Shown here piece by piece: positions 1-56,427 of a stretch of DNA of 56,427 nucleotides (the stretch's first letter is position 1; each line of letters starts with the position of its first letter). A program made the position numbers and the translations under genes. The DNA comes from Prevotella sp. (GTDB lineage Bacteria; Bacteroidota; Bacteroidia; Bacteroidales; Bacteroidaceae), in assembly GCA_017545045.1 (NCBI GenBank), contig JAFYDA010000064.1, positions 1 to 56,427 of the forward strand. Reading direction: 5' to 3'. A model generated the notes under the pieces. That model was given only the letters and a program-made list of their open reading frames with translations. It was not told the DNA's origin and made no database searches.

Positions 1-1
1 C

Positions 2-919
2 GACTTCCTGACATATTGCGCCAATCTGAGTGAAGAGGCTTTGGATTCCACACCTCCCTACGACTTTGCCGATGACCCAGACAAACCATTCATTGCAGAA
101 GAGAAGTTCAATGAGATAGTGGAACTGCTGTTCCGCAAGAAGAACATCATTTTGCAAGGCGCTCCAGGTGTCGGTAAGACTTTCCTGGCAAAGAAAATTG
201 CCTATCAATTGATTGGTATGAGAAAGGACGAGAATATCGAAACCATTCAGTTCCATCAGTCATACAGTTATGAGGACTTCATTCAAGGCATCCGTCCCAC
301 GACTTCAGGCGAATTCAAGGTTCGCAACGGCATCTTCTACAACTTCTGCGAGAATGCAAAGGAGCATCCAGAAGATACTTTCGTGTTCATTATCGACGAG
401 ATAAACCGAGGCAATCTGAGTAAGATATTTGGCGAGCTGATGATGCTGATAGAGTACGACAAGCGGTCGCCTCGATATGCGCTGAAACTGACTTACAGCG
501 AAGAGAACAGTCCGCGTTTCTATGTACCTGAAAACGTCTATATCATCGGCTGCATGAATACGGCAGACCGCTCGATTGCCATTGTTGATTATGCCCTACG
601 CCGAAGATTTGCTTTTTGTGATGTGGAGCCTGAGTTTGGCGAGACGTTCAAGAACTATCTTGGTACGGCTCTGAGCAAGGACTTCGTTGATGAGATATGC
701 AAGAAGGTGAATCGTGTCAACGACATCATTCGCACCTCTTCTTCTCTTGGCAAAGGCTTGGAAATTGGGCATAGCTATTTCTGTCAGCTCGGTTCTGTCG
801 ATGATGAACAGGAGTGGTGGAAGTCAATTTGCAAATACGAGTTGTTCCCATATCTGCGTGAGATTTGCTTCGACAACGAAGAACTCTGCGGCGAGTTGTA
901 CAACATATTAAGCGAGTAA
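2..919 (+). CDS. mcrB: McrB-like AAA+ restriction ATPase, 5' end outside window
   Basis: The frame is open to the window edge, so the gene is truncated at its N-terminus; the TTG at 41 is not a convincing start. The visible part is the AAA+ NTPase module of McrB, the motor of the type IV (modification-dependent) restriction complex McrBC, which moves along DNA and triggers cleavage by McrC. Walker A reads GAPGVGKT, Walker B is FVFIIDEINRGN, and the sensor region CMNTADRSIAIVDYALRRRF is typical of McrB. The DNA-recognition domain, usually N-terminal, would lie upstream of the window, so target specificity cannot be read. The stop is 6 nt before mcrC, so the two genes form an operon. Confidence 0.93.
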   Translation, partial: DFLTYCANLSEEALDSTPPYDFADDPDKPFIAEEKFNEIVELLFRKKNIILQGAPGVGKTFLAKKIAYQLIGMRKDENIETIQFHQSYSYEDFIQGIRPTTSGEFKVRNGIFYNFCENAKEHPEDTFVFIIDEINRGNLSKIFGELMMLIEYDKRSPRYALKLTYSEENSPRFYVPENVYIIGCMNTADRSIAIVDYALRRRFAFCDVEPEFGETFKNYLGTALSKDFVDEICKKVNRVNDIIRTSSSLGKGLEIGHSYFCQLGSVDDEQEWWKSICKYELFPYLREICFDNEELCGELYNILSE

Positions 920-925
920 GACAAT

Positions 926-2017
926 ATGCGCCAGATACCCATACAAAATATGTACTACATCCTGTGCTATGCATGGGGTATGGGTGAAATGCGCGGCAAG
1001 GTGAATGTTGGCATTGAGCGATGCGATTCTATAGCCAACCTGCTCGTGCATGTGTTGTTAAATGCGATAGACGATTTGCTGAAGCGTGGGTTATCGCAGG
1101 GCTATACGGTCTATGGAGCAGAGATGGACGGTATTAAGGGCAAAATCAATATTGGTGAAACTCTGAAACTGGGCAGATACAGGCAGGGAAGGATGTATTG
1201 CAATTACGATGAACTCTCATCTGACATCCTTGTAAACCAGATTATTTACTCGACCTTGCGGGATGCCTTGAAGATTCAAGGTTTGTCTGAACAAAATGAA
1301 AGCAGGTTGCTAACCACGATTCGAAGGATGCCTCAGATGAAGCGGATACAATTATCGGATAGCGTGTTTAAGTCCGTAAGACTACATCTCAACAATACAT
1401 ACTATCAGTTTGTCATCAATATCTGCCGTCTGCTTCATCAGTCGATGTTGCCAAATGAAAGCCTTATTGGAAAGTGGGACTTTATGGATTTGTTGGATGA
1501 CGAACGGGCTATGAACCGTATCTTCGAGGAGTTCCTGATGAATTTCTACAAACAAGAATGCCGTGAGGAATATCCTGATGTAGGGCGTTCCCATATACGC
1601 TTTCAACTGACTCCATTCGGCATGACATTCGCCAAGAGTACCGATGAAGCCTATCGTCTGCTGCCTGTGATGGAAACTGACGTGACCTTATACAATCCTC
1701 GCACGAAGAAGAAAATCATCCTTGATGCCAAGTACTACAAAGAGACTTTGGTTTCGAGGTACGGTGAAGGGGGTAAGATAAGGCGCGAACATCTTTCACA
1801 GATTCTGACCTACGTGATGAATCAGGAGAACGACGCAGCACCGCATACTAAGGACACCAAGGGAGTTTTGGTCTATCCGACGATTGATACAGAGTTGGAT
1901 GTTTCGTATGTCTATAAGGACACGAACCACGTTATCCGCGTCAGCACGGTCAACCTGAATCAAGATTGGCAGATGATAGAACAGAGGCTGAAGGATATTG
2001 TTCAAGAACAAAAGTAA
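926..2017 (+). CDS. mcrC: McrC-like nuclease subunit of McrBC
   Basis: This 363-aa protein starts with the McrC signature PIQNMYYILCYAWGM and has the family's usual length. Its C-terminal half contains a PD-(D/E)XK-type active-site layout: an acidic residue in METDVTLYN followed by ILDAKYYKE. In the family McrC is the endonuclease that associates with the McrB ring. The position 6 nt after mcrB and 9 nt before the next gene supports co-transcription. Family assignment is firm; the activity is inferred from the family. Confidence 0.92.
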   Translation: MRQIPIQNMYYILCYAWGMGEMRGKVNVGIERCDSIANLLVHVLLNAIDDLLKRGLSQGYTVYGAEMDGIKGKINIGETLKLGRYRQGRMYCNYDELSSDILVNQIIYSTLRDALKIQGLSEQNESRLLTTIRRMPQMKRIQLSDSVFKSVRLHLNNTYYQFVINICRLLHQSMLPNESLIGKWDFMDLLDDERAMNRIFEEFLMNFYKQECREEYPDVGRSHIRFQLTPFGMTFAKSTDEAYRLLPVMETDVTLYNPRTKKKIILDAKYYKETLVSRYGEGGKIRREHLSQILTYVMNQENDAAPHTKDTKGVLVYPTIDTELDVSYVYKDTNHVIRVSTVNLNQDWQMIEQRLKDIVQEQK

Positions 2018-2026
2018 TAACGAAAT

Positions 2027-3019
2027 ATGGCAAAGAAAAGCAAGAAGAAAGAGGACGAAACTAAAAAGGTGGTCGCAAAATGCGACAACCCTAATGAGGT
2101 GGTTGCAAATTGTGACCACCCTGACGAGGTTATCGCAAATTGCGAGAACCCTCAAGAAACTTCTCTCAGTCAATATGATATTGAGAAGTTAATAGTTACA
2201 GTCAGAGGCGAGCAAGTGCTTATAGACCAAGATATTGCTAGGATTTATGGTGTGGAGACAAAACGCCTTAATCAGCAGGCAAAACGTAATATTGCGAGGT
2301 TCCCAGAGTCTTTCCGTTTTGAATTAACCAAGGAAGAAGTTGGTGAGGTGGTTGCAAATTGTGACCACCTCCAGTCTTTGAAATTTCGCCCAACTTTGCC
2401 TTATGCTTTCACTGAGCAGGGTATAGGTCAACTTTCAACCGTTGTGCATAGCAAAATAGCGATAGAAAGGAGCATTATGATAATGAATGCTTTCGTGGCT
2501 ATGCGAAGGTTTATGGTTCAAAATGCAGGTATTCTGATGCGAATTGCCCATTTGGAAAAACATCAGATAGAAACGGACCAGAAGATGGATATGATTCTCG
2601 ACAGGATGGACAAACAATCACCGAAACTTTTGCCAGAGCAGATTTTTGCTACAGGATGCGTTTGGGATGCATGGACTTACGTATCAGATTTGGTGAGGAG
2701 TGCCAAACAGCGGATTGTGTTGATTGACAACTTCGTGGATGACCGTGTGCTGTCTCTCTTGGATAAGCGGGCAGAAAATGTGGAAGCGACGATTCACTCT
2801 CGCTACTATGAGTCTTTCCAAACAGACTTGAAGAAGCATAATGAGCAGTATCGTGTAATCACGTTCATACAATTGCCGCAAAAGAACCATGATAGATTCT
2901 TGATTATTGACGATGATGTCTATCTGCTTGGAGCCAGTGTGAAAGATATGGGTGTCGGCATGTGTGCAGTCACAAAGATGCAGGTTTCACCAGAAACGGT
3001 ATTGCAATTATTAAAGTGA
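2027..3019 (+). CDS. ORF6N-domain protein with N-terminal decapeptide repeats and PLD-like C-terminus
   Basis: The 330-aa product has three parts. Residues 15-44 are three tandem decapeptides (VVAKCDNPNE, VVANCDHPDE, VIANCENPQE). Residues about 50-150 are an ORF6N domain, a module found in phage and bacterial DNA-associated proteins, including RFPESFRFEL and PYAFTEQG. The C-terminal ~120 residues contain IVLIDNFVDD and HDRFLIIDDDVYLLGAS, which resembles half of a phospholipase D-type HxK(x)4D site with Arg replacing Lys. The repeats copy a motif inside the ORF6N domain (VVANCDHLQS), and a 25-nt stretch is identical between repeat 2 and the domain. The gene follows mcrC by 9 nt. It may be an accessory nuclease or regulator of the restriction locus; the function is not established. 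Confidence 0.8.
   Translation: MAKKSKKKEDETKKVVAKCDNPNEVVANCDHPDEVIANCENPQETSLSQYDIEKLIVTVRGEQVLIDQDIARIYGVETKRLNQQAKRNIARFPESFRFELTKEEVGEVVANCDHLQSLKFRPTLPYAFTEQGIGQLSTVVHSKIAIERSIMIMNAFVAMRRFMVQNAGILMRIAHLEKHQIETDQKMDMILDRMDKQSPKLLPEQIFATGCVWDAWTYVSDLVRSAKQRIVLIDNFVDDRVLSLLDKRAENVEATIHSRYYESFQTDLKKHNEQYRVITFIQLPQKNHDRFLIIDDDVYLLGASVKDMGVGMCAVTKMQVSPETVLQLLK
2068..2158 (+). repeat. Three 30-nt coding repeats, each a near-palindrome
   Basis: Three tandem 30-nt units (2069-2098, 2099-2128, 2129-2158) encode V(V/I)A(K/N)C(D/E)(N/H)P(N/D/Q)E. The first 23 nt of each unit, taken one base upstream (2068-2090, 2098-2120, 2128-2150), form an imperfect inverted repeat around an AAA/AAATT centre. A fourth copy of the block lies within the ORF6N domain at 2347-2369. 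Confidence 0.85.
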
Positions 3020-3038
3020 TAATACTAGATGATAATTA

Positions 3039-3374
3039 ATGGTGAAGAAAGACAATGAGGAATACTTCTTGAAGGAAGAGCCTACGAAGTTTTACTATAC
3101 AGGTAAAACCAAAACATTCCCATCGACGGTGGCCATCAATAAGCTCTACTACTTCATGCCTTATATTAAGGAGAAGGGTGTGCGTGATTTGTATCTGATT
3201 CGTGTGGCTCGTATTGGCAACAAGGCAGAGATTCATCCAGAGTCTAATGACGAAGAGCCACGTTTGGTGTTTGAACTAGAATACTTGGAGAGCCTGCCTG
3301 AATATGAAATGCTGTCGCTGACAAGGTATTGGTATAAAGACACGTTGCTGGGAAGAATCTTTAGAAATAAATAA
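3039..3374 (+). CDS. Hypothetical 111-aa protein of the McrBC locus
   Basis: Not recognised. It is a soluble 111-aa protein with no signal peptide or membrane segment, a charged N-terminus (MVKKDNEEYFLKEE) and alternating hydrophobic stretches such as DLYLIRVARIG and RLVFELEYLE, suggesting a beta-rich fold. It starts 19 nt after the ORF6N gene on the same strand and probably shares its transcript. Its position at the end of a restriction operon suggests an accessory role, which is a guess. Confidence 0.65.
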   Translation: MVKKDNEEYFLKEEPTKFYYTGKTKTFPSTVAINKLYYFMPYIKEKGVRDLYLIRVARIGNKAEIHPESNDEEPRLVFELEYLESLPEYEMLSLTRYWYKDTLLGRIFRNK

Positions 3375-3413
3375 AAAGCCGATTTCCTAAATTCTCTTAA
3401 TATCATCCCATAC

Positions 3414-3710
3414 ATGATGAAATGAGTTGCTCGTTTCCCTGAAAGGTTCAGATTCCAATTAACAAAACAGGAATTGCAGGAACTTATCACAAATTGTGAT
3501 AGGTTCGAGACTATGAAACATGTTCCATCCCCTCCCTACGCTTTTACAGAGCAAGGAATATCGATGTTGTCAGCTGTTGTAACCAGTCAAAAAGCTGTTG
3601 ACGCCAGTATCAGAATAACGGATGCCTTTGTAGGTATGCGCCGCTATTTATCAGCAAATGCACATGTGACACATGGGGGTCACCCCGTGATTCATGATAC
3701 ATTTTCTTAA
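3414..3710 (+). pseudogene. Remnant of an ORF6N-domain gene
   Basis: From about 3414 the translation reads MMK-stop-VARFPERFRFQL and continues through LITNCDRFETMKHV and PYAFTEQGISMLSAVV to a stop at 3710. It covers only the middle of an ORF6N domain. The first third is missing, an in-frame TGA sits at 3423-3425 where the neighbouring gene has Arg-Asn, and the C-terminal region is lost after RRYLSANAHV. A short product from the TTG at 3474 cannot be excluded. It may be a relic of a duplicated ORF6N gene. Confidence 0.75.
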
Positions 3711-3749
3711 TTATTTTGCATAAATACACCATATTTAAATATTTATTCG

Positions 3750-3757
3750 TACATTTG
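3750..3757 (+). promoter_or_regulatory. Putative -7 box TACATTTG
   Basis: TACATTTG fits the Bacteroidetes TAnnTTTG element and lies about 35 nt upstream of the ATG at 3793. No good TTTG element is seen at the expected distance upstream. Confidence 0.45.
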
Positions 3758-3792
3758 CAGTGAGAAATAGAACATTAATACATATTAGGACT

Positions 3793-3951
3793 ATGGCAAC
3801 AGCAATAAGAGCTATCCCGACTCTCTATGGCGAGACGGCAAGAACATTCGAAAGCGAGGCTGCACTCACAGAGCAAAACCCCGGTACGGAGGACTATCGC
3901 CATGAGGCACAGGTGGTTGCAGACTTTCTGAAGACATGCATAGCCCTATGA
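3793..3951 (+). CDS. Small 52-aa hypothetical protein
   Basis: The ATG at 3793 begins MATAIRAIPTLYGETARTF, a start resembling small Bacteroidetes proteins that often precede a partner gene. The -7-like box at 3750-3757 favours this start over the upstream in-frame one. The stop codon overlaps the ATG of a very short downstream frame (ATGA at 3948-3951), so translation would be coupled. The family is often suspected of being an antitoxin-like partner; nothing in the sequence proves that. Confidence 0.55.
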   Translation: MATAIRAIPTLYGETARTFESEAALTEQNPGTEDYRHEAQVVADFLKTCIAL

Positions 3952-3989
3952 CTGTAGAGCAACTTCTAAGTGAGAAGGTAATAATATAG
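3948..3989 (+). pseudogene. 13-codon stub of a partner gene coupled by ATGA
   Basis: An ATG overlapping the preceding stop opens MTVEQLLSEKVII and then stops at 3989, directly before luxS. The ATGA coupling and the ordinary protein-like start suggest the beginning of a partner gene whose body has been deleted, possibly when luxS came to lie next to it. Confidence 0.35.
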
Positions 3990-3994
3990 AATAG

Positions 3995-4522
3995 ATGGAA
4001 GTCATACAAAGTTTCACAATCGACCACACGCAACTGAAGCCCGGCATCTACGTCTCACGCGAGGACAGGGGGTTCACAACGTTCGACCTGCGCATCACCG
4101 AACCCAACAAAGAGCCGGCCGTGGCGCCTGCCGCCATGCACAGTATGGAACACTTGATGGCCACGTGGTTCCGCAACTCGCGAGTCAAGGACGACGTCGT
4201 CTACGTAGGTCCGATGGGTTGCCTCACGGGCATGTATATCATCATGAAAGACAACGGGTCGGCAACCGAAGGTCGGGAATCAGGCTCCTACACTGCCGAG
4301 GACATGCGCCAGCTCACTATCGAGTGTCTGGAGTGGATGCTCACCCAGACGGAAGTGCCCGCCACGACACCTGAGACGTGTGGCAACTGCCTGCTCCACG
4401 ACCTGCCCATGTGCCAATGGGAAAGCCGTCGTTACTTAGACCGCTTGAAGAATGATTTCCACTCTGAATACACCAAGCTTCAGGTCAAGCTCAGCGATGG
4501 TCGTACTTTTGCGGATGCATAG
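3995..4522 (+). CDS. luxS: S-ribosylhomocysteine lyase LuxS
   Basis: LuxS cleaves S-ribosylhomocysteine to homocysteine and DPD, the precursor of autoinducer-2, in the activated methyl cycle. The 175-aa product is slightly longer than usual (about 155-165). It has the zinc-site signature HSMEHL (HxxEH), the conserved TFDLRITEPN strand, GPMGCLTGMYI, and a C-terminal cysteine region CGNCLLHDL expected to supply the third metal ligand. It is cytosolic. The last 32 nt overlap the 3' end of the convergent GH125 gene. No clear promoter is visible directly upstream, so it may be read from the promoter near 3750. Confidence 0.95.
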   Translation: MEVIQSFTIDHTQLKPGIYVSREDRGFTTFDLRITEPNKEPAVAPAAMHSMEHLMATWFRNSRVKDDVVYVGPMGCLTGMYIIMKDNGSATEGRESGSYTAEDMRQLTIECLEWMLTQTEVPATTPETCGNCLLHDLPMCQWESRRYLDRLKNDFHSEYTKLQVKLSDGRTFADA

Positions 4523-5924
4523 GTAGTGTATTGAGAAGCGGAGCCTTGCCGTCGGCAATGAGCTTCAGCACCAGCTCGCCAAAGAGGGTATTCTGCCAGG
4601 CGAACCAAGGACGCGTGAAAAGGGTGGCATCAGCCGTGTGGAACGACTCGTGCATGAAGCCGGTGCCGGCGTCGGTGCTGAGCAGGAGTTGCATGCAGTG
4701 GCGTATTTCATCATCATCACTGGCGGTGAAGCATTTCATGATGATGCTCATGGGCCACACCATGTTGTAGCCTACATGCGGACCGCCGATGCCCTCGCCT
4801 GCAGGGCCGCAGAAGAACCAGGGGTTGTCCTCGCTCCACACGAAACGGCGCGTGTTCTGATAGACGGGGTCGTCCATGGGAACATCGCCAAGATAGCCCA
4901 TAGCCAGCAACGAAGGCACGTTGGCATCGTCCATCAGCAAGTGGTTGCCGAAGCCGTCGACCTCAAAGGCATAAATCTTGCCGTACTTAGGATGCTCAAC
5001 GACGGCATGCTCCCTCAGCGCCTGCTCCACCTCGAAAGCCAGGGCGGTGCACTCACGGGCGAGGTCGACGCGGTGATTCACCTTGGTGAGAATGTCGGCC
5101 GCTTTGCGCAAGGAACTTACCGCCATGAAATTGGAAGGGATGAGAAAGGGCAGGATGGTAGCATCGTCGCTGGGGCGGAACACCGAGGCAATCAGTCCTA
5201 CGGGTCGCACAGGAGCACCATAGCCATCCCAACCCACGGTATCGAAGGCGCGATCAGTCTCTCGCAGGAAGCGGTAGGAGCCGCGGCCATTCTTACGCTG
5301 CTGTTCACGGAACACGTCAAGGATGCTGGCGATGGCTTTCAGCCAGACGTCGTTGAAAACAGAAGCATCGCCAGTGACACGCCAATACTCGTAGGCCAGC
5401 CGGATGGGATAGCAGGCTGAATCAATCTCGTATTTGCGCTCATGCAGCTCAGGTTTCATGTCCGTGCGGTCCGACTGCCAAGGTCCGCCTGTCGGCCCGT
5501 CGTTGAAAGCGTTGGCATAGGGGTCGATGCAGAGGCACTTCCACTGCCTGAGGATGACGCCGCGGAGCATGTGACGCAACGCATCGTCATCGTTGGCAAA
5601 CTGCACGTAGGGCCACACCTGTGCGCCAGAGTCGCGGAGCCACATGGCGTGAATGTCGCCAGTGTAGACAAATGTGTCGTCATCGCCATCGAGGATGCGG
5701 TAGTGAACGGTTGTCTCAAGCGTGTTAGGGAAACAGTTCTCAAACATCCACGCCAGCTTGGGGTTTCCGCTGAGCAGCCGCTTCACCTCATCAATCTTAC
5801 TGTCGATAGCAGCCGAGCGAAACAGCCGCTTCTCCACTTCCGGCCGCTTGGACTTCTGTGCCAAAGCTGACTGCGGCAAGACCCATAGACCGACTGCAAG
5901 CAATGCAATGAAATACTTGTTCAT
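4491..5924 (-). CDS. GH125 exo-alpha-1,6-mannosidase
   Basis: The 477-aa protein has a signal peptide (MNKYFIALLAVGLWVLPQSALAQ) and matches GH125, the metal-independent exo-alpha-1,6-mannosidases. Family landmarks include VYTGDIHAMWLRDSGAQVWPY, DPYANAFNDGPTG, YEIDSACYPIRLAYEYW and GPHVGYNMVWPMSIIMKC. In Bacteroidetes these enzymes trim alpha-1,6-linked mannose from N-glycans or yeast mannan. Its start overlaps the stop of the EEP-GH92 gene by 4 nt, so the two mannosidase genes are translationally coupled. Its 3' end overlaps luxS by 32 nt on the opposite strand. Confidence 0.93.
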   Translation of the reverse strand: MNKYFIALLAVGLWVLPQSALAQKSKRPEVEKRLFRSAAIDSKIDEVKRLLSGNPKLAWMFENCFPNTLETTVHYRILDGDDDTFVYTGDIHAMWLRDSGAQVWPYVQFANDDDALRHMLRGVILRQWKCLCIDPYANAFNDGPTGGPWQSDRTDMKPELHERKYEIDSACYPIRLAYEYWRVTGDASVFNDVWLKAIASILDVFREQQRKNGRGSYRFLRETDRAFDTVGWDGYGAPVRPVGLIASVFRPSDDATILPFLIPSNFMAVSSLRKAADILTKVNHRVDLARECTALAFEVEQALREHAVVEHPKYGKIYAFEVDGFGNHLLMDDANVPSLLAMGYLGDVPMDDPVYQNTRRFVWSEDNPWFFCGPAGEGIGGPHVGYNMVWPMSIIMKCFTASDDDEIRHCMQLLLSTDAGTGFMHESFHTADATLFTRPWFAWQNTLFGELVLKLIADGKAPLLNTLPMHPQKYDHR

Positions 5925-8900
5925 GGCCTGTCTTTTTTGCTGGTGCCGAAGTCAGAGGGCTGCGGCCCCATTACAAATTCAAGGGTTCCGCCGCGCACGA
6001 TATCATCATACATGATATAAGACTTAGTATGGGGCTTGTCGTTCAGGCGGACGCTCTGGATATAGATGTTGTCGGGACTGACATCGCGGGCGCGGATGAT
6101 GAAGGTCTTGTCGCGGCCCACCTGCATGGTCACCTCAGGGAACAGCGGCGTGCCGAAAACGTATTTGCCGCCGGCAGGCTCCACCTGATAAAGGCCCATG
6201 GCCGAGAGGATATACCAGGCCGACATCTGACCGACATCCTCGTTGCCGCTGAGACCGTCGGGGGCGTTGCGGTAGAGTTCGCGCATGGTGCGGCAGATGA
6301 GTTTCGCGCCCTTCCACGGCTGTCCTATATAATTATAAAGGTAGAGCACGTGGTGGCTGGGCTCGTTGCCGTGAGCATACTGACCAATGAGGCCACTGAT
6401 GTCGGGCGGGGCATCCTCGCCGAGGTCGCCATCGACGATGAAGAGCGAGTCGAGCTTCATGGCGAAGCGCTGCTCAGAACCGAAAAGCGAGACAAGACCA
6501 TGCGGGTCGTGAGGCACAAGCCACGTGTACTGCCAGGCGTTGCCCTCGGTGTAGTCGCAGTTCTTTGGCGCAGAGTGGAACGGGCTGAAGGGCGTAGCAG
6601 GATCACTGAACGAGAAGCGGCCCTGGCTATCGACACCGCGCATGAAACCTGTGTTTTTATCAAAATACTTGCGATAGCTCTGTGCCCGTTGGTCGAAATA
6701 TCGCTGGTCTGCCTTGCGCTTCAACCGCTCAGCCACGCGAGCCACGCACCAGTCGGCAATAGCATACTCCAAGGCGCGGCCCACCGTCTCTTGGTCGTTG
6801 AAAAGGTCGCAGGGGATATAGCCGTACTCTTTAAGGAGCTTCAGGCCCCGTTCGTCGAGCATCGCCGAGGCTTTCATCGCCTCAAGGATTTCTTGACCCT
6901 GGGTGGTGAGTCCCTTCAGCACCAGGTCGGCCAATACGGGTATGGCGGGATTGCCAACCATGCAGTTGGTCTCGCAGCCCATGAGGTGCCACACGGGCAG
7001 CTTGCCCTGCTCACGCCAGATATTGAGCATCGTGGTGGCGATGTCCTCCTGACGCTCCTGATGGATGAGCGTCATCAGCGGATGAGCGGCGCGATAGGTG
7101 TCCCAAAGCGAGAAGGTGGTATAGTTGATTGCAGTGGTACGAGGGGACGAAGGCGCGGGGGATCCTTGATGGACCTCGCCGTCGGAGCCGCGGTACTGTC
7201 CGTCAACGTCGCAGAAGACGGAGGGTGCTGTCATCGTGTGGTAAAGGGCGGTATAGAAGATAGTACGCTCATCGGGTGTGCCGCCGACAATGCTGATTTT
7301 CTGTAACTGGCTCTCCCACTTACGGGTGGCGTCGGCCACGGTGCGCTGAAAATCCCATCCAGGCTGTTCAGCGCGTAGATTGGCGCGTGCACCATCGATG
7401 CTCACGGCCGAGAGGCCGACGCGGACCAGAAGCGGGGCATCGGCGGCAGAGAATTGTAGATTGAAGATTGAAGATTGAAGAGTCTTGGCTTCGCCAGATT
7501 GTTCAATCATCTCGACGGGACGCGAGAACTCGGCCACGAAATAGACTTTTTGGTTGTCGGCCCAGCCACGGGAGAAGCGGTGACCAGTGATGACCGTCGA
7601 GCTTTCTTGACGTGCGCCGCAGTCGGTAGCCTTATCCCAGCCAATGCCCTGATTGAGGTCGAGGCGCAGATAGCCTCGGTTAGCGTCGGCGGGCAGGGTG
7701 TAGCGGTGCAGGCCTGTGCGCTCCGTAGCCGTCAGCTCTACGCGGATACCATTGTCGAGTGTCACGGCGTAGTAGCCGGGGCGGACGTACTCAGCATGGT
7801 GCGAGAACTTCACTTCCTTCTGTGTGGCATCCAGTACAGGCAGGAAAGCAATGTCGCCCAGATCGGCGCAGCCCGTGCCGCTGAGGTGCAGATGGCTGAA
7901 GCCAATGATGACAGAGTCGCTAAAATGATAGCCTGAGCACCAGTCCCAGCCGTCCTTGCGATTCGTAGGTCCTAATTGCACAAAACCGAAAGGCACGTTG
8001 GCGCCCAGAAACACATGGCCGTGGCCGCCAGTGCCGATGAAGGGGTTGACAAGGGCGACGGCGCTGTGCTCCGACATGCAGGGACTTTGCTTATCAAAGC
8101 CCGTCAGCGGATTCGGACTTTGACAAGCGTCTCTACGTAGACGGACGAACACGGGATAATGGTCGGACGGCAGGCGCCGTGCGTCGCTCCAGTAGGTATT
8201 GGTGAGCAGGCCGTAGCGGTCGACAGTGAAGTGGGACGATACGAAGACGTGGTCGATGCGGCTATCGGTCTTGCGCTCCTGATGAAAGGCATTGAACGTA
8301 CCGTTCTCGGCGAAACGCAGGCGCGTGGCGACGTAGGTGTCGATGAGCTGTCCCGACTGCGTGAAGATGTTGTAGATTTCGTCGTGCTGGTCGACATTGA
8401 AGTCGCCCGTCAGAACCACGGGCGTGTTGTTGCCCGCCAACGCAGCAATGCGCTCCACCACCAATTTGGCAGCCTCTTGCCGCGCCACTACCCCAACATG
8501 ATCCATGTGGAGATTGAAGAAGCAGAACTGCAGACCAGTGACCGTGTCCTCGAAACGCCCCCATGTGCAGATGCGGATGCAGGCGGCATCCCAGCCGAGG
8601 CTGGGTTTGTCGGGTGTTTGTGAAAGCCAGAAATGGCCGCTATCCATAAGGCGCAGCTTACGTTTGTCGTAGAAGATAGCGGCATACTCACCCTTCGTCT
8701 TCCCGTCCTCACGTCCCACGCCAATGTAGTCGTAACCATCAAGCCTCGCCAGCATGTCGCGCAGCTGTGGCTCAAGCACCTCCTGCGCCCCGAAGATATC
8801 GGGATGCTCGAAGTTGAGCTGATTGCACACTACGTCGCGACGCGCTGTCCAGCTGTTGCCGTTACGATTGTCGTCGTCGTTGATATACCTAATGTTGTAG

Positions 8901-8989
8901 GAGCCCACATAGAGCGCCTGAGCTGCTGCCTGCATGGAGAGCAGCATAGCCAGCATCAAAAGGATGGCGGTTCCTGGTCTTCTTCTCAT
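5921..8989 (-). CDS. EEP-family phosphatase/nuclease domain fused to GH92 alpha-mannosidase
   Basis: One uninterrupted 1022-codon frame carries two enzymes. A signal peptide (RRRPGTAILLMLAMLLSMQA) is followed by an endonuclease/exonuclease/phosphatase domain to about residue 285 with the full active-site set: SYNIRY, IFGAQEV, FNLHMDH, GDFN at 195-198, SRIDHVFVS and PSDHYPVF. A ~28-residue linker leads to GH92, which begins at VNPFIGTGGHGHVFLGA (residue 314) and runs to the end, with GCADLGDIAF, YTEGNAWQYTW and GNEDVGQMSAWYILS. GH92 enzymes are Ca-dependent exo-alpha-mannosidases. The GH92 part has no signal peptide of its own, so the fusion is needed for its export. Residues ~500-512 (SSIFNLQF) come from a 7-nt tandem repeat in the DNA. 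Confidence 0.9.
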   Translation of the reverse strand: MRRRPGTAILLMLAMLLSMQAAAQALYVGSYNIRYINDDDNRNGNSWTARRDVVCNQLNFEHPDIFGAQEVLEPQLRDMLARLDGYDYIGVGREDGKTKGEYAAIFYDKRKLRLMDSGHFWLSQTPDKPSLGWDAACIRICTWGRFEDTVTGLQFCFFNLHMDHVGVVARQEAAKLVVERIAALAGNNTPVVLTGDFNVDQHDEIYNIFTQSGQLIDTYVATRLRFAENGTFNAFHQERKTDSRIDHVFVSSHFTVDRYGLLTNTYWSDARRLPSDHYPVFVRLRRDACQSPNPLTGFDKQSPCMSEHSAVALVNPFIGTGGHGHVFLGANVPFGFVQLGPTNRKDGWDWCSGYHFSDSVIIGFSHLHLSGTGCADLGDIAFLPVLDATQKEVKFSHHAEYVRPGYYAVTLDNGIRVELTATERTGLHRYTLPADANRGYLRLDLNQGIGWDKATDCGARQESSTVITGHRFSRGWADNQKVYFVAEFSRPVEMIEQSGEAKTLQSSIFNLQFSAADAPLLVRVGLSAVSIDGARANLRAEQPGWDFQRTVADATRKWESQLQKISIVGGTPDERTIFYTALYHTMTAPSVFCDVDGQYRGSDGEVHQGSPAPSSPRTTAINYTTFSLWDTYRAAHPLMTLIHQERQEDIATTMLNIWREQGKLPVWHLMGCETNCMVGNPAIPVLADLVLKGLTTQGQEILEAMKASAMLDERGLKLLKEYGYIPCDLFNDQETVGRALEYAIADWCVARVAERLKRKADQRYFDQRAQSYRKYFDKNTGFMRGVDSQGRFSFSDPATPFSPFHSAPKNCDYTEGNAWQYTWLVPHDPHGLVSLFGSEQRFAMKLDSLFIVDGDLGEDAPPDISGLIGQYAHGNEPSHHVLYLYNYIGQPWKGAKLICRTMRELYRNAPDGLSGNEDVGQMSAWYILSAMGLYQVEPAGGKYVFGTPLFPEVTMQVGRDKTFIIRARDVSPDNIYIQSVRLNDKPHTKSYIMYDDIVRGGTLEFVMGPQPSDFGTSKKDRP
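7458..7481. repeat. Period-7 tandem repeat inside the GH92 coding region
   Basis: Three copies of GATTGAA run within the reading frame and encode part of SSIFNLQF on the minus strand. The 21-nt length keeps the frame. Similar single copies appear in intergenic DNA near 25130. Confidence 0.7.
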
Positions 8990-9013
8990 GCCTTGTTTGT
9001 CTAACGATGGCGG

Positions 9014-9688
9014 TTACTGCATGGCAGCAATGATCTGGTCAGCAATCTGCTTCATACCCTTGACGGAGGGATGGCCACTCTTCTTGTCGATGTTCTGAAG
9101 TGCGATATACTTCACGCCGTAGTGCTGGCAGATGGTTTTTATCGACTCGTTGATGTCTTCACGCAGACCGTCGTTTAGCAAGAAAAAAATGTCGGCACCG
9201 ACATAGCGGTTGGTCATCCACTCCAGCATGCGTGCCATGGCCGGACGGAAATACCAGAAGTTGGCCTCCGAGAGCTTCTCGTACTGATACTCACCGACGG
9301 GTTCGCCAGCCCAGCTGTCGTTGGTGGCACCGAAGATGAAGATGATGTCGGGACACCCCAGATTACCCATACGCGTAAGGAACGACCGCTTAGAATAGTC
9401 GTTACCGCTGTAGCCGTGGTAGCCGATGGTAGAACCGCTGTAGGAGTTGTTGACACACAACTTCCAGCCCTGACGGGTGATGAGCTGGTGCCACCATGTC
9501 TGCTTGACGTCCTGTACATCGGTGGTTTTAGGATCGCTTTTTGCATAGTACCACATTTCGTTAGTATCGGGCGTCACATAGCCTTCGTAGGTTGAATACG
9601 AGTCGCCGAGAATCGACACGGCTTTCTTCTGTGCGCAAGCCATCGTACTAATCAGTACGACGGCCAGCAACAATAGATTCTTTTTCAT
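9014..9688 (-). CDS. Secreted SGNH/GDSL-type hydrolase
   Basis: A 224-aa protein with a signal peptide (MKKNLLLLAVVLISTMACAQ). The SGNH blocks are present in order: ILGDSYSTYEGY (nucleophile Ser), NNSYSGSTIGYHGY (Gly block), FIFGATNDSWAG (Asn block) and KKSGHPSVKGM (Asp/His block is read as HPS). The family hydrolyses esters and can deacetylate glycans, so removal of acyl groups from a polysaccharide is a reasonable role here. It lies between the GH2 gene (41 nt upstream) and the EEP-GH92 gene (24 nt downstream). Confidence 0.85.
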   Translation of the reverse strand: MKKNLLLLAVVLISTMACAQKKAVSILGDSYSTYEGYVTPDTNEMWYYAKSDPKTTDVQDVKQTWWHQLITRQGWKLCVNNSYSGSTIGYHGYSGNDYSKRSFLTRMGNLGCPDIIFIFGATNDSWAGEPVGEYQYEKLSEANFWYFRPAMARMLEWMTNRYVGADIFFLLNDGLREDINESIKTICQHYGVKYIALQNIDKKSGHPSVKGMKQIADQIIAAMQ

Positions 9689-9729
9689 CTTTATTTTACT
9701 GCGATAGCAAATTCTTCACTTTTATCCAT

Positions 9730-11562
9730 TCACTTTCCCTCGTACCACTTCTTCAGCACATAGAAGGCCTTTTTCTTTTCGCCCTTGTCGCTGAACAAGC
9801 CTTTTCGGTTGTAATAGTCCTGAATGCCGTCGAGCACACGGCGCGGCGAACGGAAATCTTTCAGTATCCAAGGTGTGGTGCCGCACAGGCCCTCAATCTT
9901 GTCAAGCATGGCCGTATTCTCGATGTAGAGATTCTCCTGGAACTCCTCCGTCCAGCGCTGGTTCTTCGCGCCATGGTAGCCATACTTGGCACCACCGCCA
10001 AACTCGCTGACGATGACGGGTTTGTCGTAGGGCACCTCCCACTCCATCTTCGGAGCGTCGTTCACGTCGCGGTACCAGCCTATGTACTGGTTGAACGACA
10101 CCACGTCGACATGCTCGTGCATATTGTCGTGCAGGCGGTTCTTGTAGTTCGACGCACTGGTCACCTCCATGGCCATCGATATGAGGCGTGTGTTGTCGAG
10201 TGTGCGGGCGTACTGTGCCAGACGGCCGAGGAAGTTGTCGCGCTCAGCAGAGTGCGGTGTCTCGTTGGCAATCGACCAGATGATGATATTGGCGCGGTTT
10301 TGGTCGCGGCGTATCATGTCGGTCAATTGACGTTCTGCGTTTTTGTAAGTATCAGGGTTGGTCCATGCGATAGTCCAGTAACAGGGAATCTCACTCCACA
10401 CCAGCATACCCATGCGCTCTGCCTCGCGGATGGCGTACTCGTTGTGGGGATAGTGAGCCAGTCGCACGAAGTTGCAGCCCAGTTCCTTGGCCCAGCCAAG
10501 CAATGTGCGGGCGTCTTCCGTACAGTTGGCACGTCCTCCGCCATTTGGTTTCTCCTCATGGATGCTGATGCCTTTCAGGAAGAGGGGTTCACCGTTGAGC
10601 AGAATCTGCTTGCCACGGGTCTCGATGGTGCGGAAGCCCACCTCGTCTTTCAGCGTTGTCTCGCCATACTGTAGCTCCACCTTATATAATTTAGGATTGG
10701 CCGGAGTCCAGAGTGCCAGTTTCTTGACCGGCACGTTCAGCGTTGTGCTGACACGTCCCTCGGCGTTGGTCACCAGTTTCTGCTGTAGTTTCAGTTCCGG
10801 GATGCTCAGGATTATTTCCTTCCCTTCCTCGGCCTTGTTCAGGTTGGCAGAGAAGGCGATAGTGCGCTGGCGGATCTTGGCAGAAGCCTTGGCAGAAGTC
10901 TTAACAGGAGTCTTTTGCAACTCAAACTTGTAGTTTTCGATGTAGGTGTCGCCGACCGTCACCAACAGCACGTCGCGAGTGATGCCGCCGTAGTTCCACC
11001 AGTCGAAGATCTGCGTGGGGATGTCCTCGGCATGGCGCTTGTTGTCCACCTTGACGATAACCACGTTCTGGCCATCCTTCAGTTTATCGGTCACGTCGTA
11101 GTTGAACGGTGTAAAACCGCCGATGTGGTGGCCGACTTTCTTACCGTTTACATAAACGTGGCAATCGTAGTTCACTGCACCGAAATAGAGCAGCGTATGG
11201 CAACCGTCCTGCTTGGTGTAATTGAACGTTTTCTTGTACCAGACGGTACCCTCGTAGAAGAACAGTCGCTCCGACTGCGTGTTCCAGTCGCCCGGCACAT
11301 TCATGGTCGGTGCCTTGTCGAAGTCGTACTCTATCAGGTCTTCCGGCCGCTGCACCTTTGCGTTCTGGAAGAATCCCCAGCGGTTCAAGTTCATGCGGTA
11401 GTCGTAGTAGCCCTCCTCCTGCACGTCGACGATGTAATTCCACTTGCCATTGAGTGACACGGTCTGTCGGTTCATGACGTTAGCAATTTGCGGCACTTCC
11501 TGTGCCCCAGCTGTCAGCACTGCGACTGTCAGCATCACGATTGAAGTCAGTAGTTTTTTCAT
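9730..11562 (-). CDS. GH2 glycosidase, beta-glucuronidase-like
   Basis: The 610-aa secreted protein (signal peptide MKKLLTSIVMLTVAVLTAGAQ) has the GH2 order: sugar-binding jelly roll (LNGKWNYIVD ... NYDCHVYVNGKKVG), Ig-like domain, then a TIM barrel. The acid/base Glu434 is in SIANETPH and the nucleophile Glu520 in IVSEFGGG. An Asn585-x-Lys587 pair in YNRKGLFS matches the N-x-K motif that beta-glucuronidases use to hold the uronic carboxylate, so glucuronidase is favoured over galactosidase. Cleavage of terminal beta-glucuronic acid from glycans or conjugates is the likely reaction; the exact substrate is unknown. It follows xth by 33 nt. Confidence 0.88.
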   Translation of the reverse strand: MKKLLTSIVMLTVAVLTAGAQEVPQIANVMNRQTVSLNGKWNYIVDVQEEGYYDYRMNLNRWGFFQNAKVQRPEDLIEYDFDKAPTMNVPGDWNTQSERLFFYEGTVWYKKTFNYTKQDGCHTLLYFGAVNYDCHVYVNGKKVGHHIGGFTPFNYDVTDKLKDGQNVVIVKVDNKRHAEDIPTQIFDWWNYGGITRDVLLVTVGDTYIENYKFELQKTPVKTSAKASAKIRQRTIAFSANLNKAEEGKEIILSIPELKLQQKLVTNAEGRVSTTLNVPVKKLALWTPANPKLYKVELQYGETTLKDEVGFRTIETRGKQILLNGEPLFLKGISIHEEKPNGGGRANCTEDARTLLGWAKELGCNFVRLAHYPHNEYAIREAERMGMLVWSEIPCYWTIAWTNPDTYKNAERQLTDMIRRDQNRANIIIWSIANETPHSAERDNFLGRLAQYARTLDNTRLISMAMEVTSASNYKNRLHDNMHEHVDVVSFNQYIGWYRDVNDAPKMEWEVPYDKPVIVSEFGGGAKYGYHGAKNQRWTEEFQENLYIENTAMLDKIEGLCGTTPWILKDFRSPRRVLDGIQDYYNRKGLFSDKGEKKKAFYVLKKWYEGK

Positions 11563-11595
11563 ATTTCCTGTTTTTTTGATAAATTATTCCGTTAT

Positions 11596-12348
11596 TCATT
11601 CTTTCACTGTCAACTCCACCGGACAGTGGTCGCTGCCCATGATGTCGGTATGGATCTTTGCATCGTCCACCTGCGGCATCAGCCGCTCACTCACCACGAA
11701 GTAGTCGATGCGCCACCCCGCGTTTTTCTGCCGTGCCTGAAATCGGTACGACCACCATGAGTAAGTCACCTGCTCAGGATAGAGTGTGCGGAACGTGTCC
11801 TTGAAACCACATGCCAGCAGGTCGCCGAAGGCCTCGCGCTCCTCGTCGGTAAAGCCGGCGTTATGACGGTTGGTCTTCGGGTTCTTGATGTCTATCTCCT
11901 CATGCGCCACGTTCAGGTCGCCACAGAGGATGACGGGCTTCACGGCGTCCAGTTTCTTCAGGTACTTGCGGAACGCATCCTCCCACGACATGCGATACTC
12001 CAGCCGCTTCAGGCCGTCCTGAGAGTTGGGCGTATAGCAGCAGACAAGGAAAAACGTATCCATCTCCAGTGTCACCACGCGACCCTCATGGTCGTGCATA
12101 TCGACGCCGATACCATAACTCACGCTGACAGGATGGTGCTTTGTGAATATCGCCGTACCGCTATAGCCTTTCTTGTCGGCATAGTTCCAGTAAGACTCAT
12201 AGCCATCGAACTGCATGTCGAGCTGTCCCTCCTGCATCTTCGTCTCCTGCAGACAGAAAAAGTCGGCATCCAACTGACGGAACACGTTACTAAACCCCTT
12301 TCCCTCGCAAGCCCGAAGCCCGTTTACATTCCACGAAATCAGTTTCAT
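11596..12348 (-). CDS. xth: Exodeoxyribonuclease III / AP endonuclease
   Basis: A 250-aa cytosolic enzyme of the EEP superfamily for base-excision repair: it incises abasic sites and degrades 3' ends. Landmarks are MKLISWNVNGLRA at the start, FFCLQETKMQ (metal-binding Glu), CGDLNVAHEEIDI, WRIDYFVVS and GSDHCPVEL. Length and motifs are full. It is the first gene of a minus-strand run ending in glycosidases, with only 33 nt to the GH2 gene, and has a good promoter at 12417-12448. Confidence 0.95.
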   Translation of the reverse strand: MKLISWNVNGLRACEGKGFSNVFRQLDADFFCLQETKMQEGQLDMQFDGYESYWNYADKKGYSGTAIFTKHHPVSVSYGIGVDMHDHEGRVVTLEMDTFFLVCCYTPNSQDGLKRLEYRMSWEDAFRKYLKKLDAVKPVILCGDLNVAHEEIDIKNPKTNRHNAGFTDEEREAFGDLLACGFKDTFRTLYPEQVTYSWWSYRFQARQKNAGWRIDYFVVSERLMPQVDDAKIHTDIMGSDHCPVELTVKE

Positions 12349-12416
12349 TTCCCTATATTTATAGTCTCTTGTTTTGTCGCAACATTGTAGCGCCTCTATG
12401 GCCTACACTTCGGATG

Positions 12417-12448
12417 CAAAGATAATGATAAAATCTGAATTACGCAAG
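12417..12448 (-). promoter_or_regulatory. Promoter of xth and probably the mannosidase run
   Basis: On the minus strand CTTG (12448-12445) is followed after 20 nt by TATCTTTG (12424-12417), a good match to the Bacteroidetes consensus. The leader to the xth ATG is about 60 nt. Confidence 0.65.
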
Positions 12449-12483
12449 CAAAATGATGAAAAAGGGGCTGTGTCAAAAAATAA

Positions 12484-12567
12484 AATGGAGCCTGTTTGGA
12501 AAAATCCGACGGCTTCGGACTGACAGTCCGCACCGCTACGGACTGATCGTCCGAAGCCCTTCGGACG
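12484..12567 (+). repeat. Dispersed hairpin repeat, copy 1
   Basis: Starts at GGAGCCTGTTTGG and contains two adjacent hairpins, CGGACTGACAGTCCG and CGGACTGATCGTCCG, joined by CACCGCTAC, ending near GCCCTTCGGAC. A copy in opposite orientation lies at 40911-40993. The interval 12349-12715 holds no gene, only this repeat and promoters on both strands. Confidence 0.8.
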
Positions 12568-12654
12568 GGAGTTTGGCACATCGTTCTTTTCTTTTGGCAA
12601 AGCCCTGCTGCCAAGGATGTGTAACGTTAAAACAGATTGTTAAGTGTTAAATGC

Positions 12655-12686
12655 TTTGAGTAGTTGGGGAAAAATGAGTAATTTTG
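12655..12686 (+). promoter_or_regulatory. Promoter of the solute-binding-like lipoprotein gene
   Basis: TTTG (12655-12658), 20 nt, TAATTTTG (12679-12686): a near-ideal Bacteroidetes promoter. The ATG at 12716 lies about 25 nt after the likely transcription start, which excludes the in-frame upstream start at 12644. Confidence 0.8.
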
Positions 12687-12715
12687 CAAACTCACAAGTG
12701 ATAATTGAGAAAAAG

Positions 12716-13636
12716 ATGAAAAAACTGCTATACCTGCTTATCGCCACACTCGTCATGGCAGCCTGCGGTCAGTCGTACGAAGAGAAGCGCAAACTGTCGC
12801 GACAAGAACGGCTCCGGCTGATGCGCCAGGACTCCGCCGCCCTGAAAATCGCCGTCATGCCGACACTGGACTGCCTTCCGCTCTTCGTGGCCCGGCACCA
12901 CCAGCTGTTTGAGGCGGCAGGGGCCGACATCAGGCTGAAGCAGTTCACGGCCCAGATGGACTGCGACACGGCCATTGCCGGCGGCAGTGTCGAAGGCTGC
13001 GTCACCGACCTCGTGAGGGCGGAGCGGCTGAAGAAGCAGGGGACGCCGCTGAGGTACATGACACGGACAGACGCCTACTGGCAGTTGTTCTCCAACCGGA
13101 TGGCCCGAATCAAGGAACTGAGACAGCTTGACGACAAAATGGTGGGTGCAACACGCTTTTCGGCTACCGACATGCTGACAAGCATGGCCGTTGACAGCTG
13201 TAAAATGAAAACAGAAAACGTCTACCGCATACAGGTGAACGACGTGCATATCCGTCTGAAGATGCTGATGGCCGACGAGGTGGATGCTGCCTGGCTGACA
13301 GAGCCGCAGGCCACGGAGGCCCGGCTGGCCCGCCACCGCCTGATGACGGACAGCCGCGGTCTGAAAGTACAATTAGGAGCTATTGCTTTCAGAGAGGTCA
13401 TATTTGCAGACTCGACGCGGCAGAAACAGATTGAGGTGTTCAAGAAAGCCTACAATCAGGCGTGCGACTCGCTGAAGCGATACGGCACAGGCCGCTATCG
13501 CGACGTCATCATAACATATTGCAAGATGAAGCCCGAACAGGCAGACTCGCTGCCGAAGGACTTACAATTCCACCATATAACAGCCCCCGCAGATGATGAC
13601 ATCAAGCGGGCGCAGGAATGGCTCAACAAACAATAA
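12716..13636 (+). CDS. Lipoprotein with ABC solute-binding (NMT1/SsuA-like) fold
   Basis: The protein (about 306 aa) starts MKKLLYLLIATLVMAACGQ, a lipoprotein signal with lipidation at Cys17. The body resembles NMT1/THI5/TauA-type periplasmic binding proteins: LKIAVMPTLDCLPLFVARHH, KQFTAQMDCDTAIAGGSVEG and DEVDAAWLTEPQA. Such proteins deliver small molecules to ABC importers, but no permease or ATPase gene is nearby. The next gene starts within 10 nt. Substrate unknown; a sensory or chaperone use of the fold is possible. Confidence 0.75.
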   Translation: MKKLLYLLIATLVMAACGQSYEEKRKLSRQERLRLMRQDSAALKIAVMPTLDCLPLFVARHHQLFEAAGADIRLKQFTAQMDCDTAIAGGSVEGCVTDLVRAERLKKQGTPLRYMTRTDAYWQLFSNRMARIKELRQLDDKMVGATRFSATDMLTSMAVDSCKMKTENVYRIQVNDVHIRLKMLMADEVDAAWLTEPQATEARLARHRLMTDSRGLKVQLGAIAFREVIFADSTRQKQIEVFKKAYNQACDSLKRYGTGRYRDVIITYCKMKPEQADSLPKDLQFHHITAPADDDIKRAQEWLNKQ

Positions 13637-13643
13637 CAAGGAG

Positions 13644-15842
13644 ATGATACGGAACGAAACTTTGCAATCCGCCCTGGAGTGTGTGGTCAACCGCCAACTG
13701 GGAAAGGCCGTCAACCTTCTGGAAAACTATCTCTACACGTTCGTGCAGCCTCAGGCCACCGAGCAGTTGGAAGAGCTGAAGACCGACTATCAGTTGATGG
13801 CGGAATACTGGCAAAGGGGATTCGAAGACCCGGAACGGGAACGGCTGTACGACAAGCTGCTGCACAGGATGTACGTGCTCGTCAGCAATGAGTATATACG
13901 CTACTACATCAAGAACAGCAGCTTCGCCAAAAGCGTCTACGACCGGACGAGGGCGGCAAGGAAAGACTGGTCGCCAAATGCAATCCGACAGGACATGGAG
14001 TCGTTTGTAACTGACGCGGCCATGCTGGAACTGGAGCCAGAGCATACCAGACAACAAAGGCAAAGAGAGGTGTACGAAAAGCATCAGAAGATGATGGCCG
14101 ACCTGTTTGACTACATCTGGACATCAAGGCTTTGGAACAGCAGGGTGACAGAAGCCTTCGAAGACATGCTCCTATCGCCGACCATCGACTTACGCGACCA
14201 ACAACTCCTTGTGAGCGCTATCACGGTGTCGCTGATCAACTTTTTCGACATCAGCAAGTTCCGCCTGTTGATGCACGTCTACCAGAAAGCCCCGGACGAA
14301 CATGTCAGACAGCGGGCACTGATTGGATGGGTGATGGGCATCGACACGGCCGCTGCACGACTATACCCTGAGGTTGGCGAAATGGTGAAAGCCGCGACAA
14401 CAGACAGCCGCTGCATAGACGAACTGGCAGAGTTGCAAATGCAGACCATCTACTGCCTGAGGGCCGAGAGCGACACGCAGATCATACAGAGCGAAATCAT
14501 GCCCGAACTGATAAAGAACAACAACATCCGAGTGACACGCAACGGCATTGAGGAAGCTGAAGACGACCCCATGGAGGACGTGCTGCACCCGGAAATAGCG
14601 GAGCAGCGAATGGAGAAACTGGAAGAAAGCATGCGACGCATGGTCGACATGCAGAAACAGGGGTCGGACATCTATTTCGGAGGATTCTCGCAGATGAAGC
14701 GTTTCCCGTTCTTCGGCACCGTGGGCAACTGGTTTCTCCCTTTCTTTCTTCAGCATCCCGCCGTCGACGGCGCAATGAGCCAGACAAGAGGAAAAAAATT
14801 CCTGCTGACGATGCTGAAGCACGGCCCCTTCTGCGACAGCGACAAATACTCGTTCGTCTTGGCTTTTCAGACTACGGTCAGCAAACTGCCTGAGAGCATG
14901 CTGGCCATGATGGACCGCGGCGAGGCGACATTGGTGGGAAGTGAAATAAATGTGGACGAAGTGAATTCGCCGGCATTCATCCGGCGCTCCTACCTGCAAA
15001 GCGTCTATCGCTTCTTCCGCGTCTTCCACGCCCGCAACCAGTTCTGCAATCCTTTCGACGTGGAAGAGCGGTCGCGACTGTTCTTCTTTGCCAACCCCCT
15101 GTTCCAGGACACACCACTTGAGAAGAAATTCCATGAGGTGGCCGCCTTCTTCATGAAGCACAAGGTTTACGAAGCTGCCAAGGCCACACTGCAGAACTAT
15201 CGCGAGGAGATAAGAGACGAGCAGTTCTATCTTCTGAACGGCAACCTGCTGATGCGTACCCACTGGCAACAGAACGCCGGACTGACAGCCAGCGAAAGCC
15301 TTGCTCACTGCTTAGAGCTGAACCCGGAGAACGAACGGGCATGGACAGGATACGCCCGAACACTGTTTGGTGAACAGAATTACGAAAAGGCGCTGCACTA
15401 TTATCGGAAGCTGGAAGAAAGACACGCCGACAACCGGAATTACCAGTTGAACGAAGCCGTGTGTCTGACAAACATGAAAAGAAATGAAGACGCCCTGAAA
15501 ATCCTGTTTAAGCTCAATTACGAATCACCTGAAGACATCAACACCAATCGCGTACTGGCATGGACTTTGGTCGGAGCCAAGCGATACGAACAGGCGAAGA
15601 CCATCTATGAAAGCCTGTTGGACACAGAGAAGCCCGCAGCTGATGACCTGATGAACGCTGCCTATATGCACTGGTTCTGCGGCGACAGGACGGCGGCAAT
15701 CAACCTCTTCAGGAAGTATTCCCACATGGAGGGCATCGCATTCGATGCTACAACAGAATTCCTTACCAACGAAAAAGCCATGCTCAATGAGCACGGCATA
15801 AGCGAAGTGGAAATACGCCTGATGATTGACCAACTGCTATAG
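13644..15842 (+). CDS. TPR-repeat protein of unknown function, 732 aa
   Basis: The ATG at 13644 directly follows an AAGGAG-like sequence 7 nt after the lipoprotein gene stop; an upstream in-frame start at 13593 would overlap that gene. No signal peptide is seen, so it is probably cytosolic. The N-terminal ~500 residues are helical and not recognised. The C-terminal ~220 residues carry TPR-like units (AHCLELNPENERAWTGYART, ALHYYRKLEERHADNRNYQL, ALKILFKLNYESPEDINTN, AKTIYESLLDTEKPAADDL). It probably acts with the coupled lipoprotein gene product, but how is unclear. The 3' end overlaps the convergent phospholipase D gene by 6 nt. Confidence 0.75.
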   Translation: MIRNETLQSALECVVNRQLGKAVNLLENYLYTFVQPQATEQLEELKTDYQLMAEYWQRGFEDPERERLYDKLLHRMYVLVSNEYIRYYIKNSSFAKSVYDRTRAARKDWSPNAIRQDMESFVTDAAMLELEPEHTRQQRQREVYEKHQKMMADLFDYIWTSRLWNSRVTEAFEDMLLSPTIDLRDQQLLVSAITVSLINFFDISKFRLLMHVYQKAPDEHVRQRALIGWVMGIDTAAARLYPEVGEMVKAATTDSRCIDELAELQMQTIYCLRAESDTQIIQSEIMPELIKNNNIRVTRNGIEEAEDDPMEDVLHPEIAEQRMEKLEESMRRMVDMQKQGSDIYFGGFSQMKRFPFFGTVGNWFLPFFLQHPAVDGAMSQTRGKKFLLTMLKHGPFCDSDKYSFVLAFQTTVSKLPESMLAMMDRGEATLVGSEINVDEVNSPAFIRRSYLQSVYRFFRVFHARNQFCNPFDVEERSRLFFFANPLFQDTPLEKKFHEVAAFFMKHKVYEAAKATLQNYREEIRDEQFYLLNGNLLMRTHWQQNAGLTASESLAHCLELNPENERAWTGYARTLFGEQNYEKALHYYRKLEERHADNRNYQLNEAVCLTNMKRNEDALKILFKLNYESPEDINTNRVLAWTLVGAKRYEQAKTIYESLLDTEKPAADDLMNAAYMHWFCGDRTAAINLFRKYSHMEGIAFDATTEFLTNEKAMLNEHGISEVEIRLMIDQLL

Positions 15843-17099
15843 CCAAGGACGCAGCAGCGAGCCGAACCATCCACGGAACTTCTGCCACGGGGTGCGGAAC
15901 TCATTCCACGTCTCACGGGTCAGATAAAAGCTGTCCATCTTGTCACGGTCAAACATGTCGTCCAACTGTTTCGTTATCTCACGACTTAGGATGACGGCAT
16001 TCTCCTCATAGTCGAAACGCATACTGCGGGCATCGAGGTTTGCAGAGCCCACTGTACAGAAACGGCCGTCGACCATCAGGATCTTGGAATGATGGAACCC
16101 CGGCTCGTACAGCCACACATGGGCACCACACTTCTTCATCTTATACGCATTCCGGAAAACACAGTCTGGAGTCAGCGGCACATCACTCTTAGCCGACACC
16201 ATGATTTCTACTTTCACGCCACGCCTGACAGCCCGTTTCAAAGCCTTCTTAACTGAGGACGTCAGCGTGAAATAGGGATTAATAAGTTTCAGAGAATCCT
16301 GCGCTGCATCAATGGCGTTGACATACAGTGCTCTCATGGCATCGCTCTTACCCAGCACATAACCATCGGTAGAATAGACAGCCCCTGGCTCACGGTTAAC
16401 GATGCCTATCGTCTTGTCGCCAACAGGCAAGCCCTTGAAATACTGGGGCTTTATAATATCTTCGCCTGTCACTTCCTGCCAGATGCGGCAGAAAATATGC
16501 TGCAGCTCATTGACGGCCGGCCCTTCAATGCGGCAGTGCATGTCGCGCCATGAACCTACCTGCTCCGTACCTTTTATATAATAGTCGGCCACATTCATGC
16601 CGCCCGTATAGGCTATACGCCCGTCAATAACCACTATCTTCCTGTGGTCACGAGGCCAGATATGGTTCACCCATGGGAACCGGATGGGGTCAAACTCATA
16701 AATATCAACACTGTCCCGACGAAGTGCCTCCAGATGATATTTCTTCAAGGGCTGGTTATTGGAGTCGTTGCCAAATCCGTCGAACAAGGCCCTTACCTCA
16801 ACTCCTTCACGTCGTTTCTCCCGAAGGATATCAAACAACAGGGAGGCTATCGAGTCGTTGCGGAAATTGAAATATTCCAGATGCACACTATGACGTGCCT
16901 GACGGATAGCCTTAAACATGTCATCAAACTTTGCCTGACCGCTCATCAGCAATGTCACATTGTTGCCTTCTGTAAAGCGTATGCCATAGTCAGCCATACG
17001 CTGGCGAAAAAGGACATCACTGGTCTGTGCCGCAGACAGCATGGGAACCGAGGCGAGAATAGCCACCGCTATCGCCGCCCATCTGCAAAAAACTCTCAT
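15837..17099 (-). CDS. Phospholipase D family / cardiolipin-synthase-like enzyme
   Basis: This 420-aa protein has two complete HKD motifs, HRKIVVIDGRIAYTGGMN and HHSKILMVDGRFCTVGSAN, in the arrangement of bacterial cardiolipin synthases, which condense two phosphatidylglycerols. Unlike typical ClsA, which has two membrane helices, it has a single cleavable-looking leader (IAVAILASVPMLSAAQ), so it may work in the periplasm. Other phosphatidyl transfer or phospholipase reactions are possible. Its ATG overlaps the stop of the upstream pseudo-hybrid regulator by 4 nt, so the two are coupled. Confidence 0.85.
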   Translation of the reverse strand: MRVFCRWAAIAVAILASVPMLSAAQTSDVLFRQRMADYGIRFTEGNNVTLLMSGQAKFDDMFKAIRQARHSVHLEYFNFRNDSIASLLFDILREKRREGVEVRALFDGFGNDSNNQPLKKYHLEALRRDSVDIYEFDPIRFPWVNHIWPRDHRKIVVIDGRIAYTGGMNVADYYIKGTEQVGSWRDMHCRIEGPAVNELQHIFCRIWQEVTGEDIIKPQYFKGLPVGDKTIGIVNREPGAVYSTDGYVLGKSDAMRALYVNAIDAAQDSLKLINPYFTLTSSVKKALKRAVRRGVKVEIMVSAKSDVPLTPDCVFRNAYKMKKCGAHVWLYEPGFHHSKILMVDGRFCTVGSANLDARSMRFDYEENAVILSREITKQLDDMFDRDKMDSFYLTRETWNEFRTPWQKFRGWFGSLLRPWL

Positions 17100-20000
17100 C
17101 TGCGATGTTTCAATCTATATTCAAGTGGCGACAGGCCAAACTTCTCCTTAAAAATCTTGATAAAGTTCTCGGCAGTCATAAAGCCTATGTTCGTCGCCAG
17201 CTCACTCATGTTAATGTTTGTTCGTTTCAGTAAGATGCAGGCATGCTTCAACCGTAAGTCTCTGATCAGTTCGGCCGGCGTCTTATTGGTCAGGCTCCTC
17301 ACTTTGTGGAAGAACGGTACACGTCCCATACCCATGGCATTAGCCATTTCTTCCAGACTGATTTGACCACGGCTCATATTCTGCATCACATACTGTTCGA
17401 TGTTAATCATCAACTGGCGGTCCGTAGCCTCAGCCATAGAGTAGTCGCCAAGAGTCTCGCCGCCTGTCTCGTCATTGATAATCTCAGCAAGTGCATTATT
17501 TTGAGCCACAGGCACATTCTTGCTGCGCAGGCTAGTATCCACGATGCTCATCTCGTCATCAACAGGACGCTCGTCATTCCCTGCATTAGCATATTCCGTT
17601 GGCATGTCTATGCTCTCCGTTGCTGTAGTCATACTGGCGTTCCGTCCCTCTAAACGACGCGTCTCCGCACCCTCTATGAGATTACTGTCAGCATTGACGG
17701 GGCCGAGTCCGAGAAGCATATTAAACCTCATAACGGCATCCTGCATATTGAAAGGCTTAGCCAGATAATCATCCGCAGCCAATGTGATATTCAAACTCTT
17801 CATGTCCTGCGGGGTCAACGTACCGTCGGTCATCAACACAAACTTTGACCGCTCCGTAGAAGGATTCATCTTCAACTGGTTACAAAGCTCACTACCCGTC
17901 AGTCCCGGCATATTCTGCTTACAGACAACCAGGTCTACAGTCATATTCTTCAAGTCCTCGGCGGCTTTCCTTGAGTTGTTGAACACATGGAAATCATAGA
18001 CGTTGTATAGACGAGCTTTGGCAAACTTCAGGAATTCTTCATTATCATCGATAAAGAACACCACAACCTTACTAGTAGGCGACTCAACACGGCGGTGTAT
18101 CATGATGTCAGACGACAACTCGTCGCCCGTAAGCGTAGGCAGGTTCAGTTCACCCTTAGCATTCAGCTCGTAGTGACCATGCACATTCTGCTTGGCGCGC
18201 TCCTCAGGATTCTCAAGCGAGGTCTGCATATCAGAGACGCGGGTTATGACTTGCAGCATCTGCGAATGGAGAGCATTCAGCTGTTCACGTTCCTCAAGAG
18301 ACTTCTCCTTCTCTGCCAGGTTGCCAATAATGGATGTCATGCGAGCCATCGGCTGACGCAAATCTTCACTGGCCGACTTTATTTCCTCGCGCTGCATCTT
18401 CAGCTCCATGATGACAGCCTCCTTCTTGCGCTTGATAGCCTTCAGCTGATCGATACCTATCTTCCAAATATAGAGGACGACAATAATCACAATGGCATAG
18501 ATAAGCAGCATCCACCAACTAAAGTACCAGGGGCGATGGACGGTAATCTCCAGCGTACGCTCCTGTTTACTGACGGCACCTTCCGCACTCATGGCCTTCA
18601 CATGCAGTATATAGGTACCGCTCGGCAAATCGTGGAAGGTCACGCCATGCCGGATAGCATCACCATCCTTCCAGTCATGGTCAAGTCCCTCCATCCAATA
18701 CTTGAACTGCAGACGTTCACTCTGATTGTAATTGCCGCCAGAGAACTTGATCGTTATGGTGTTCTGATCGTTCTCCAGTTCTATGTGAGAAGTCTCATTC
18801 AAAGCCTGAGCCAATACCACATTATCATTATAGGAATGACCTATCTGCACCTCCTCTTCACCAAGGAACAACTGTGTCAGCATAACCCTCGGAAGAGCAT
18901 CGGTAGTATTACCTAAACCATGGCGCGTCATGTTGACACCGTACAGTGAGCCAAACAACACATCACCATTATCCTTAGCTAAAATGGCACCTGTATTGAA
19001 CTCGTTGCTCAGCAGTCCGTCAGACAGGTTGTAGTTGTATAATCCATATCCGATACTACCGTCGTCAGTATTGCGCTGAACAACAATACGAGTGAGGCCA
19101 TTACTCGTTGTAACCCACATATTCTGCCTGTTATCCTCAGTAATACCGCATATATTATTGTTCAGCAGTCCCTGGCGCTCTGTGATATAATCCAGATTAT
19201 CGTTCTCCATGTTAAGGACATTGATACCTTCACGCGTCCCTAACCAAATCAGTCCACGAGAATCCTGATACACCTGAGTAATATAGTTATTTGTAAACGA
19301 CTTCAGGTTGGTCGTGTTACCCGTCAGATGCTTCATTTCCAATGAAGACAGGCTCAGGATCAACAGCCCCTCGCCAGTACCCACCAACAGATTATTCTCC
19401 TTCGTATAGAACAACGATGTAATGCTGTTCGTCGTCAGTTTGCCATTCTCCCTCGTATAGCTTGAGAAAGTATTCATTTTAGGATTATAGACCTGCATAC
19501 CACCGTTAGTGGCAATCCACAAGTTACCAGTCTTGTCCGTACACAAAGCGTTGACATGATCGTCTATCAGAGTCCTCATGCTGTCTTTTGCCAGCGAATA
19601 GATGGTGCTCACGCCATCCTTGATACGAGTCAGTCCGTTTTGCTTCGAGCCCACCCACAGACTTCCGTCCTTGGTAAACTGCATAGCCGTCACCTTCTTG
19701 CTGGCCAATACCCCGTCAAAACCAACGACACCACTATTGCTCGTTCCGAAGCATACGCTGTCCTTATCGTTCTTGGCCATGGCGGTGACGTCACCTATCT
19801 GACGAGAATAGAAACGATAGATGTTCTTACCGTAATAGGCCACACCGGACTTCTCGGTACCAACCCACAGCAGGTCGGTGTCGTCCACGTAAATACTCTG
19901 AACTCTCACCACGTCAGTATTCAGACATCCTGTCCTCATATTTCTGGTTTCGGCCACTTCTATCTGTCGCGTATTCATATCCATACGCAGCAGTCCAGCG

Positions 20001-20863
20001 CGATCCGTACCAATCCAGATATTTCCATTATGGTCGCCATCCATGCCATTGACAGAGTTGTCCACGCCAACGCCCGTCAACCCGATTTGGTCGCCGACAG
20101 AAGTATCCCACGTATCCGTACTCTTGTTATATACAAACAACGTACCTTGGCCATAAAGCCAGATGTTGTCCATTTGATCGGCATAAGCCTTCAATGTGTT
20201 AGACTTACGGAGTTTGCGCTCAGCTATCTCGTATGTTTTCCACACCGTTTGCTGCTGGTGCATGACATCACAGCAAACCACACGACCGTCGTCATATACA
20301 ATAAGAGCACCATCACGGCATTCACTGATGGAACAAACCTTACCTTGAGGCACACTTTGAGCATCGTCAGTATAACCGAATTCCAGAAGCGTCTGCCGTT
20401 GCATGTGATAACAGATGATACCTTTATTGGGAATGTAGCCCCACACGTTCTTGTACTTATCCATGTAGATAATGGAGGGGATACGCTCAATTCCCATACG
20501 AGCAAGCGTCTGCTTCATGTCGCGCTCAAAAGTCTCTGTCTGCGGATGATAGATACAGTAGCCAGCTGCCGTGCTAATCCACAACGTTCCGTCCATTTGT
20601 TCCTGGATAGAGTTGATGTAGCTGTCAGGCAACGACGAACCGTCCTGCGAGTCACATTGGAAATTCTTGAATGTATAGCCGTCAAAGCGGTAGAGTCCTG
20701 CTGGAGTTCCAAACCACACATAACCCTTACTGTCTTTTAGGATACAGTTAATCTGACTGCTGGTGAGTCCGTCTTTGGCATCCAGCGTCTTAAACAGATA
20801 GATGGCCGCAGCCGCCATGGGCAGTGCCACCAGCATTATTATCAATATTCTAAATCGTCTCAT
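17096..20863 (-). CDS. Hybrid two-component-like regulator lacking kinase and phospho-acceptor
   Basis: The ATG at 20863 gives 1255 aa: an N-terminal membrane leader, a periplasmic two-component-type beta-propeller (repeats such as DSKGYVWFGTPAGLYRFDG), a Y_Y_Y domain near 700-770, a TM helix at ~780-802, a DHp-like coiled coil, a receiver-like domain at ~935-1055 and an AraC DNA-binding domain at ~1155-1255. The phospho-His position of the DHp box is Glu833 (SEDLRQP), the ~150-residue HATPase domain is absent, and the receiver has Lys982 (LVVCKQNMPG) instead of the phospho-acceptor Asp, although the acidic pair D939/D940, the Thr and the Lys of LAKPF remain. It could be a one-component transmembrane regulator. 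It follows kdsD by ~40 nt and overlaps the phospholipase D gene by 4 nt. Confidence 0.9.
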   Translation of the reverse strand: MRRFRILIIMLVALPMAAAAIYLFKTLDAKDGLTSSQINCILKDSKGYVWFGTPAGLYRFDGYTFKNFQCDSQDGSSLPDSYINSIQEQMDGTLWISTAAGYCIYHPQTETFERDMKQTLARMGIERIPSIIYMDKYKNVWGYIPNKGIICYHMQRQTLLEFGYTDDAQSVPQGKVCSISECRDGALIVYDDGRVVCCDVMHQQQTVWKTYEIAERKLRKSNTLKAYADQMDNIWLYGQGTLFVYNKSTDTWDTSVGDQIGLTGVGVDNSVNGMDGDHNGNIWIGTDRAGLLRMDMNTRQIEVAETRNMRTGCLNTDVVRVQSIYVDDTDLLWVGTEKSGVAYYGKNIYRFYSRQIGDVTAMAKNDKDSVCFGTSNSGVVGFDGVLASKKVTAMQFTKDGSLWVGSKQNGLTRIKDGVSTIYSLAKDSMRTLIDDHVNALCTDKTGNLWIATNGGMQVYNPKMNTFSSYTRENGKLTTNSITSLFYTKENNLLVGTGEGLLILSLSSLEMKHLTGNTTNLKSFTNNYITQVYQDSRGLIWLGTREGINVLNMENDNLDYITERQGLLNNNICGITEDNRQNMWVTTSNGLTRIVVQRNTDDGSIGYGLYNYNLSDGLLSNEFNTGAILAKDNGDVLFGSLYGVNMTRHGLGNTTDALPRVMLTQLFLGEEEVQIGHSYNDNVVLAQALNETSHIELENDQNTITIKFSGGNYNQSERLQFKYWMEGLDHDWKDGDAIRHGVTFHDLPSGTYILHVKAMSAEGAVSKQERTLEITVHRPWYFSWWMLLIYAIVIIVVLYIWKIGIDQLKAIKRKKEAVIMELKMQREEIKSASEDLRQPMARMTSIIGNLAEKEKSLEEREQLNALHSQMLQVITRVSDMQTSLENPEERAKQNVHGHYELNAKGELNLPTLTGDELSSDIMIHRRVESPTSKVVVFFIDDNEEFLKFAKARLYNVYDFHVFNNSRKAAEDLKNMTVDLVVCKQNMPGLTGSELCNQLKMNPSTERSKFVLMTDGTLTPQDMKSLNITLAADDYLAKPFNMQDAVMRFNMLLGLGPVNADSNLIEGAETRRLEGRNASMTTATESIDMPTEYANAGNDERPVDDEMSIVDTSLRSKNVPVAQNNALAEIINDETGGETLGDYSMAEATDRQLMINIEQYVMQNMSRGQISLEEMANAMGMGRVPFFHKVRSLTNKTPAELIRDLRLKHACILLKRTNINMSELATNIGFMTAENFIKIFKEKFGLSPLEYRLKHRR

Positions 20864-20905
20864 CCTCAAACTTCTTTTTCTTTCCAACTTATGCTAACTT
20901 CTTCA

Positions 20906-21853
20906 TCATATCATGCAAGAATAATGATCGACAACACCTAACAGTCGTCTATTGTCATCGACGACAAGCACACTGTGAATCTTGTATTTATTCATGATTT
21001 TCTGAATTTCCGATATCTTCATGTTCGGAGCTACCATCTTAGGCGTCTTGGTCATAATGTCTTCCACCGTATGATCGAAGAAATGCGCCTGCCACTTCTC
21101 CATAGCCCTACGGATGTCACCGTCGGTAATCAAACCAACGACTCGCCCGTCGATCTCTGCCACTCCCAATCCTAACTTACCCTTGCTCACTTCAATGACA
21201 GCCTCGCCTAAGTGCATTGACGGACTGATGACGGGCATGTCGACCGTCCGCATGACATCCTGAGCTGTTGTCAGCAGCCGTTTTCCAAGTTCACCGCCGG
21301 GATGGAACTGCGCAAAGTCCTGTGGCTGGAAGTTGCGCTTTTTAATGAGTGCCACCGCCAGTGCATCTCCCATTACCATCTGAGCCGTTGCGCTACTCGT
21401 CGGAGCCAAATCCATCGGGTCTGCCTCATGACGCACGCTGACATTCAAATGGCATTCAGCATATTTCGCCAACAACGAATCAGGATTGCCGCTCATGGCT
21501 ATGATGGGAATCTCCATCTGGAGCACCATTGGAATAAAGCGCAGCAACTCGTCAGTCTGTCCTGAGTTAGATATAGCCAACACAACGTCATCGCTCGTCA
21601 TCACGCCCAAATCGCCATGGAACACGTCTAACGGATTGATAAAGAACGAAGGCGTTCCCGTTGATGACAATGTGGCGGCAATCTTGGCTCCGACATGGCC
21701 ACTCTTTCCCACTCCCGTCACAATAATCTTGCCATGGCAGCGGAACATCAACTCGACAGCACGGTCAAACTGCTCATCCATTTTTGGAATGAGTTCCATC
21801 AGCGCCTCTGCCTCATCTTTAATGCAATTGATAGCGTATTCTCTGACTGTCAT
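20906..21853 (-). CDS. kdsD: D-arabinose-5-phosphate isomerase KdsD/KpsF
   Basis: Converts ribulose-5-phosphate to arabinose-5-phosphate, the first step of Kdo synthesis for lipopolysaccharide. The 315-aa cytosolic protein has a SIS sugar-isomerase domain (IIVTGVGKSGHVGAKIAATL, LAISNSGQTDELL, DLAPTSSATAQM) followed by two CBS domains from about residue 205 (DVMRTVDMPVI ... DIMTKTPKMVAPNMKISEI). Its ATG overlaps the kdsA stop by 4 nt. Confidence 0.95.
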   Translation of the reverse strand: MTVREYAINCIKDEAEALMELIPKMDEQFDRAVELMFRCHGKIIVTGVGKSGHVGAKIAATLSSTGTPSFFINPLDVFHGDLGVMTSDDVVLAISNSGQTDELLRFIPMVLQMEIPIIAMSGNPDSLLAKYAECHLNVSVRHEADPMDLAPTSSATAQMVMGDALAVALIKKRNFQPQDFAQFHPGGELGKRLLTTAQDVMRTVDMPVISPSMHLGEAVIEVSKGKLGLGVAEIDGRVVGLITDGDIRRAMEKWQAHFFDHTVEDIMTKTPKMVAPNMKISEIQKIMNKYKIHSVLVVDDNRRLLGVVDHYSCMI

Positions 21854-22608
21854 GACACCAACTCCTTTATCAGCAACTCCAGTTTCTCCAGTTCCAACAT
21901 ATTGGCAGCATCGCTCTTCCCTTCATCAGGATTCGGATGTACTTCAAAAAAGAAACCCGTGGCTCCGAAGGCTTTGGCAGCAAGAGCCATCTGAGGTACA
22001 AAGCGGCGGTCGCCGCCTGTCTTGCCATCACTGCCGCCAGGCCGCTGTACACTGTGCGTACAATCCATTATAACCGTCGGCACTAACTCCAGCATATCAG
22101 GAATATTGCGGAAGTCTACCACCAGATTATTATAGCCCATCATGTTGCCTCGCTCCGTCAACCACACGTCTTTGGCTCCGGCATCAAGGGCTTTCTCTAC
22201 AGGGTATTTCATATCGCGGCCACTCAGGAACTGTGCTTTCTTGATGTTCACGACTCGCCCAGTCTTGGCAGCAGCCACCAGCAGGTCAGTCTGCCGACAC
22301 AGGAAAGCCGGAATCTGGATAACGTCACACACCTGTCCCACAGGGTCTGCCTGCCAGCTTTCATGGATGTCTGTCAGCAGTCGCAACCCATATTTCGCTT
22401 TCACGTCGGCCAGCATCTGCAATCCTTTCTCCAGGCCTGGTCCACGGAATGAGCGGATGGATGTACGATTGGCCTTGTCGAACGAAGACTTGAATATAAT
22501 ATCCGTCCCCAACACGCCATTGATTCGCACCAGTTCCTGAGCTACCGTGTCCAGTAGCCCGGCAGATTCTATCACACAGGGGCCAGCAATGATTGTCATG
22601 TTATTCAT
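21850..22608 (-). CDS. kdsA: Kdo-8-phosphate synthase KdsA
   Basis: Condenses arabinose-5-phosphate with phosphoenolpyruvate to Kdo-8-phosphate. Family landmarks: TIIAGPCVIESAG, FKSSFDKANRTS, GLRLLTDIHES, DVIQIPAFLCRQTDLL, KKAQFLSGRDM and VIMDCTHSVQRPGG. The start at ATG 22608 is chosen because a -7 box at 22625-22618 puts the transcription start near 22611; an upstream in-frame TTG would lie in the promoter. It leads the kdsA-kdsD-regulator-phospholipase run. Confidence 0.94.
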   Translation of the reverse strand: MNNMTIIAGPCVIESAGLLDTVAQELVRINGVLGTDIIFKSSFDKANRTSIRSFRGPGLEKGLQMLADVKAKYGLRLLTDIHESWQADPVGQVCDVIQIPAFLCRQTDLLVAAAKTGRVVNIKKAQFLSGRDMKYPVEKALDAGAKDVWLTERGNMMGYNNLVVDFRNIPDMLELVPTVIMDCTHSVQRPGGSDGKTGGDRRFVPQMALAAKAFGATGFFFEVHPNPDEGKSDAANMLELEKLELLIKELVS

Positions 22609-22617
22609 ATCAACTTG

Positions 22618-22625
22618 CAAAGATA
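22618..22625 (-). promoter_or_regulatory. -7 box of the kdsA promoter
   Basis: TATCTTTG on the minus strand, about 10 nt upstream of the kdsA ATG. No clear TTTG partner is seen. The mRNA would be nearly leaderless. Confidence 0.5.
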
Positions 22626-22711
22626 CGAAAAATTGCCGTATTCTATCATTTCTTTAACTTCTTTAACTTCTTTCGGTCAACCTTGATTGCTTTGTCTGCA
22701 AAGAACCGCTC

Positions 22712-25063
22712 CTAACTTTTTTCAACGATGTGGACATCGCGCTGCGGGAACGGGATTTCAATATGGTTGGCCGCGAGCGTGTCATAGACGCACTTCAGCA
22801 CGTCGCTGATAACATACGATTTCATCGGAGCGTCTGCCCACACAAAGAGTTTGAAGTCCACGCTCGAGTCATTCATCTGCGACACAACGGCCTTCACCTT
22901 CTTCTTCTTGTCCATCCACTTATGGTGCATGCCGTTGACAGCCTCCTCAATCACCTCCGTCACCTGTTTCAGGTTCGAGCCGTAGGCCACGCCGAAGGGA
23001 ACGACAGCCAGTACATAGCCGTGGTTCTTCGTCAGATTCTTATAGTTCTTGGTAAACAACTGCGAATTCTGGAAAGTGATAATCTCACCATAGAGCGACT
23101 CCACCACGGTCGACGTGTAGCTGATGCTGGTCACACGCCCCATCACGCCGTCCACCTCTATCCAGTCGCCCACTTTCACGCGGCCGGCCATGAGCGAAGC
23201 ACCATAGTAGATATTCTCGATGATGTCCTTCGAAGCGAAACCGATACCCGTTGACAGACCGCCCGAAATAGCCAGCAGCCAAGCAAGGCTGATGTTAAGG
23301 ATACTGAGCGACAGCATCAGCCAGACGCCCCAGACGAGCACCTGAATGACGTTACGCCCCATCACCTCGCGGCTCTGCGCCGTCGTGGGATCCTGCTGCT
23401 GATAGTGCAGCCGCATCAATTCCAAAATGGTATGTGTGAAATATCTGAACAGGAACCACAGGTTGATGACCATCGCCACCTTCAGGATACTGATGCTCAG
23501 GTTGGGCGTATTGACAAACTTCTCCTTGAACAGTTTCATGCAGAGGTCGCTCAGGTTGAAAATATCGGCAGCCCAGTAGATGCTCATCATGACCGACAGA
23601 ACGCCCATGACGGGCAGCGCTACCTTGTAAAGCAGTCTGTATAGCCAACTCTTCGTGATTGGAGCATCCTCCAGTCCGTGACGTTTGCCATACAGGTGTA
23701 CGTACTGGCTCACGCAGGTGATGGTCAGGATGCACGTCAGCTGCATAATCCACCAGATGAGCAGTTGCACACTGAGCAGCGTATAGCCCGACCACGACAG
23801 TGCCACCGAGACCATGAACACCACAAGCGATACATAGGTATAGAACATATCCGACTTGGGCACGTTCTTATTGTGACGGCGAATGACGCGCCACTGCCAC
23901 AACAGACAAGCCAAGAGTATCAGGGGAAACAGCAGGTTCACCAGTTCGTTGGGAATCAGCGTAATGCGGATGGCTATCACTATAAAGCCCATAGCCACCA
24001 GTGGAGCATAGATGTGGAATGCGCTCTTGATTTGCTCGCTATTGACGCGCAGCAACAATGAAATAAGGATGACACCCAGCAGCCATGCATATTCTATCAG
24101 CAAGTCACTGGCCATAATGAAGAAGTTCTGCTCCAGCGTGGCGCGTAGCACACCCATGATGACTGCAAACGTTATCGTCGTCGTCGTCATGATGATGCAG
24201 GTACGCTTTTTCAGGAACTCCTCCGTATGAAAACGCTTTGGCAACAGAAAGCGGAATGCCAGCAGGTTAAGCACAATGGAAATCACAATATAGAGGGCTA
24301 TGACGCCGAACAATCCGAAAACGAACTTGCTGTCCCACTGCGACTCGCTTGCTCTCGGGCGGTATTTCTCCTCCATCGACTCTTTCGCAGACACCCATTG
24401 CTCATCCAGATTTCCCAGCATCCACAGATAATTTTGTCCTCCGTTCTTGAAGATGCTGGCCTGAATGTCGCTATAGCGCTGATTGGCATAGTCATTCAGC
24501 GACTTCAGTCGTCCCTCCGTCACTTCGTAATAGTGTATATGGTCTTTTATCTGCTCACGGGCCTCCACCAGTTTACCCCGTATCTCTATGGTCAGCTTCA
24601 AACAGTCAGAACGGTTCTTTCGCGCCTTGCTTTTCAGCACACGTTCAGGAATCACCTCAAGACTACTCACCAGACTGTCACACTTGGCTATCTCTGAATC
24701 GATCGTTGTCAGATAGTTGCGGAATGGTGTCTGAGATCGCTGGAAGGCTTGATACTGCTCCGTGGCTTGATGGCAGGCGTAAGTCATGTCGAACACGAAA
24801 TTGCGTTTCTGCGAGTAGAGCATCAGCGCGTTCTGGCTGCTCTGCCGCATGGTTTCTATCAGCTGGCCCAATATGATTTTCCGCTGCTGCTGGCGCTCCT
24901 CCGTTATTTCCGTCAGCAGACGATGTTGCTCGGTCAGTTCTGACTTGAGCACCGCCAACGTCTGTTCCAAATCGCGCTCCTTCAGCACGGCGTGGCTCAT
25001 ATTTATTCCGCTGGCCAGTATCACCAGCAGTAGAAATAATCTTTTTGTCACTGTTTTCTTCAT
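22712..25063 (-). CDS. Large MscS-family mechanosensitive channel
   Basis: From the ATG at 25063 the protein begins with a signal peptide (MKKTVTKRLFLLLVILASG); an in-frame ATG at 25123 would add 20 residues. A long periplasmic helical/coiled-coil region of about 250 residues precedes multiple membrane helices, then the MscS pore and beta domain (LAISGGLSTGIGFASKDIIE, VGDWIEVDGVMGRVTSIS, FQNSQLFTKNYKNLTKN). Such channels release osmolytes on hypo-osmotic shock; the extended N-terminus resembles MscK/YbiO-type members. It is inner-membrane. Confidence 0.9.
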   Translation of the reverse strand: MKKTVTKRLFLLLVILASGINMSHAVLKERDLEQTLAVLKSELTEQHRLLTEITEERQQQRKIILGQLIETMRQSSQNALMLYSQKRNFVFDMTYACHQATEQYQAFQRSQTPFRNYLTTIDSEIAKCDSLVSSLEVIPERVLKSKARKNRSDCLKLTIEIRGKLVEAREQIKDHIHYYEVTEGRLKSLNDYANQRYSDIQASIFKNGGQNYLWMLGNLDEQWVSAKESMEEKYRPRASESQWDSKFVFGLFGVIALYIVISIVLNLLAFRFLLPKRFHTEEFLKKRTCIIMTTTTITFAVIMGVLRATLEQNFFIMASDLLIEYAWLLGVILISLLLRVNSEQIKSAFHIYAPLVAMGFIVIAIRITLIPNELVNLLFPLILLACLLWQWRVIRRHNKNVPKSDMFYTYVSLVVFMVSVALSWSGYTLLSVQLLIWWIMQLTCILTITCVSQYVHLYGKRHGLEDAPITKSWLYRLLYKVALPVMGVLSVMMSIYWAADIFNLSDLCMKLFKEKFVNTPNLSISILKVAMVINLWFLFRYFTHTILELMRLHYQQQDPTTAQSREVMGRNVIQVLVWGVWLMLSLSILNISLAWLLAISGGLSTGIGFASKDIIENIYYGASLMAGRVKVGDWIEVDGVMGRVTSISYTSTVVESLYGEIITFQNSQLFTKNYKNLTKNHGYVLAVVPFGVAYGSNLKQVTEVIEEAVNGMHHKWMDKKKKVKAVVSQMNDSSVDFKLFVWADAPMKSYVISDVLKCVYDTLAANHIEIPFPQRDVHIVEKS

Positions 25064-25143
25064 TGTAAAGGTCTCTTTGGGCACACCCATGTAGTCTGAA
25101 ATCTGCTTGTAGAGTTGTTTCATTCTCAATCTTCAATTGGCTG

Positions 25144-25151
25144 CAAAGTTA
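25144..25151 (-). promoter_or_regulatory. -7 box upstream of the MscS-family gene
   Basis: TAACTTTG on the minus strand about 80 nt upstream of the preferred ATG. No matching -33 element at the usual distance. Confidence 0.45.
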
Positions 25152-25212
25152 CAATTTTTCACGCAAACAATCCTCAATAATCCCGAAAAAATGTTCTTTT
25201 TTCCCCGTTTAT

Positions 25213-25244
25213 TTTGTCTATTCAAAGATATTTATGTAATTTTG
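25213..25244 (+). promoter_or_regulatory. Promoter of the GH36 gene
   Basis: TTTG (25213-25216), 20 nt, TAATTTTG (25237-25244), ending 29 nt before the ATG at 25274. Confidence 0.8.
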
Positions 25245-25273
25245 CAGCAAACATATAATATAAAGGTTACTCC

Positions 25274-27430
25274 ATGAAACATTTGATGATTTTAGTTCTT
25301 GCATTGGCGCTGAGTCAGGCGGCCAATGCCAAAGATGTGTTTGTAAACACTCCGAAAACCACGCTGATGCTCGCCGTAAACGAGGGAGAAACGCCGCGCA
25401 TTCATTATTTCGGCTCGCGTTTACGCCCCGACCAGTCTCACGAAGTGTACGATGCCATGAGTGTCAACTACGACGCCTATCCCGCCTTCGGTCGCAACAG
25501 TTTCGACGAGACAGCACTCAGCGTGACCCACGCTGACGGCAACATGTCAACGGAGCTGGTGGTGACGGACTCACGAACAGAGGGCGACCTGACCATTATT
25601 GCCCTGAAGGACAAGAAATACGACTTTTTCGTAGACCTCTACTACAAGGCCAACGACAAGAGTGACGTCATAGAGACCTGGACGGTCATCCGCAACGGCG
25701 AGAAAAAGCCCATCAAGATGGAGCAGTACGCCAGCGGCGTGATGACACTCAGACAAGAGGGAGCATGGCTCACCCACTTCCACGGCGCCTGGGGACAAGA
25801 GGCCGGTATGACCGAAGAGCCGCTGACGGCAGGTCTCAAAGTGATTGTGAACCACGACGGCGTGCGCACGGCCATGGACGACCGCGCCGAGGTGATGATT
25901 TCACTCGACGGCAAGCCACAGGAGAACAGCGGCCGCGTCATCGGCGCCGCCCTCTGCTGGACGGGCAACTACAAACTGCGCATAGAGACACGCGGCAAGT
26001 ACCGCCACACCCTGCTGGCCGGCATCGATGATCTCCACACGGCCTACACCTTGAAGCCGGGCGAGAAGTTCACGACGCCTGTGCTTGCAATGACATATAG
26101 CGAAGAGGGTAAGGGCGGCGTGAGCCGGGCCTTCCACCGCTGGGGCCGCAACGGTCAGCTGCACAACGGCAAGGCCCTGCGTGAGATTCTGCTGAACTCG
26201 TGGGAAGGCGTCTACATGGACGTCAACCAAGATGTCTGCGAGAAGATGATGGACGGCCTTAAGGAACTGGGCGGCGAGCTGTTCGTCGTGGACGACGGAT
26301 GGTTTGGCCGCAAATACCGCCGCACTTACGACGACAAGGCACTGGGCGACTGGATAACCGACACCGTGAAGCTGCCTAAAGGCGTGCCGGCCCTGCTAAA
26401 GGCTGCCGAGGACCGCGGTCTGAAGTTCGGCATCTGGATAGAGCCCGAGATGGTCAACAGCACGAGTGAACTCTTCGAGGCCCATCCCGACTGGGTAGTG
26501 GCCCATCCCACACGTGAGCTGTCGAAGGGACGCGGCGGCACCCAACTGGTGCTCGACCTCTCTAACCCCAAGGTGCAGGACTTTGTCGTCGGCATCGTGG
26601 ACAATCTGGTGAAGGAAAATCCCACCTTACATTATATTAAATGGGACTGCAACATGTCGATGCAGAACTTCGGCAGCAGCTACCTGACGGCTGACCGTCA
26701 GAGCCACCTGTTCGTGGACTATCACTTAGGACTGCGCAAGGCATTGGAGCGCATCCGCAAGGCTCATCCCGACCTCGTCATCCAACTCTGCTCCAGCGGC
26801 GGCGGTCGCGTAAACTGGGGTGCCCTGCCCTACTTCGACGAGTTCTGGGTGTCTGACGATACCGATGCCCAGCAGCGTCTCTTCATCCAGTGGGGCACGA
26901 GCCACTTCTTCCCCACACTGGCCATGGCGCAGCACGTCAGCGCCTCGCCCAACCACCAGACGGGCCGCGTGATTCCCCTGAAGTTCCGCTTCGACGTGGC
27001 CATGACGGGCCGCTTGGGCATGGAGATGAAGCCCAGCGACCTCAACGACCAGGAGCGTGCATACGCCAAGAAAGCGATGGCCTTCTACAAGGAGATTCGA
27101 CCCATTGTGCAGTTGGGCGACCTCTACCGTCTCCTTTCACCCTACGACAACAAGGGTTTCTGCAGCGAGATGTTCGTCAGCGAGGACAAGAGCGAGGCCG
27201 TGTTCTTCTGCTACAAGTTCGAGAACTACATTGGCTTAGAGACCCCACGCTGGCACATGGCCGGCCTTGACCCCAACGCCACCTACCGCCTGAACGAGTT
27301 TGAGTGCGCCGAGCGCAGCCACTACTTTGAAGGCAAGACCTTCAGCGGAAAATTCCTCATGGAGACAGGCATCGACGCCACCCTTGGCCGTCAGTTCGCC
27401 AGCCGCGTCATCCGCCTGAAGAAGATATAA
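25274..27430 (+). CDS. GH36 alpha-galactosidase
   Basis: The 718-aa protein with signal peptide (MKHLMILVLALALSQAANA) matches the usual GH36 length and order: N-terminal beta-sandwich, TIM barrel, C-terminal beta domain. The barrel shows LFVVDDGWFGRKY, GIWIEPEMVN, the nucleophile Asp458 in YIKWDCN, QLCSSGGGRVNWGALPYFDEF and the acid/base in VSDDTD (Asp528/529). It removes alpha-1,6-linked galactose from raffinose-type sugars or galactomannan in the periplasm. It is transcribed alone, with its own promoter and a strong terminator at 27455-27498. Confidence 0.94.
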   Translation: MKHLMILVLALALSQAANAKDVFVNTPKTTLMLAVNEGETPRIHYFGSRLRPDQSHEVYDAMSVNYDAYPAFGRNSFDETALSVTHADGNMSTELVVTDSRTEGDLTIIALKDKKYDFFVDLYYKANDKSDVIETWTVIRNGEKKPIKMEQYASGVMTLRQEGAWLTHFHGAWGQEAGMTEEPLTAGLKVIVNHDGVRTAMDDRAEVMISLDGKPQENSGRVIGAALCWTGNYKLRIETRGKYRHTLLAGIDDLHTAYTLKPGEKFTTPVLAMTYSEEGKGGVSRAFHRWGRNGQLHNGKALREILLNSWEGVYMDVNQDVCEKMMDGLKELGGELFVVDDGWFGRKYRRTYDDKALGDWITDTVKLPKGVPALLKAAEDRGLKFGIWIEPEMVNSTSELFEAHPDWVVAHPTRELSKGRGGTQLVLDLSNPKVQDFVVGIVDNLVKENPTLHYIKWDCNMSMQNFGSSYLTADRQSHLFVDYHLGLRKALERIRKAHPDLVIQLCSSGGGRVNWGALPYFDEFWVSDDTDAQQRLFIQWGTSHFFPTLAMAQHVSASPNHQTGRVIPLKFRFDVAMTGRLGMEMKPSDLNDQERAYAKKAMAFYKEIRPIVQLGDLYRLLSPYDNKGFCSEMFVSEDKSEAVFFCYKFENYIGLETPRWHMAGLDPNATYRLNEFECAERSHYFEGKTFSGKFLMETGIDATLGRQFASRVIRLKKI

Positions 27431-27454
27431 GTCAAAAAAGCTGCTCAAAGAATG

Positions 27455-27498
27455 TAGGTCTTCTATATAAATAAGGTATAGAAGACCTATATTTTTTT
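27455..27498 (+). terminator. Rho-independent terminator after the GH36 gene
   Basis: A perfect 13-bp stem (27455-27467 with 27477-27489), a 9-nt loop, then a run of seven T. Confidence 0.9.
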
Positions 27499-27619
27499 GC
27501 GGAAGATTTCTGCGGAGGCTCCCTAGATTTCTGCGGAGGCGCTACAGAATTCTGCGGAGGCTCCGCAGAATCACAGGGAGGCTCCGCAGAATTACAGGGA
27601 GGCGCTACAGAAATCGGGG
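27499..27619. repeat. Array of ~21-nt palindromic units, copy 1
   Basis: Five to six units of about 21 nt with a core such as TCTGCGGAGGCTCCGCAGA, an odd-length palindrome; variants carry GGCGCTACAGA or CACAGGGAGG. It directly follows the GH36 terminator and lies upstream of the kinase promoter, within a gene-free interval 27431-27749. The same unit recurs at 46392-46555. Confidence 0.85.
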
Positions 27620-27644
27620 ATCATATAGAATCCAACATTATTTC

Positions 27645-27675
27645 TTGGAAATATTGCAGAATTATAGTACCTTTG
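27645..27675 (+). promoter_or_regulatory. Promoter of the sugar kinase gene
   Basis: TTG (27645-27647), 20 nt, TACCTTTG (27668-27675). The leader to the ATG at 27750 is about 68 nt. Confidence 0.7.
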
Positions 27676-27749
27676 CATTAATTATGCTTGATACATCTTT
27701 TTATAGTATTATATATTGAAACAACCTGCGGGCAATAACAGAAGTACAA

Positions 27750-28586
27750 ATGAGACTGATAGCTGACAGCGGAAGCACGAAGACAGACTGGGTGCTGACG
27801 ATAGAGAAAGGCGTGGAAAGACGGTTCCATACACAAGGCATCAATCCGTTCCACCAGAGTGAGGAGTCTATATTGACCATTCTGCGCGAGGAGCTGGTAA
27901 CGCAGTTGCCGGCACTTGATGCAGAAGAGTTGAGTATCGCCTTCTACGGCAGCGGCGTAAGGCCAGAACTGGAACCCGTGATGGAGCGGTTGTTACGAAC
28001 GGCACTGCCTACGGCTACGGCCGTAGAGGCACACAGCGACCTGCTGGGTGCCGCCCGAGCCGTCTGCGGCCACAGAGAAGGCATCGCCTGCATTCTGGGA
28101 ACGGGAGCAAACTCTTGCCTGTACGACGGTTTACGGATTGTCAGCAACACACCGCCATTAGGCTATATCCTCGGCGACGAGGGCAGCGGGGCGGTGCTGG
28201 GCATCCGTTTCCTGAATGCACTCTACAAGGGATTTCTACCTGCGACGGTGGTAAACGACTTCCAGGAAGACATGAAGCTGTCGATGGCCGATGTGATTGA
28301 ACGCGTCTACCGTCAGCCGATGGCCAACCGGTTCCTGGCTTCGCTGGCACCATTTGTCAAGAGCCATGCTGACGTGCCACAAGTAAAGGAATTGGTGGTC
28401 GACAATTTCCGCTGTTTCCTGCGCCGCAACGTGGCAGCCTACGGCAGGAAAGACCTGCCTGTGGGCTTCGTTGGCAGCATTGCCTTCCACTTTTCCAGCG
28501 AGCTGAAAGAAGCAATTGGGGCCGAAGGAATGTCCATCGGCCCCATTATCAAAAGTCCTCTTGATGTGGTCTTAAACAATCACTAA
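27750..28586 (+). CDS. BadF/BadG-type kinase, N-acetylglucosamine kinase-like
   Basis: A 278-aa ASKHA-fold kinase with phosphate-binding LIADSGSTKTDW at the start, AIACILGTGANSCLYDG-like adenosine/sugar motifs (GTGANSCLYD, GYILGDEGSGAVLG) and GFVGSIAFHF near the end. The closest known roles are phosphorylation of N-acetylglucosamine and related amino sugars; the substrate cannot be fixed from sequence. It is cytosolic. It overlaps the convergent DUF5606 gene by 4 nt. Confidence 0.82.
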   Translation: MRLIADSGSTKTDWVLTIEKGVERRFHTQGINPFHQSEESILTILREELVTQLPALDAEELSIAFYGSGVRPELEPVMERLLRTALPTATAVEAHSDLLGAARAVCGHREGIACILGTGANSCLYDGLRIVSNTPPLGYILGDEGSGAVLGIRFLNALYKGFLPATVVNDFQEDMKLSMADVIERVYRQPMANRFLASLAPFVKSHADVPQVKELVVDNFRCFLRRNVAAYGRKDLPVGFVGSIAFHFSSELKEAIGAEGMSIGPIIKSPLDVVLNNH

Positions 28587-29020
28587 GCTTTTTTCACTTC
28601 TTCATTTTCGCCATCCTCTTCTGCCTTGTCTTCAAAGTCGGTGATACCGGCCTCTATAAGGATGTTATACCACTGGATGAGTTTCTGGATGTGGGAGTTC
28701 TTCACACGGTCCTGATCCCATTCGGGCAGCACCTTGGTAAAATAGTCATGCAGTTCGGCAGGAGAAGCCTTCTTGTAATCGATACTGCACTTCTTACCGT
28801 CCTCAAGCGTCTTCATGTTTTCCAGCACTTTTGTCAGAGGCACGTCATCCGACTCAGTAAACATGGCAATGTCACCCAGTGAGGTGATACGGTCAGTGCC
28901 AAATGCAGGCTGACGGCGGTGGGTGGCATCGAGTGCTTCGACGATAAGATTGTTTTTACCACGTGAGACGAGTTTGTAGAGTCCAGACTTGCCGGAAATA
29001 GCTAAAATTGTTTCTTTCAT
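28583..29020 (-). CDS. DUF5606 family protein
   Basis: A 145-aa conserved Bacteroidetes protein (start MKETILAISGKSGLYKLVSR), with a compact N-terminal domain, a helical middle (LHDYFTKVLPEWDQDRVKNS) and an acidic tail. No catalytic motif is apparent. It closes the nusB-yajC-ybbR-coaE run, starting 2 nt after coaE. Function unknown. Confidence 0.8.
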   Translation of the reverse strand: MKETILAISGKSGLYKLVSRGKNNLIVEALDATHRRQPAFGTDRITSLGDIAMFTESDDVPLTKVLENMKTLEDGKKCSIDYKKASPAELHDYFTKVLPEWDQDRVKNSHIQKLIQWYNILIEAGITDFEDKAEEDGENEEVKKA

Positions 29021-29022
29021 TT

Positions 29023-29616
29023 TTATTCGTTTTTACAATATGACGGGACAACGTTATTACGGCATAGCGATATAACGTCATCACGATATAATAATTTAAT
29101 AATGTTTTCTATTTGCTGGTCAAGGTCGGCAAGACCATCGTTCAAGATCTCGAAATCGGCCAGACTACGAACACGATCCTGCGGCCACTGACGGGCTATC
29201 CAGTCGAGCGCCTGCTGGCGGCTAATAGCATCGCGACGCATAATGCGGTCAATGCGTACCTCTAAAGGAGCAGTAACAACGATGACACGGTCGACGTAAC
29301 GGTTGGCACCCGACTCGAACATAATGCCAGATTCAAGCCACAGAAGTCCGCTCTGTTCGAAGTCGGCAAAAACGGCGGGGTGGACGATGGCGTTGATGGC
29401 CTGGGCATTCTCTTCTGAAGCCAGCAGGAATCGTGTCAGCGCAGCCTTGTCAGGCTTGCAGCCGATGAGATGTTCCAACTGGCGCTGCATCTGTTCGCCA
29501 CGCATGAGCCGCTTGGCTGCCGAGTCGCAGTCGTAGACATCGATGCCACGTACAGCTAAACGGCGACACACATAGCTCTTGCCACTACCTATTCCCCCTG
29601 CTATGCCTACCTTCAT
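29023..29616 (-). CDS. coaE: Dephospho-CoA kinase
   Basis: Phosphorylates dephospho-CoA in the last step of coenzyme A synthesis. The 197-aa protein has the P-loop GIAGGIGSGKS, YDCDSAAKRLM, and the family's VIVVTAPLEVRIDRIMRRD segment with the lid arginines. Its start overlaps the ybbR stop by 4 nt. Confidence 0.95.
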   Translation of the reverse strand: MKVGIAGGIGSGKSYVCRRLAVRGIDVYDCDSAAKRLMRGEQMQRQLEHLIGCKPDKAALTRFLLASEENAQAINAIVHPAVFADFEQSGLLWLESGIMFESGANRYVDRVIVVTAPLEVRIDRIMRRDAISRQQALDWIARQWPQDRVRSLADFEILNDGLADLDQQIENIIKLLYRDDVISLCRNNVVPSYCKNE

Positions 29617-30599
29617 TGGTCTGTCTCCTCTATCAAGTAGTCTACCTGACGGGTGACAAGCGACGCACGGGTAATGCCCTGAGGCACCTGCTGCAGGTAA
29701 AGATTACACTTTTCCGACTTGCTGTTCTTCAATTCGTTATAATCGACAATGACGGTAAAGTCATCGGCCGAGAGCGTACGATAGACATTAACACCAGTAA
29801 CAAACGTTACCGCCACCTTGGCCGGGAATGTACGCAGCACTTTGTCGGGCGGCATATTGATGGCCTGGATAGGAATATCACTGATACTCTCCTCTGTTAG
29901 CACGTCAGTATGGAAGGTACACCTGATATTGTCTGGCACCATCTTGACACCCTCAATACGAAGCAGACGACAATCAACGGACAGTGTGTCGCGGAAACCT
30001 ACATAGTTCAACGGCTCTGTATAGGCCATGCGGATACTATCGAGTTTCTCTTCCGAAGCATAGACTGTGACACTGTCAGGATAATAACTGACATGGCTGA
30101 GGAAATAGAGATGCTCGGGAATGACACGGCCTTTCCATCGGACGGGAACACGCTTGTAGACACCTGTGTTATAATAGAACACCAGCTTATCTGGTTTCAC
30201 GGTAACAATCTTGCTGCTGGTAGCCATATATTGCCTGACTAACTTTGCAAGGTCGTTGGACGTGAGAACGCCCGTTCCATTTCCCTGGTCAAAAGACTTG
30301 AAACTGGCTTTGATGTCCTGCAACTGTTTACCATAAATATAGTAAAGCAACTGGATGCCACGGTCACGGAAGACCACCTTGATGCTGTCGGTCTCATCGC
30401 TGGTGAGCATGATGTCCTTCGGTATGTCAGTAATGTGCACAGGAACCGTCACCTCCTGTTCGTATGTCTCGTTGAGGGTCGTCATCAGCCAGAAAACCCC
30501 AGACAGGGCAAGGAAGAACAGGAAAATCAGGAACTCCCTGTTAGCGCGGCTAAACAGAAAATCCCTGATAGCGACAAAAACTCTGCGCAACTGGAACAT
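29613..30599 (-). CDS. YbbR-domain protein (CdaR-like)
   Basis: The 328-aa protein has one N-terminal membrane helix (EFLIFLFFLALSGVFWLM) and periplasmic YbbR-type repeats. YbbR/CdaR proteins in other phyla regulate the diadenylate cyclase that makes c-di-AMP. Bacteroidetes homologues usually sit next to coaE and yajC, as here (3 nt after yajC, 4-nt overlap with coaE). No cyclase gene is in the window. Confidence 0.82.
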   Translation of the reverse strand: MFQLRRVFVAIRDFLFSRANREFLIFLFFLALSGVFWLMTTLNETYEQEVTVPVHITDIPKDIMLTSDETDSIKVVFRDRGIQLLYYIYGKQLQDIKASFKSFDQGNGTGVLTSNDLAKLVRQYMATSSKIVTVKPDKLVFYYNTGVYKRVPVRWKGRVIPEHLYFLSHVSYYPDSVTVYASEEKLDSIRMAYTEPLNYVGFRDTLSVDCRLLRIEGVKMVPDNIRCTFHTDVLTEESISDIPIQAINMPPDKVLRTFPAKVAVTFVTGVNVYRTLSADDFTVIVDYNELKNSKSEKCNLYLQQVPQGITRASLVTRQVDYLIEETDQ

Positions 30600-30602
30600 A
30601 GA

Positions 30603-30923
30603 CTACTTCTGGAGCGGAGTGTTAGCCATATCCTTGAACACGCATGACTTATCGATGGTAATGACCACGTCGCGTGCAATCTTCAAGTCTACGGTATTCT
30701 TGGCTAAATCAATGCTCTTGATGGTGCCATAGATGCCGCCACTGGTAACAACCTGTGCGCCTTCAGTCAGAGAATTCTGGAAATTACGAATCTCTTTCTG
30801 TTTTTTCTGCTGCGGTCTGATCATGAAGAAGTACATGATGGCAAAGATAGCCACCATCATCAAAATCATTGACAACCCGCTGCCTCCCTGGGCTGACTGA
30901 GCAGCCAAAAATAAGTTTGTCAT
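30603..30923 (-). CDS. yajC: Sec translocon accessory protein YajC
   Basis: A 106-aa single-pass membrane protein: hydrophobic helix MILMMVAIFAIMYFFMIRP, then the family's QQKKQKEIRNFQNSL and a small beta domain (GAQVVTSGGIYGTIKSID). It belongs to the SecDF-YajC complex that assists protein export. It lies between nusB and ybbR. Confidence 0.95.
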   Translation of the reverse strand: MTNLFLAAQSAQGGSGLSMILMMVAIFAIMYFFMIRPQQKKQKEIRNFQNSLTEGAQVVTSGGIYGTIKSIDLAKNTVDLKIARDVVITIDKSCVFKDMANTPLQK

Positions 30924-30949
30924 ATTTTTATATTTAGTTTATGTTTGTT

Positions 30950-31891
30950 TCAACCTTTTTTCTCGTCCATGTGCTTCAGCAACCGGCCAGAGTTGACAAG
31001 ATGACGGGCAATAGCGTCAAGCATGCCGTTAATGTAGGCTCCACTCTTCGGTGTGGAATACATTTTGGCAATGTTTACAAACTCGTTGATAGAAACGCTG
31101 ATAGGAATAGAGGGGAATGTCATCATCTCTGCAATGGCAATCTGCATGATGACAATGTCCATGTAAGCCAACCGTGAGAAATCCCAGTTCTTCGAAGCCT
31201 CACTCATATAGTGCTGATACTCGTCGGAATTAAGAATGGATGCACGGAAAAGCTTGCGCGCATAATCTCGGTCCTCTTCATTATCATACTCTGGCAGCAG
31301 TTCCTGCTTTGCACCGTTCTGCTCATCAAAGCGCTTAATGGTTTTCAATACGAATGTATCGACAATCTCCTTGTCATCATTCCAATAGAGGCTTTGCTCC
31401 TCAAGCAAGGCATCCAAGTCGTCATTGTCCTGTATCAGCGTACGATAAAGCTTACGCCACAGCTCACGGTCGGCAGCGTAATTATCGACGTTGCTCGCCA
31501 TATAGTCTTTGTAAATCTGGCTCTCCTCTATCTTCTCAAAGAACTTGCCCACGAACTCAGGATTGTCGGCCCACGTCCTTTTCTGATTACCCATAAATTC
31601 AGACAGTTGTTTGTTCTCCTCCAACTGCAGCGTAAAACGATTGAAGGCAAACTTCGGCGAAGGTTTATCCAAACCCTCACGCAAAGCTTTCGCCTCGATG
31701 ATTTCCAGACGCCGCTTAGCCTCTTTGGCAATGGCAACCATAAACGCTAACAGATAATTGTACAGGTCATAGGCCTTGGAGAGGCTGAAGAACAATTCCT
31801 TCTCCGCCGAGTCTATGTTCTTGTTGCCGTTTTGATAGTACGCATAGGTTAACTGAACAATCTTTATGCGTATAATTTCACGATTAATCAT
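30950..31891 (-). CDS. nusB: Transcription antitermination factor NusB, extended form
   Basis: From ATG 31891 the protein is 313 aa, about twice a proteobacterial NusB, as in other Bacteroidetes. The N-terminal part (MINREIIRIKIVQLTYAYYQ) and C-terminal NusB domain (DIVIMQIAIAEMMTFPSIP, VSINEFVNIAKMYSTPKSGA) are recognisable, separated by a helical insertion. It binds boxA RNA with NusE to promote antitermination in rRNA operons. The start is set by the -7 box at 31915-31922; the longer frame would overlap the promoter. Confidence 0.92.
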   Translation of the reverse strand: MINREIIRIKIVQLTYAYYQNGNKNIDSAEKELFFSLSKAYDLYNYLLAFMVAIAKEAKRRLEIIEAKALREGLDKPSPKFAFNRFTLQLEENKQLSEFMGNQKRTWADNPEFVGKFFEKIEESQIYKDYMASNVDNYAADRELWRKLYRTLIQDNDDLDALLEEQSLYWNDDKEIVDTFVLKTIKRFDEQNGAKQELLPEYDNEEDRDYARKLFRASILNSDEYQHYMSEASKNWDFSRLAYMDIVIMQIAIAEMMTFPSIPISVSINEFVNIAKMYSTPKSGAYINGMLDAIARHLVNSGRLLKHMDEKKG

Positions 31892-31914
31892 GCAATATGT
31901 CTTTGTTTCGACTG

Positions 31915-31922
31915 CAAAAATA
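31915..31922 (-). promoter_or_regulatory. -7 box upstream of nusB
   Basis: TATTTTTG on the minus strand, 23 nt upstream of the ATG at 31891. Confidence 0.45.
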
Positions 31923-32007
31923 CTCATTTTTCGCCTATTATGCAAGAAAAACACGTAAAATTCAAAAAAAAATCACTTTTCACTACTTACTATTCACTTT
32001 TTTGTTG

Positions 32008-32015
32008 TACCTTTG
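32008..32015 (+). promoter_or_regulatory. -7 box of the rplY promoter
   Basis: TACCTTTG followed by a ~77-nt leader with a small hairpin (GCTTTT/AAAAGC near 32021-32037). The -33 element is weak. The leader could hold autoregulatory RNA, which is speculative. Confidence 0.55.
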
Positions 32016-32092
32016 CACCCGCTTTTTTAAGAAAAGCACACCGTGTGATGGTGAATTAACAAATTATTATTAATTAGAGTAACACAAAAGTT

Positions 32093-32695
32093 ATGAAAGA
32101 AATCAATGTAAGCGGCAAGGTTCGTACCGCTACCGGCAAGAAGGCCAGCAAGGAATTGCGTAAGGAGGGACTGGTTCCCTGTAATCTTTATGGTGAGACA
32201 AAGGATGAGAAGGGACTGCCCAAAGCTCTTGCTTTCTCAGCCTCATTTGCAGAGCTGCGCAAGGCTGTCTTCACTCCCCATGTCTACGTTGTCAACCTGA
32301 ATATTGACGGCAAGGAGCACAAGGCTATCATGAAAGAGCTGCAGTTCCACCCCACAACAGACGCACTGCTGCACGTGGACTTCTTCGAGGTGAACGAAAC
32401 AAAGGACATCACCGTAGGTATTCCCGTGAACCTTACTGGTCACGCTCAAGGTGTTCGTGACGGTGGCCGTCTGAATCTCTCTATCCGTAAGATTGACGTT
32501 ACAGCTCCTTATAAGAACATTCCTGAGAAGCTTGACATCGACGTTACCGACCTGCAGCTTGGCAAGGCCATTAAGGTGGGAGCTCTGCAGTTCGAAGGTC
32601 TGAAGATCGCCACATCTCCAGAGGTTGTCGTCTGCTCAGTGAAGGCTACACGTGCTTCTCGTTCAGCTGCTGCCGCTGCTGATGCTGAGGGATAA
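32093..32695 (+). CDS. rplY: 50S ribosomal protein L25/Ctc
   Basis: A 200-aa protein with the N-terminal L25 domain that binds 5S rRNA (NVSGKVRTATGKKASKELRK, VPCNLYGE) and the C-terminal TL5/Ctc beta domain (VDFFEVNETKDITVGIPVNL, GVRDGGRLNLSIRKIDV), ending in an Ala-rich tail. It is followed by pth 17 nt downstream. Confidence 0.95.
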   Translation: MKEINVSGKVRTATGKKASKELRKEGLVPCNLYGETKDEKGLPKALAFSASFAELRKAVFTPHVYVVNLNIDGKEHKAIMKELQFHPTTDALLHVDFFEVNETKDITVGIPVNLTGHAQGVRDGGRLNLSIRKIDVTAPYKNIPEKLDIDVTDLQLGKAIKVGALQFEGLKIATSPEVVVCSVKATRASRSAAAAADAEG

Positions 32696-32712
32696 AGACT
32701 TGAGCAATTATA

Positions 32713-33333
32713 ATGGATAAGTATCTTATTGTTGGATTGGGAAATCCTGGCGACGAATACGCCATGACCCGCCACAATACAGGTTTTATGGTATTGGACG
32801 CTTTTGCCAAAGCGTCCAATACTGTTTTCAGCGACCGTCGCTACGGATTCATAGCTGAGACATCACTAAAAGGACGTAAAGTTATGCTGCTGAAACCCAC
32901 CACATACATGAACCTCAGCGGCAATGCCGTACGTTATTGGTTGAACAAGGAGAATATCGACCAGCAGCGGCTGCTTGTCATCAGCGACGATGTGGCCCTG
33001 CCTTTAGGACAGTTCAGGCTGAAAGCTGGCGGCTCAAACGGCGGGCACAACGGATTAGGCCACATCCAGCAGCTCATCGGTCAGAACTATGCCCGCTTGC
33101 GTATGGGCATAGGCAACGACTACCCGCAAGGAGGACAGATTGACCACGTGCTCGGACGTTTCGCGTCCGAGGAACTGGAACAGTTGCAGCCGGCCATCGA
33201 TACTGCAGTCGAGATTATCAAGAGTTTCGTACTTGCCGGCATTGACATTACGATGAACCAGTTCAACAAACTTGGGAAAAAAGTGAGAACAAACGACGGA
33301 ATTACGCTGACAGACACGGAAAGTCTGAAATAG
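32713..33333 (+). CDS. pth: Peptidyl-tRNA hydrolase
   Basis: Releases tRNA from prematurely dissociated peptidyl-tRNA. The 206-aa product has [19 protein letters not shown] (catalytic His), [28 protein letters not shown] and [14 protein letters not shown], all family hallmarks. It is usually placed after rplY, as here. Confidence 0.96.
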
Positions 33334-33362
33334 TCCGCGTAAATCCGCTGAAATAACATTTC

Positions 33363-33797
33363 ATGAACGAAGCAAGAATAGACAAATGGCTCTGGGCAGC
33401 ACGCATCTTCAAGACGCGCACCATTGCGGCTGATGCCTGTAAGAACGGACGTGTCATGGTGAACGACGTCAACGTCAAGCCGTCACGCATGGTGAAAGTG
33501 GGCGACAAAATCAGCGTGCGAAAACCGCCTGTCACCTACTCTTTCCGCATACTGAAGACCATTGAGCAGCGCGTAGGGGCCAAGCTACTGCCAGAGATTT
33601 ATGAGAACATCACCACACCCGATCAGTACGAATTGCTGGAAATGAACCGCATCAGTGGCTTTGTAAATCGTGCCCGCGGTTTGGGACGTCCTACGAAAAA
33701 GGACCGCCGCGCAATGGATGCTTTTGTTGGTCCTTCACTTGAAGGATTTGGAGACTGGGATGAATTTGACTTTGACGATGATGACGAAGAAAGTTAG
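33363..33797 (+). CDS. hslR: S4-domain RNA-binding protein (Hsp15-like)
   Basis: A 144-aa protein with an S4 domain at the start (RIDKWLWAARIFKTRTIAAD, ACKNGRVMVNDVNVKPSRMV) and an acidic C-terminus. In E. coli Hsp15 rescues stalled 50S subunits carrying nascent chains. It sits with rplY and pth, and its last 20 nt overlap the next gene. Confidence 0.9.
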   Translation: MNEARIDKWLWAARIFKTRTIAADACKNGRVMVNDVNVKPSRMVKVGDKISVRKPPVTYSFRILKTIEQRVGAKLLPEIYENITTPDQYELLEMNRISGFVNRARGLGRPTKKDRRAMDAFVGPSLEGFGDWDEFDFDDDDEES

Positions 33798-34866
33798 TTC
33801 GATGACACTCATGGCATGCTGCCTGCTGACAATGGCGACAGCACAGCCGCAGAAAGGCAACCTGCAGAAAGGTGACTACGGCTACCTGTTCTGTCACATG
33901 AACGACCGCGGACGGGCCTGGACGGCCTACGCACTGAGCCGCGACGGACTGCACTACCATGACCTGATAGGCGGCGACTCCATTTTCAGCGATGCCGAGC
34001 ATGCCCGCATTGAAGGTGCCACCCGCGATGCCTACATCTGTCGTAAGCACGATGGCAGCGGCTACCTCATGGTCTGCACAGACATGAACGTTGGCAAGGA
34101 CAAAGTGCTCGGAAAAGCAGAGACATGGGACAACTACGGCATCGACCTGCTACGCAGCGACGACCTTATACACTGGGAGTCAGTGACGTTCGACTACCGC
34201 AAGGGGCCGAACATATTCTGCAATCCCGATGACAAAAGCGTCTACCGTGACTGGTCGACCATTAACCGCGTGTGGGCACCACAAATCATGTGGGACGCTG
34301 ACTACGTTTGGCCCGACGGCCGTCGTGGTGGCTACTTCATCTATTACTCTCTATGGAACCGAGCCGAGGAGAAGTACGACCGCATGTACTATTCCTACGC
34401 CGACGAGACTTTTACACGTCTCACACAACCACGGCTCCTCTTCGACTGGGGATATGCCACCATCGATGCCGACATCAACTGGGTGGAGGCCGACCGTCAG
34501 TGGCACATGATGATAAAGAAAGAGGGCGGTAAGCCTGGACTGTTTACTGCCACAGCACCCTCGTTGACCGGTCCGTGGAGCGAACCCATTGAGGATGACT
34601 ACGTCAACTTCGAGGGCAACAAAAAATGCGAGGGCGTCTCGGCCTTCCAGCTGGCGGGAGACTCTACGTGGGTCATCGGCTATATAGAGTATTCATCGCG
34701 TCCAAAGAACTACCGACTCTGTTTTGCCGACAAATATATGCGCAATTTCCACTCCCCACGTAACATCGAGGGCGTCGACCGTCCGCAACACGGTTCTTTC
34801 CTACGACTGACCAAAAAGGAGTACAAGCGACTGGAGGCATGGAGTAAGCGTTACATGAACAAATAA
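33778..34866 (+). CDS. Secreted GH43-like beta-propeller glycosidase
   Basis: The ATG pair at 33778/33781 gives a signal peptide (MMTKKVSSMTLMACCLLTMA); the frame open further upstream is only overlap with hslR. The ~360-aa body looks like a five-bladed GH43/GH32-type propeller: RDGLHYHDL, RSDDLIHWESV, RVWAPQIMWDADY, IDADINWVEADRQWHMM and KKCEGVSAF, where the last Glu could be the acid catalyst. A typical GH43 N-terminal catalytic Asp is not obvious in YGYLFCHMND. Arabinosidase or xylosidase activity is plausible but unproven. It overlaps hslR by 20 nt. Confidence 0.75.
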   Translation: MMTKKVSSMTLMACCLLTMATAQPQKGNLQKGDYGYLFCHMNDRGRAWTAYALSRDGLHYHDLIGGDSIFSDAEHARIEGATRDAYICRKHDGSGYLMVCTDMNVGKDKVLGKAETWDNYGIDLLRSDDLIHWESVTFDYRKGPNIFCNPDDKSVYRDWSTINRVWAPQIMWDADYVWPDGRRGGYFIYYSLWNRAEEKYDRMYYSYADETFTRLTQPRLLFDWGYATIDADINWVEADRQWHMMIKKEGGKPGLFTATAPSLTGPWSEPIEDDYVNFEGNKKCEGVSAFQLAGDSTWVIGYIEYSSRPKNYRLCFADKYMRNFHSPRNIEGVDRPQHGSFLRLTKKEYKRLEAWSKRYMNK

Positions 34867-34878
34867 TAGACAGCAAAT

Positions 34879-35340
34879 ATGGATCGAAAACAAGAAAAAC
34901 TGAAGGCATTAGGCCGTGAAACAGAATACTTGAACACCTATGCCCCTGAGGTGCTCGAAACCTTCGAAAACAAACATCAGGGCAACGATTACTGGGTACA
35001 GTTCAACTGCCCTGAGTTCACTTCTCTTTGCCCCATTACCGGGCAGCCCGACTTCGCAGAGATCAAAATCATGTATATCCCGGCCGAACGTATGGTGGAA
35101 TCGAAGAGTCTGAAGCTCTATCTCTTCTCTTTCCGCAACAATGGCGATTTTCACGAAGACTGTGTGAACATCATCATGAAGGACCTGGTGAAACTGATGG
35201 ATCCCAAGTACATAGAAGTCATAGGGCTGTTCACCCCACGCGGCGGCATCAGCATCTACCCATACGCTAACTACGGGAAGCCCGGCACCAAATACGAACA
35301 GATGGCCGAGCAACGCATGCTTGCCCATCAGGTCATCTAA
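34879..35340 (+). CDS. queF: PreQ0 reductase QueF
   Basis: NADPH-dependent 7-cyano-7-deazaguanine reductase making preQ1 for queuosine in tRNA. The 153-aa protein is the short unimodular type. It has the catalytic Cys in [15 protein letters not shown], the QueF motif [24 protein letters not shown] and a C-terminal [16 protein letters not shown]. It starts 12 nt after the GH43-like gene and is followed by a terminator. Confidence 0.96.
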
Positions 35341-35384
35341 CAGGCCGTAGCGGCAGCATAGCGTTTAACCGTTTTTATAGAAGA

Positions 35385-35418
35385 AAAGGGGCTGGAAGTT
35401 CGCGCTTCCAGCCCCTTT
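35385..35418. terminator. Bidirectional terminator between queF and the small minus-strand gene
   Basis: A perfect 14-bp stem (35385-35398 with 35405-35418) with a TTCGCG loop. It lies just downstream of both convergent genes. Confidence 0.85.
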
Positions 35419-35422
35419 CAAT

Positions 35423-35575
35423 TCAGAAAGAGATTTCCAAATCCAAGGGGATGCTAACTTCGCGTGACAGATTGTCCTCCGTAGTGTCAGTCGTACCAAT
35501 GGCACTCAAGGCAATCATTTGTTCCGACTCTATATAGATATAGTCGGTGATGGGAGTCTGATATATCTTTTTCAT
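35423..35575 (-). CDS. Small 50-aa protein following the PL11 lyase
   Basis: The frame encodes MKKIYQTPITDYIYIESEQ, then MIALSAIG and an acidic tail ending LDLEISF. It begins 17 nt after the PL11 stop on the same strand and stops just before a shared terminator. Similar short MKKxYxxP...MIAxS proteins are, in my recollection, common in Prevotella; their role is unknown. Codon use and the position support a real gene. Confidence 0.65.
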   Translation of the reverse strand: MKKIYQTPITDYIYIESEQMIALSAIGTTDTTEDNLSREVSIPLDLEISF

Positions 35576-35592
35576 TGTCTTATCATTTTTAA

Positions 35593-38500
35593 TTATTTCA
35601 CAAACGCCTTACGACCGTTTTGTATATAAAGCCCCTTGCGAGCCTTCTCCACACGCTGACCGTTCAGGTTATACACACTTCCTTTCACTTCATCCATGCG
35701 TCTGCTCACGCCTGCTATTCCTGTTGTCTCGTCAGTGATATTGTAGAAGCGAACAGCGTCTGCACTGAAGTCCGACGGCAGGTACGCCGTTTGCGCGCTC
35801 AGGGTAAAGGCATTATTGTTCCGGAAGAAGGCTGTCCGTCCTTGTTCCTGTAGCAGCACGTAGACAGTGCCAGCCTCCTTGACCGTGGTACTCAGCACAC
35901 CAACCAGCTTATTGGCAGCGGTACTGGTCGTACTGCCCGACACCACAGGAATCTGGCAAGCGCCTTCGCCCTGTAGCAGGATACCCGTACCAGCGGGCAC
36001 ACTGCCCGTGATGGGCTGTAACTTCAGCGTTGCACCGTCGGCCTCGACACCTGTAACGAAATAGGCTTGCGTCAAGTTCTCTATGGTTTTGCTAAAGTCG
36101 AGTGCATAAGGACTGCAGTAGGTAGCCCATCCAGCATCCGTAATGGTCTTAGCAACGGTGGTGGCTGGGGTGCCTTTCTTCAGCACGAGCAGTCCGTTCT
36201 CAGCCAGCAGCTGACTATCGCTGCCTGCGCCCTCCAGCGTAATGTCGCTGACACTACCTTCGCCTATGGAGCCAAGCGTTCCCAGCACGTAGTAGCCGTC
36301 GGCCAGTGTCGAGGCGGCCTGAATCTCGATAATGGGACTCAAGTACTCAGGGCCGTAATTCTCCCACACGTCACCGCTGCGTTTGCGGATATTCAGCTTT
36401 CCAATATTCACGCAGTCTGACTCACCCTTGGCGGGATCCAACTGCATCACGATGCGCGCACCTTCATGCAGGTTCAGCGTGCCAATATTGGTGGTGCCGT
36501 AGCTGGCCACTGCTGCATCGCTGACATCACCGTCGGTAGGATAGAGTGTGGCACCATACTCCATCGTAAGCGACTTCGTAATGGTGGCACCCGAGAAGAA
36601 GCTGGTATGGCGATTCATCCACACGTCGCTTTTCTTCAGCGTACCACGGAAGCGCAGCGTGCCTCCCCAGATGTCGGTGGCACCGCTGTAGCTAAATTCA
36701 CGTGCCGTCAGTTTCAGCAAGCCGTTGCCCTGTTTCACCAGTCGGGTGGAGCCGGTGATGTCGCCCTTTTCGCTGCCTGAGCCCAACTGTGTGTCTTTTA
36801 CCGTTGTCGTGATATTATCGTTGTTGTCATTTCCTTCCACCACGGCATTCACGTTAACGGTGATCACCTTGGGGCTGACACCAGTGCTTTCAATGCCCAC
36901 TGACGTGGCGTCGCAGAGCAGCACGTGCTGTCCGTTATGACTGGTGGTAATGGTGCTGCCACTGGCCACCTCGGTACGTCCACGAGTGGTGAGTGGCGGC
37001 GGTGCGACGGTGAAGCCCTCCATTTCGCCCACGAAGTAGCTCAGATGGGGCGGCTGGTTGTAAGCCATCATCTGCCAAACCATAGCCTGACGATACTGGT
37101 GGTCAGACCAAAGCGTAGGCAGTGAGTAGGCTGTCCAATAGCCACTGGTGTAGACGCGCAAGCCCGTGCCACGCCGCACCACTATTTCTTCGCGCCAGTC
37201 GCCGATGATGTCGCCTTGGAAACAAGGATTGTTTTTAGAGCTATTGTTCATGTTGCAGCCCGAAGAAGTGAAGAGGCGCCCATTACCGGGTTTCTCCACT
37301 TTCGCTTCCTTGGCTTCGCCTGGGCTGTTCAGAATCTCGGAACAGAGGTCGCCGTCCCAGTATATACGGAAGTTCAAATCGCCCCAACTAATAAAGCCGT
37401 CGCCACCCAACTCGTCAATTTCTTTATCAGCTACGCTACTGAAGATTGCTGTCGATACGGAGCGGCCTTGCGCCCCCGGATATTTGTCTGAGAAGTTCGC
37501 CATCAGCCCACGTCCATCGTCGCCGTCAGCCGTCCTACGGATATAAATCTCGCTGGTAGTAGCGTTGCGATAGTTCATGGCCGGCTTTTCTTCATTACAG
37601 CCGAAGAACTCCAAGCCCTTACGATAGGGATCGAAATCGCCTACATGCTGGGCATCGCCGTGACCAAGTCCCGAGGTGGACAGTCCTCTGCCGTTGTCAT
37701 CGATAACCATCGACCCATAGACAATCTCATCGCGACCATCCTCATCGACATCGGCAATAACGAAGTTATGGTAGCCCTGACCGTACCAGCTACCCTTTGT
37801 TTTGTTGTTCCAGCGCCAACGCTCGCTCCACGTATGCGAAGCAACATCCAGGTCCATGGCTATCATCTTGTGACGTGTGTAGATGCCGCGTGCCAGGAAC
37901 AAGCTGGCCTTACGTCCGTCCAGGAACGGTGCGCCGAAGAAGTATTTCGACGAGCGGTGACCGTAGTTGTCCCCCCATGCAGTTTTCTCATTCGACTCGC
38001 CGCTTTCCAGTCGCGGCAGTGGATAGTCCATCTTCTGGTAAAGCTCACCCGTCAGACCGTTTATATATATAAGGTATTCAGCACCAGAGTGTGTCCAGGC
38101 ATACTGTGCGTTATCCGTACTGAACTTGTCACGGGTGTTCACACTCATGGAGCCGATGGTGTAAAGCTGTGTCTTTCCGTCACTGCCGTAGACAATCATA
38201 TTGTCTGCACCACGTAGCACGACTTCTGCCTGTCCATCCTCGTCCCAGTCGTAGGCTATGATGTCAATCTCGGTAGAATTCAGGCTCACCATGTTGGGGC
38301 CGCAGTCGATGCGCCACAGTAACGTAGCCTTGCCCGTCCGCCAATCGACATCATAGGCATCTAAAACGACAAACTGCGTCGACTCCTTCGGATAAAGCTT
38401 ACCCGTCTGGGCGGTTGAAGCATCGTAAGTGTTCAGGCGCTTGATGATGATTTCCAACTGTCCGTCGCCATCAAGGTCTGCCATTTCAGCGTCATTGGGC

Positions 38501-38943
38501 TCGTAGTGAGTTGTCACCTCGACTCCCGCACGGTCGTAGACGGCTGCCAGGTCGATGTCCAGGTAACCTGTAGCACAACGGTTGTCTCCCAGTTTGTAGA
38601 CATACTGCGTCCATGGTGTGACGGCATCACACTTCGCCTGCTCCACGCCATTCACCACGGCAGCCACCCGATAACTGGTTGTCGGAGGGGCACTCTTGGA
38701 ATCGTTGTAGTTTGTTGTCGTCAGGTTGGAGGCAATCTTTGTCCCGTTCTTATATAGGTTATAAGTCACGTTATAGTATTCGTTAGGCAACCGTCGCCAG
38801 GTGACAACGTTCGATACACTGCCGCTTGTGGAGCCTGTGGGCACTGCCACAAGTCCGCGGTCCAAATCATCAGTAAAGCGCTGTGCCGTCATTGTTGTAC
38901 AAGTTGCCAACAATACGAAAAGCGTCATCAATAGTTTTTTCAT
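35593..38943 (-). CDS. PL11 rhamnogalacturonan lyase with C-terminal PATR-like region
   Basis: A secreted 1116-aa enzyme (signal MKKLLMTLFVLLATCTTMTA). Residues about 20-640 match PL11 rhamnogalacturonan lyases, an eight-bladed propeller with Ca sites (DDLDRGLVAVPTG, DAEMADLDGDGQLEIIIK, DVDEDGRDEIVYGS, GDWREEIVVRRG). It cleaves the rhamnogalacturonan I backbone by beta-elimination. After it comes a beta-helix-like stretch resembling autotransporter passenger repeats (LVKQGNGLLKLTAREFSYSG) and a Prevotella-type C-terminus (YNLNGQRVEKARKGLYIQNG) that may serve in surface sorting. A good promoter is at 38991-39021. Confidence 0.92.
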   Translation of the reverse strand: MKKLLMTLFVLLATCTTMTAQRFTDDLDRGLVAVPTGSTSGSVSNVVTWRRLPNEYYNVTYNLYKNGTKIASNLTTTNYNDSKSAPPTTSYRVAAVVNGVEQAKCDAVTPWTQYVYKLGDNRCATGYLDIDLAAVYDRAGVEVTTHYEPNDAEMADLDGDGQLEIIIKRLNTYDASTAQTGKLYPKESTQFVVLDAYDVDWRTGKATLLWRIDCGPNMVSLNSTEIDIIAYDWDEDGQAEVVLRGADNMIVYGSDGKTQLYTIGSMSVNTRDKFSTDNAQYAWTHSGAEYLIYINGLTGELYQKMDYPLPRLESGESNEKTAWGDNYGHRSSKYFFGAPFLDGRKASLFLARGIYTRHKMIAMDLDVASHTWSERWRWNNKTKGSWYGQGYHNFVIADVDEDGRDEIVYGSMVIDDNGRGLSTSGLGHGDAQHVGDFDPYRKGLEFFGCNEEKPAMNYRNATTSEIYIRRTADGDDGRGLMANFSDKYPGAQGRSVSTAIFSSVADKEIDELGGDGFISWGDLNFRIYWDGDLCSEILNSPGEAKEAKVEKPGNGRLFTSSGCNMNNSSKNNPCFQGDIIGDWREEIVVRRGTGLRVYTSGYWTAYSLPTLWSDHQYRQAMVWQMMAYNQPPHLSYFVGEMEGFTVAPPPLTTRGRTEVASGSTITTSHNGQHVLLCDATSVGIESTGVSPKVITVNVNAVVEGNDNNDNITTTVKDTQLGSGSEKGDITGSTRLVKQGNGLLKLTAREFSYSGATDIWGGTLRFRGTLKKSDVWMNRHTSFFSGATITKSLTMEYGATLYPTDGDVSDAAVASYGTTNIGTLNLHEGARIVMQLDPAKGESDCVNIGKLNIRKRSGDVWENYGPEYLSPIIEIQAASTLADGYYVLGTLGSIGEGSVSDITLEGAGSDSQLLAENGLLVLKKGTPATTVAKTITDAGWATYCSPYALDFSKTIENLTQAYFVTGVEADGATLKLQPITGSVPAGTGILLQGEGACQIPVVSGSTTSTAANKLVGVLSTTVKEAGTVYVLLQEQGRTAFFRNNNAFTLSAQTAYLPSDFSADAVRFYNITDETTGIAGVSRRMDEVKGSVYNLNGQRVEKARKGLYIQNGRKAFVK

Positions 38944-38990
38944 TGGCTTGTTATGATATTAATTAATAGATGAGTTATTCGTTCTGACTG

Positions 38991-39021
38991 CAAAGATATG
39001 AAAAGTTAAGCACAAATCAAA
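38991..39021 (-). promoter_or_regulatory. Promoter of the first PL11 gene
   Basis: TTTG (39021-39018), 19 nt, TATCTTTG (38998-38991) on the minus strand, 47 nt upstream of the ATG. Confidence 0.75.
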
Positions 39022-39048
39022 GAAACTTTTTTCAATTTTATCGAAATA

Positions 39049-39080
39049 TTTGGATTTTTCTTTTAAAAACCGTAACTTTG
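39049..39080 (+). promoter_or_regulatory. Promoter of the carboxyltransferase gene
   Basis: TTTG (39049-39052), 20 nt, TAACTTTG (39073-39080), 34 nt before the ATG at 39115. It is back-to-back with the PL11 promoter. Confidence 0.8.
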
Positions 39081-39114
39081 CAAAAATATTCAGACAAATT
39101 AAAAAGACCAAGTT

Positions 39115-40896
39115 ATGAAAAAGAAAATCCAGTTTAGCCTTGTCTATCGCGACATGTGGCAGTCAAGCGGAAAGTTCCAGCCGCGCAAGGACCAGTTGGA
39201 GCGCATAGCACCCGTTATTATCGATATGGGCTGTTTCAGCCGTGTGGAGACCAATGGCGGTGCCTTCGAGCAGGTGAACCTCATGGCGGGCGAGAATCCC
39301 AATGCTGCCGTCCGTGCGTTCTGTAAGCCTTTCAACGAGGTGGGCATCAAGACCCACATGCTTGACCGCGGCCTTAACGCCCTGCGCATGTATCCTGTTC
39401 CCGACGATGTCCGCGAACTGATGTACAAGGTGAAGCACGCACAGGGTGTCGACATTCCCCGCATCTTCTGCGGACTGAACGACACACGTAACATCATACC
39501 CAGTATCAAGTGGGCCAAGGCTGCCGGCATGACGCCGCAGGCCACGCTCTGCATCACGACGTCGCCCGTCCACACCGTGGAATACTACAGTTCCATTGCC
39601 GACGAGGTGATTGCCGCCGGTGCCGAGGAAATCTGCCTGAAGGACATGGCCGGCATCGGACAGCCCGCCATGCTCGGCGCACTGACAAAGAGCATCAAGA
39701 CGAAGCACCCCGACATCATCATACAGTATCACGGTCACTCAGGGCCTGGTCTCTCAATGGCCTCCATCCTCGAAGTATGCAACAACGGTGCCGACATCAT
39801 CGACACTGCCATCGAGCCGCTTAGCTGGGGCAAGGTGCATCCCGACATCATCAGCGTGCAGTCAATGCTGAAGAACGAAGGATTCGAAGTGGCCGATCTG
39901 AATATGAACGCCTACATGCAGGCACGCACCCTGACGCAGGAGTTCATTGACGACTGGCTGGGCTATTTCATCAATCCCGCCAACAAGCACATGTCGTCAT
40001 TGCTACTCGGTTGCGGACTGCCCGGCGGCATGATGGGCTCCATGATGGCCGACCTCGGCGGCATCAAGAAGATGATTGACAAGCTGCGTGCCCAGAAAGG
40101 AGAACCAGAGCTGACGATGGACGATATGCTGGTGAAGCTCTTCAATGAGGTCGAGTACGTCTGGCCACGCGTCGGCTATCCCCCATTGGTGACGCCATTC
40201 TCGCAGTACACGAAGAACATCGCACTTATGAACCTCCTGACCATGGAGCAGGGCAAGGGCCGCTATGTGATGATGGACGATGCCATCTGGGGCATGATTC
40301 TCGGCAAATCAGGAAAAATCCCCGGCAACATCGACCCCGAACTGGTGGAATTGGCCAAGAAGCAAGGCCGCGAGTTCACCGACGTCGACCCGCACTCACT
40401 GCTGGAAAACGCTCTCGACGGTTTCCGCAAGGAGATGGACGAGAACGGCTGGGACTATGGACAGGACGACGAGGAGCTCTTCGAGCTGGCCATGCACCCC
40501 GAACAATATCGCCCATACAAGAGCGGACAGGCCAAGAAGCAGTTGCTCGCCGACATCCAGAAGGCGAAGGATGCCAAGCTGAGCGGCGGACAGAAGATTT
40601 CACAGGAAGAGATCGATGCCCTGAAGCACGCCAAGGCCGACGCCGTGAAGTCGCCTTTAGCCGGACAGCTCATCTGGAGCTTTGGCGGCGAAGGCGTTCC
40701 CGCTGCCTGCATCGAGCCGTTCATCGGCCAGCAATACAAGGAGGGCCAGACCTTCTGCTACCTGCAGACGAAATGGGGCGAGATTGTCGAGATTCCCGCA
40801 GCACTTGGCGGCAAGCTCGTCGACATCAGCGTGAAGCCCGGGCAGCAGATACGCCAAGGCGACACCATCGCATGGATAGAAAGAAGCGAAAAATGA
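39115..40896 (+). CDS. Oxaloacetate decarboxylase/pyruvate carboxylase-type carboxyltransferase with degenerate biotinyl domain
   Basis: The 593-aa cytosolic protein has a conserved carboxyltransferase barrel of the OadA/pyruvate carboxylase B family: YRDMWQSS (metal Asp), FSRVETNGGAFEQ, GIKTHMLDRGLNALRMYP, EEICLKDMAGIG (carbamylated Lys) and QYHGHSGPG (metal His pair). The C-terminal ~80 residues resemble a biotin-carrier domain (VKSPLAGQLIW ... GGKLVDISVKPGQQIRQGD), but the site that should read EAMKM is LQTKWGE around Lys553. It may be a carboxyltransferase using another biotin carrier, or a biotin-independent variant. The AHQ of most relatives is MWQ here. Confidence 0.82.
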   Translation: MKKKIQFSLVYRDMWQSSGKFQPRKDQLERIAPVIIDMGCFSRVETNGGAFEQVNLMAGENPNAAVRAFCKPFNEVGIKTHMLDRGLNALRMYPVPDDVRELMYKVKHAQGVDIPRIFCGLNDTRNIIPSIKWAKAAGMTPQATLCITTSPVHTVEYYSSIADEVIAAGAEEICLKDMAGIGQPAMLGALTKSIKTKHPDIIIQYHGHSGPGLSMASILEVCNNGADIIDTAIEPLSWGKVHPDIISVQSMLKNEGFEVADLNMNAYMQARTLTQEFIDDWLGYFINPANKHMSSLLLGCGLPGGMMGSMMADLGGIKKMIDKLRAQKGEPELTMDDMLVKLFNEVEYVWPRVGYPPLVTPFSQYTKNIALMNLLTMEQGKGRYVMMDDAIWGMILGKSGKIPGNIDPELVELAKKQGREFTDVDPHSLLENALDGFRKEMDENGWDYGQDDEELFELAMHPEQYRPYKSGQAKKQLLADIQKAKDAKLSGGQKISQEEIDALKHAKADAVKSPLAGQLIWSFGGEGVPAACIEPFIGQQYKEGQTFCYLQTKWGEIVEIPAALGGKLVDISVKPGQQIRQGDTIAWIERSEK

Positions 40897-40910
40897 CCAC
40901 ATGACAGAGA

Positions 40911-40993
40911 AATCCGAAGGCCGTCGGACTGTCAGTCCGTAGCGGTGCGGACTAACAGTCCGCACCGCTACGGATTTTTTTTAACAGGCTCCT
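40911..40993 (-). repeat. Dispersed hairpin repeat, copy 2, also a terminator
   Basis: Opposite-orientation copy of the element at 12484-12567, ending in the complement of GGAGCCTGTT. It includes the overlapping hairpins CGGACTGTCAGTCCG and a perfect 18-bp stem described in the terminator entry. The gap 40897-41193 otherwise holds only the blaI-type control region. Confidence 0.82.
40936..40982 (+). terminator. Terminator after the carboxyltransferase gene
   Basis: A perfect 18-bp stem (40936-40953 with 40957-40974), an AAC loop, then eight T. The 5' arm overlaps a second hairpin at 40925-40939, so two mutually exclusive structures are possible. Confidence 0.88.
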
Positions 40994-41094
40994 TTTTGCT
41001 GCGTGATATGTGTTTATAATTTTGTTTATAGTTTTTCCGAATAATTGTGTGAATAACTAAAAAAGTGGGATGATTCTACTTAATTTTCTTTAAA

Positions 41095-41134
41095 AACTAA
41101 AGGATTTAGTTGGAATGAACTAAAACTTTTAGTT
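41095..41134 (+). promoter_or_regulatory. Twin BlaI-type operators
   Basis: Two identical-arm dyads AACTAAA-N3-TTTAGTT: 41095-41111 (spacer GGA) and 41118-41134 (spacer ACT). A half-site AACTAAA lies at 41055-41061. They flank the -33 element and fill the space up to the -7 box, as expected for repression by the BlaI-family product just downstream. Confidence 0.85.
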
Positions 41135-41140
41135 ACTTTG
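41110..41140 (+). promoter_or_regulatory. Promoter of the blaI-M56 pair
   Basis: TTG (41110-41112), 20 nt, TTACTTTG (41133-41140). It is interleaved with the two operators; the ATG is at 41194. Confidence 0.65.
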
Positions 41141-41193
41141 CAAACGGATACAGATACTGACGCAAGTTAGATTGGAAATTGAAACTGAAAATT

Positions 41194-41550
41194 ATGAAGA
41201 AGCTAACCTCGAAAGAACGGGAAATCATGGAACTGTACTGGCAGCACGGCCCGATGTTCGTCAAGGAACTCTTAGAATACTATGACGAGCCACGGCCCCA
41301 CTTCAACACGCTGTCAACAACGGTGCGTATACTGGAAAAGAAAGGATTTCTGGACCATAAGCAGTATGGCACCTCTTACCAATATTTCCCCACCATTACG
41401 GAGAAAGAATACGGGCGCTCCAGTCTCGGAGGCATCATCAAGGACTACTTCAATGATTCCTACATGAGCGCCGTCTCTGCCTTCGTAAAGGAAGAGAAAA
41501 TCTCTGTGGATGAACTGAAAGAATTAATCGAGAAAATAGAAAGAGGATGA
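41194..41550 (+). CDS. BlaI/MecI-family repressor
   Basis: The ATG at 41194 (MKKLTSKEREIMELYWQHGP) gives 118 aa with the winged-helix of the BlaI/MecI/CopY family (HFNTLSTTVRILEKKGFLDHK as recognition region) and the C-terminal dimerisation helices. BlaI repressors are cleaved or released on a signal from a coupled M56 protease. The next gene is such a protease and overlaps the stop by 4 nt. The matched twin operators upstream argue for autoregulation. Confidence 0.92.
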   Translation: MKKLTSKEREIMELYWQHGPMFVKELLEYYDEPRPHFNTLSTTVRILEKKGFLDHKQYGTSYQYFPTITEKEYGRSSLGGIIKDYFNDSYMSAVSAFVKEEKISVDELKELIEKIERG

Positions 41551-43190
41551 TAGAGTTTCTGACATACGACCTGAAGGTGGCTGCAATATTAGCGGTATTC
41601 TATATGTTCTACCGCCTGCTGCTGAGCCGCGAGACATTCCACTACGTCAACCGCATCGTACTGTTGACAACCGCTGTGGCATCGTTCATACTGCCCTTGT
41701 GCGTCATCACGCTACACAAGACGGTAGTTGTAGAACTGACAGAGACGCATGTGGATTTCGAGGGGATGACCATGATGATCGAGGAAGCTGAGCAACAGCC
41801 TTTCTGGCAGACAGTAGCTATCATCACCTTCTTCATTGGTATGGTTGCCACCTTAGGATATACGCTCTCCAGCGTGCTCCGCGTATGGTTACTCATCAAG
41901 CATAGCCAACAGCATCCACAGCCCGACGGCACCGTCATCTGTGTAACATCCCTTAACGTGTCGCCTTTCAGCTGGATGCGCTACATCGTACTTTCTCAAA
42001 GCGATTACGAGGCCCACGATGCCTCTATTCTCGCCCATGAACGAGGACATATCCGTCGACATCACTCCGTAGACCTGCTCCTCGTTGATACGCTCACCGC
42101 CCTGCAATGGTTCAATCCCGCTATGTGGATGCTGCGCCAGGATCTGCGCGCCATCCACGAGTATGAAGCCGATGCAGCGGTACTCTCTCAAGGCATCAAT
42201 ATGCGCCAGTATCAGTATCTGCTTATCCAAAAAGCCGTGAGCCACTGCGGGTACTCGGTGGCCAACGGTATCAGTCACAGTACCCTCAAAAACCGCATAG
42301 ATATGATGCTACATAAGAATTCAAAGCGTGCCAGCTTGCTGAAGCTGCTCGCACTCGTCCCCATCGTGGGTGTTGCCCTGGCTCTGAATGCCGAGAGTGT
42401 TAATGACTACGTCTACAACGAACCGAAGACACCGCAGAAGAAGGTGGTGAAGAAAGGCCGTAAGGACGGACAGGTGAAGTTAAACGCCAAGACCATCGAG
42501 GTGAAAGAAGAAAAGCCTGCTGTTACAGGGGAAGCCCGTCTACACATACAGGGGGTGGCCGAAGCCGTTGAGAAGCAAGAGGTAAAAGAGACACCGAAGC
42601 TTATTTTTGGCGAAGCTAATGGCCCGGAGCCGCTGCTTATCCTTAACGGCAAGGTTGCCACGAAAGAACAGGTGATGGCACTCGACCAAGACGAAATTGA
42701 TCACATCAATGTCTTGGAAAATGAAGAGCGTGCTAAAGAATACGGCCAGTATTTCAATGCCGATGTCTCGAACGGAATCGTCTTTGTCAATACCAAGGAC
42801 TATATGAAGAATGGCAAAAAGGAAATAATGTCCGTTACCGTCAAAGCTAAGAAGCCTCGTGAAAAGTCTGAAGAAAAAGCCTTCGACGTGGTGGAGAAGA
42901 TGCCAGAGTTCCCTGGTGGCGTAGGCGAGATGATGAAGTTCCTGTCTATGACCGTGAAATATCCAGAGGCTGCTGAGAAGGCTGGCACTCAGGGACGCGT
43001 TATCGCCTCGTTCATCGTCGAGAAGGACGGCTCCATCAGCGGTGCCAAGGTTGTCAATAGTGTCAGCGAAGAGCTGGACGCCGAGGCCCTGCGCGTCATT
43101 AACGCCATGCCGAAGTGGACACCCGGCATGCAGAAAGGCAAGGCCGTCCGCGTGAAGTACACCATCCCCATCACTTTCCGCTTGAGTTAA
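41547..43190 (+). CDS. M56 (BlaR1-like) membrane metalloprotease with C-terminal TonB domain
   Basis: The 547-aa protein has four N-terminal membrane helices, a zinc site HERGH (His164-His168) with HEYEAD at 204, and helix FNPAMWMLRQDL between them. This is the M56 domain that in BlaR1 cleaves a repressor. The C-terminal ~100 residues (PEFPGGVGEMMKFL ... GRVIASFIVEKDGSI ... PGMQKGKAVRVKYTIPITF) are a TonB C-terminal domain. No beta-lactam sensor domain is present. The arrangement suggests an envelope signal read by the TonB part. It overlaps the repressor gene by 4 nt. Confidence 0.9.
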   Translation: MIEFLTYDLKVAAILAVFYMFYRLLLSRETFHYVNRIVLLTTAVASFILPLCVITLHKTVVVELTETHVDFEGMTMMIEEAEQQPFWQTVAIITFFIGMVATLGYTLSSVLRVWLLIKHSQQHPQPDGTVICVTSLNVSPFSWMRYIVLSQSDYEAHDASILAHERGHIRRHHSVDLLLVDTLTALQWFNPAMWMLRQDLRAIHEYEADAAVLSQGINMRQYQYLLIQKAVSHCGYSVANGISHSTLKNRIDMMLHKNSKRASLLKLLALVPIVGVALALNAESVNDYVYNEPKTPQKKVVKKGRKDGQVKLNAKTIEVKEEKPAVTGEARLHIQGVAEAVEKQEVKETPKLIFGEANGPEPLLILNGKVATKEQVMALDQDEIDHINVLENEERAKEYGQYFNADVSNGIVFVNTKDYMKNGKKEIMSVTVKAKKPREKSEEKAFDVVEKMPEFPGGVGEMMKFLSMTVKYPEAAEKAGTQGRVIASFIVEKDGSISGAKVVNSVSEELDAEALRVINAMPKWTPGMQKGKAVRVKYTIPITFRLS

Positions 43191-43263
43191 ATATCCGATT
43201 TCTTTGGGAATCGCCTCATCACGCTGACGGCACCAACAGGACGAACGATGCCTGCGGATGCTG

Positions 43264-45432
43264 TCAGCGCCTGACAAATTTCGTCACGACCGTACCCGTT
43301 GGCGTGGCCTGGCGGGCAAGATAGACGCCACGAGGCAGGCTGGCGGGAATGGAGGCCGACAAGCGGTGACCAGAGAGGTCGTAGATGGTGACAGCAGACG
43401 GACTCTCCTGTAGTCCTGTAGCATTGACTTCGTACACAGCATCCACTTGCTGACGGGCTATCGTCTCAGCCAGATTATAACCCAGATGGGGCGGCTGATT
43501 GTAGGCCGTGTTCTGCCAGCAAACAGCCATACGATAGGTATGGTCATGCATGAGCGTGGGCACGGCATACTTTGTTTCTATGTTGGTGCTGTATATACCC
43601 AGATAGGTTTCTTCGTTGGTGACAGTGTACAGGACGATCTCCTCGCGCCAGTCACCAAGAATATCGGCACAGAGGTTAGGCGTGTTCTTCGTGCCATTGC
43701 AGGTGCTGCCGGGATTGGAGAAGGTGGCGACGCTGGTGAACTTACCCGTCACGTCATCGTAGCGGTCTATCTTGTTGCCGTCGAGCAGTTGGTCTTGCAA
43801 GGTGCCGTTCCAGTAGACACGGAAGTTGAGTGAGCCGCCAGCCGACGATGCCAGACTGCCATTGGCAGCACTGCGCTGCTCACGCGCACCAGCCGAACTG
43901 ACCCACCAGTCATAAGTCTTGGACGACAGCTGAGCAGCCATGCCACGCCCGTTGTCGATACCCTCAGGCCCTCCTTTGGTCAGCACTTCGCCCGTGGCAG
44001 CATCGTGCACATCCCATGCGTAGGTGCCTTTCTCTTCGTGCACCTGGAACACCTGCATGCCCTGCCGACCGGCAATCATCTGTCCCATGTGGAGGGCGTC
44101 GCCGTGGCCAAAGCCAGTGGCATAGAGCAGCCGGCCGTCGTGGTCGAGTGCTGCCGAGCCCCAGATAATCTCGTCACAACCGTCGCCGTCGACATCGCCG
44201 ACAGCCATGTTATGGTTGCCGTTGCCATACAAGGTGCGGCTGCCGTTCTGGCCTGTGGCAGCAGGTGCTGCGTAGCTCTTCGTGGAACCGCTGGCCTTTG
44301 CCGTGTAGTCCACCACCTTATACTGCGTCTTGGAATCAGAGCGGTGGAGCCATCGGGGCTTCAGCTGCGTGCCGTCGAAATCAACGGCCCATACGTAAGC
44401 ATAGGTATAGTAACCGCGGCAGAATATACCGCTGGCGTGGCCTTCAGGGCCGTCGAGATAAGCCACGGCCGCCAAGTAGCGTTCACCGCGGTTGCCATAG
44501 CTCGTATAGTCCTTCTTGCCGCTACGGTCATCCCAGTTGAAGGTACCTGCAGCATCGCTCAATACCGACTGGGCACTGCGGTTGGGATTATAGGCAATGG
44601 TATGGATAGCCCTGCCCGTCAAGCCCTCGAACACGGTGAGATATTCATGACCGCCGTCAATACGGCCGTTGGAATCAGTCCATACCTTCGTATTAGAAGC
44701 ATTCTTTATCTTGGTGTTAGTGGATGCCTGATTGACGTAGTTGCCCTGACCGTCCTTCGAGCCGGGAGCCGTCTTGCACATCAGCTCCGCCCGTCCGTCG
44801 CCATCGAAATCGTAGACCATAAACTGCGTATAGTGGGCACCAGCGCGAATATTACGCCCAAGGTCTATGCGCCACAACTTGGTACCGTCGAGCCTGTAAC
44901 AGTCGATGTAGACGTTGTCGGTAACGCCGCCCTGCGAGTTGTCCTTCGCCGTTGATGGGTCCCACTTGACAACTATCTCATACTGACCGTCGCCATCGAC
45001 ATCGCCCACCGAGCAGTCGTTAGGCGAATATTGTCCCCCGCTAACCGAACCAGTGGCTGGACGGTCGAGCGGCAGCTTCAGCCAGCGCTTGGACCAGGAT
45101 TTCACGGCGTCAGTAGTATCCACCTCCTCACCGTCGACACGGACGACAACGCGGTATTCCGAGTCGTTCTTGCCGCCGGCATCCTTAAAGTTAGTCACTG
45201 TCAGGCCGCTTTTGATAACCTGCCCGTCACGCAACAGGTCGAATGTTGTGCGCCCGGGAATATCGGTGCCCAGAAGGCGCCAGCTAATGAACTTACCGCC
45301 ACCAGATGCGCTGGGAAGAGCCACCAAGCCGCGATCCAAATGCTCCATCTGACTCACCGGCGTTGTCTGAGCCTGCATGGCAGTGGTTGTCAACAGCAGC
45401 AGAAATGCCACCAAAGAAGAAATCTGTTTCAT
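43264..45432 (-). CDS. PL11 rhamnogalacturonan lyase (second copy)
   Basis: The 722-aa secreted enzyme (signal MKQISSLVAFLLLLTTTAMQ) covers the PL11 domain: EHLDRGLVALPSA, CSVGDVDGDGQYEIVVKWDP, DFDGDGRAELMCKT, AVGDVDGDGCDEIIWG and ILGDWREEIVLYTV. A C-terminal Ig-like/sorting tail follows (TIYDLSGHRLSASIPASLPR). It differs from the lyase at 35593-38943 by lacking the PATR-like region. The pair may cover endo- and exo-modes, which cannot be decided from sequence. Its -7 box is at 45452-45459. Confidence 0.93.
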   Translation of the reverse strand: MKQISSLVAFLLLLTTTAMQAQTTPVSQMEHLDRGLVALPSASGGGKFISWRLLGTDIPGRTTFDLLRDGQVIKSGLTVTNFKDAGGKNDSEYRVVVRVDGEEVDTTDAVKSWSKRWLKLPLDRPATGSVSGGQYSPNDCSVGDVDGDGQYEIVVKWDPSTAKDNSQGGVTDNVYIDCYRLDGTKLWRIDLGRNIRAGAHYTQFMVYDFDGDGRAELMCKTAPGSKDGQGNYVNQASTNTKIKNASNTKVWTDSNGRIDGGHEYLTVFEGLTGRAIHTIAYNPNRSAQSVLSDAAGTFNWDDRSGKKDYTSYGNRGERYLAAVAYLDGPEGHASGIFCRGYYTYAYVWAVDFDGTQLKPRWLHRSDSKTQYKVVDYTAKASGSTKSYAAPAATGQNGSRTLYGNGNHNMAVGDVDGDGCDEIIWGSAALDHDGRLLYATGFGHGDALHMGQMIAGRQGMQVFQVHEEKGTYAWDVHDAATGEVLTKGGPEGIDNGRGMAAQLSSKTYDWWVSSAGAREQRSAANGSLASSAGGSLNFRVYWNGTLQDQLLDGNKIDRYDDVTGKFTSVATFSNPGSTCNGTKNTPNLCADILGDWREEIVLYTVTNEETYLGIYSTNIETKYAVPTLMHDHTYRMAVCWQNTAYNQPPHLGYNLAETIARQQVDAVYEVNATGLQESPSAVTIYDLSGHRLSASIPASLPRGVYLARQATPTGTVVTKFVRR

Positions 45433-45451
45433 TGTTTTCAGTGTTTGTGTG

Positions 45452-45459
45452 CAAAGTTA
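45452..45459 (-). promoter_or_regulatory. -7 box of the second PL11 gene
   Basis: TAACTTTG on the minus strand, 20 nt upstream of the ATG; -33 element not clear. It is arranged back-to-back with the box at 45504-45511. Confidence 0.5.
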
Positions 45460-45503
45460 CATTTTTTTTTCTATTGACACATCAGAATGTGACAAAAAAT
45501 AAG

Positions 45504-45511
45504 TAACTTTG
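45504..45511 (+). promoter_or_regulatory. -7 box of the activase gene
   Basis: TAACTTTG, 23 nt before the ATG at 45535; -33 element not clear. Confidence 0.5.
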
Positions 45512-45534
45512 TCGTCGATAAGAGAAAAAAAAGG

Positions 45535-46389
45535 ATGACACCAACGATTTTCGACATCAAACGCTACGCCATCAACGACGGTCCCGGCATTCGGACAACC
45601 CTTTTCATGAAGGGCTGCCCGTTGCGCTGTGTCTGGTGCCACAACCCCGAAAGTTGGTCGCCTGAGCCACAGGTGCTCTTCAAGCAGTCGAAGTGCATTG
45701 GCTGTAACACATGCAAGCGCGAGGGTTTCATCGTGGACGAGTGTCCTGCCACCGCTCTGGAGATGTGCGGTCGGGAGTGGAAGTTGGACGACTTAATGGC
45801 CGAGGTGGAAAAGGAGCGCGCCGTAATGGAGGACAGCGGTGGCGGTGTGACGCTCTGTGGCGGCGAGCCGCTGATGCATCCTGCCTACACGCTCCAACTG
45901 CTGCGGGAACTGGGGCGACGCGGATTCCACCGCACGGTAGACACGACACTCTATGCGACGCAAGATGTGGTGCGTGCCGTGGCCGAAGCATGCGAACTGC
46001 TGTTAGTAGACCTGAAACTGATGGACAGCGAGAAGCATCGGCTATACACAAGCGTCGGCAACGAACAGATTCTTCAAAACATCCGTTTCGTTGCAGAGGC
46101 CGGCTACCACTTCGTCATCCGCATCCCACTCATTGAGGGCATCAATGCCGACAAGGAGAACATGGAAGCGACGGCCCGTTTCCTGTCATCATTAACCGTG
46201 AACCACCCGCCATTGACCGTTCACTTACTGCCTTACCACGACATTGGTAAGGACAAGCACCGTCGCATGATGCCGCCAACGCCCTATAATCCTCAGGGCT
46301 ATCCGATGGCTACCCCCTCAGAAGAATCCATGGAGCGATGCCGGCAGTGCTTAGCGGCGCAAGGACTCCAAGTCATCATCGGTGGCTGA
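45535..46389 (+). CDS. Glycyl-radical enzyme activase (PflA-like radical SAM)
   Basis: A 284-aa radical SAM enzyme. The cluster motif CPLRCVWC (CX3CX2C) is followed by an extra cysteine group CIGCNTC...C, seen in activases outside the classic short PflA. Other landmarks: DGPGIRTTLFMKGC, GGGVTLCGGEPLMHP, VDLKLMDSEKH and VIRIPLIEGIN. It would install a glycyl radical in a partner enzyme. No glycyl-radical enzyme is in the window, so the partner is unknown. Confidence 0.9.
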   Translation: MTPTIFDIKRYAINDGPGIRTTLFMKGCPLRCVWCHNPESWSPEPQVLFKQSKCIGCNTCKREGFIVDECPATALEMCGREWKLDDLMAEVEKERAVMEDSGGGVTLCGGEPLMHPAYTLQLLRELGRRGFHRTVDTTLYATQDVVRAVAEACELLLVDLKLMDSEKHRLYTSVGNEQILQNIRFVAEAGYHFVIRIPLIEGINADKENMEATARFLSSLTVNHPPLTVHLLPYHDIGKDKHRRMMPPTPYNPQGYPMATPSEESMERCRQCLAAQGLQVIIGG

Positions 46390-46391
46390 CC

Positions 46392-46555
46392 GTAGAGGCA
46401 CCACTGATTTCTACGGAGCCTCTACAGATTTATGCGGAGCCTCCGCAGAATTACAGGGAGCCTCCGCAGAATTACAGGGAGCCTCCGCAGAATCACAGGG
46501 AGGCGCTACAGAATCATGCGGAGCCTCCACAGAAATTTGTAGAGGCTCCGCATGA
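46392..46555. repeat. Array of ~21-nt palindromic units, copy 2
   Basis: About eight units of 19-22 nt, the commonest being ATTACAGGGAGCCTCCGCAGA twice in tandem, with the same core as the array at 27499-27619. It starts 3 nt after the activase stop and ends 26 nt before the stop of the convergent porin gene. Confidence 0.87.
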
Positions 46556-46580
46556 ATCACTAAACATTCAATAGTAACGT

Positions 46581-47990
46581 TTAGAACTTATAGTCAATGC
46601 CGAGACCAATGACGTGGTTGGTGCGCGAGTAGGTTTCCTTGCCATAGGTCGTCTGCTTGTCGTAGTCGCTGTAGAGCGAGCAGAAGTAGCCAGCGTTCAG
46701 GCGTACCTTCTCGTTAATGTTCCATGCTCCACCAAGACCGACGCTGTAGCTGTCGCAGGCAAAGGAGGTGTTCTGCTCGTAGCCGTCGCTGAGTCCGTAG
46801 TCGGTGCGCTGACCGCCGCAGCTGACGGTGAACTTGTCGTTGATGTCATATTCCACGCCGGCGAGAATCTCGTGAGTGCCGTGGGTCAGTTCCTTCTGAC
46901 GGTCGTTGGCCATCTTTGCATTCTTGTCGTCAAAGAAGTGGTACTCCAGCGTAGCGCGGAGCTTCGGGGTGAACTCGTAGCCGGCAGCGACAGAGAGCAG
47001 GGCAGGCATGTCGTAGCGGGTCTTGGCACCGTCCTCGTAGGGAGCGGTGTAGGCACCAAAGCCACCACTCATCTTCTGCTGGATGCCTTGTCCAATGGCC
47101 TGAGCCTGTGCAACCGTAATGGCACCGGCCATCACTAATTGTGTCAACGGTTCCGTCACAAGCTTGGTGGTGTTAAGATCAGCATTCAGACTGTTAGTCT
47201 CGTTCTTGGTCTCGATTTTCGTGCGGAATTCATAACGTGCGGTCAGCGTGAGAGGACCTTGGTGGAAGGCCAGGCTGACAATGGGCGTGAAGCCCCAGCC
47301 CTTCTGGTCAACATCGAGCGAGAGGTTTGCGAGGTTTCCCATAGTAGAACTATTTGCCTTGACATGGCCGCGATAGTAGCCGTCGTAGTAGTTGGCGCGG
47401 AAACCGGCTGCGGCCGAGAGGCAGTCGAGCACTTTATAGGAGAAATTGACCTGACCGCCATAAATATACTGCTTGCCCTTCATCTCAGCATCGAACTGGT
47501 TGGGGGTGACGACGGGCGTGGCGCCGCCGATGGTCTCGCTCAGGCCTTGGGTGAGGGTGGTAATGGTGCTGCCTAATAGGACGTTGAACATGGGCACACC
47601 CTCTTTGTACTCAACGAAGCCGCCGCTGCCCACGATGCCTATCATGCTGCTGATGGCCCAGCGGTCATGCTTGTACGTGGCGAAGAGGGCGGGCACGATG
47701 GGTGCAGAGGCCTTGCCCTCATACGTATGGCTGCCAGCCGTGGTGGTCAGCTCGATGTCGCGATACTGCCAGGGTTTCTGGAAGTTCAGCGAAAGTTGCC
47801 AGCCCTCGTGACCCCAGACGGCGCCTGCGGGGTTCGAGAAGGCAGCGTCGATGTCAAAGGTGGCGCCTCGGGCCATCATACGGTCGAAGGCAATGTGATA
47901 GTTCGTGTTGGTCATCAGTCCACCTGCATAGGTGCTGATCGTCATGCCGACAACAGCGGCCATGAGGGCGAAAAGTTTCTTGATTGTCAT
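46581..47990 (-). CDS. OMPP1/FadL-type outer membrane protein 1
   Basis: ATG 47990 begins MTIKKLFALMAAVVGMTIS, a signal peptide; an upstream in-frame start lacks one and would include the promoter. The 469-aa mature region matches the OMPP1/FadL/TodX barrels that import hydrophobic compounds: TNTNYHIAFDRMMARGATFD, AFSNPAGAVWGHEGWQLSLN, and a C-terminal aromatic YKF typical of barrel proteins. It lies 3' of a paralogous gene on the same strand. Substrate unknown. Confidence 0.88.
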   Translation of the reverse strand: MTIKKLFALMAAVVGMTISTYAGGLMTNTNYHIAFDRMMARGATFDIDAAFSNPAGAVWGHEGWQLSLNFQKPWQYRDIELTTTAGSHTYEGKASAPIVPALFATYKHDRWAISSMIGIVGSGGFVEYKEGVPMFNVLLGSTITTLTQGLSETIGGATPVVTPNQFDAEMKGKQYIYGGQVNFSYKVLDCLSAAAGFRANYYDGYYRGHVKANSSTMGNLANLSLDVDQKGWGFTPIVSLAFHQGPLTLTARYEFRTKIETKNETNSLNADLNTTKLVTEPLTQLVMAGAITVAQAQAIGQGIQQKMSGGFGAYTAPYEDGAKTRYDMPALLSVAAGYEFTPKLRATLEYHFFDDKNAKMANDRQKELTHGTHEILAGVEYDINDKFTVSCGGQRTDYGLSDGYEQNTSFACDSYSVGLGGAWNINEKVRLNAGYFCSLYSDYDKQTTYGKETYSRTNHVIGLGIDYKF

Positions 47991-48020
47991 AATAGGTTGA
48001 TTATTAAATAAATTCGACTG

Positions 48021-48028
48021 CAAAGATA
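48021..48028 (-). promoter_or_regulatory. -7 box of the first OMPP1 gene
   Basis: TATCTTTG on the minus strand, 31 nt upstream of the ATG at 47990. Confidence 0.5.
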
Positions 48029-48090
48029 CAATTAAATATCCATGCAGCCGAATTTTTTGACTAAAAAAACGAACTATATAGAACAATTTG

Positions 48091-49614
48091 TTACAAATTG
48101 ACCTCTAAACCTACACCGAGCACACGATTGGTGCGGGTAAAGGAATCGCTGACACCGGCCTGCGGATAGTTCGTACGGTTGTAATCCTCGTAGTTGGTCT
48201 GGAAGTAGGCCGCCTTCAGGGTCAGTTTGTCCGTGGCCTTGTAGTTGACGCCAAAGCCGGCGCTGTAGCTGTTGACCACAAACGAGAGGTCGTTCATATA
48301 CTCATCGGTCAGTCCATAGCGGGTAAGCTGTCCGCCACAGGAGATGGTGACACGCGGCGAGCAGTCCCACTCTATGCCAGCCAAAAACTCATTACTGCCA
48401 TGCGACAGCTTGTCCTGAGCGTCGTTGTGCCAATGGGCATTCTTGTCGTAATAGTGGTGATAGCCGGCATTGAGGCGCAGCTCCTCAATGGGAGCCCACT
48501 GGGCACCCACCGTCAGCAACGCGGGAGCGTCCTCGTTCACATCGGTCTCGTTGGCATATTTGTTGATGTTCTCAATGCCAGGGAAATTAGCGGCAGCGCC
48601 CTCAATGGTCAACGGCTTCTCGAGCGTGGAGTGGTTCTTCATTTTCATCTCTGTGTTGAACTCATATTTGGCAGCGAAGTTGAAGTTTCCTATTTTATAG
48701 TCGACACCAATGACGGGAGCCACGCCAAAACCAGTCTGGTTGCTCATCAGGTTCACACCCTGGCTGTACTTCTGAAGCAGTTCCAGCGGAACGAGTGCGG
48801 CCTCAGCCTGCTGCTGAGCCTGCGCCAGCGCTTCAGGGGTCATGACCCCCATCTGTGTGGCCAGTTCGGCCTGTCCTAACTGTTTGTTGATGCCGGCAAT
48901 GGCGCTATTGATAAAGCGGTCGAAATTCACGTAATAGGACTCACCCTGATCAGTATGCATCTTCACCTGGATATTGCTCAGGCGGGCACGATAGGAGGCG
49001 TCGCCATAAAGTGCACGCAGACCGCCGTAGACGGCCCAATGCTCATTAATCTTATAGGCTGCGCCAAACTGAAAGCCGAAGTAATACTGACGTCCACGCA
49101 TATAGCCGTCAACATCGTAGCCATCGACACCCAGGCCACGCTGCTGCAGTAAATAGGCGATGCTTCCCACAGCACTCTCGAACGACCCAAGGCCATTCTC
49201 GAACTCACAGGCACCACCGCCTCCTGGTACGGAGAAATTGAACTGCAGACTCCAATTGCCCTTATTATAAGCTGCCTGCACAGAGGGAAGGAAAGGCGCA
49301 TCAGCTATTCCTTCGAAAGTCTTCGTGGTCTTTCCGTCATTCTTCTTGCCAAGCGCAAAAAGAGGATTGGTAGAATTGACGGTACGCGTCTGATGAGCAT
49401 ACTGCCAGTTAATGCCCAGATGGAAACCCTCGGGCATGAAAACGACGCCGGCAGGATTGCTATAGACGCCATCCAGAGCGATGGACGCATCGCGTGCAGG
49501 ATTCCTTAAAAAGTCAATACTCTGATTTGTGTTGGTTAAGATGCCACCGGCTGAAGCGGTGGTGGTTGTCGCGGCCAGCATCACGCAGGCCATCATGCTT
49601 TGAATTTTGTTCAT
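48091..49614 (-). CDS. OMPP1/FadL-type outer membrane protein 2
   Basis: A 507-aa paralogue of the neighbouring porin, with signal peptide (MNKIQSMMACVMLAATTTTA), LTNTNQSIDFLRNPARDAS, GVYSNPAGVVFMPEGFHLGI, and a C-terminal VGLEVNL barrel end. The two proteins share the order of strands but differ enough to suggest an old duplication. It has its own -7 box at 49644-49651. Confidence 0.88.
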   Translation of the reverse strand: MNKIQSMMACVMLAATTTTASAGGILTNTNQSIDFLRNPARDASIALDGVYSNPAGVVFMPEGFHLGINWQYAHQTRTVNSTNPLFALGKKNDGKTTKTFEGIADAPFLPSVQAAYNKGNWSLQFNFSVPGGGGACEFENGLGSFESAVGSIAYLLQQRGLGVDGYDVDGYMRGRQYYFGFQFGAAYKINEHWAVYGGLRALYGDASYRARLSNIQVKMHTDQGESYYVNFDRFINSAIAGINKQLGQAELATQMGVMTPEALAQAQQQAEAALVPLELLQKYSQGVNLMSNQTGFGVAPVIGVDYKIGNFNFAAKYEFNTEMKMKNHSTLEKPLTIEGAAANFPGIENINKYANETDVNEDAPALLTVGAQWAPIEELRLNAGYHHYYDKNAHWHNDAQDKLSHGSNEFLAGIEWDCSPRVTISCGGQLTRYGLTDEYMNDLSFVVNSYSAGFGVNYKATDKLTLKAAYFQTNYEDYNRTNYPQAGVSDSFTRTNRVLGVGLEVNL

Positions 49615-49643
49615 ATCCTAAAAACGTTTAAAAAATTCGGCTG

Positions 49644-49651
49644 CAAAGGTA
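49644..49651 (-). promoter_or_regulatory. -7 box of the second OMPP1 gene
   Basis: TACCTTTG on the minus strand, 30 nt upstream of the ATG. Confidence 0.5.
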
Positions 49652-49758
49652 AGCAGATTAGGTTTTAATACAGTGTTTTCGCACACAGTATTAACATACA
49701 TTATATTAATGTATGTAAAATTCTGCACAAAACAACTGTGTTTGTGCAATACAACAGC

Positions 49759-51810
49759 CTATTTTTTTAGCTCAGGATAACTGATACGAGTATGATAAAT
49801 CATCTTCAACTTCTCGATAAGAACGGTCTTGGCATATTGGATGTCGCGGAAAGTGATAGGACATTCGCGGAAATAGCCCTCATCCATCTGACTATCTATG
49901 ATGCGGTTCACCAGTTCACGTATACTCTGCTCAGTAAAGTCAGGCAACGAACGTGAAGCAGCCTCTACGGCATCGGCCATCATGAGGATAGCCTGCTCCT
50001 TGGTAAAGGGGTTGGGGCCAGGGTAAGTGAACAGCAGGTCATCAACTTGTTCGTCGGGAAAATCGTTCTTCTGCTTTACATAGAAATACTTGGTCTTGCC
50101 AAGGCCGTGATGAGTGGAAATAAACTCACGAATCACCTGCGGCAGATTGTATTTGTCTGCCAGCTTAAGCCCTTCCGTGACATGACTAATGAGCATTTGC
50201 GCGCTCTCAATATAGGTCTTTCCTTCATGAGGATTGATACCCGACTGGTTTTCGGTGAAACAGATTGGATTGGTGATCTTACCTATATCATGATAGAGGG
50301 CACCCGTACGCACCAACTGACTCTTTGCATTAATCTTATTTGCAATCTCTGCAGCCAGGTTACCCACCTGTATGCTATGCTGGAACGTGCCGGGAGCCAC
50401 TTCGCTCATGCGACGCAACAATTCCTTGTTCATATCCGACAGTTCAATGAGCGTGATATTCGACGTAAAATTGAAAGCTTTCTCTATAATGTACAGCAGA
50501 GGGTAGGAACAGAAAAGCAGCAGCCCATTGATGACCAAATAATTGAACTCGCTATAGTCAATATGCGTAATGTCGTTGTTGCGTATCCAGTTCAGGGCCA
50601 GATTCGTCAGCATGGTGGCGCCCGTCACTAAGACAGCCGTCCAAAACAGCTGAGAACGGCTCGACAGTTCACGCAGCGAGAAGATAGCTATCAATCCGGC
50701 AACCTCCTCGACGGCAAAGAATTCCAACGGATGCTGTAATATAGCTGCACAGATGAGCACGGTCACAGTATGTGCCATGAAAGCCGTTCGTGAGTCCATG
50801 AAGACGCGGACGAAGATAGGCACCATGGCAAAGGGAATCATGAAGATGTGGAGAATGTTGTGATTCACCATGAGCGAGGCCGTGACGACAAAAAGCAGAA
50901 TCAGCGCATAGAGCATCATGGCCGAGCGCGGCTTCTCAAAGTAATCTTTACGGAAAAGGCTGATGAAGACCGTGAAGCAAATGATCAACAGTCCGACATA
51001 CAGAATCTCGCCAAGTATGACGTAGCTCATCTGAACATCGTCCTTCTGACGCCGTTCACTCTCACGGAAATAAGACTCAAGGATGTTATAGGTATGCTCG
51101 TCGACAATTTCACCGCGGTCAATAATTTTCTGGCCGCGCTGAGCGACACCGTTAGCAAGAGGAATGCTGCTAAGCAAATCGTCCAGACCTGATTCGCTGC
51201 GTTCCTTGTCATACGTCAGGTTGGACATGATATAGTCATTCAAGCTGCATTTTATTAGCAAATCACGGTAATCGGCTAGTTTGGGAATACTAAGGAGTTG
51301 CTCATAGGCCCCAATAGTAGAGTTCAGCTTAGTGATAGGAACACTGACGGCTGTTTTGCCATTGACCAGCCTCACGCACTTTGAAGTGTCGGCATGCAGT
51401 TTCTGGTATTCCGTCGTGTTCATAATTCCCTGTGAATAGAGACGACGCAACTGAGCTGCAATCATTCCTACACACTCATGAGGCACCCCGGGAATACCAT
51501 TGGGATAATCTTGCAAGAATTGTCTCACCTGCCTTGTTTCAACTTCATTGTTGAAAAAATAATAAGGCTCAAACTCTTTTATCAGACTGTCGCGCTGGCG
51601 CTGCACTAATTTCTCACTCTTATAAATGGGGAAGTCGAAGGGAGCCGTAAAGTCGGCATAACGCCAGGGCTTGCCTTTCTCTATCTTAAAATTATTACTG
51701 TTATCACGGGGCATTGTCCACACGATCACGGTCACGGTTGCTGCCACTAAAGCAACCTTGATGAGGATATTACGCCAGTATGAATTCTCTTTTACCTGTC
51801 TGTTCATCAC
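49759..51810 (-). CDS. 7TM-HD phosphohydrolase (PgpH-like c-di-AMP phosphodiesterase)
   Basis: The 683-aa membrane protein has an N-terminal helix, an extracytoplasmic 7TMR-HDED domain, about seven membrane helices in the middle (residues ~270-460) and a cytosolic HD domain with YHDIGKI and ISTHHGLG. This is the PgpH layout; characterised members hydrolyse c-di-AMP. It is divergent from gltX, with a -7 box at 51831-51838. Confidence 0.9.
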   Translation of the reverse strand: MMNRQVKENSYWRNILIKVALVAATVTVIVWTMPRDNSNNFKIEKGKPWRYADFTAPFDFPIYKSEKLVQRQRDSLIKEFEPYYFFNNEVETRQVRQFLQDYPNGIPGVPHECVGMIAAQLRRLYSQGIMNTTEYQKLHADTSKCVRLVNGKTAVSVPITKLNSTIGAYEQLLSIPKLADYRDLLIKCSLNDYIMSNLTYDKERSESGLDDLLSSIPLANGVAQRGQKIIDRGEIVDEHTYNILESYFRESERRQKDDVQMSYVILGEILYVGLLIICFTVFISLFRKDYFEKPRSAMMLYALILLFVVTASLMVNHNILHIFMIPFAMVPIFVRVFMDSRTAFMAHTVTVLICAAILQHPLEFFAVEEVAGLIAIFSLRELSSRSQLFWTAVLVTGATMLTNLALNWIRNNDITHIDYSEFNYLVINGLLLFCSYPLLYIIEKAFNFTSNITLIELSDMNKELLRRMSEVAPGTFQHSIQVGNLAAEIANKINAKSQLVRTGALYHDIGKITNPICFTENQSGINPHEGKTYIESAQMLISHVTEGLKLADKYNLPQVIREFISTHHGLGKTKYFYVKQKNDFPDEQVDDLLFTYPGPNPFTKEQAILMMADAVEAASRSLPDFTEQSIRELVNRIIDSQMDEGYFRECPITFRDIQYAKTVLIEKLKMIYHTRISYPELKK

Positions 51811-51830
51811 TTTTTCTGTTCTTTACGCCG

Positions 51831-51838
51831 CAAAGATA
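51831..51838 (-). promoter_or_regulatory. -7 box of the 7TM-HD gene
   Basis: TATCTTTG on the minus strand, 21 nt upstream of the ATG; -33 element unclear. Confidence 0.5.
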
Positions 51839-51882
51839 CGAAATAATTCATAATTCATCATTAATAATTCATATTTTATTCG

Positions 51883-51890
51883 TAACTTTG
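51883..51890 (+). promoter_or_regulatory. -7 box of the gltX promoter
   Basis: TAACTTTG, 20 nt before the gltX ATG, so the leader is short. Between it and the divergent box lies an AT-rich run of TAATTCAT-like microrepeats (51844-51875). Confidence 0.55.
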
Positions 51891-51909
51891 CACAAAATTT
51901 CGAAAAAAC

Positions 51910-53472
51910 ATGGCAGAAAGAAGAGTTAGAGTACGATTTGCCCCGAGTCCTACGGGGGCTTTACATATTGGTGGTGTACGCACTGCCCTGTATAACTACC
52001 TGTTCGCACGTCAGCATGGCGGCGACCTCGTGTTCCGCATCGAGGACACCGACTCAACGCGCTTCGTGCCAGGAGCCGAGGAATATATCATCGAGTCTTT
52101 CCGCTGGCTGGGCATCAAGTTTGACGAGGGCGTCTCCTTCGGCGGCAACTACGGCCCCTACCGTCAGAGTGAGCGCCGCGACATCTATAAGCAGTATGTG
52201 AAGCTGTTGCTCGACAACGGCAAGGCATACATCGCCTTCGACACGCCAGAGGAGCTGGAGGCCAAGCGCAAGGAGATAGAGAATTTCCAGTATGACAACA
52301 AGACGCGCACGCTGATGCGCAACTCACTGACATTGCCTGCCGACGAGGTGGAACGGCTGATTGCCGAAGGACACCAGTACGTGGTGCGCTTCAAGATCGA
52401 TGCCGGACAGGAAGTGTTGGTCAACGACCTTATCCGCGGCGAGGTGCGAGTGAAAAGCGACATCCTCGACGACAAGGTTCTCTTCAAGAGTGCTGACCAA
52501 CTGCCAACTTATCATCTGGCCAATATCGTCGACGACCATCTGATGGAAATCACTCATGTCATACGTGGCGAAGAGTGGCTGCCAAGTGCTCCGCTCCACG
52601 TATTGCTCTACGAGGCCTTCGGCTGGCAGGACACCATGCCGCAGTTTGCACACCTACCCCTGCTGCTGAAGCCTGTTGGCAACGGCAAGCTCTCAAAGCG
52701 CGACGGCGACAAGTTGGGTTTCCCGGTGTTCCCCTTGGAATGGCATGACCCCAAGACCGGCGAGGTCAGCTCCGGCTATCGTGAAAAGGGCTACCTGCCC
52801 GAAGCCGTCATCAACTTCCTCGCCCTGCTTGGCTGGAGTCCCGGCAACGACCAGGAACTCATGACGCTGGACGAGATGGTCAGCCTCTTCGACCTTAGCA
52901 AATGCTCAAAGAACGGAGCCAAGTTCGACCATATAAAAGCAGAATGGTTCAACCGCCAGTACCTGCTGAAACTGCCCGATGCCGACTGGTGCCCAGCCTT
53001 CGACAAAGTGCTCCGTGAGAACGGCATCACCGCCACCGCCGAACAGGAAGCAGAGGTGGTACGAATGATGAAGACAAAAGTCATTGAAGTTGAAGACAAG
53101 GAGGGCAACAAGAGAAAGCGCAACGTTTCTTTCCCCAGCGACCTGTGGCCACTCACCAAGTTCTTCTTCGTGGCTCCTACCGAGTTTGACCGTGAGGGCG
53201 ACAAGTTCATACGCAAGAACTGGAAAGAGGATACTGCCGACCAGATGCGACAGATGGTCGACGTACTGGAGTCCATCACCGACTGGAGCATAGAAGGACA
53301 GCAGGCCGTCGTCGACCCGTGGGTAGAGCAGACTGGCATCAAGCCTTGGAACGCGTGGCGCATAGCCCTCGTAGGTACTGGCCAGGGTCCCGACATGTAC
53401 GAACTCTCCGCTTTCCTCGGAAAGGAGGAGACCATCAGACGCATGAAACATGCCATTGAAGTGCTTGCATAA
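51910..53472 (+). CDS. gltX: Glutamyl-tRNA synthetase
   Basis: Charges tRNA-Glu. The 520-aa class I synthetase has the HIGH-type motif in [27 protein letters not shown], and the KMSKS equivalent KLSKRDGD, followed by the anticodon-binding domain. The length fits the Bacteroidetes form, with an insertion ([20 protein letters not shown]) in the C-terminal part. waaA follows 26 nt downstream. Confidence 0.97.
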
Positions 53473-53498
53473 TTGTAAATCGTCAAATCGTTAATAAA

Positions 53499-54755
53499 TT
53501 GTACAACCTCATCATATACCTCTATCTCTGCGGCGTTGCAGTCTACAGCCTTTTCAACGAGAAGGTGCGCAAGATGTGGCGTGGCGAACGTGCGGCTTTT
53601 GATGTATTACGTCAAAAAGTGGATCCTACAGCACACTACGTCTGGTTCCATGCAGCATCGCTCGGTGAGTTCGAACAGGGGCGTCCGCTGATGGAACAGT
53701 TGCGACAAGACCACCCCGAACTGAAAATCCTACTGACATTCTTCTCACCCAGTGGCTATGAGGTGCGCAAGGATTACAAAGGAGCCGACATCGTCTGCTA
53801 CCTGCCACTTGACACCATCACTAACGCCCGTCGATTTCTGAGACTGTTTCGACCAGAAATGGCCTTCTTCATCAAGTATGAGTTCTGGTATAACTATCTT
53901 CACATTCTTAAGCACCGCCATGTTCCTGTCTATAGCGTGAGCAGCATTTTCCGTCCCGACCAAGTGTTCTTCAAATGGTACGGACGGCAGTACGGCCGTG
54001 TCCTCAATTGCTTCACACACTTCTTTGTACAGAATGAACAGAGTCAGCAACTGTTGGCCAAAATTGGCATTGACTGCGTCAGTATCACTGGCGACACCCG
54101 TTTTGACCGTGTGCTCCAAATCAAGGAACAGGCAAAGCAATTACCCATCATCGACAGTTTCTTAAATCTTGCTGAAGAAAAGCCACAAGTCTTTGTTGCC
54201 GGTTCTTCATGGCCGCCTGACGAAGATATCTTCATCCGCTATTTCCATGAACACCCGGAATGGAAGCTCATTATTGCACCACATGTCATAAGCGAGGAAC
54301 ACTTGCAGCAGATCATAGAGAAACTTGGCAACCGCAAGATCATTCGTTATACAGAGGCAGAAAAAATCACCTCTTCATCTTCCTCATCTCCTCTAAACGA
54401 ATATGATGTCCTTATCATTGACTGTTTTGGACTACTTAGCAGTATCTACCGCTATGCCACGGTGACCTACATCGGCGGCGGCTTTGGCGTAAGCATCCAT
54501 AACACAGTAGAAGCTGCCGTTTGGGGTGTTCCGGTCATCTTTGGTCCTGAAAACAAAAAGTTCCAAGAGGCACAGGAACTGAAGCAATGCCGTGGAGGAT
54601 GGGAGATTACCGGCTACGAAGACTTCGAGCGCATCATGACACGTTTTGCCAACGACGAGGGCGCATTAACTGAGGCTGGCAAGGCTGCCGGCGAATACGT
54701 ACAACACAAAGCTGGTGCTACAAGAATGATTCTTGCAGCGACGACACTTAAATAA
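53499..54755 (+). CDS. waaA: Kdo transferase WaaA (KdtA)
   Basis: Transfers Kdo from CMP-Kdo to lipid A at the inner membrane. The 418-aa protein starts at a TTG (YNLIIYLYLCGVAVYSLF gives the N-terminal membrane anchor) and has the family marks WFHAASLGEFEQGRPL, TFFSPSGYEVRK, FIKYEFWYNYL and the nucleotide-binding YIGGGFGVSIHNTVEAAVWG. The TTG start is chosen because no ATG lies in frame near the anchor. It completes a Kdo set with kdsA and kdsD elsewhere in the window. Confidence 0.94.
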   Translation: MYNLIIYLYLCGVAVYSLFNEKVRKMWRGERAAFDVLRQKVDPTAHYVWFHAASLGEFEQGRPLMEQLRQDHPELKILLTFFSPSGYEVRKDYKGADIVCYLPLDTITNARRFLRLFRPEMAFFIKYEFWYNYLHILKHRHVPVYSVSSIFRPDQVFFKWYGRQYGRVLNCFTHFFVQNEQSQQLLAKIGIDCVSITGDTRFDRVLQIKEQAKQLPIIDSFLNLAEEKPQVFVAGSSWPPDEDIFIRYFHEHPEWKLIIAPHVISEEHLQQIIEKLGNRKIIRYTEAEKITSSSSSSPLNEYDVLIIDCFGLLSSIYRYATVTYIGGGFGVSIHNTVEAAVWGVPVIFGPENKKFQEAQELKQCRGGWEITGYEDFERIMTRFANDEGALTEAGKAAGEYVQHKAGATRMILAATTLK

Positions 54756-54763
54756 CTAAAAAA

Positions 54764-55855
54764 ATGTGGATGGTCATCTTTATGGTACTGCCCCTGATGG
54801 GCGTTACCTATATCTCATGGCATTTGTGGACACTCTTACCTGTACCACCCATCTGGCGGGTACTTGCAATCACATTGATGATTGGATCGTTCGCAATGAT
54901 GTTCCTCAACTTCGGACGTCGCTTCGACAGCCTACCCCTGCCATTGGCCACCGCCTGTTACGAAGTGTCAACATCAAGCATATTCGTAATGCTCTACCTT
55001 GTCATCTTGTTCCTTGTACTCGATTTTGGCAGGCTCGTCCATCTTGTCCCTCGCTCGTGGCTCTACCAAAATGGAGTAACAGCCATAGCCATCTGCACAT
55101 TCCTCATCGCCCTGTTCTTCTATGGCAATCTTAAATATAATAATAAGGTACGCGTAGAACTTGGCATCAAAACAGGAAAAAAACTTTCAAAGGACTATAG
55201 AGTGGTCATGCTCAGCGACCTTCACCTGGGTTATCACAATCCACGCAAAGAACTGGCCCGATGGATTAACTTAGTAAACGCCGAGCATCCTGACTTTATC
55301 CTTATAGCCGGCGATATCATCGACGGCAGCATGCGTCCTGTCATAGAAGAAAACATGGCCGAGGAATTCCGTCGGCTGAATGCTCCCGTTTATGCATGCC
55401 TCGGTAATCACGAATACTACAGTGGTACACATGAAGCGCAACAGTTCTATCACGATGCCGGCATCAATCTGCTCATTGACGAATCGATTGTTATAGATTC
55501 ATGCATCACTCTTATCGGACGTGACGACCGCACGAACATGCGCCGCAAACCAATCAATGAGCTGACAAAACATTCTTCCAAGAATGACAAACCTTACACC
55601 ATCGTCATAGACCATCAGCCCTACAATCTTGACAGAAGCGAAGCTGCAGGAATAGATTTTCAGTTGAGTGGACACACCCACCGCGGACAAGTTTGGCCTA
55701 TATCTTGGATTACAGACGCCATCTATGAATGTTCATGGGGAAGCCATCAACGCGGCAACACACGCTTCTATATTTCAAGCGGAATAGGCATCTGGGGAGG
55801 AAAGTTCCGCATCGGAACCCAGTCTGAATACATCGTCACAACAATTAAACATTAA
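54764..55855 (+). CDS. Membrane-bound calcineurin-like metallophosphoesterase
   Basis: The 363-aa protein has four to five N-terminal membrane helices (to about residue 125) and a phosphoesterase domain with the complete metal set: LSDLHLGY, AGDIIDG, LGNHEYY, DHQPYN and GHTHRGQ. It resembles YkuE/YaeI-type enzymes. The 8-nt spacing after waaA hints at a role in lipid A or envelope phosphate metabolism, as for LpxG-type enzymes, but the substrate is unknown. Confidence 0.85.
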   Translation: MWMVIFMVLPLMGVTYISWHLWTLLPVPPIWRVLAITLMIGSFAMMFLNFGRRFDSLPLPLATACYEVSTSSIFVMLYLVILFLVLDFGRLVHLVPRSWLYQNGVTAIAICTFLIALFFYGNLKYNNKVRVELGIKTGKKLSKDYRVVMLSDLHLGYHNPRKELARWINLVNAEHPDFILIAGDIIDGSMRPVIEENMAEEFRRLNAPVYACLGNHEYYSGTHEAQQFYHDAGINLLIDESIVIDSCITLIGRDDRTNMRRKPINELTKHSSKNDKPYTIVIDHQPYNLDRSEAAGIDFQLSGHTHRGQVWPISWITDAIYECSWGSHQRGNTRFYISSGIGIWGGKFRIGTQSEYIVTTIKH

Positions 55856-55861
55856 TCAGCA

Positions 55862-55999
55862 CCACCACAGAAAATTCCAAGGAAGACAAATGTACGATAG
55901 ATTTGTCCCACGCCTTGGGAATTTTCTGGGGTGGCTCCACAGATTTGTCCCACGGCCTGGGACAAAAATCCCACAGCCTGGGAATTTTCTGGAAAAACT
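55862..55999. repeat. Palindromic repeat cluster 3' of the phosphoesterase gene
   Basis: Units of 20-23 nt around TTTGTCCCACGGCCTGGGAC and ATTTTCTGGGGTGGCTCCAC. The sequence at 55862-55878 pairs with 55919-55935 (one mismatch in 17), and smaller dyads (TCCCA..TGGGA) lie inside. It begins 7 nt after the stop. The gene-free interval 55856-56205 contains only this cluster and the REP-like element. Confidence 0.78.
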
Positions 56000-56064
56000 C
56001 ACAAATTAAATTTGCAGCGGACTCACGCTGACTATAATAGTATATCAAAGAACGCTTTTACAGA

Positions 56065-56146
56065 CGTTCAGCCGGATTTGTAATCCGGCTGCAGTGAGTA
56101 TAAGCATCTCCAGATGCGATAATCGGATTACAAATCCGCCCGAACG
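56065..56146. repeat. REP/BIME-like inverted-repeat element
   Basis: Outer arms 56065-56087 and 56124-56146 are complementary at 21 of 23 positions. The 5' side also folds as AGCCGGAT-TTGTA-ATCCGGCT, and the centre holds GCATCT-CC-AGATGC (56104-56117). The form resembles elements mobilised by REP-associated transposases in Bacteroidetes; no such transposase is in the window. Confidence 0.75.
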
Positions 56147-56205
56147 GAGCACTTTTATGGATTAAAAGAGTAGGTTTGCAGGAAGTTTGGTGTTCATGCT
56201 TGTAG

Positions 56206-56427
56206 TTAGAGTGTCTGAAGTGATAGAATAAAAGCGACATGGCATCCCATTACCGAACTGCGTTCGCCTACCCGTAGCCTTTGGCACGGTGTATCAGCCA
56301 GTTCGAGCATACCGCCTTGCTGAATCACCATTCTGCGACTTAGAGACAAGCCGATTCCGCTACCGCTTCGTTTGGTGGTGAAGAATGGTACAAAGAGTGA
56401 CTGGCGATTTTCGGCAGGGATGGGAAG
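56206..56427 (-). CDS. Sensor histidine kinase, C-terminal end only
   Basis: Seventy-three codons run from the window edge to a TAA at 56206. The sequence PIPAENRQSLFVPFFTTKRS is the F/G2 region of a HATPase domain and SGIGLSLSRRMVIQQGGML the glycine-rich lid, so this is the end of a histidine kinase whose body lies beyond the window. The last ~30 residues (DTPCQRLRVGERSSVMGCHV...) are less conserved than usual, perhaps a replaced C-terminus. Confidence 0.8.
   Translation of the reverse strand, partial: LPIPAENRQSLFVPFFTTKRSGSGIGLSLSRRMVIQQGGMLELADTPCQRLRVGERSSVMGCHVAFILSLQTL

Follow-up and report, generated by a model that had tools for sequence, protein, structure and literature searches.

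The window, a stretch of 56,427 nucleotides from a Prevotella sp. contig, carries a regulator gene whose 1255-codon frame runs free of stops from ATG to TGA and joins a sensor, a membrane helix and a DNA-binding domain in a single chain (Table 1). Pfam recovers the propeller, Y_Y_Y and AraC domains that a first-pass annotation had assigned, and the membrane helix that it also named was read by eye. The propeller comprises eight Reg_prop stretches (E 2.6e-38), and PDB sequence matches (E 1.8e-63 and 8.2e-53) show homology of the sensor with 4a2l/4a2m and 3v9f, HTCS sensors of solved structure. GH36 and GH2 genes are also present in the window.

Table 1 Features of the regulator gene and its neighbours in the window
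Feature	Position	Strand	Extent, basis or remark
PLD / cardiolipin-synthase-like gene	15837..17099	-	Start overlaps regulator stop (ATGA)
Kinase-less HTCS-type regulator ('pHTCS')	17096..20863	-	1255 aa; ATG 20863, TGA 17098-17096
AraC-type DNA-binding domain	17099..17425	-	Residues 1147-1255; Pfam HTH_18 1173-1250, E 1.9e-15
Pseudo-receiver	17735..18061	-	Residues 935-1043; Pfam Response_reg E 4.3e-12
Alpha3-beta4 loop	17843..17854	-	Residues 1004-1007; S/CHIP latch seat in Bacteroides HTCSs (motif: passages of PMC11253607)
Lys982 codon, phospho-Asp position	17918..17920	-	Alignment
Short linker in place of HTCS HATPase domain	18062..18223	-	Residues 881-934
Signalling helix and DHp-like hairpin	18206..18457	-	Residues 803-886; Pfam HisKA E 0.1, lengths, hhalign
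Glu833 codon, phospho-His position	18365..18367	-	Alignment
Membrane helix	18461..18517	-	About residues 783-801; read from sequence by eye
Y_Y_Y domain	18536..18733	-	Residues 711-776; Pfam E 7.6e-11
Periplasmic propeller sensor	18764..20791	-	Residues about 25-700; Pfam Reg_prop; PDB sequence matches
kpsF/kdsD-type arabinose-5-phosphate isomerase gene	20906..21853	-	42 bp upstream of regulator
kdsA (KDO-8-phosphate synthase)	21850..22608	-	ATG 22608 likelier than listed TTG 22620
Promoter-like TATCTTTGC before kdsA	22617..22625	-	Fits TAnnTTTG element
MscS-type channel gene	22712..25129	-	Upstream of kdsA in many loci with the regulator

Gene order around the regulator

With neighbours typed against 16 window genes, PLD lies directly downstream of the regulator in 80/80 Prevotella(ceae) loci and kpsF immediately upstream in 75 of them. 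The PLD linkage is also seen in relatives from two other genera (L153 and L154), and no PLD was seen in L120, the other g2 relative, in the 19 kb searched. In 43 genomes kpsF and PLD stand together without the regulator, separated by 17-268 bp; the kpsF+PLD tree was made with L021, L078 and L106 dropped. Many species of the genus lack the regulator: among 150 genomes, 91 gave no match counted as this gene. Such absences are not proof, since the search may miss genes: G221 gave no PLD match at E <= 1e-70, whereas the PLD frame of L153 has 44% identity over 451 columns by direct comparison. The kinase-less sensor is retained in many gut and rumen Prevotella, four named strains (khp7, ne3005 and tc2-28, which are rumen isolates, and MGM1) carrying the gene, and is strictly conserved within a cell-envelope gene cluster.

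Words such as TATTTTTGC and TTTTGCAAA are common to the regions upstream of kdsA and more frequent there than in letter shuffles. TAnnTTTG is a Bacteroidota promoter element, which TATCTTTGC fits. Given the relatedness of the loci and the fit of the shared word, too, to a Bacteroidota promoter element, we claim no operator.

This setting, which the first-pass annotation did not include, bears on the likely targets. The regulator might, like ordinary HTCSs, control carbohydrate uptake and catabolism, its place beside kdsA-kpsF-PLD being incidental, and this would be compatible with the switch mechanism proposed below. The HTCS-type sensor points that way, as studied members bind oligosaccharides (passages of PMC3878776), and so do the above GH36 and GH2 genes and the neighbours of the g2 relatives: a sugar transporter of the MFS type and, beside one relative, also a MIP channel. 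We nevertheless regard such targets as rather unlikely, given the PLD linkage in every Prevotella(ceae) locus and in L153 and L154.

A conserved clade without kinase

Pfam finds no HATPase domain in the window regulator at E <= 1, and a model built from 21 kinase HTCSs, which recovers its own 21/21 by construction, finds none in 96 distinct Prevotella(ceae) sequences at E <= 10. Residue 880 and receiver residue 935 are separated by 53-61 residues across these sequences, which leaves insufficient room for the 111-position HATPase. HisKA appears as a sub-threshold Pfam match in the window regulator (residues 824-879, E 0.1, 13.1 bits versus a cut-off of 26.9). Glu833 aligns with the phospho-His (SASEDLRQP versus SHELRTP) and Lys982 with the phospho-Asp (VVCKQNMPG versus VVSDVMMPG). 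Across the 96 sequences, residue 833 is Asp in 73 and Glu in 23, never His; at 982, 94 have Lys, one has Arg and one Met, and none has Asp. Pfam, the HATPase model and the alignment thus bear out the first-pass claim of a missing ATPase with Glu833 and Lys982 at the phosphorylation sites, and these changes do define a conserved clade, although its commonest residue at 833 is Asp, not Glu.

The clade therefore combines the propeller and Y_Y_Y periplasmic sensor and the AraC-type DNA-binding domain of an HTCS with the loss of HisKA bearing a phospho-His, of HATPase_c and of a receiver bearing a phospho-Asp; the PF00072 match without phospho-Asp is that of a pseudo-receiver. Descent from HTCSs is seen in trees on the sensor and AraC columns, which join the clade to kinase HTCSs. 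The 96 sequences were condensed from 110 frames and all were used, the window sequence in its ATG-started form; they include a contig-end fragment (L105, 985 aa) and rows up to 98% identical.

In close pairs, dN/dS is 0.034 for the pseudo-DHp, 0.030 for the pseudo-receiver, 0.031 for the sensor, 0.020 for AraC and 0.159 for the linker (13 pairs, or 12 for the pseudo-DHp and linker, picked from 86 pairs above 85% identity), so that the dead domains are as constrained as the live ones. The source genome is fragmented (134 contigs) and 59% complete, which would leave room for a recent deletion, a decaying gene or an assembly error. The first-pass annotation had named an ATPase and Asp in close relatives as the sign of such an event, yet His, Asp and HATPase are each found in 0/96 sequences, the 95 other than the window's included. 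The dN/dS of 0.037 for the regulator, a sign of strong purifying selection, counts against decay, in agreement with the earlier view of an intact gene, and the gene order is shared by independent genomes, among them the four named strains. We give these explanations practically no credence and consider them ruled out.

In a tree calculated with the kinase and receiver columns left out, a branch with SH-aLRT 98 sets 24 ATPase-less proteins apart, the Prevotella clade grouping with ATPase-less relatives from two other genera; all trees were 'quick' searches with no mixture model. Pfam likewise finds no HATPase domain in L153, L154 or L120. The outgroup relative L154 has lost the DHp and the ATPase and retains its receiver Asp, so the DHp is dispensable in some members. 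In the g2 relatives His is replaced by Gln or Glu, and Asp by Glu.

Other HTCSs of the genus have also been stripped. A sensor-pseudoDHp-AraC form occurs in 8 of the 150 genomes; three of the copies were examined with Pfam, and one of the eight has a stop within its frame. L241, L242 and L244 are of this form and carry K, D or E close to where the His was lost. The remaining 7 of 15 matches are frames of 1323-1411 aa whose alignment starts no earlier than query residue 74. L241, L242 and L244 resemble the regulator as kinase-less HTCS derivatives and differ from it in having no receiver and in belonging to a separate clade with sensor-HATPase and sensor-only proteins; judged by sequence, that Prevotella clade lost its kinase by another route. 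Paralogues of ~1040 aa are other stripped HTCSs too; a possible link between them and the regulator was followed, and no dependence is claimed. The description of the regulator as a one-component version of the HTCS class agrees with the absent catalytic parts and has to be qualified, the genus having other one-component derivatives with HTCS-type sensors. What distinguishes it from these is the retention of both dead domains.

Signalling helix, pseudo-receiver and latch

In the alignment, residues 776-835 have the same length in 96/96 sequences and the DHp hairpin in 95/96. The spacing from the membrane to the RxP motif is 58 residues in the clade versus 65 in 17 of the 21 kinase HTCSs, which were picked for similarity to the query, not randomly; the difference of seven residues equals one heptad. 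The g2 relatives have a spacing of 54-55, not an exact heptad. Counting by regex left 11/96 sequences without an anchor and the alignment count took in all 96, and regex-anchored values were used for the kinase rows clipped in the latter (L119, L218, L219, L224 and L225); the kinase rows exclude L226, a gene already in L120, and L235, whose frame is broken by a stop. The receiver-AraC linker is variable across the clade, from 90 to 136 residues.

The hairpin within residues 803-886 may correspond to a DHp: it lies at the expected position, has kept L-R-x-P and shows weak similarity in profile comparisons (in one of these, hhalign gave E 2.6e-4 and a probability of 19%). Its helical periodicity gives a shuffle p of 0.012 for both helices jointly and of 0.11 and 0.057 singly, of which only the joint value passes. 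The pseudo-receiver matches kinase-HTCS receivers at an hhalign probability of 99.9%. D939, T1012, D1031, K998 and K1036 are found in 96/96 sequences and Y1033 in 94/96, and the clade thereby keeps the T/Y/D-K relay residues discussed in passages of PMC11253607.

At the S/CHIP positions, Ser is found at 1004 in 17/96, His at 1005 in 2/96, Ile at 1006 in 29/96 and Pro at 1007 in 0/96, this last being Lys in 93/96. The DNA-binding half of the S/CHIP-DK contact is retained, with D1148 in 95/96 and Lys (60) or Arg (36) at 1187, both located via the 39-residue spacing of BT4124; the receiver half is gone, and with it the inhibitory contact, which not all HTCSs have. The S/C-H pair is already missing, with Pro present, in nine of the nearest kinase HTCSs (L120_1825, L217, L218, L219, L220, L221, L222, L223 and L224), and we dropped latch loss as a hallmark of the clade. 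Among the sequences compared, the latch change peculiar to the Prevotella clade is Pro to Lys only.

With the receiver half of the latch gone, the AraC domain could always be free, giving a constitutive DNA-binding protein controlled by its level, membrane position or proteolysis, with the sensor as a dimerising scaffold. Passages of PMC11253607 describe BT4124 latch mutants that bind DNA independently of phosphorylation and BT2391, with a deviating motif, that represses, both in keeping with this idea. We find it quite unlikely, however: the sensor and the dead cytoplasmic domains are selected as strongly as the rest, a mere scaffold would not need the invariant sensor-DHp length, and deviations at S/CH also occur in several HTCSs of the genus that have a kinase and are closest to the clade, so that latch loss is not necessarily loss of control.

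Conservation of the DHp-like stretch could alternatively mean that the regulator is a network subunit, whose dead DHp pairs with that of a sensor kinase or an active HTCS, or whose state is set by a small molecule or another protein bound to the pseudo-receiver. There are known examples both of pseudo-histidine kinases and of pseudo-receivers that bind ligands (passages of PMC12632262), and contig C79 of the source genome carries another long frame of HTCS type (1319 aa). Lys982, however, cannot accept phosphate, which leaves a partner kinase without its usual route; a HATPase-type frame lies near only 4/80 loci (L054, L067, L101 and L109; flanks up to 6 kb per side), so there is no regularly linked kinase; and the regulator's own sensor is complete and conserved. 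Such an arrangement seems to us distinctly improbable.

Proposed signalling through protein shape

We propose that the regulator probably derives from an HTCS and acts in the membrane as a one-component transcription regulator, independently of phosphorylation. Since the phosphate-signalling parts are lost and conservation is strict, the signal probably passes via protein shape to the DNA-binding domain, a mode of signalling that the first-pass annotation had also suggested and that fits the fixed-length helix, the retained DHp-like hairpin and the retained T/Y/D-K relay residues. By analogy with HTCS sensors, the propeller/Y_Y_Y dimer would bind a ligand in the periplasm, probably a saccharide or an envelope-derived glycan. 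The resulting change would cross the membrane via an unbroken coiled coil, constant in length, to the retained DHp bundle, which is catalytically dead; the alignment shows the length and the conservation, and the coiled coil, the bundle and the motion are inferred. In the pseudo-receiver, Lys982 occupies what was the phosphorylation pocket and the T1012/Y1033/D1031-K998 relay is kept; this domain would pass the shift to the AraC domains on their long variable linker, the residues being observed and the movement presumed. The paired AraC domains would then bind DNA or come off it. Their likeliest sites are the kdsA-kpsF-regulator-PLD operon and further envelope genes, a target read from gene order alone and less certain than the other steps.

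A fuller reading, which we put forward tentatively as a little short of an even chance, is the staged conversion of a phosphorelay into a purely mechanical transmembrane switch with the DHp and receiver as moving parts. The ATPase would have been lost first, as in L154, where Asp is kept; His would then have given way to Gln or Glu and Asp to Glu, as in the g2 relatives; and in Prevotella His would have become Asp or Glu and Asp a near-invariant Lys, with one heptad removed from the signalling helix. The switch would control envelope (KDO, phospholipid) genes, not glycan use, and the second Prevotella HTCS clade would have dismantled its kinase separately. If this is true, the HTCS scaffold functions without phosphate, and HTCS-type sensing extends from the breakdown of glycans to genes for LPS and envelope lipids. 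The on/off mechanisms of bacterial pseudo-receivers are still called a mystery in passages of a 2025 review (PMC12632262). Here a sensor, a dead DHp, a pseudo-receiver and a DNA-binding output lie in one covalent chain, with kinase-bearing relatives for comparison and four named strains that have the gene, which makes pseudo-receiver switching directly testable.

The regulator shares with the Bacteroides HTCSs BT4663 and BT4124 the order of propeller and Y_Y_Y, receiver-like and AraC domains, and differs from them in lacking the ATPase, His, Asp and S/CHIP motif; it is also seven residues shorter from the membrane to the DHp motif than most HTCSs compared and is located in a KDO/PLD operon. 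Phospho-His is missing as well from the B. thetaiotaomicron HTCS BT4236, which has Gln at this position and for which the authors suggest a phosphorylation-independent mechanism; compared by description, the lost His and a deviating latch are the only changes on record for it in passages of PMC11253607. An older one-component example in Bacteroides is that of the SusR-like regulators, likewise membrane proteins with a periplasmic sensor and a cytoplasmic DNA-binding domain in one chain. Passages of PMC3878776 ascribe to their DNA-binding domain no significant similarity to other known ones and mention no dead DHp or receiver, whereas the window regulator has both and carries AraC HTH_18 instead of the SusR-type C-terminal domain. 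Aspartate-less receivers (RitR, the ShkA pseudo-receiver and others) similarly have a receiver fold without phospho-Asp, but the pseudo-receiver here shares one chain with a periplasmic sensor and an AraC output of its own. As is common among aspartate-less receivers, it keeps the pocket Lys and the first of the acidic residues; its Lys at the Asp position is of a rare kind among them, Arg, Lys and His together making up only 4% of Asp substitutions (passages of PMC4395418).

An intact regulator without HATPase, phospho-His or phospho-Asp

The regulator frame is open from ATG 20863 through TGA. Pfam recognizes propeller repeats, Y_Y_Y, a receiver and an AraC domain in its product, with only a trace of HisKA and no HATPase; a membrane helix is read by eye. 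Alignment with HTCSs places Glu833 at the phospho-His site and Lys982 at the phospho-Asp site. The first-pass annotation, which described an intact gene lacking an ATPase domain and carrying these two substitutions, is thus borne out.

A scan of genome contigs gave 130 relatives, the best 80 of which were retained for locus analysis; these 80 carry the labels Prevotella, Prevotellaceae, Bacteroidales or, in one case, only bacterium, and include strains khp7, ne3005, tc2-28 and MGM1. Of 150 genomes from the genus, 59 have the gene: the alignment covers 1,080 residues or more in 57 of these and 1,046 in another, and the last has a 292-residue fragment. Counted from the same 150-genome table, it occurs in 16 of the 68 genomes with completeness of 90% or more and contamination of 5% or less, the raw figure of 24 including eight matches to other HTCS-type proteins. 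None of 96 distinct clade sequences matches, at E <= 10, a HATPase model built from 21 kinase-bearing HTCSs. Residue 982 is Lys in 94 of them, Arg in one (L097) and Met in one (L088), Cys981 is kept in 95, and residue 833 is Asp in 73 and Glu in 23. ATPase loss and Lys982 mark a conserved clade, in which residue 833 is more often Asp than Glu. Nei-Gojobori dN/dS (sums) is 0.037 for the whole regulator over 13 close pairs, 0.030 for the pseudo-receiver, and, over 12 pairs with one saturated pair omitted each, 0.034 for the membrane/pseudo-DHp part and 0.159 for the receiver-AraC linker.

Related systems have been described: HTCSs and their S/CHIP latch (PMC11253607), SusR-like one-component regulators (PMC3878776), transmembrane regulators in general (PMC10269533) and aspartate-less receivers (PMC4395418). 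BT4236 has Gln at the His position, and its authors suggest phosphorylation-independent control (PMC11253607). Receivers without Asp make up 2.0% of receivers, and HisKA domains without His 0.9% (PMC12632262); a search of that article's text found none of the terms Bacteroid-, HTCS and AraC. No description of the regulator's clade was found in the open-access literature searched, mostly through titles and abstract openings.

Probable order of losses and putative signaling anatomy

A membrane-to-receiver profile run against 201 genomes of the family matches over most of its length in G221 and G238 (genus g2), and over the receiver only in G257 (genus g8), whose protein has just 1157 aa. Pfam finds no HATPase in these three proteins. 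Searches of 247 genomes from the order (with the full protein, E <= 1e-130) and of 247 from the class (with the profile, E <= 1e-20) gave no further ATPase-less relative. Matches outside the genus were long frames: three at the order level are kinase HTCSs, and those at the class level cover just the receiver portion of 1342-1408 aa frames. In the g2 pair, Glu/Gln occupy the His position and Glu the Asp position; the DHp is lost from the g8 protein, which retains the receiver Asp. His and Asp are both present in all 21 kinase HTCSs, all of which match the HATPase model, itself built from them; six checked by Pfam contain HisKA and HATPase.

In a tree of sensor and AraC columns, 21 Prevotella(ceae) rows, the g2 pair and the g8 protein are together separated from the 21 kinase HTCSs by a branch with SH-aLRT 98, with the g8 protein branching first and the g2 pair next. 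A second tree (sensor columns, 11 clade rows) gives the same grouping with support 96; all trees are quick searches. Since the g8 protein branches first and has Asp without HATPase, the simplest reading is that the ATPase was lost earlier than the Asp, a separate ATPase loss in the g8 line being a possible alternative.

The stretch 776-835 is identical in length in 96 of 96 sequences and the DHp hairpin in 95, with the receiver-AraC linker varying from 90 to 136 residues. Membrane-to-RxP spacing is 58 in the clade (85 of 96, where the anchor was found), as against 65 in 17 of the 21 kinase HTCSs (16 by anchor-based count, L231 by alignment) and 79, 61, 61 and 50 in the other four. The signaling stretch is thus one heptad shorter than in most kinase HTCSs compared, a loss whose size would preserve coiled-coil register; the g2 pair, at 54-55, limits the exact heptad difference to the Prevotella clade. 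In the receiver, D939, T1012, D1031, K998 and K1036 are kept in 96 of 96 and Y1033 in 94. By the suggestion of Gao, Wu and Stock, phosphorylation could be transmitted to the alpha3-beta4 loop by way of the T, the Y and the D-K pair (PMC11253607). In this loop S/CHIP is gone, with Pro replaced by Lys in 93 of 96; its partners in the DNA-binding domain are retained (D1148 in 95; residue 1187 Lys in 60, Arg in 36). The S/C-H pair is also absent from nine of the nearest kinase HTCSs, so its loss probably began ahead of kinase loss.

We lean towards a mechanical one-component switch as the regulator's mode of action. It might possibly instead bind DNA freely or under control of its own level, or work in partnership with other proteins; a HATPase-type frame lies in the flanks of only 4 of the best 80 of 130 loci, which argues that no kinase is regularly linked to it. 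Frames of this type (336-352 aa) at three loci sit near the upstream locus end, several kb from the regulator.

Putative operon context, probable gain and loss

Among the best 80 of 130 loci, with neighbors typed solely against 16 window genes, a cardiolipin-synthase-like PLD gene follows the regulator in the same direction in all 80, and kpsF precedes it in 75. The most frequent complete order runs MscS, kdsA, kpsF, regulator and PLD, followed by TPR and SsuA-like genes in convergent orientation. Within the window, the regulator stop overlaps the PLD start (ATGA); across the 80 loci the gap to the earliest possible PLD start has a median of 0, and the two genes overlap in 38. Based on a promoter-like TATCTTTGC immediately upstream of kdsA (-7 element read by eye) and a kpsF-regulator gap of 42 bp, we read kdsA, kpsF, regulator and PLD as one operon. 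The probable kdsA starts lie a few bases past TATCTTTGC, so a very short transcript leader is expected. Against the TIGR04265 cardiolipin synthase model the PLD protein reaches 270 bits (cut-off 290), and it lacks the N-terminal 100 model positions, leaving its reaction uncertain. The SsuA/NMT1-like lipoprotein and TPR genes are convergent neighbors of PLD at the majority of the 80 loci and precede kdsA in one g15 locus (L173), so that they are associated with the KDO/PLD operon. At L192 (G072), about 5.7 kb of other genes separate kpsF from an unbroken regulator-PLD pair.

Coordinates of features in the window and in fetched loci
Feature	Locus	Position	Strand
Regulator	window	17096-20863	-
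PLD	window	15837-17099	
SsuA/NMT1-like and TPR genes	window	12644-15842	
Region of promoter-like TATCTTTGC and probable kdsA starts	window	22597-22625	
Probable kdsA start (ATG)	window	22608 or 22599	
HATPase-type frame	L067	13-1059	
HATPase-type frame	L101	969-1976	
HATPase-type frame	L109	1032-2087	
MFS sugar transporter	L153	10099-11562	
MFS sugar transporter and MIP channel	L120	6148-8297	
Disassembled HTCS	L239	3329-9134	
Disassembled HTCS	L240	718-6528	
Disassembled HTCS	L241	2142-5267	
Disassembled HTCS	L242	2590-8778	
Disassembled HTCS	L243	2840-5920	
Disassembled HTCS	L244	1629-4763	
Propeller-AraC protein	L236 (C112)	970-3477	
Y_Y_Y-AraC frame	L237 (C65)	2-1084	

Outside the genus, PLD directly follows the g8 regulator (L154). 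The g2 relative L153 has the regulator, then MFS transporter, PLD, TPR and SsuA-like genes; near the second, L120, no PLD is seen across the 19 kb fetched. Both g2 regulators are followed by an MFS sugar transporter, and that of L120 also by a MIP channel, neighbors that may hint at the regulator's ligand.

Searching 100 genomes from the genus gave PLD in 91, kpsF in 88 and both in 86; the two lie on one contig and strand in 79 of the 86, and one of the other seven has the regulator. The 79 comprise 36 with the regulator (kpsF-PLD match distance 3,775-4,058 bp in 35, 9,581 in one) and 43 without (17-268 bp). Of 36 PLD loci fetched from other genera, 6 (L168, L170, L173, L180, L183, L189; five genera) have the kdsA-kpsF-PLD order without the regulator; the remaining 30, some of them short, did not show kdsA and kpsF next to PLD. 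The operon therefore probably predates the regulator's insertion. In a kpsF and PLD tree of 71 rows, presence or absence requires three changes among 65 rows (42 with, 23 without) and the deepest row, L083, has the regulator. The simplest explanation is one early gain followed by roughly three losses, although such counts cannot separate gain from loss. A tblastn search of the 23 loci without the regulator, which are short regions at kpsF and PLD, gave no remnant better than E 0.18.

A second group of stripped HTCSs

Among the other matches from the 150-genome search are Prevotella proteins that have the same sensor type in HTCSs taken apart: sensor-pseudoDHp-AraC proteins with Lys, Asp and Glu at the His position by eye (L241, L242, L244), sensor-HATPase proteins that have no receiver and do not match HisKA (L239, L240, L242, L243), and sensor-only proteins with an acidic tail (L239, L240). 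They stand in tandem at three of the six loci fetched (L239, L240, L242) and might form split, multi-protein HTCSs. A tail like EEAVxMxxE is common to several sensor-HATPase and sensor-only proteins. Nine disassembled proteins form their own clade (SH-aLRT 100), within a group also holding nine kinase HTCSs and apart from the regulator's clade, so stripping seems to have occurred at least twice. In contrast to these proteins, the regulator alone retains both dead domains. The window's own genome also encodes an 836-aa propeller-AraC protein (L236) and a contig-end Y_Y_Y-AraC frame (L237), with neither kinase nor receiver, which would be further one-component regulators with HTCS-type sensors.
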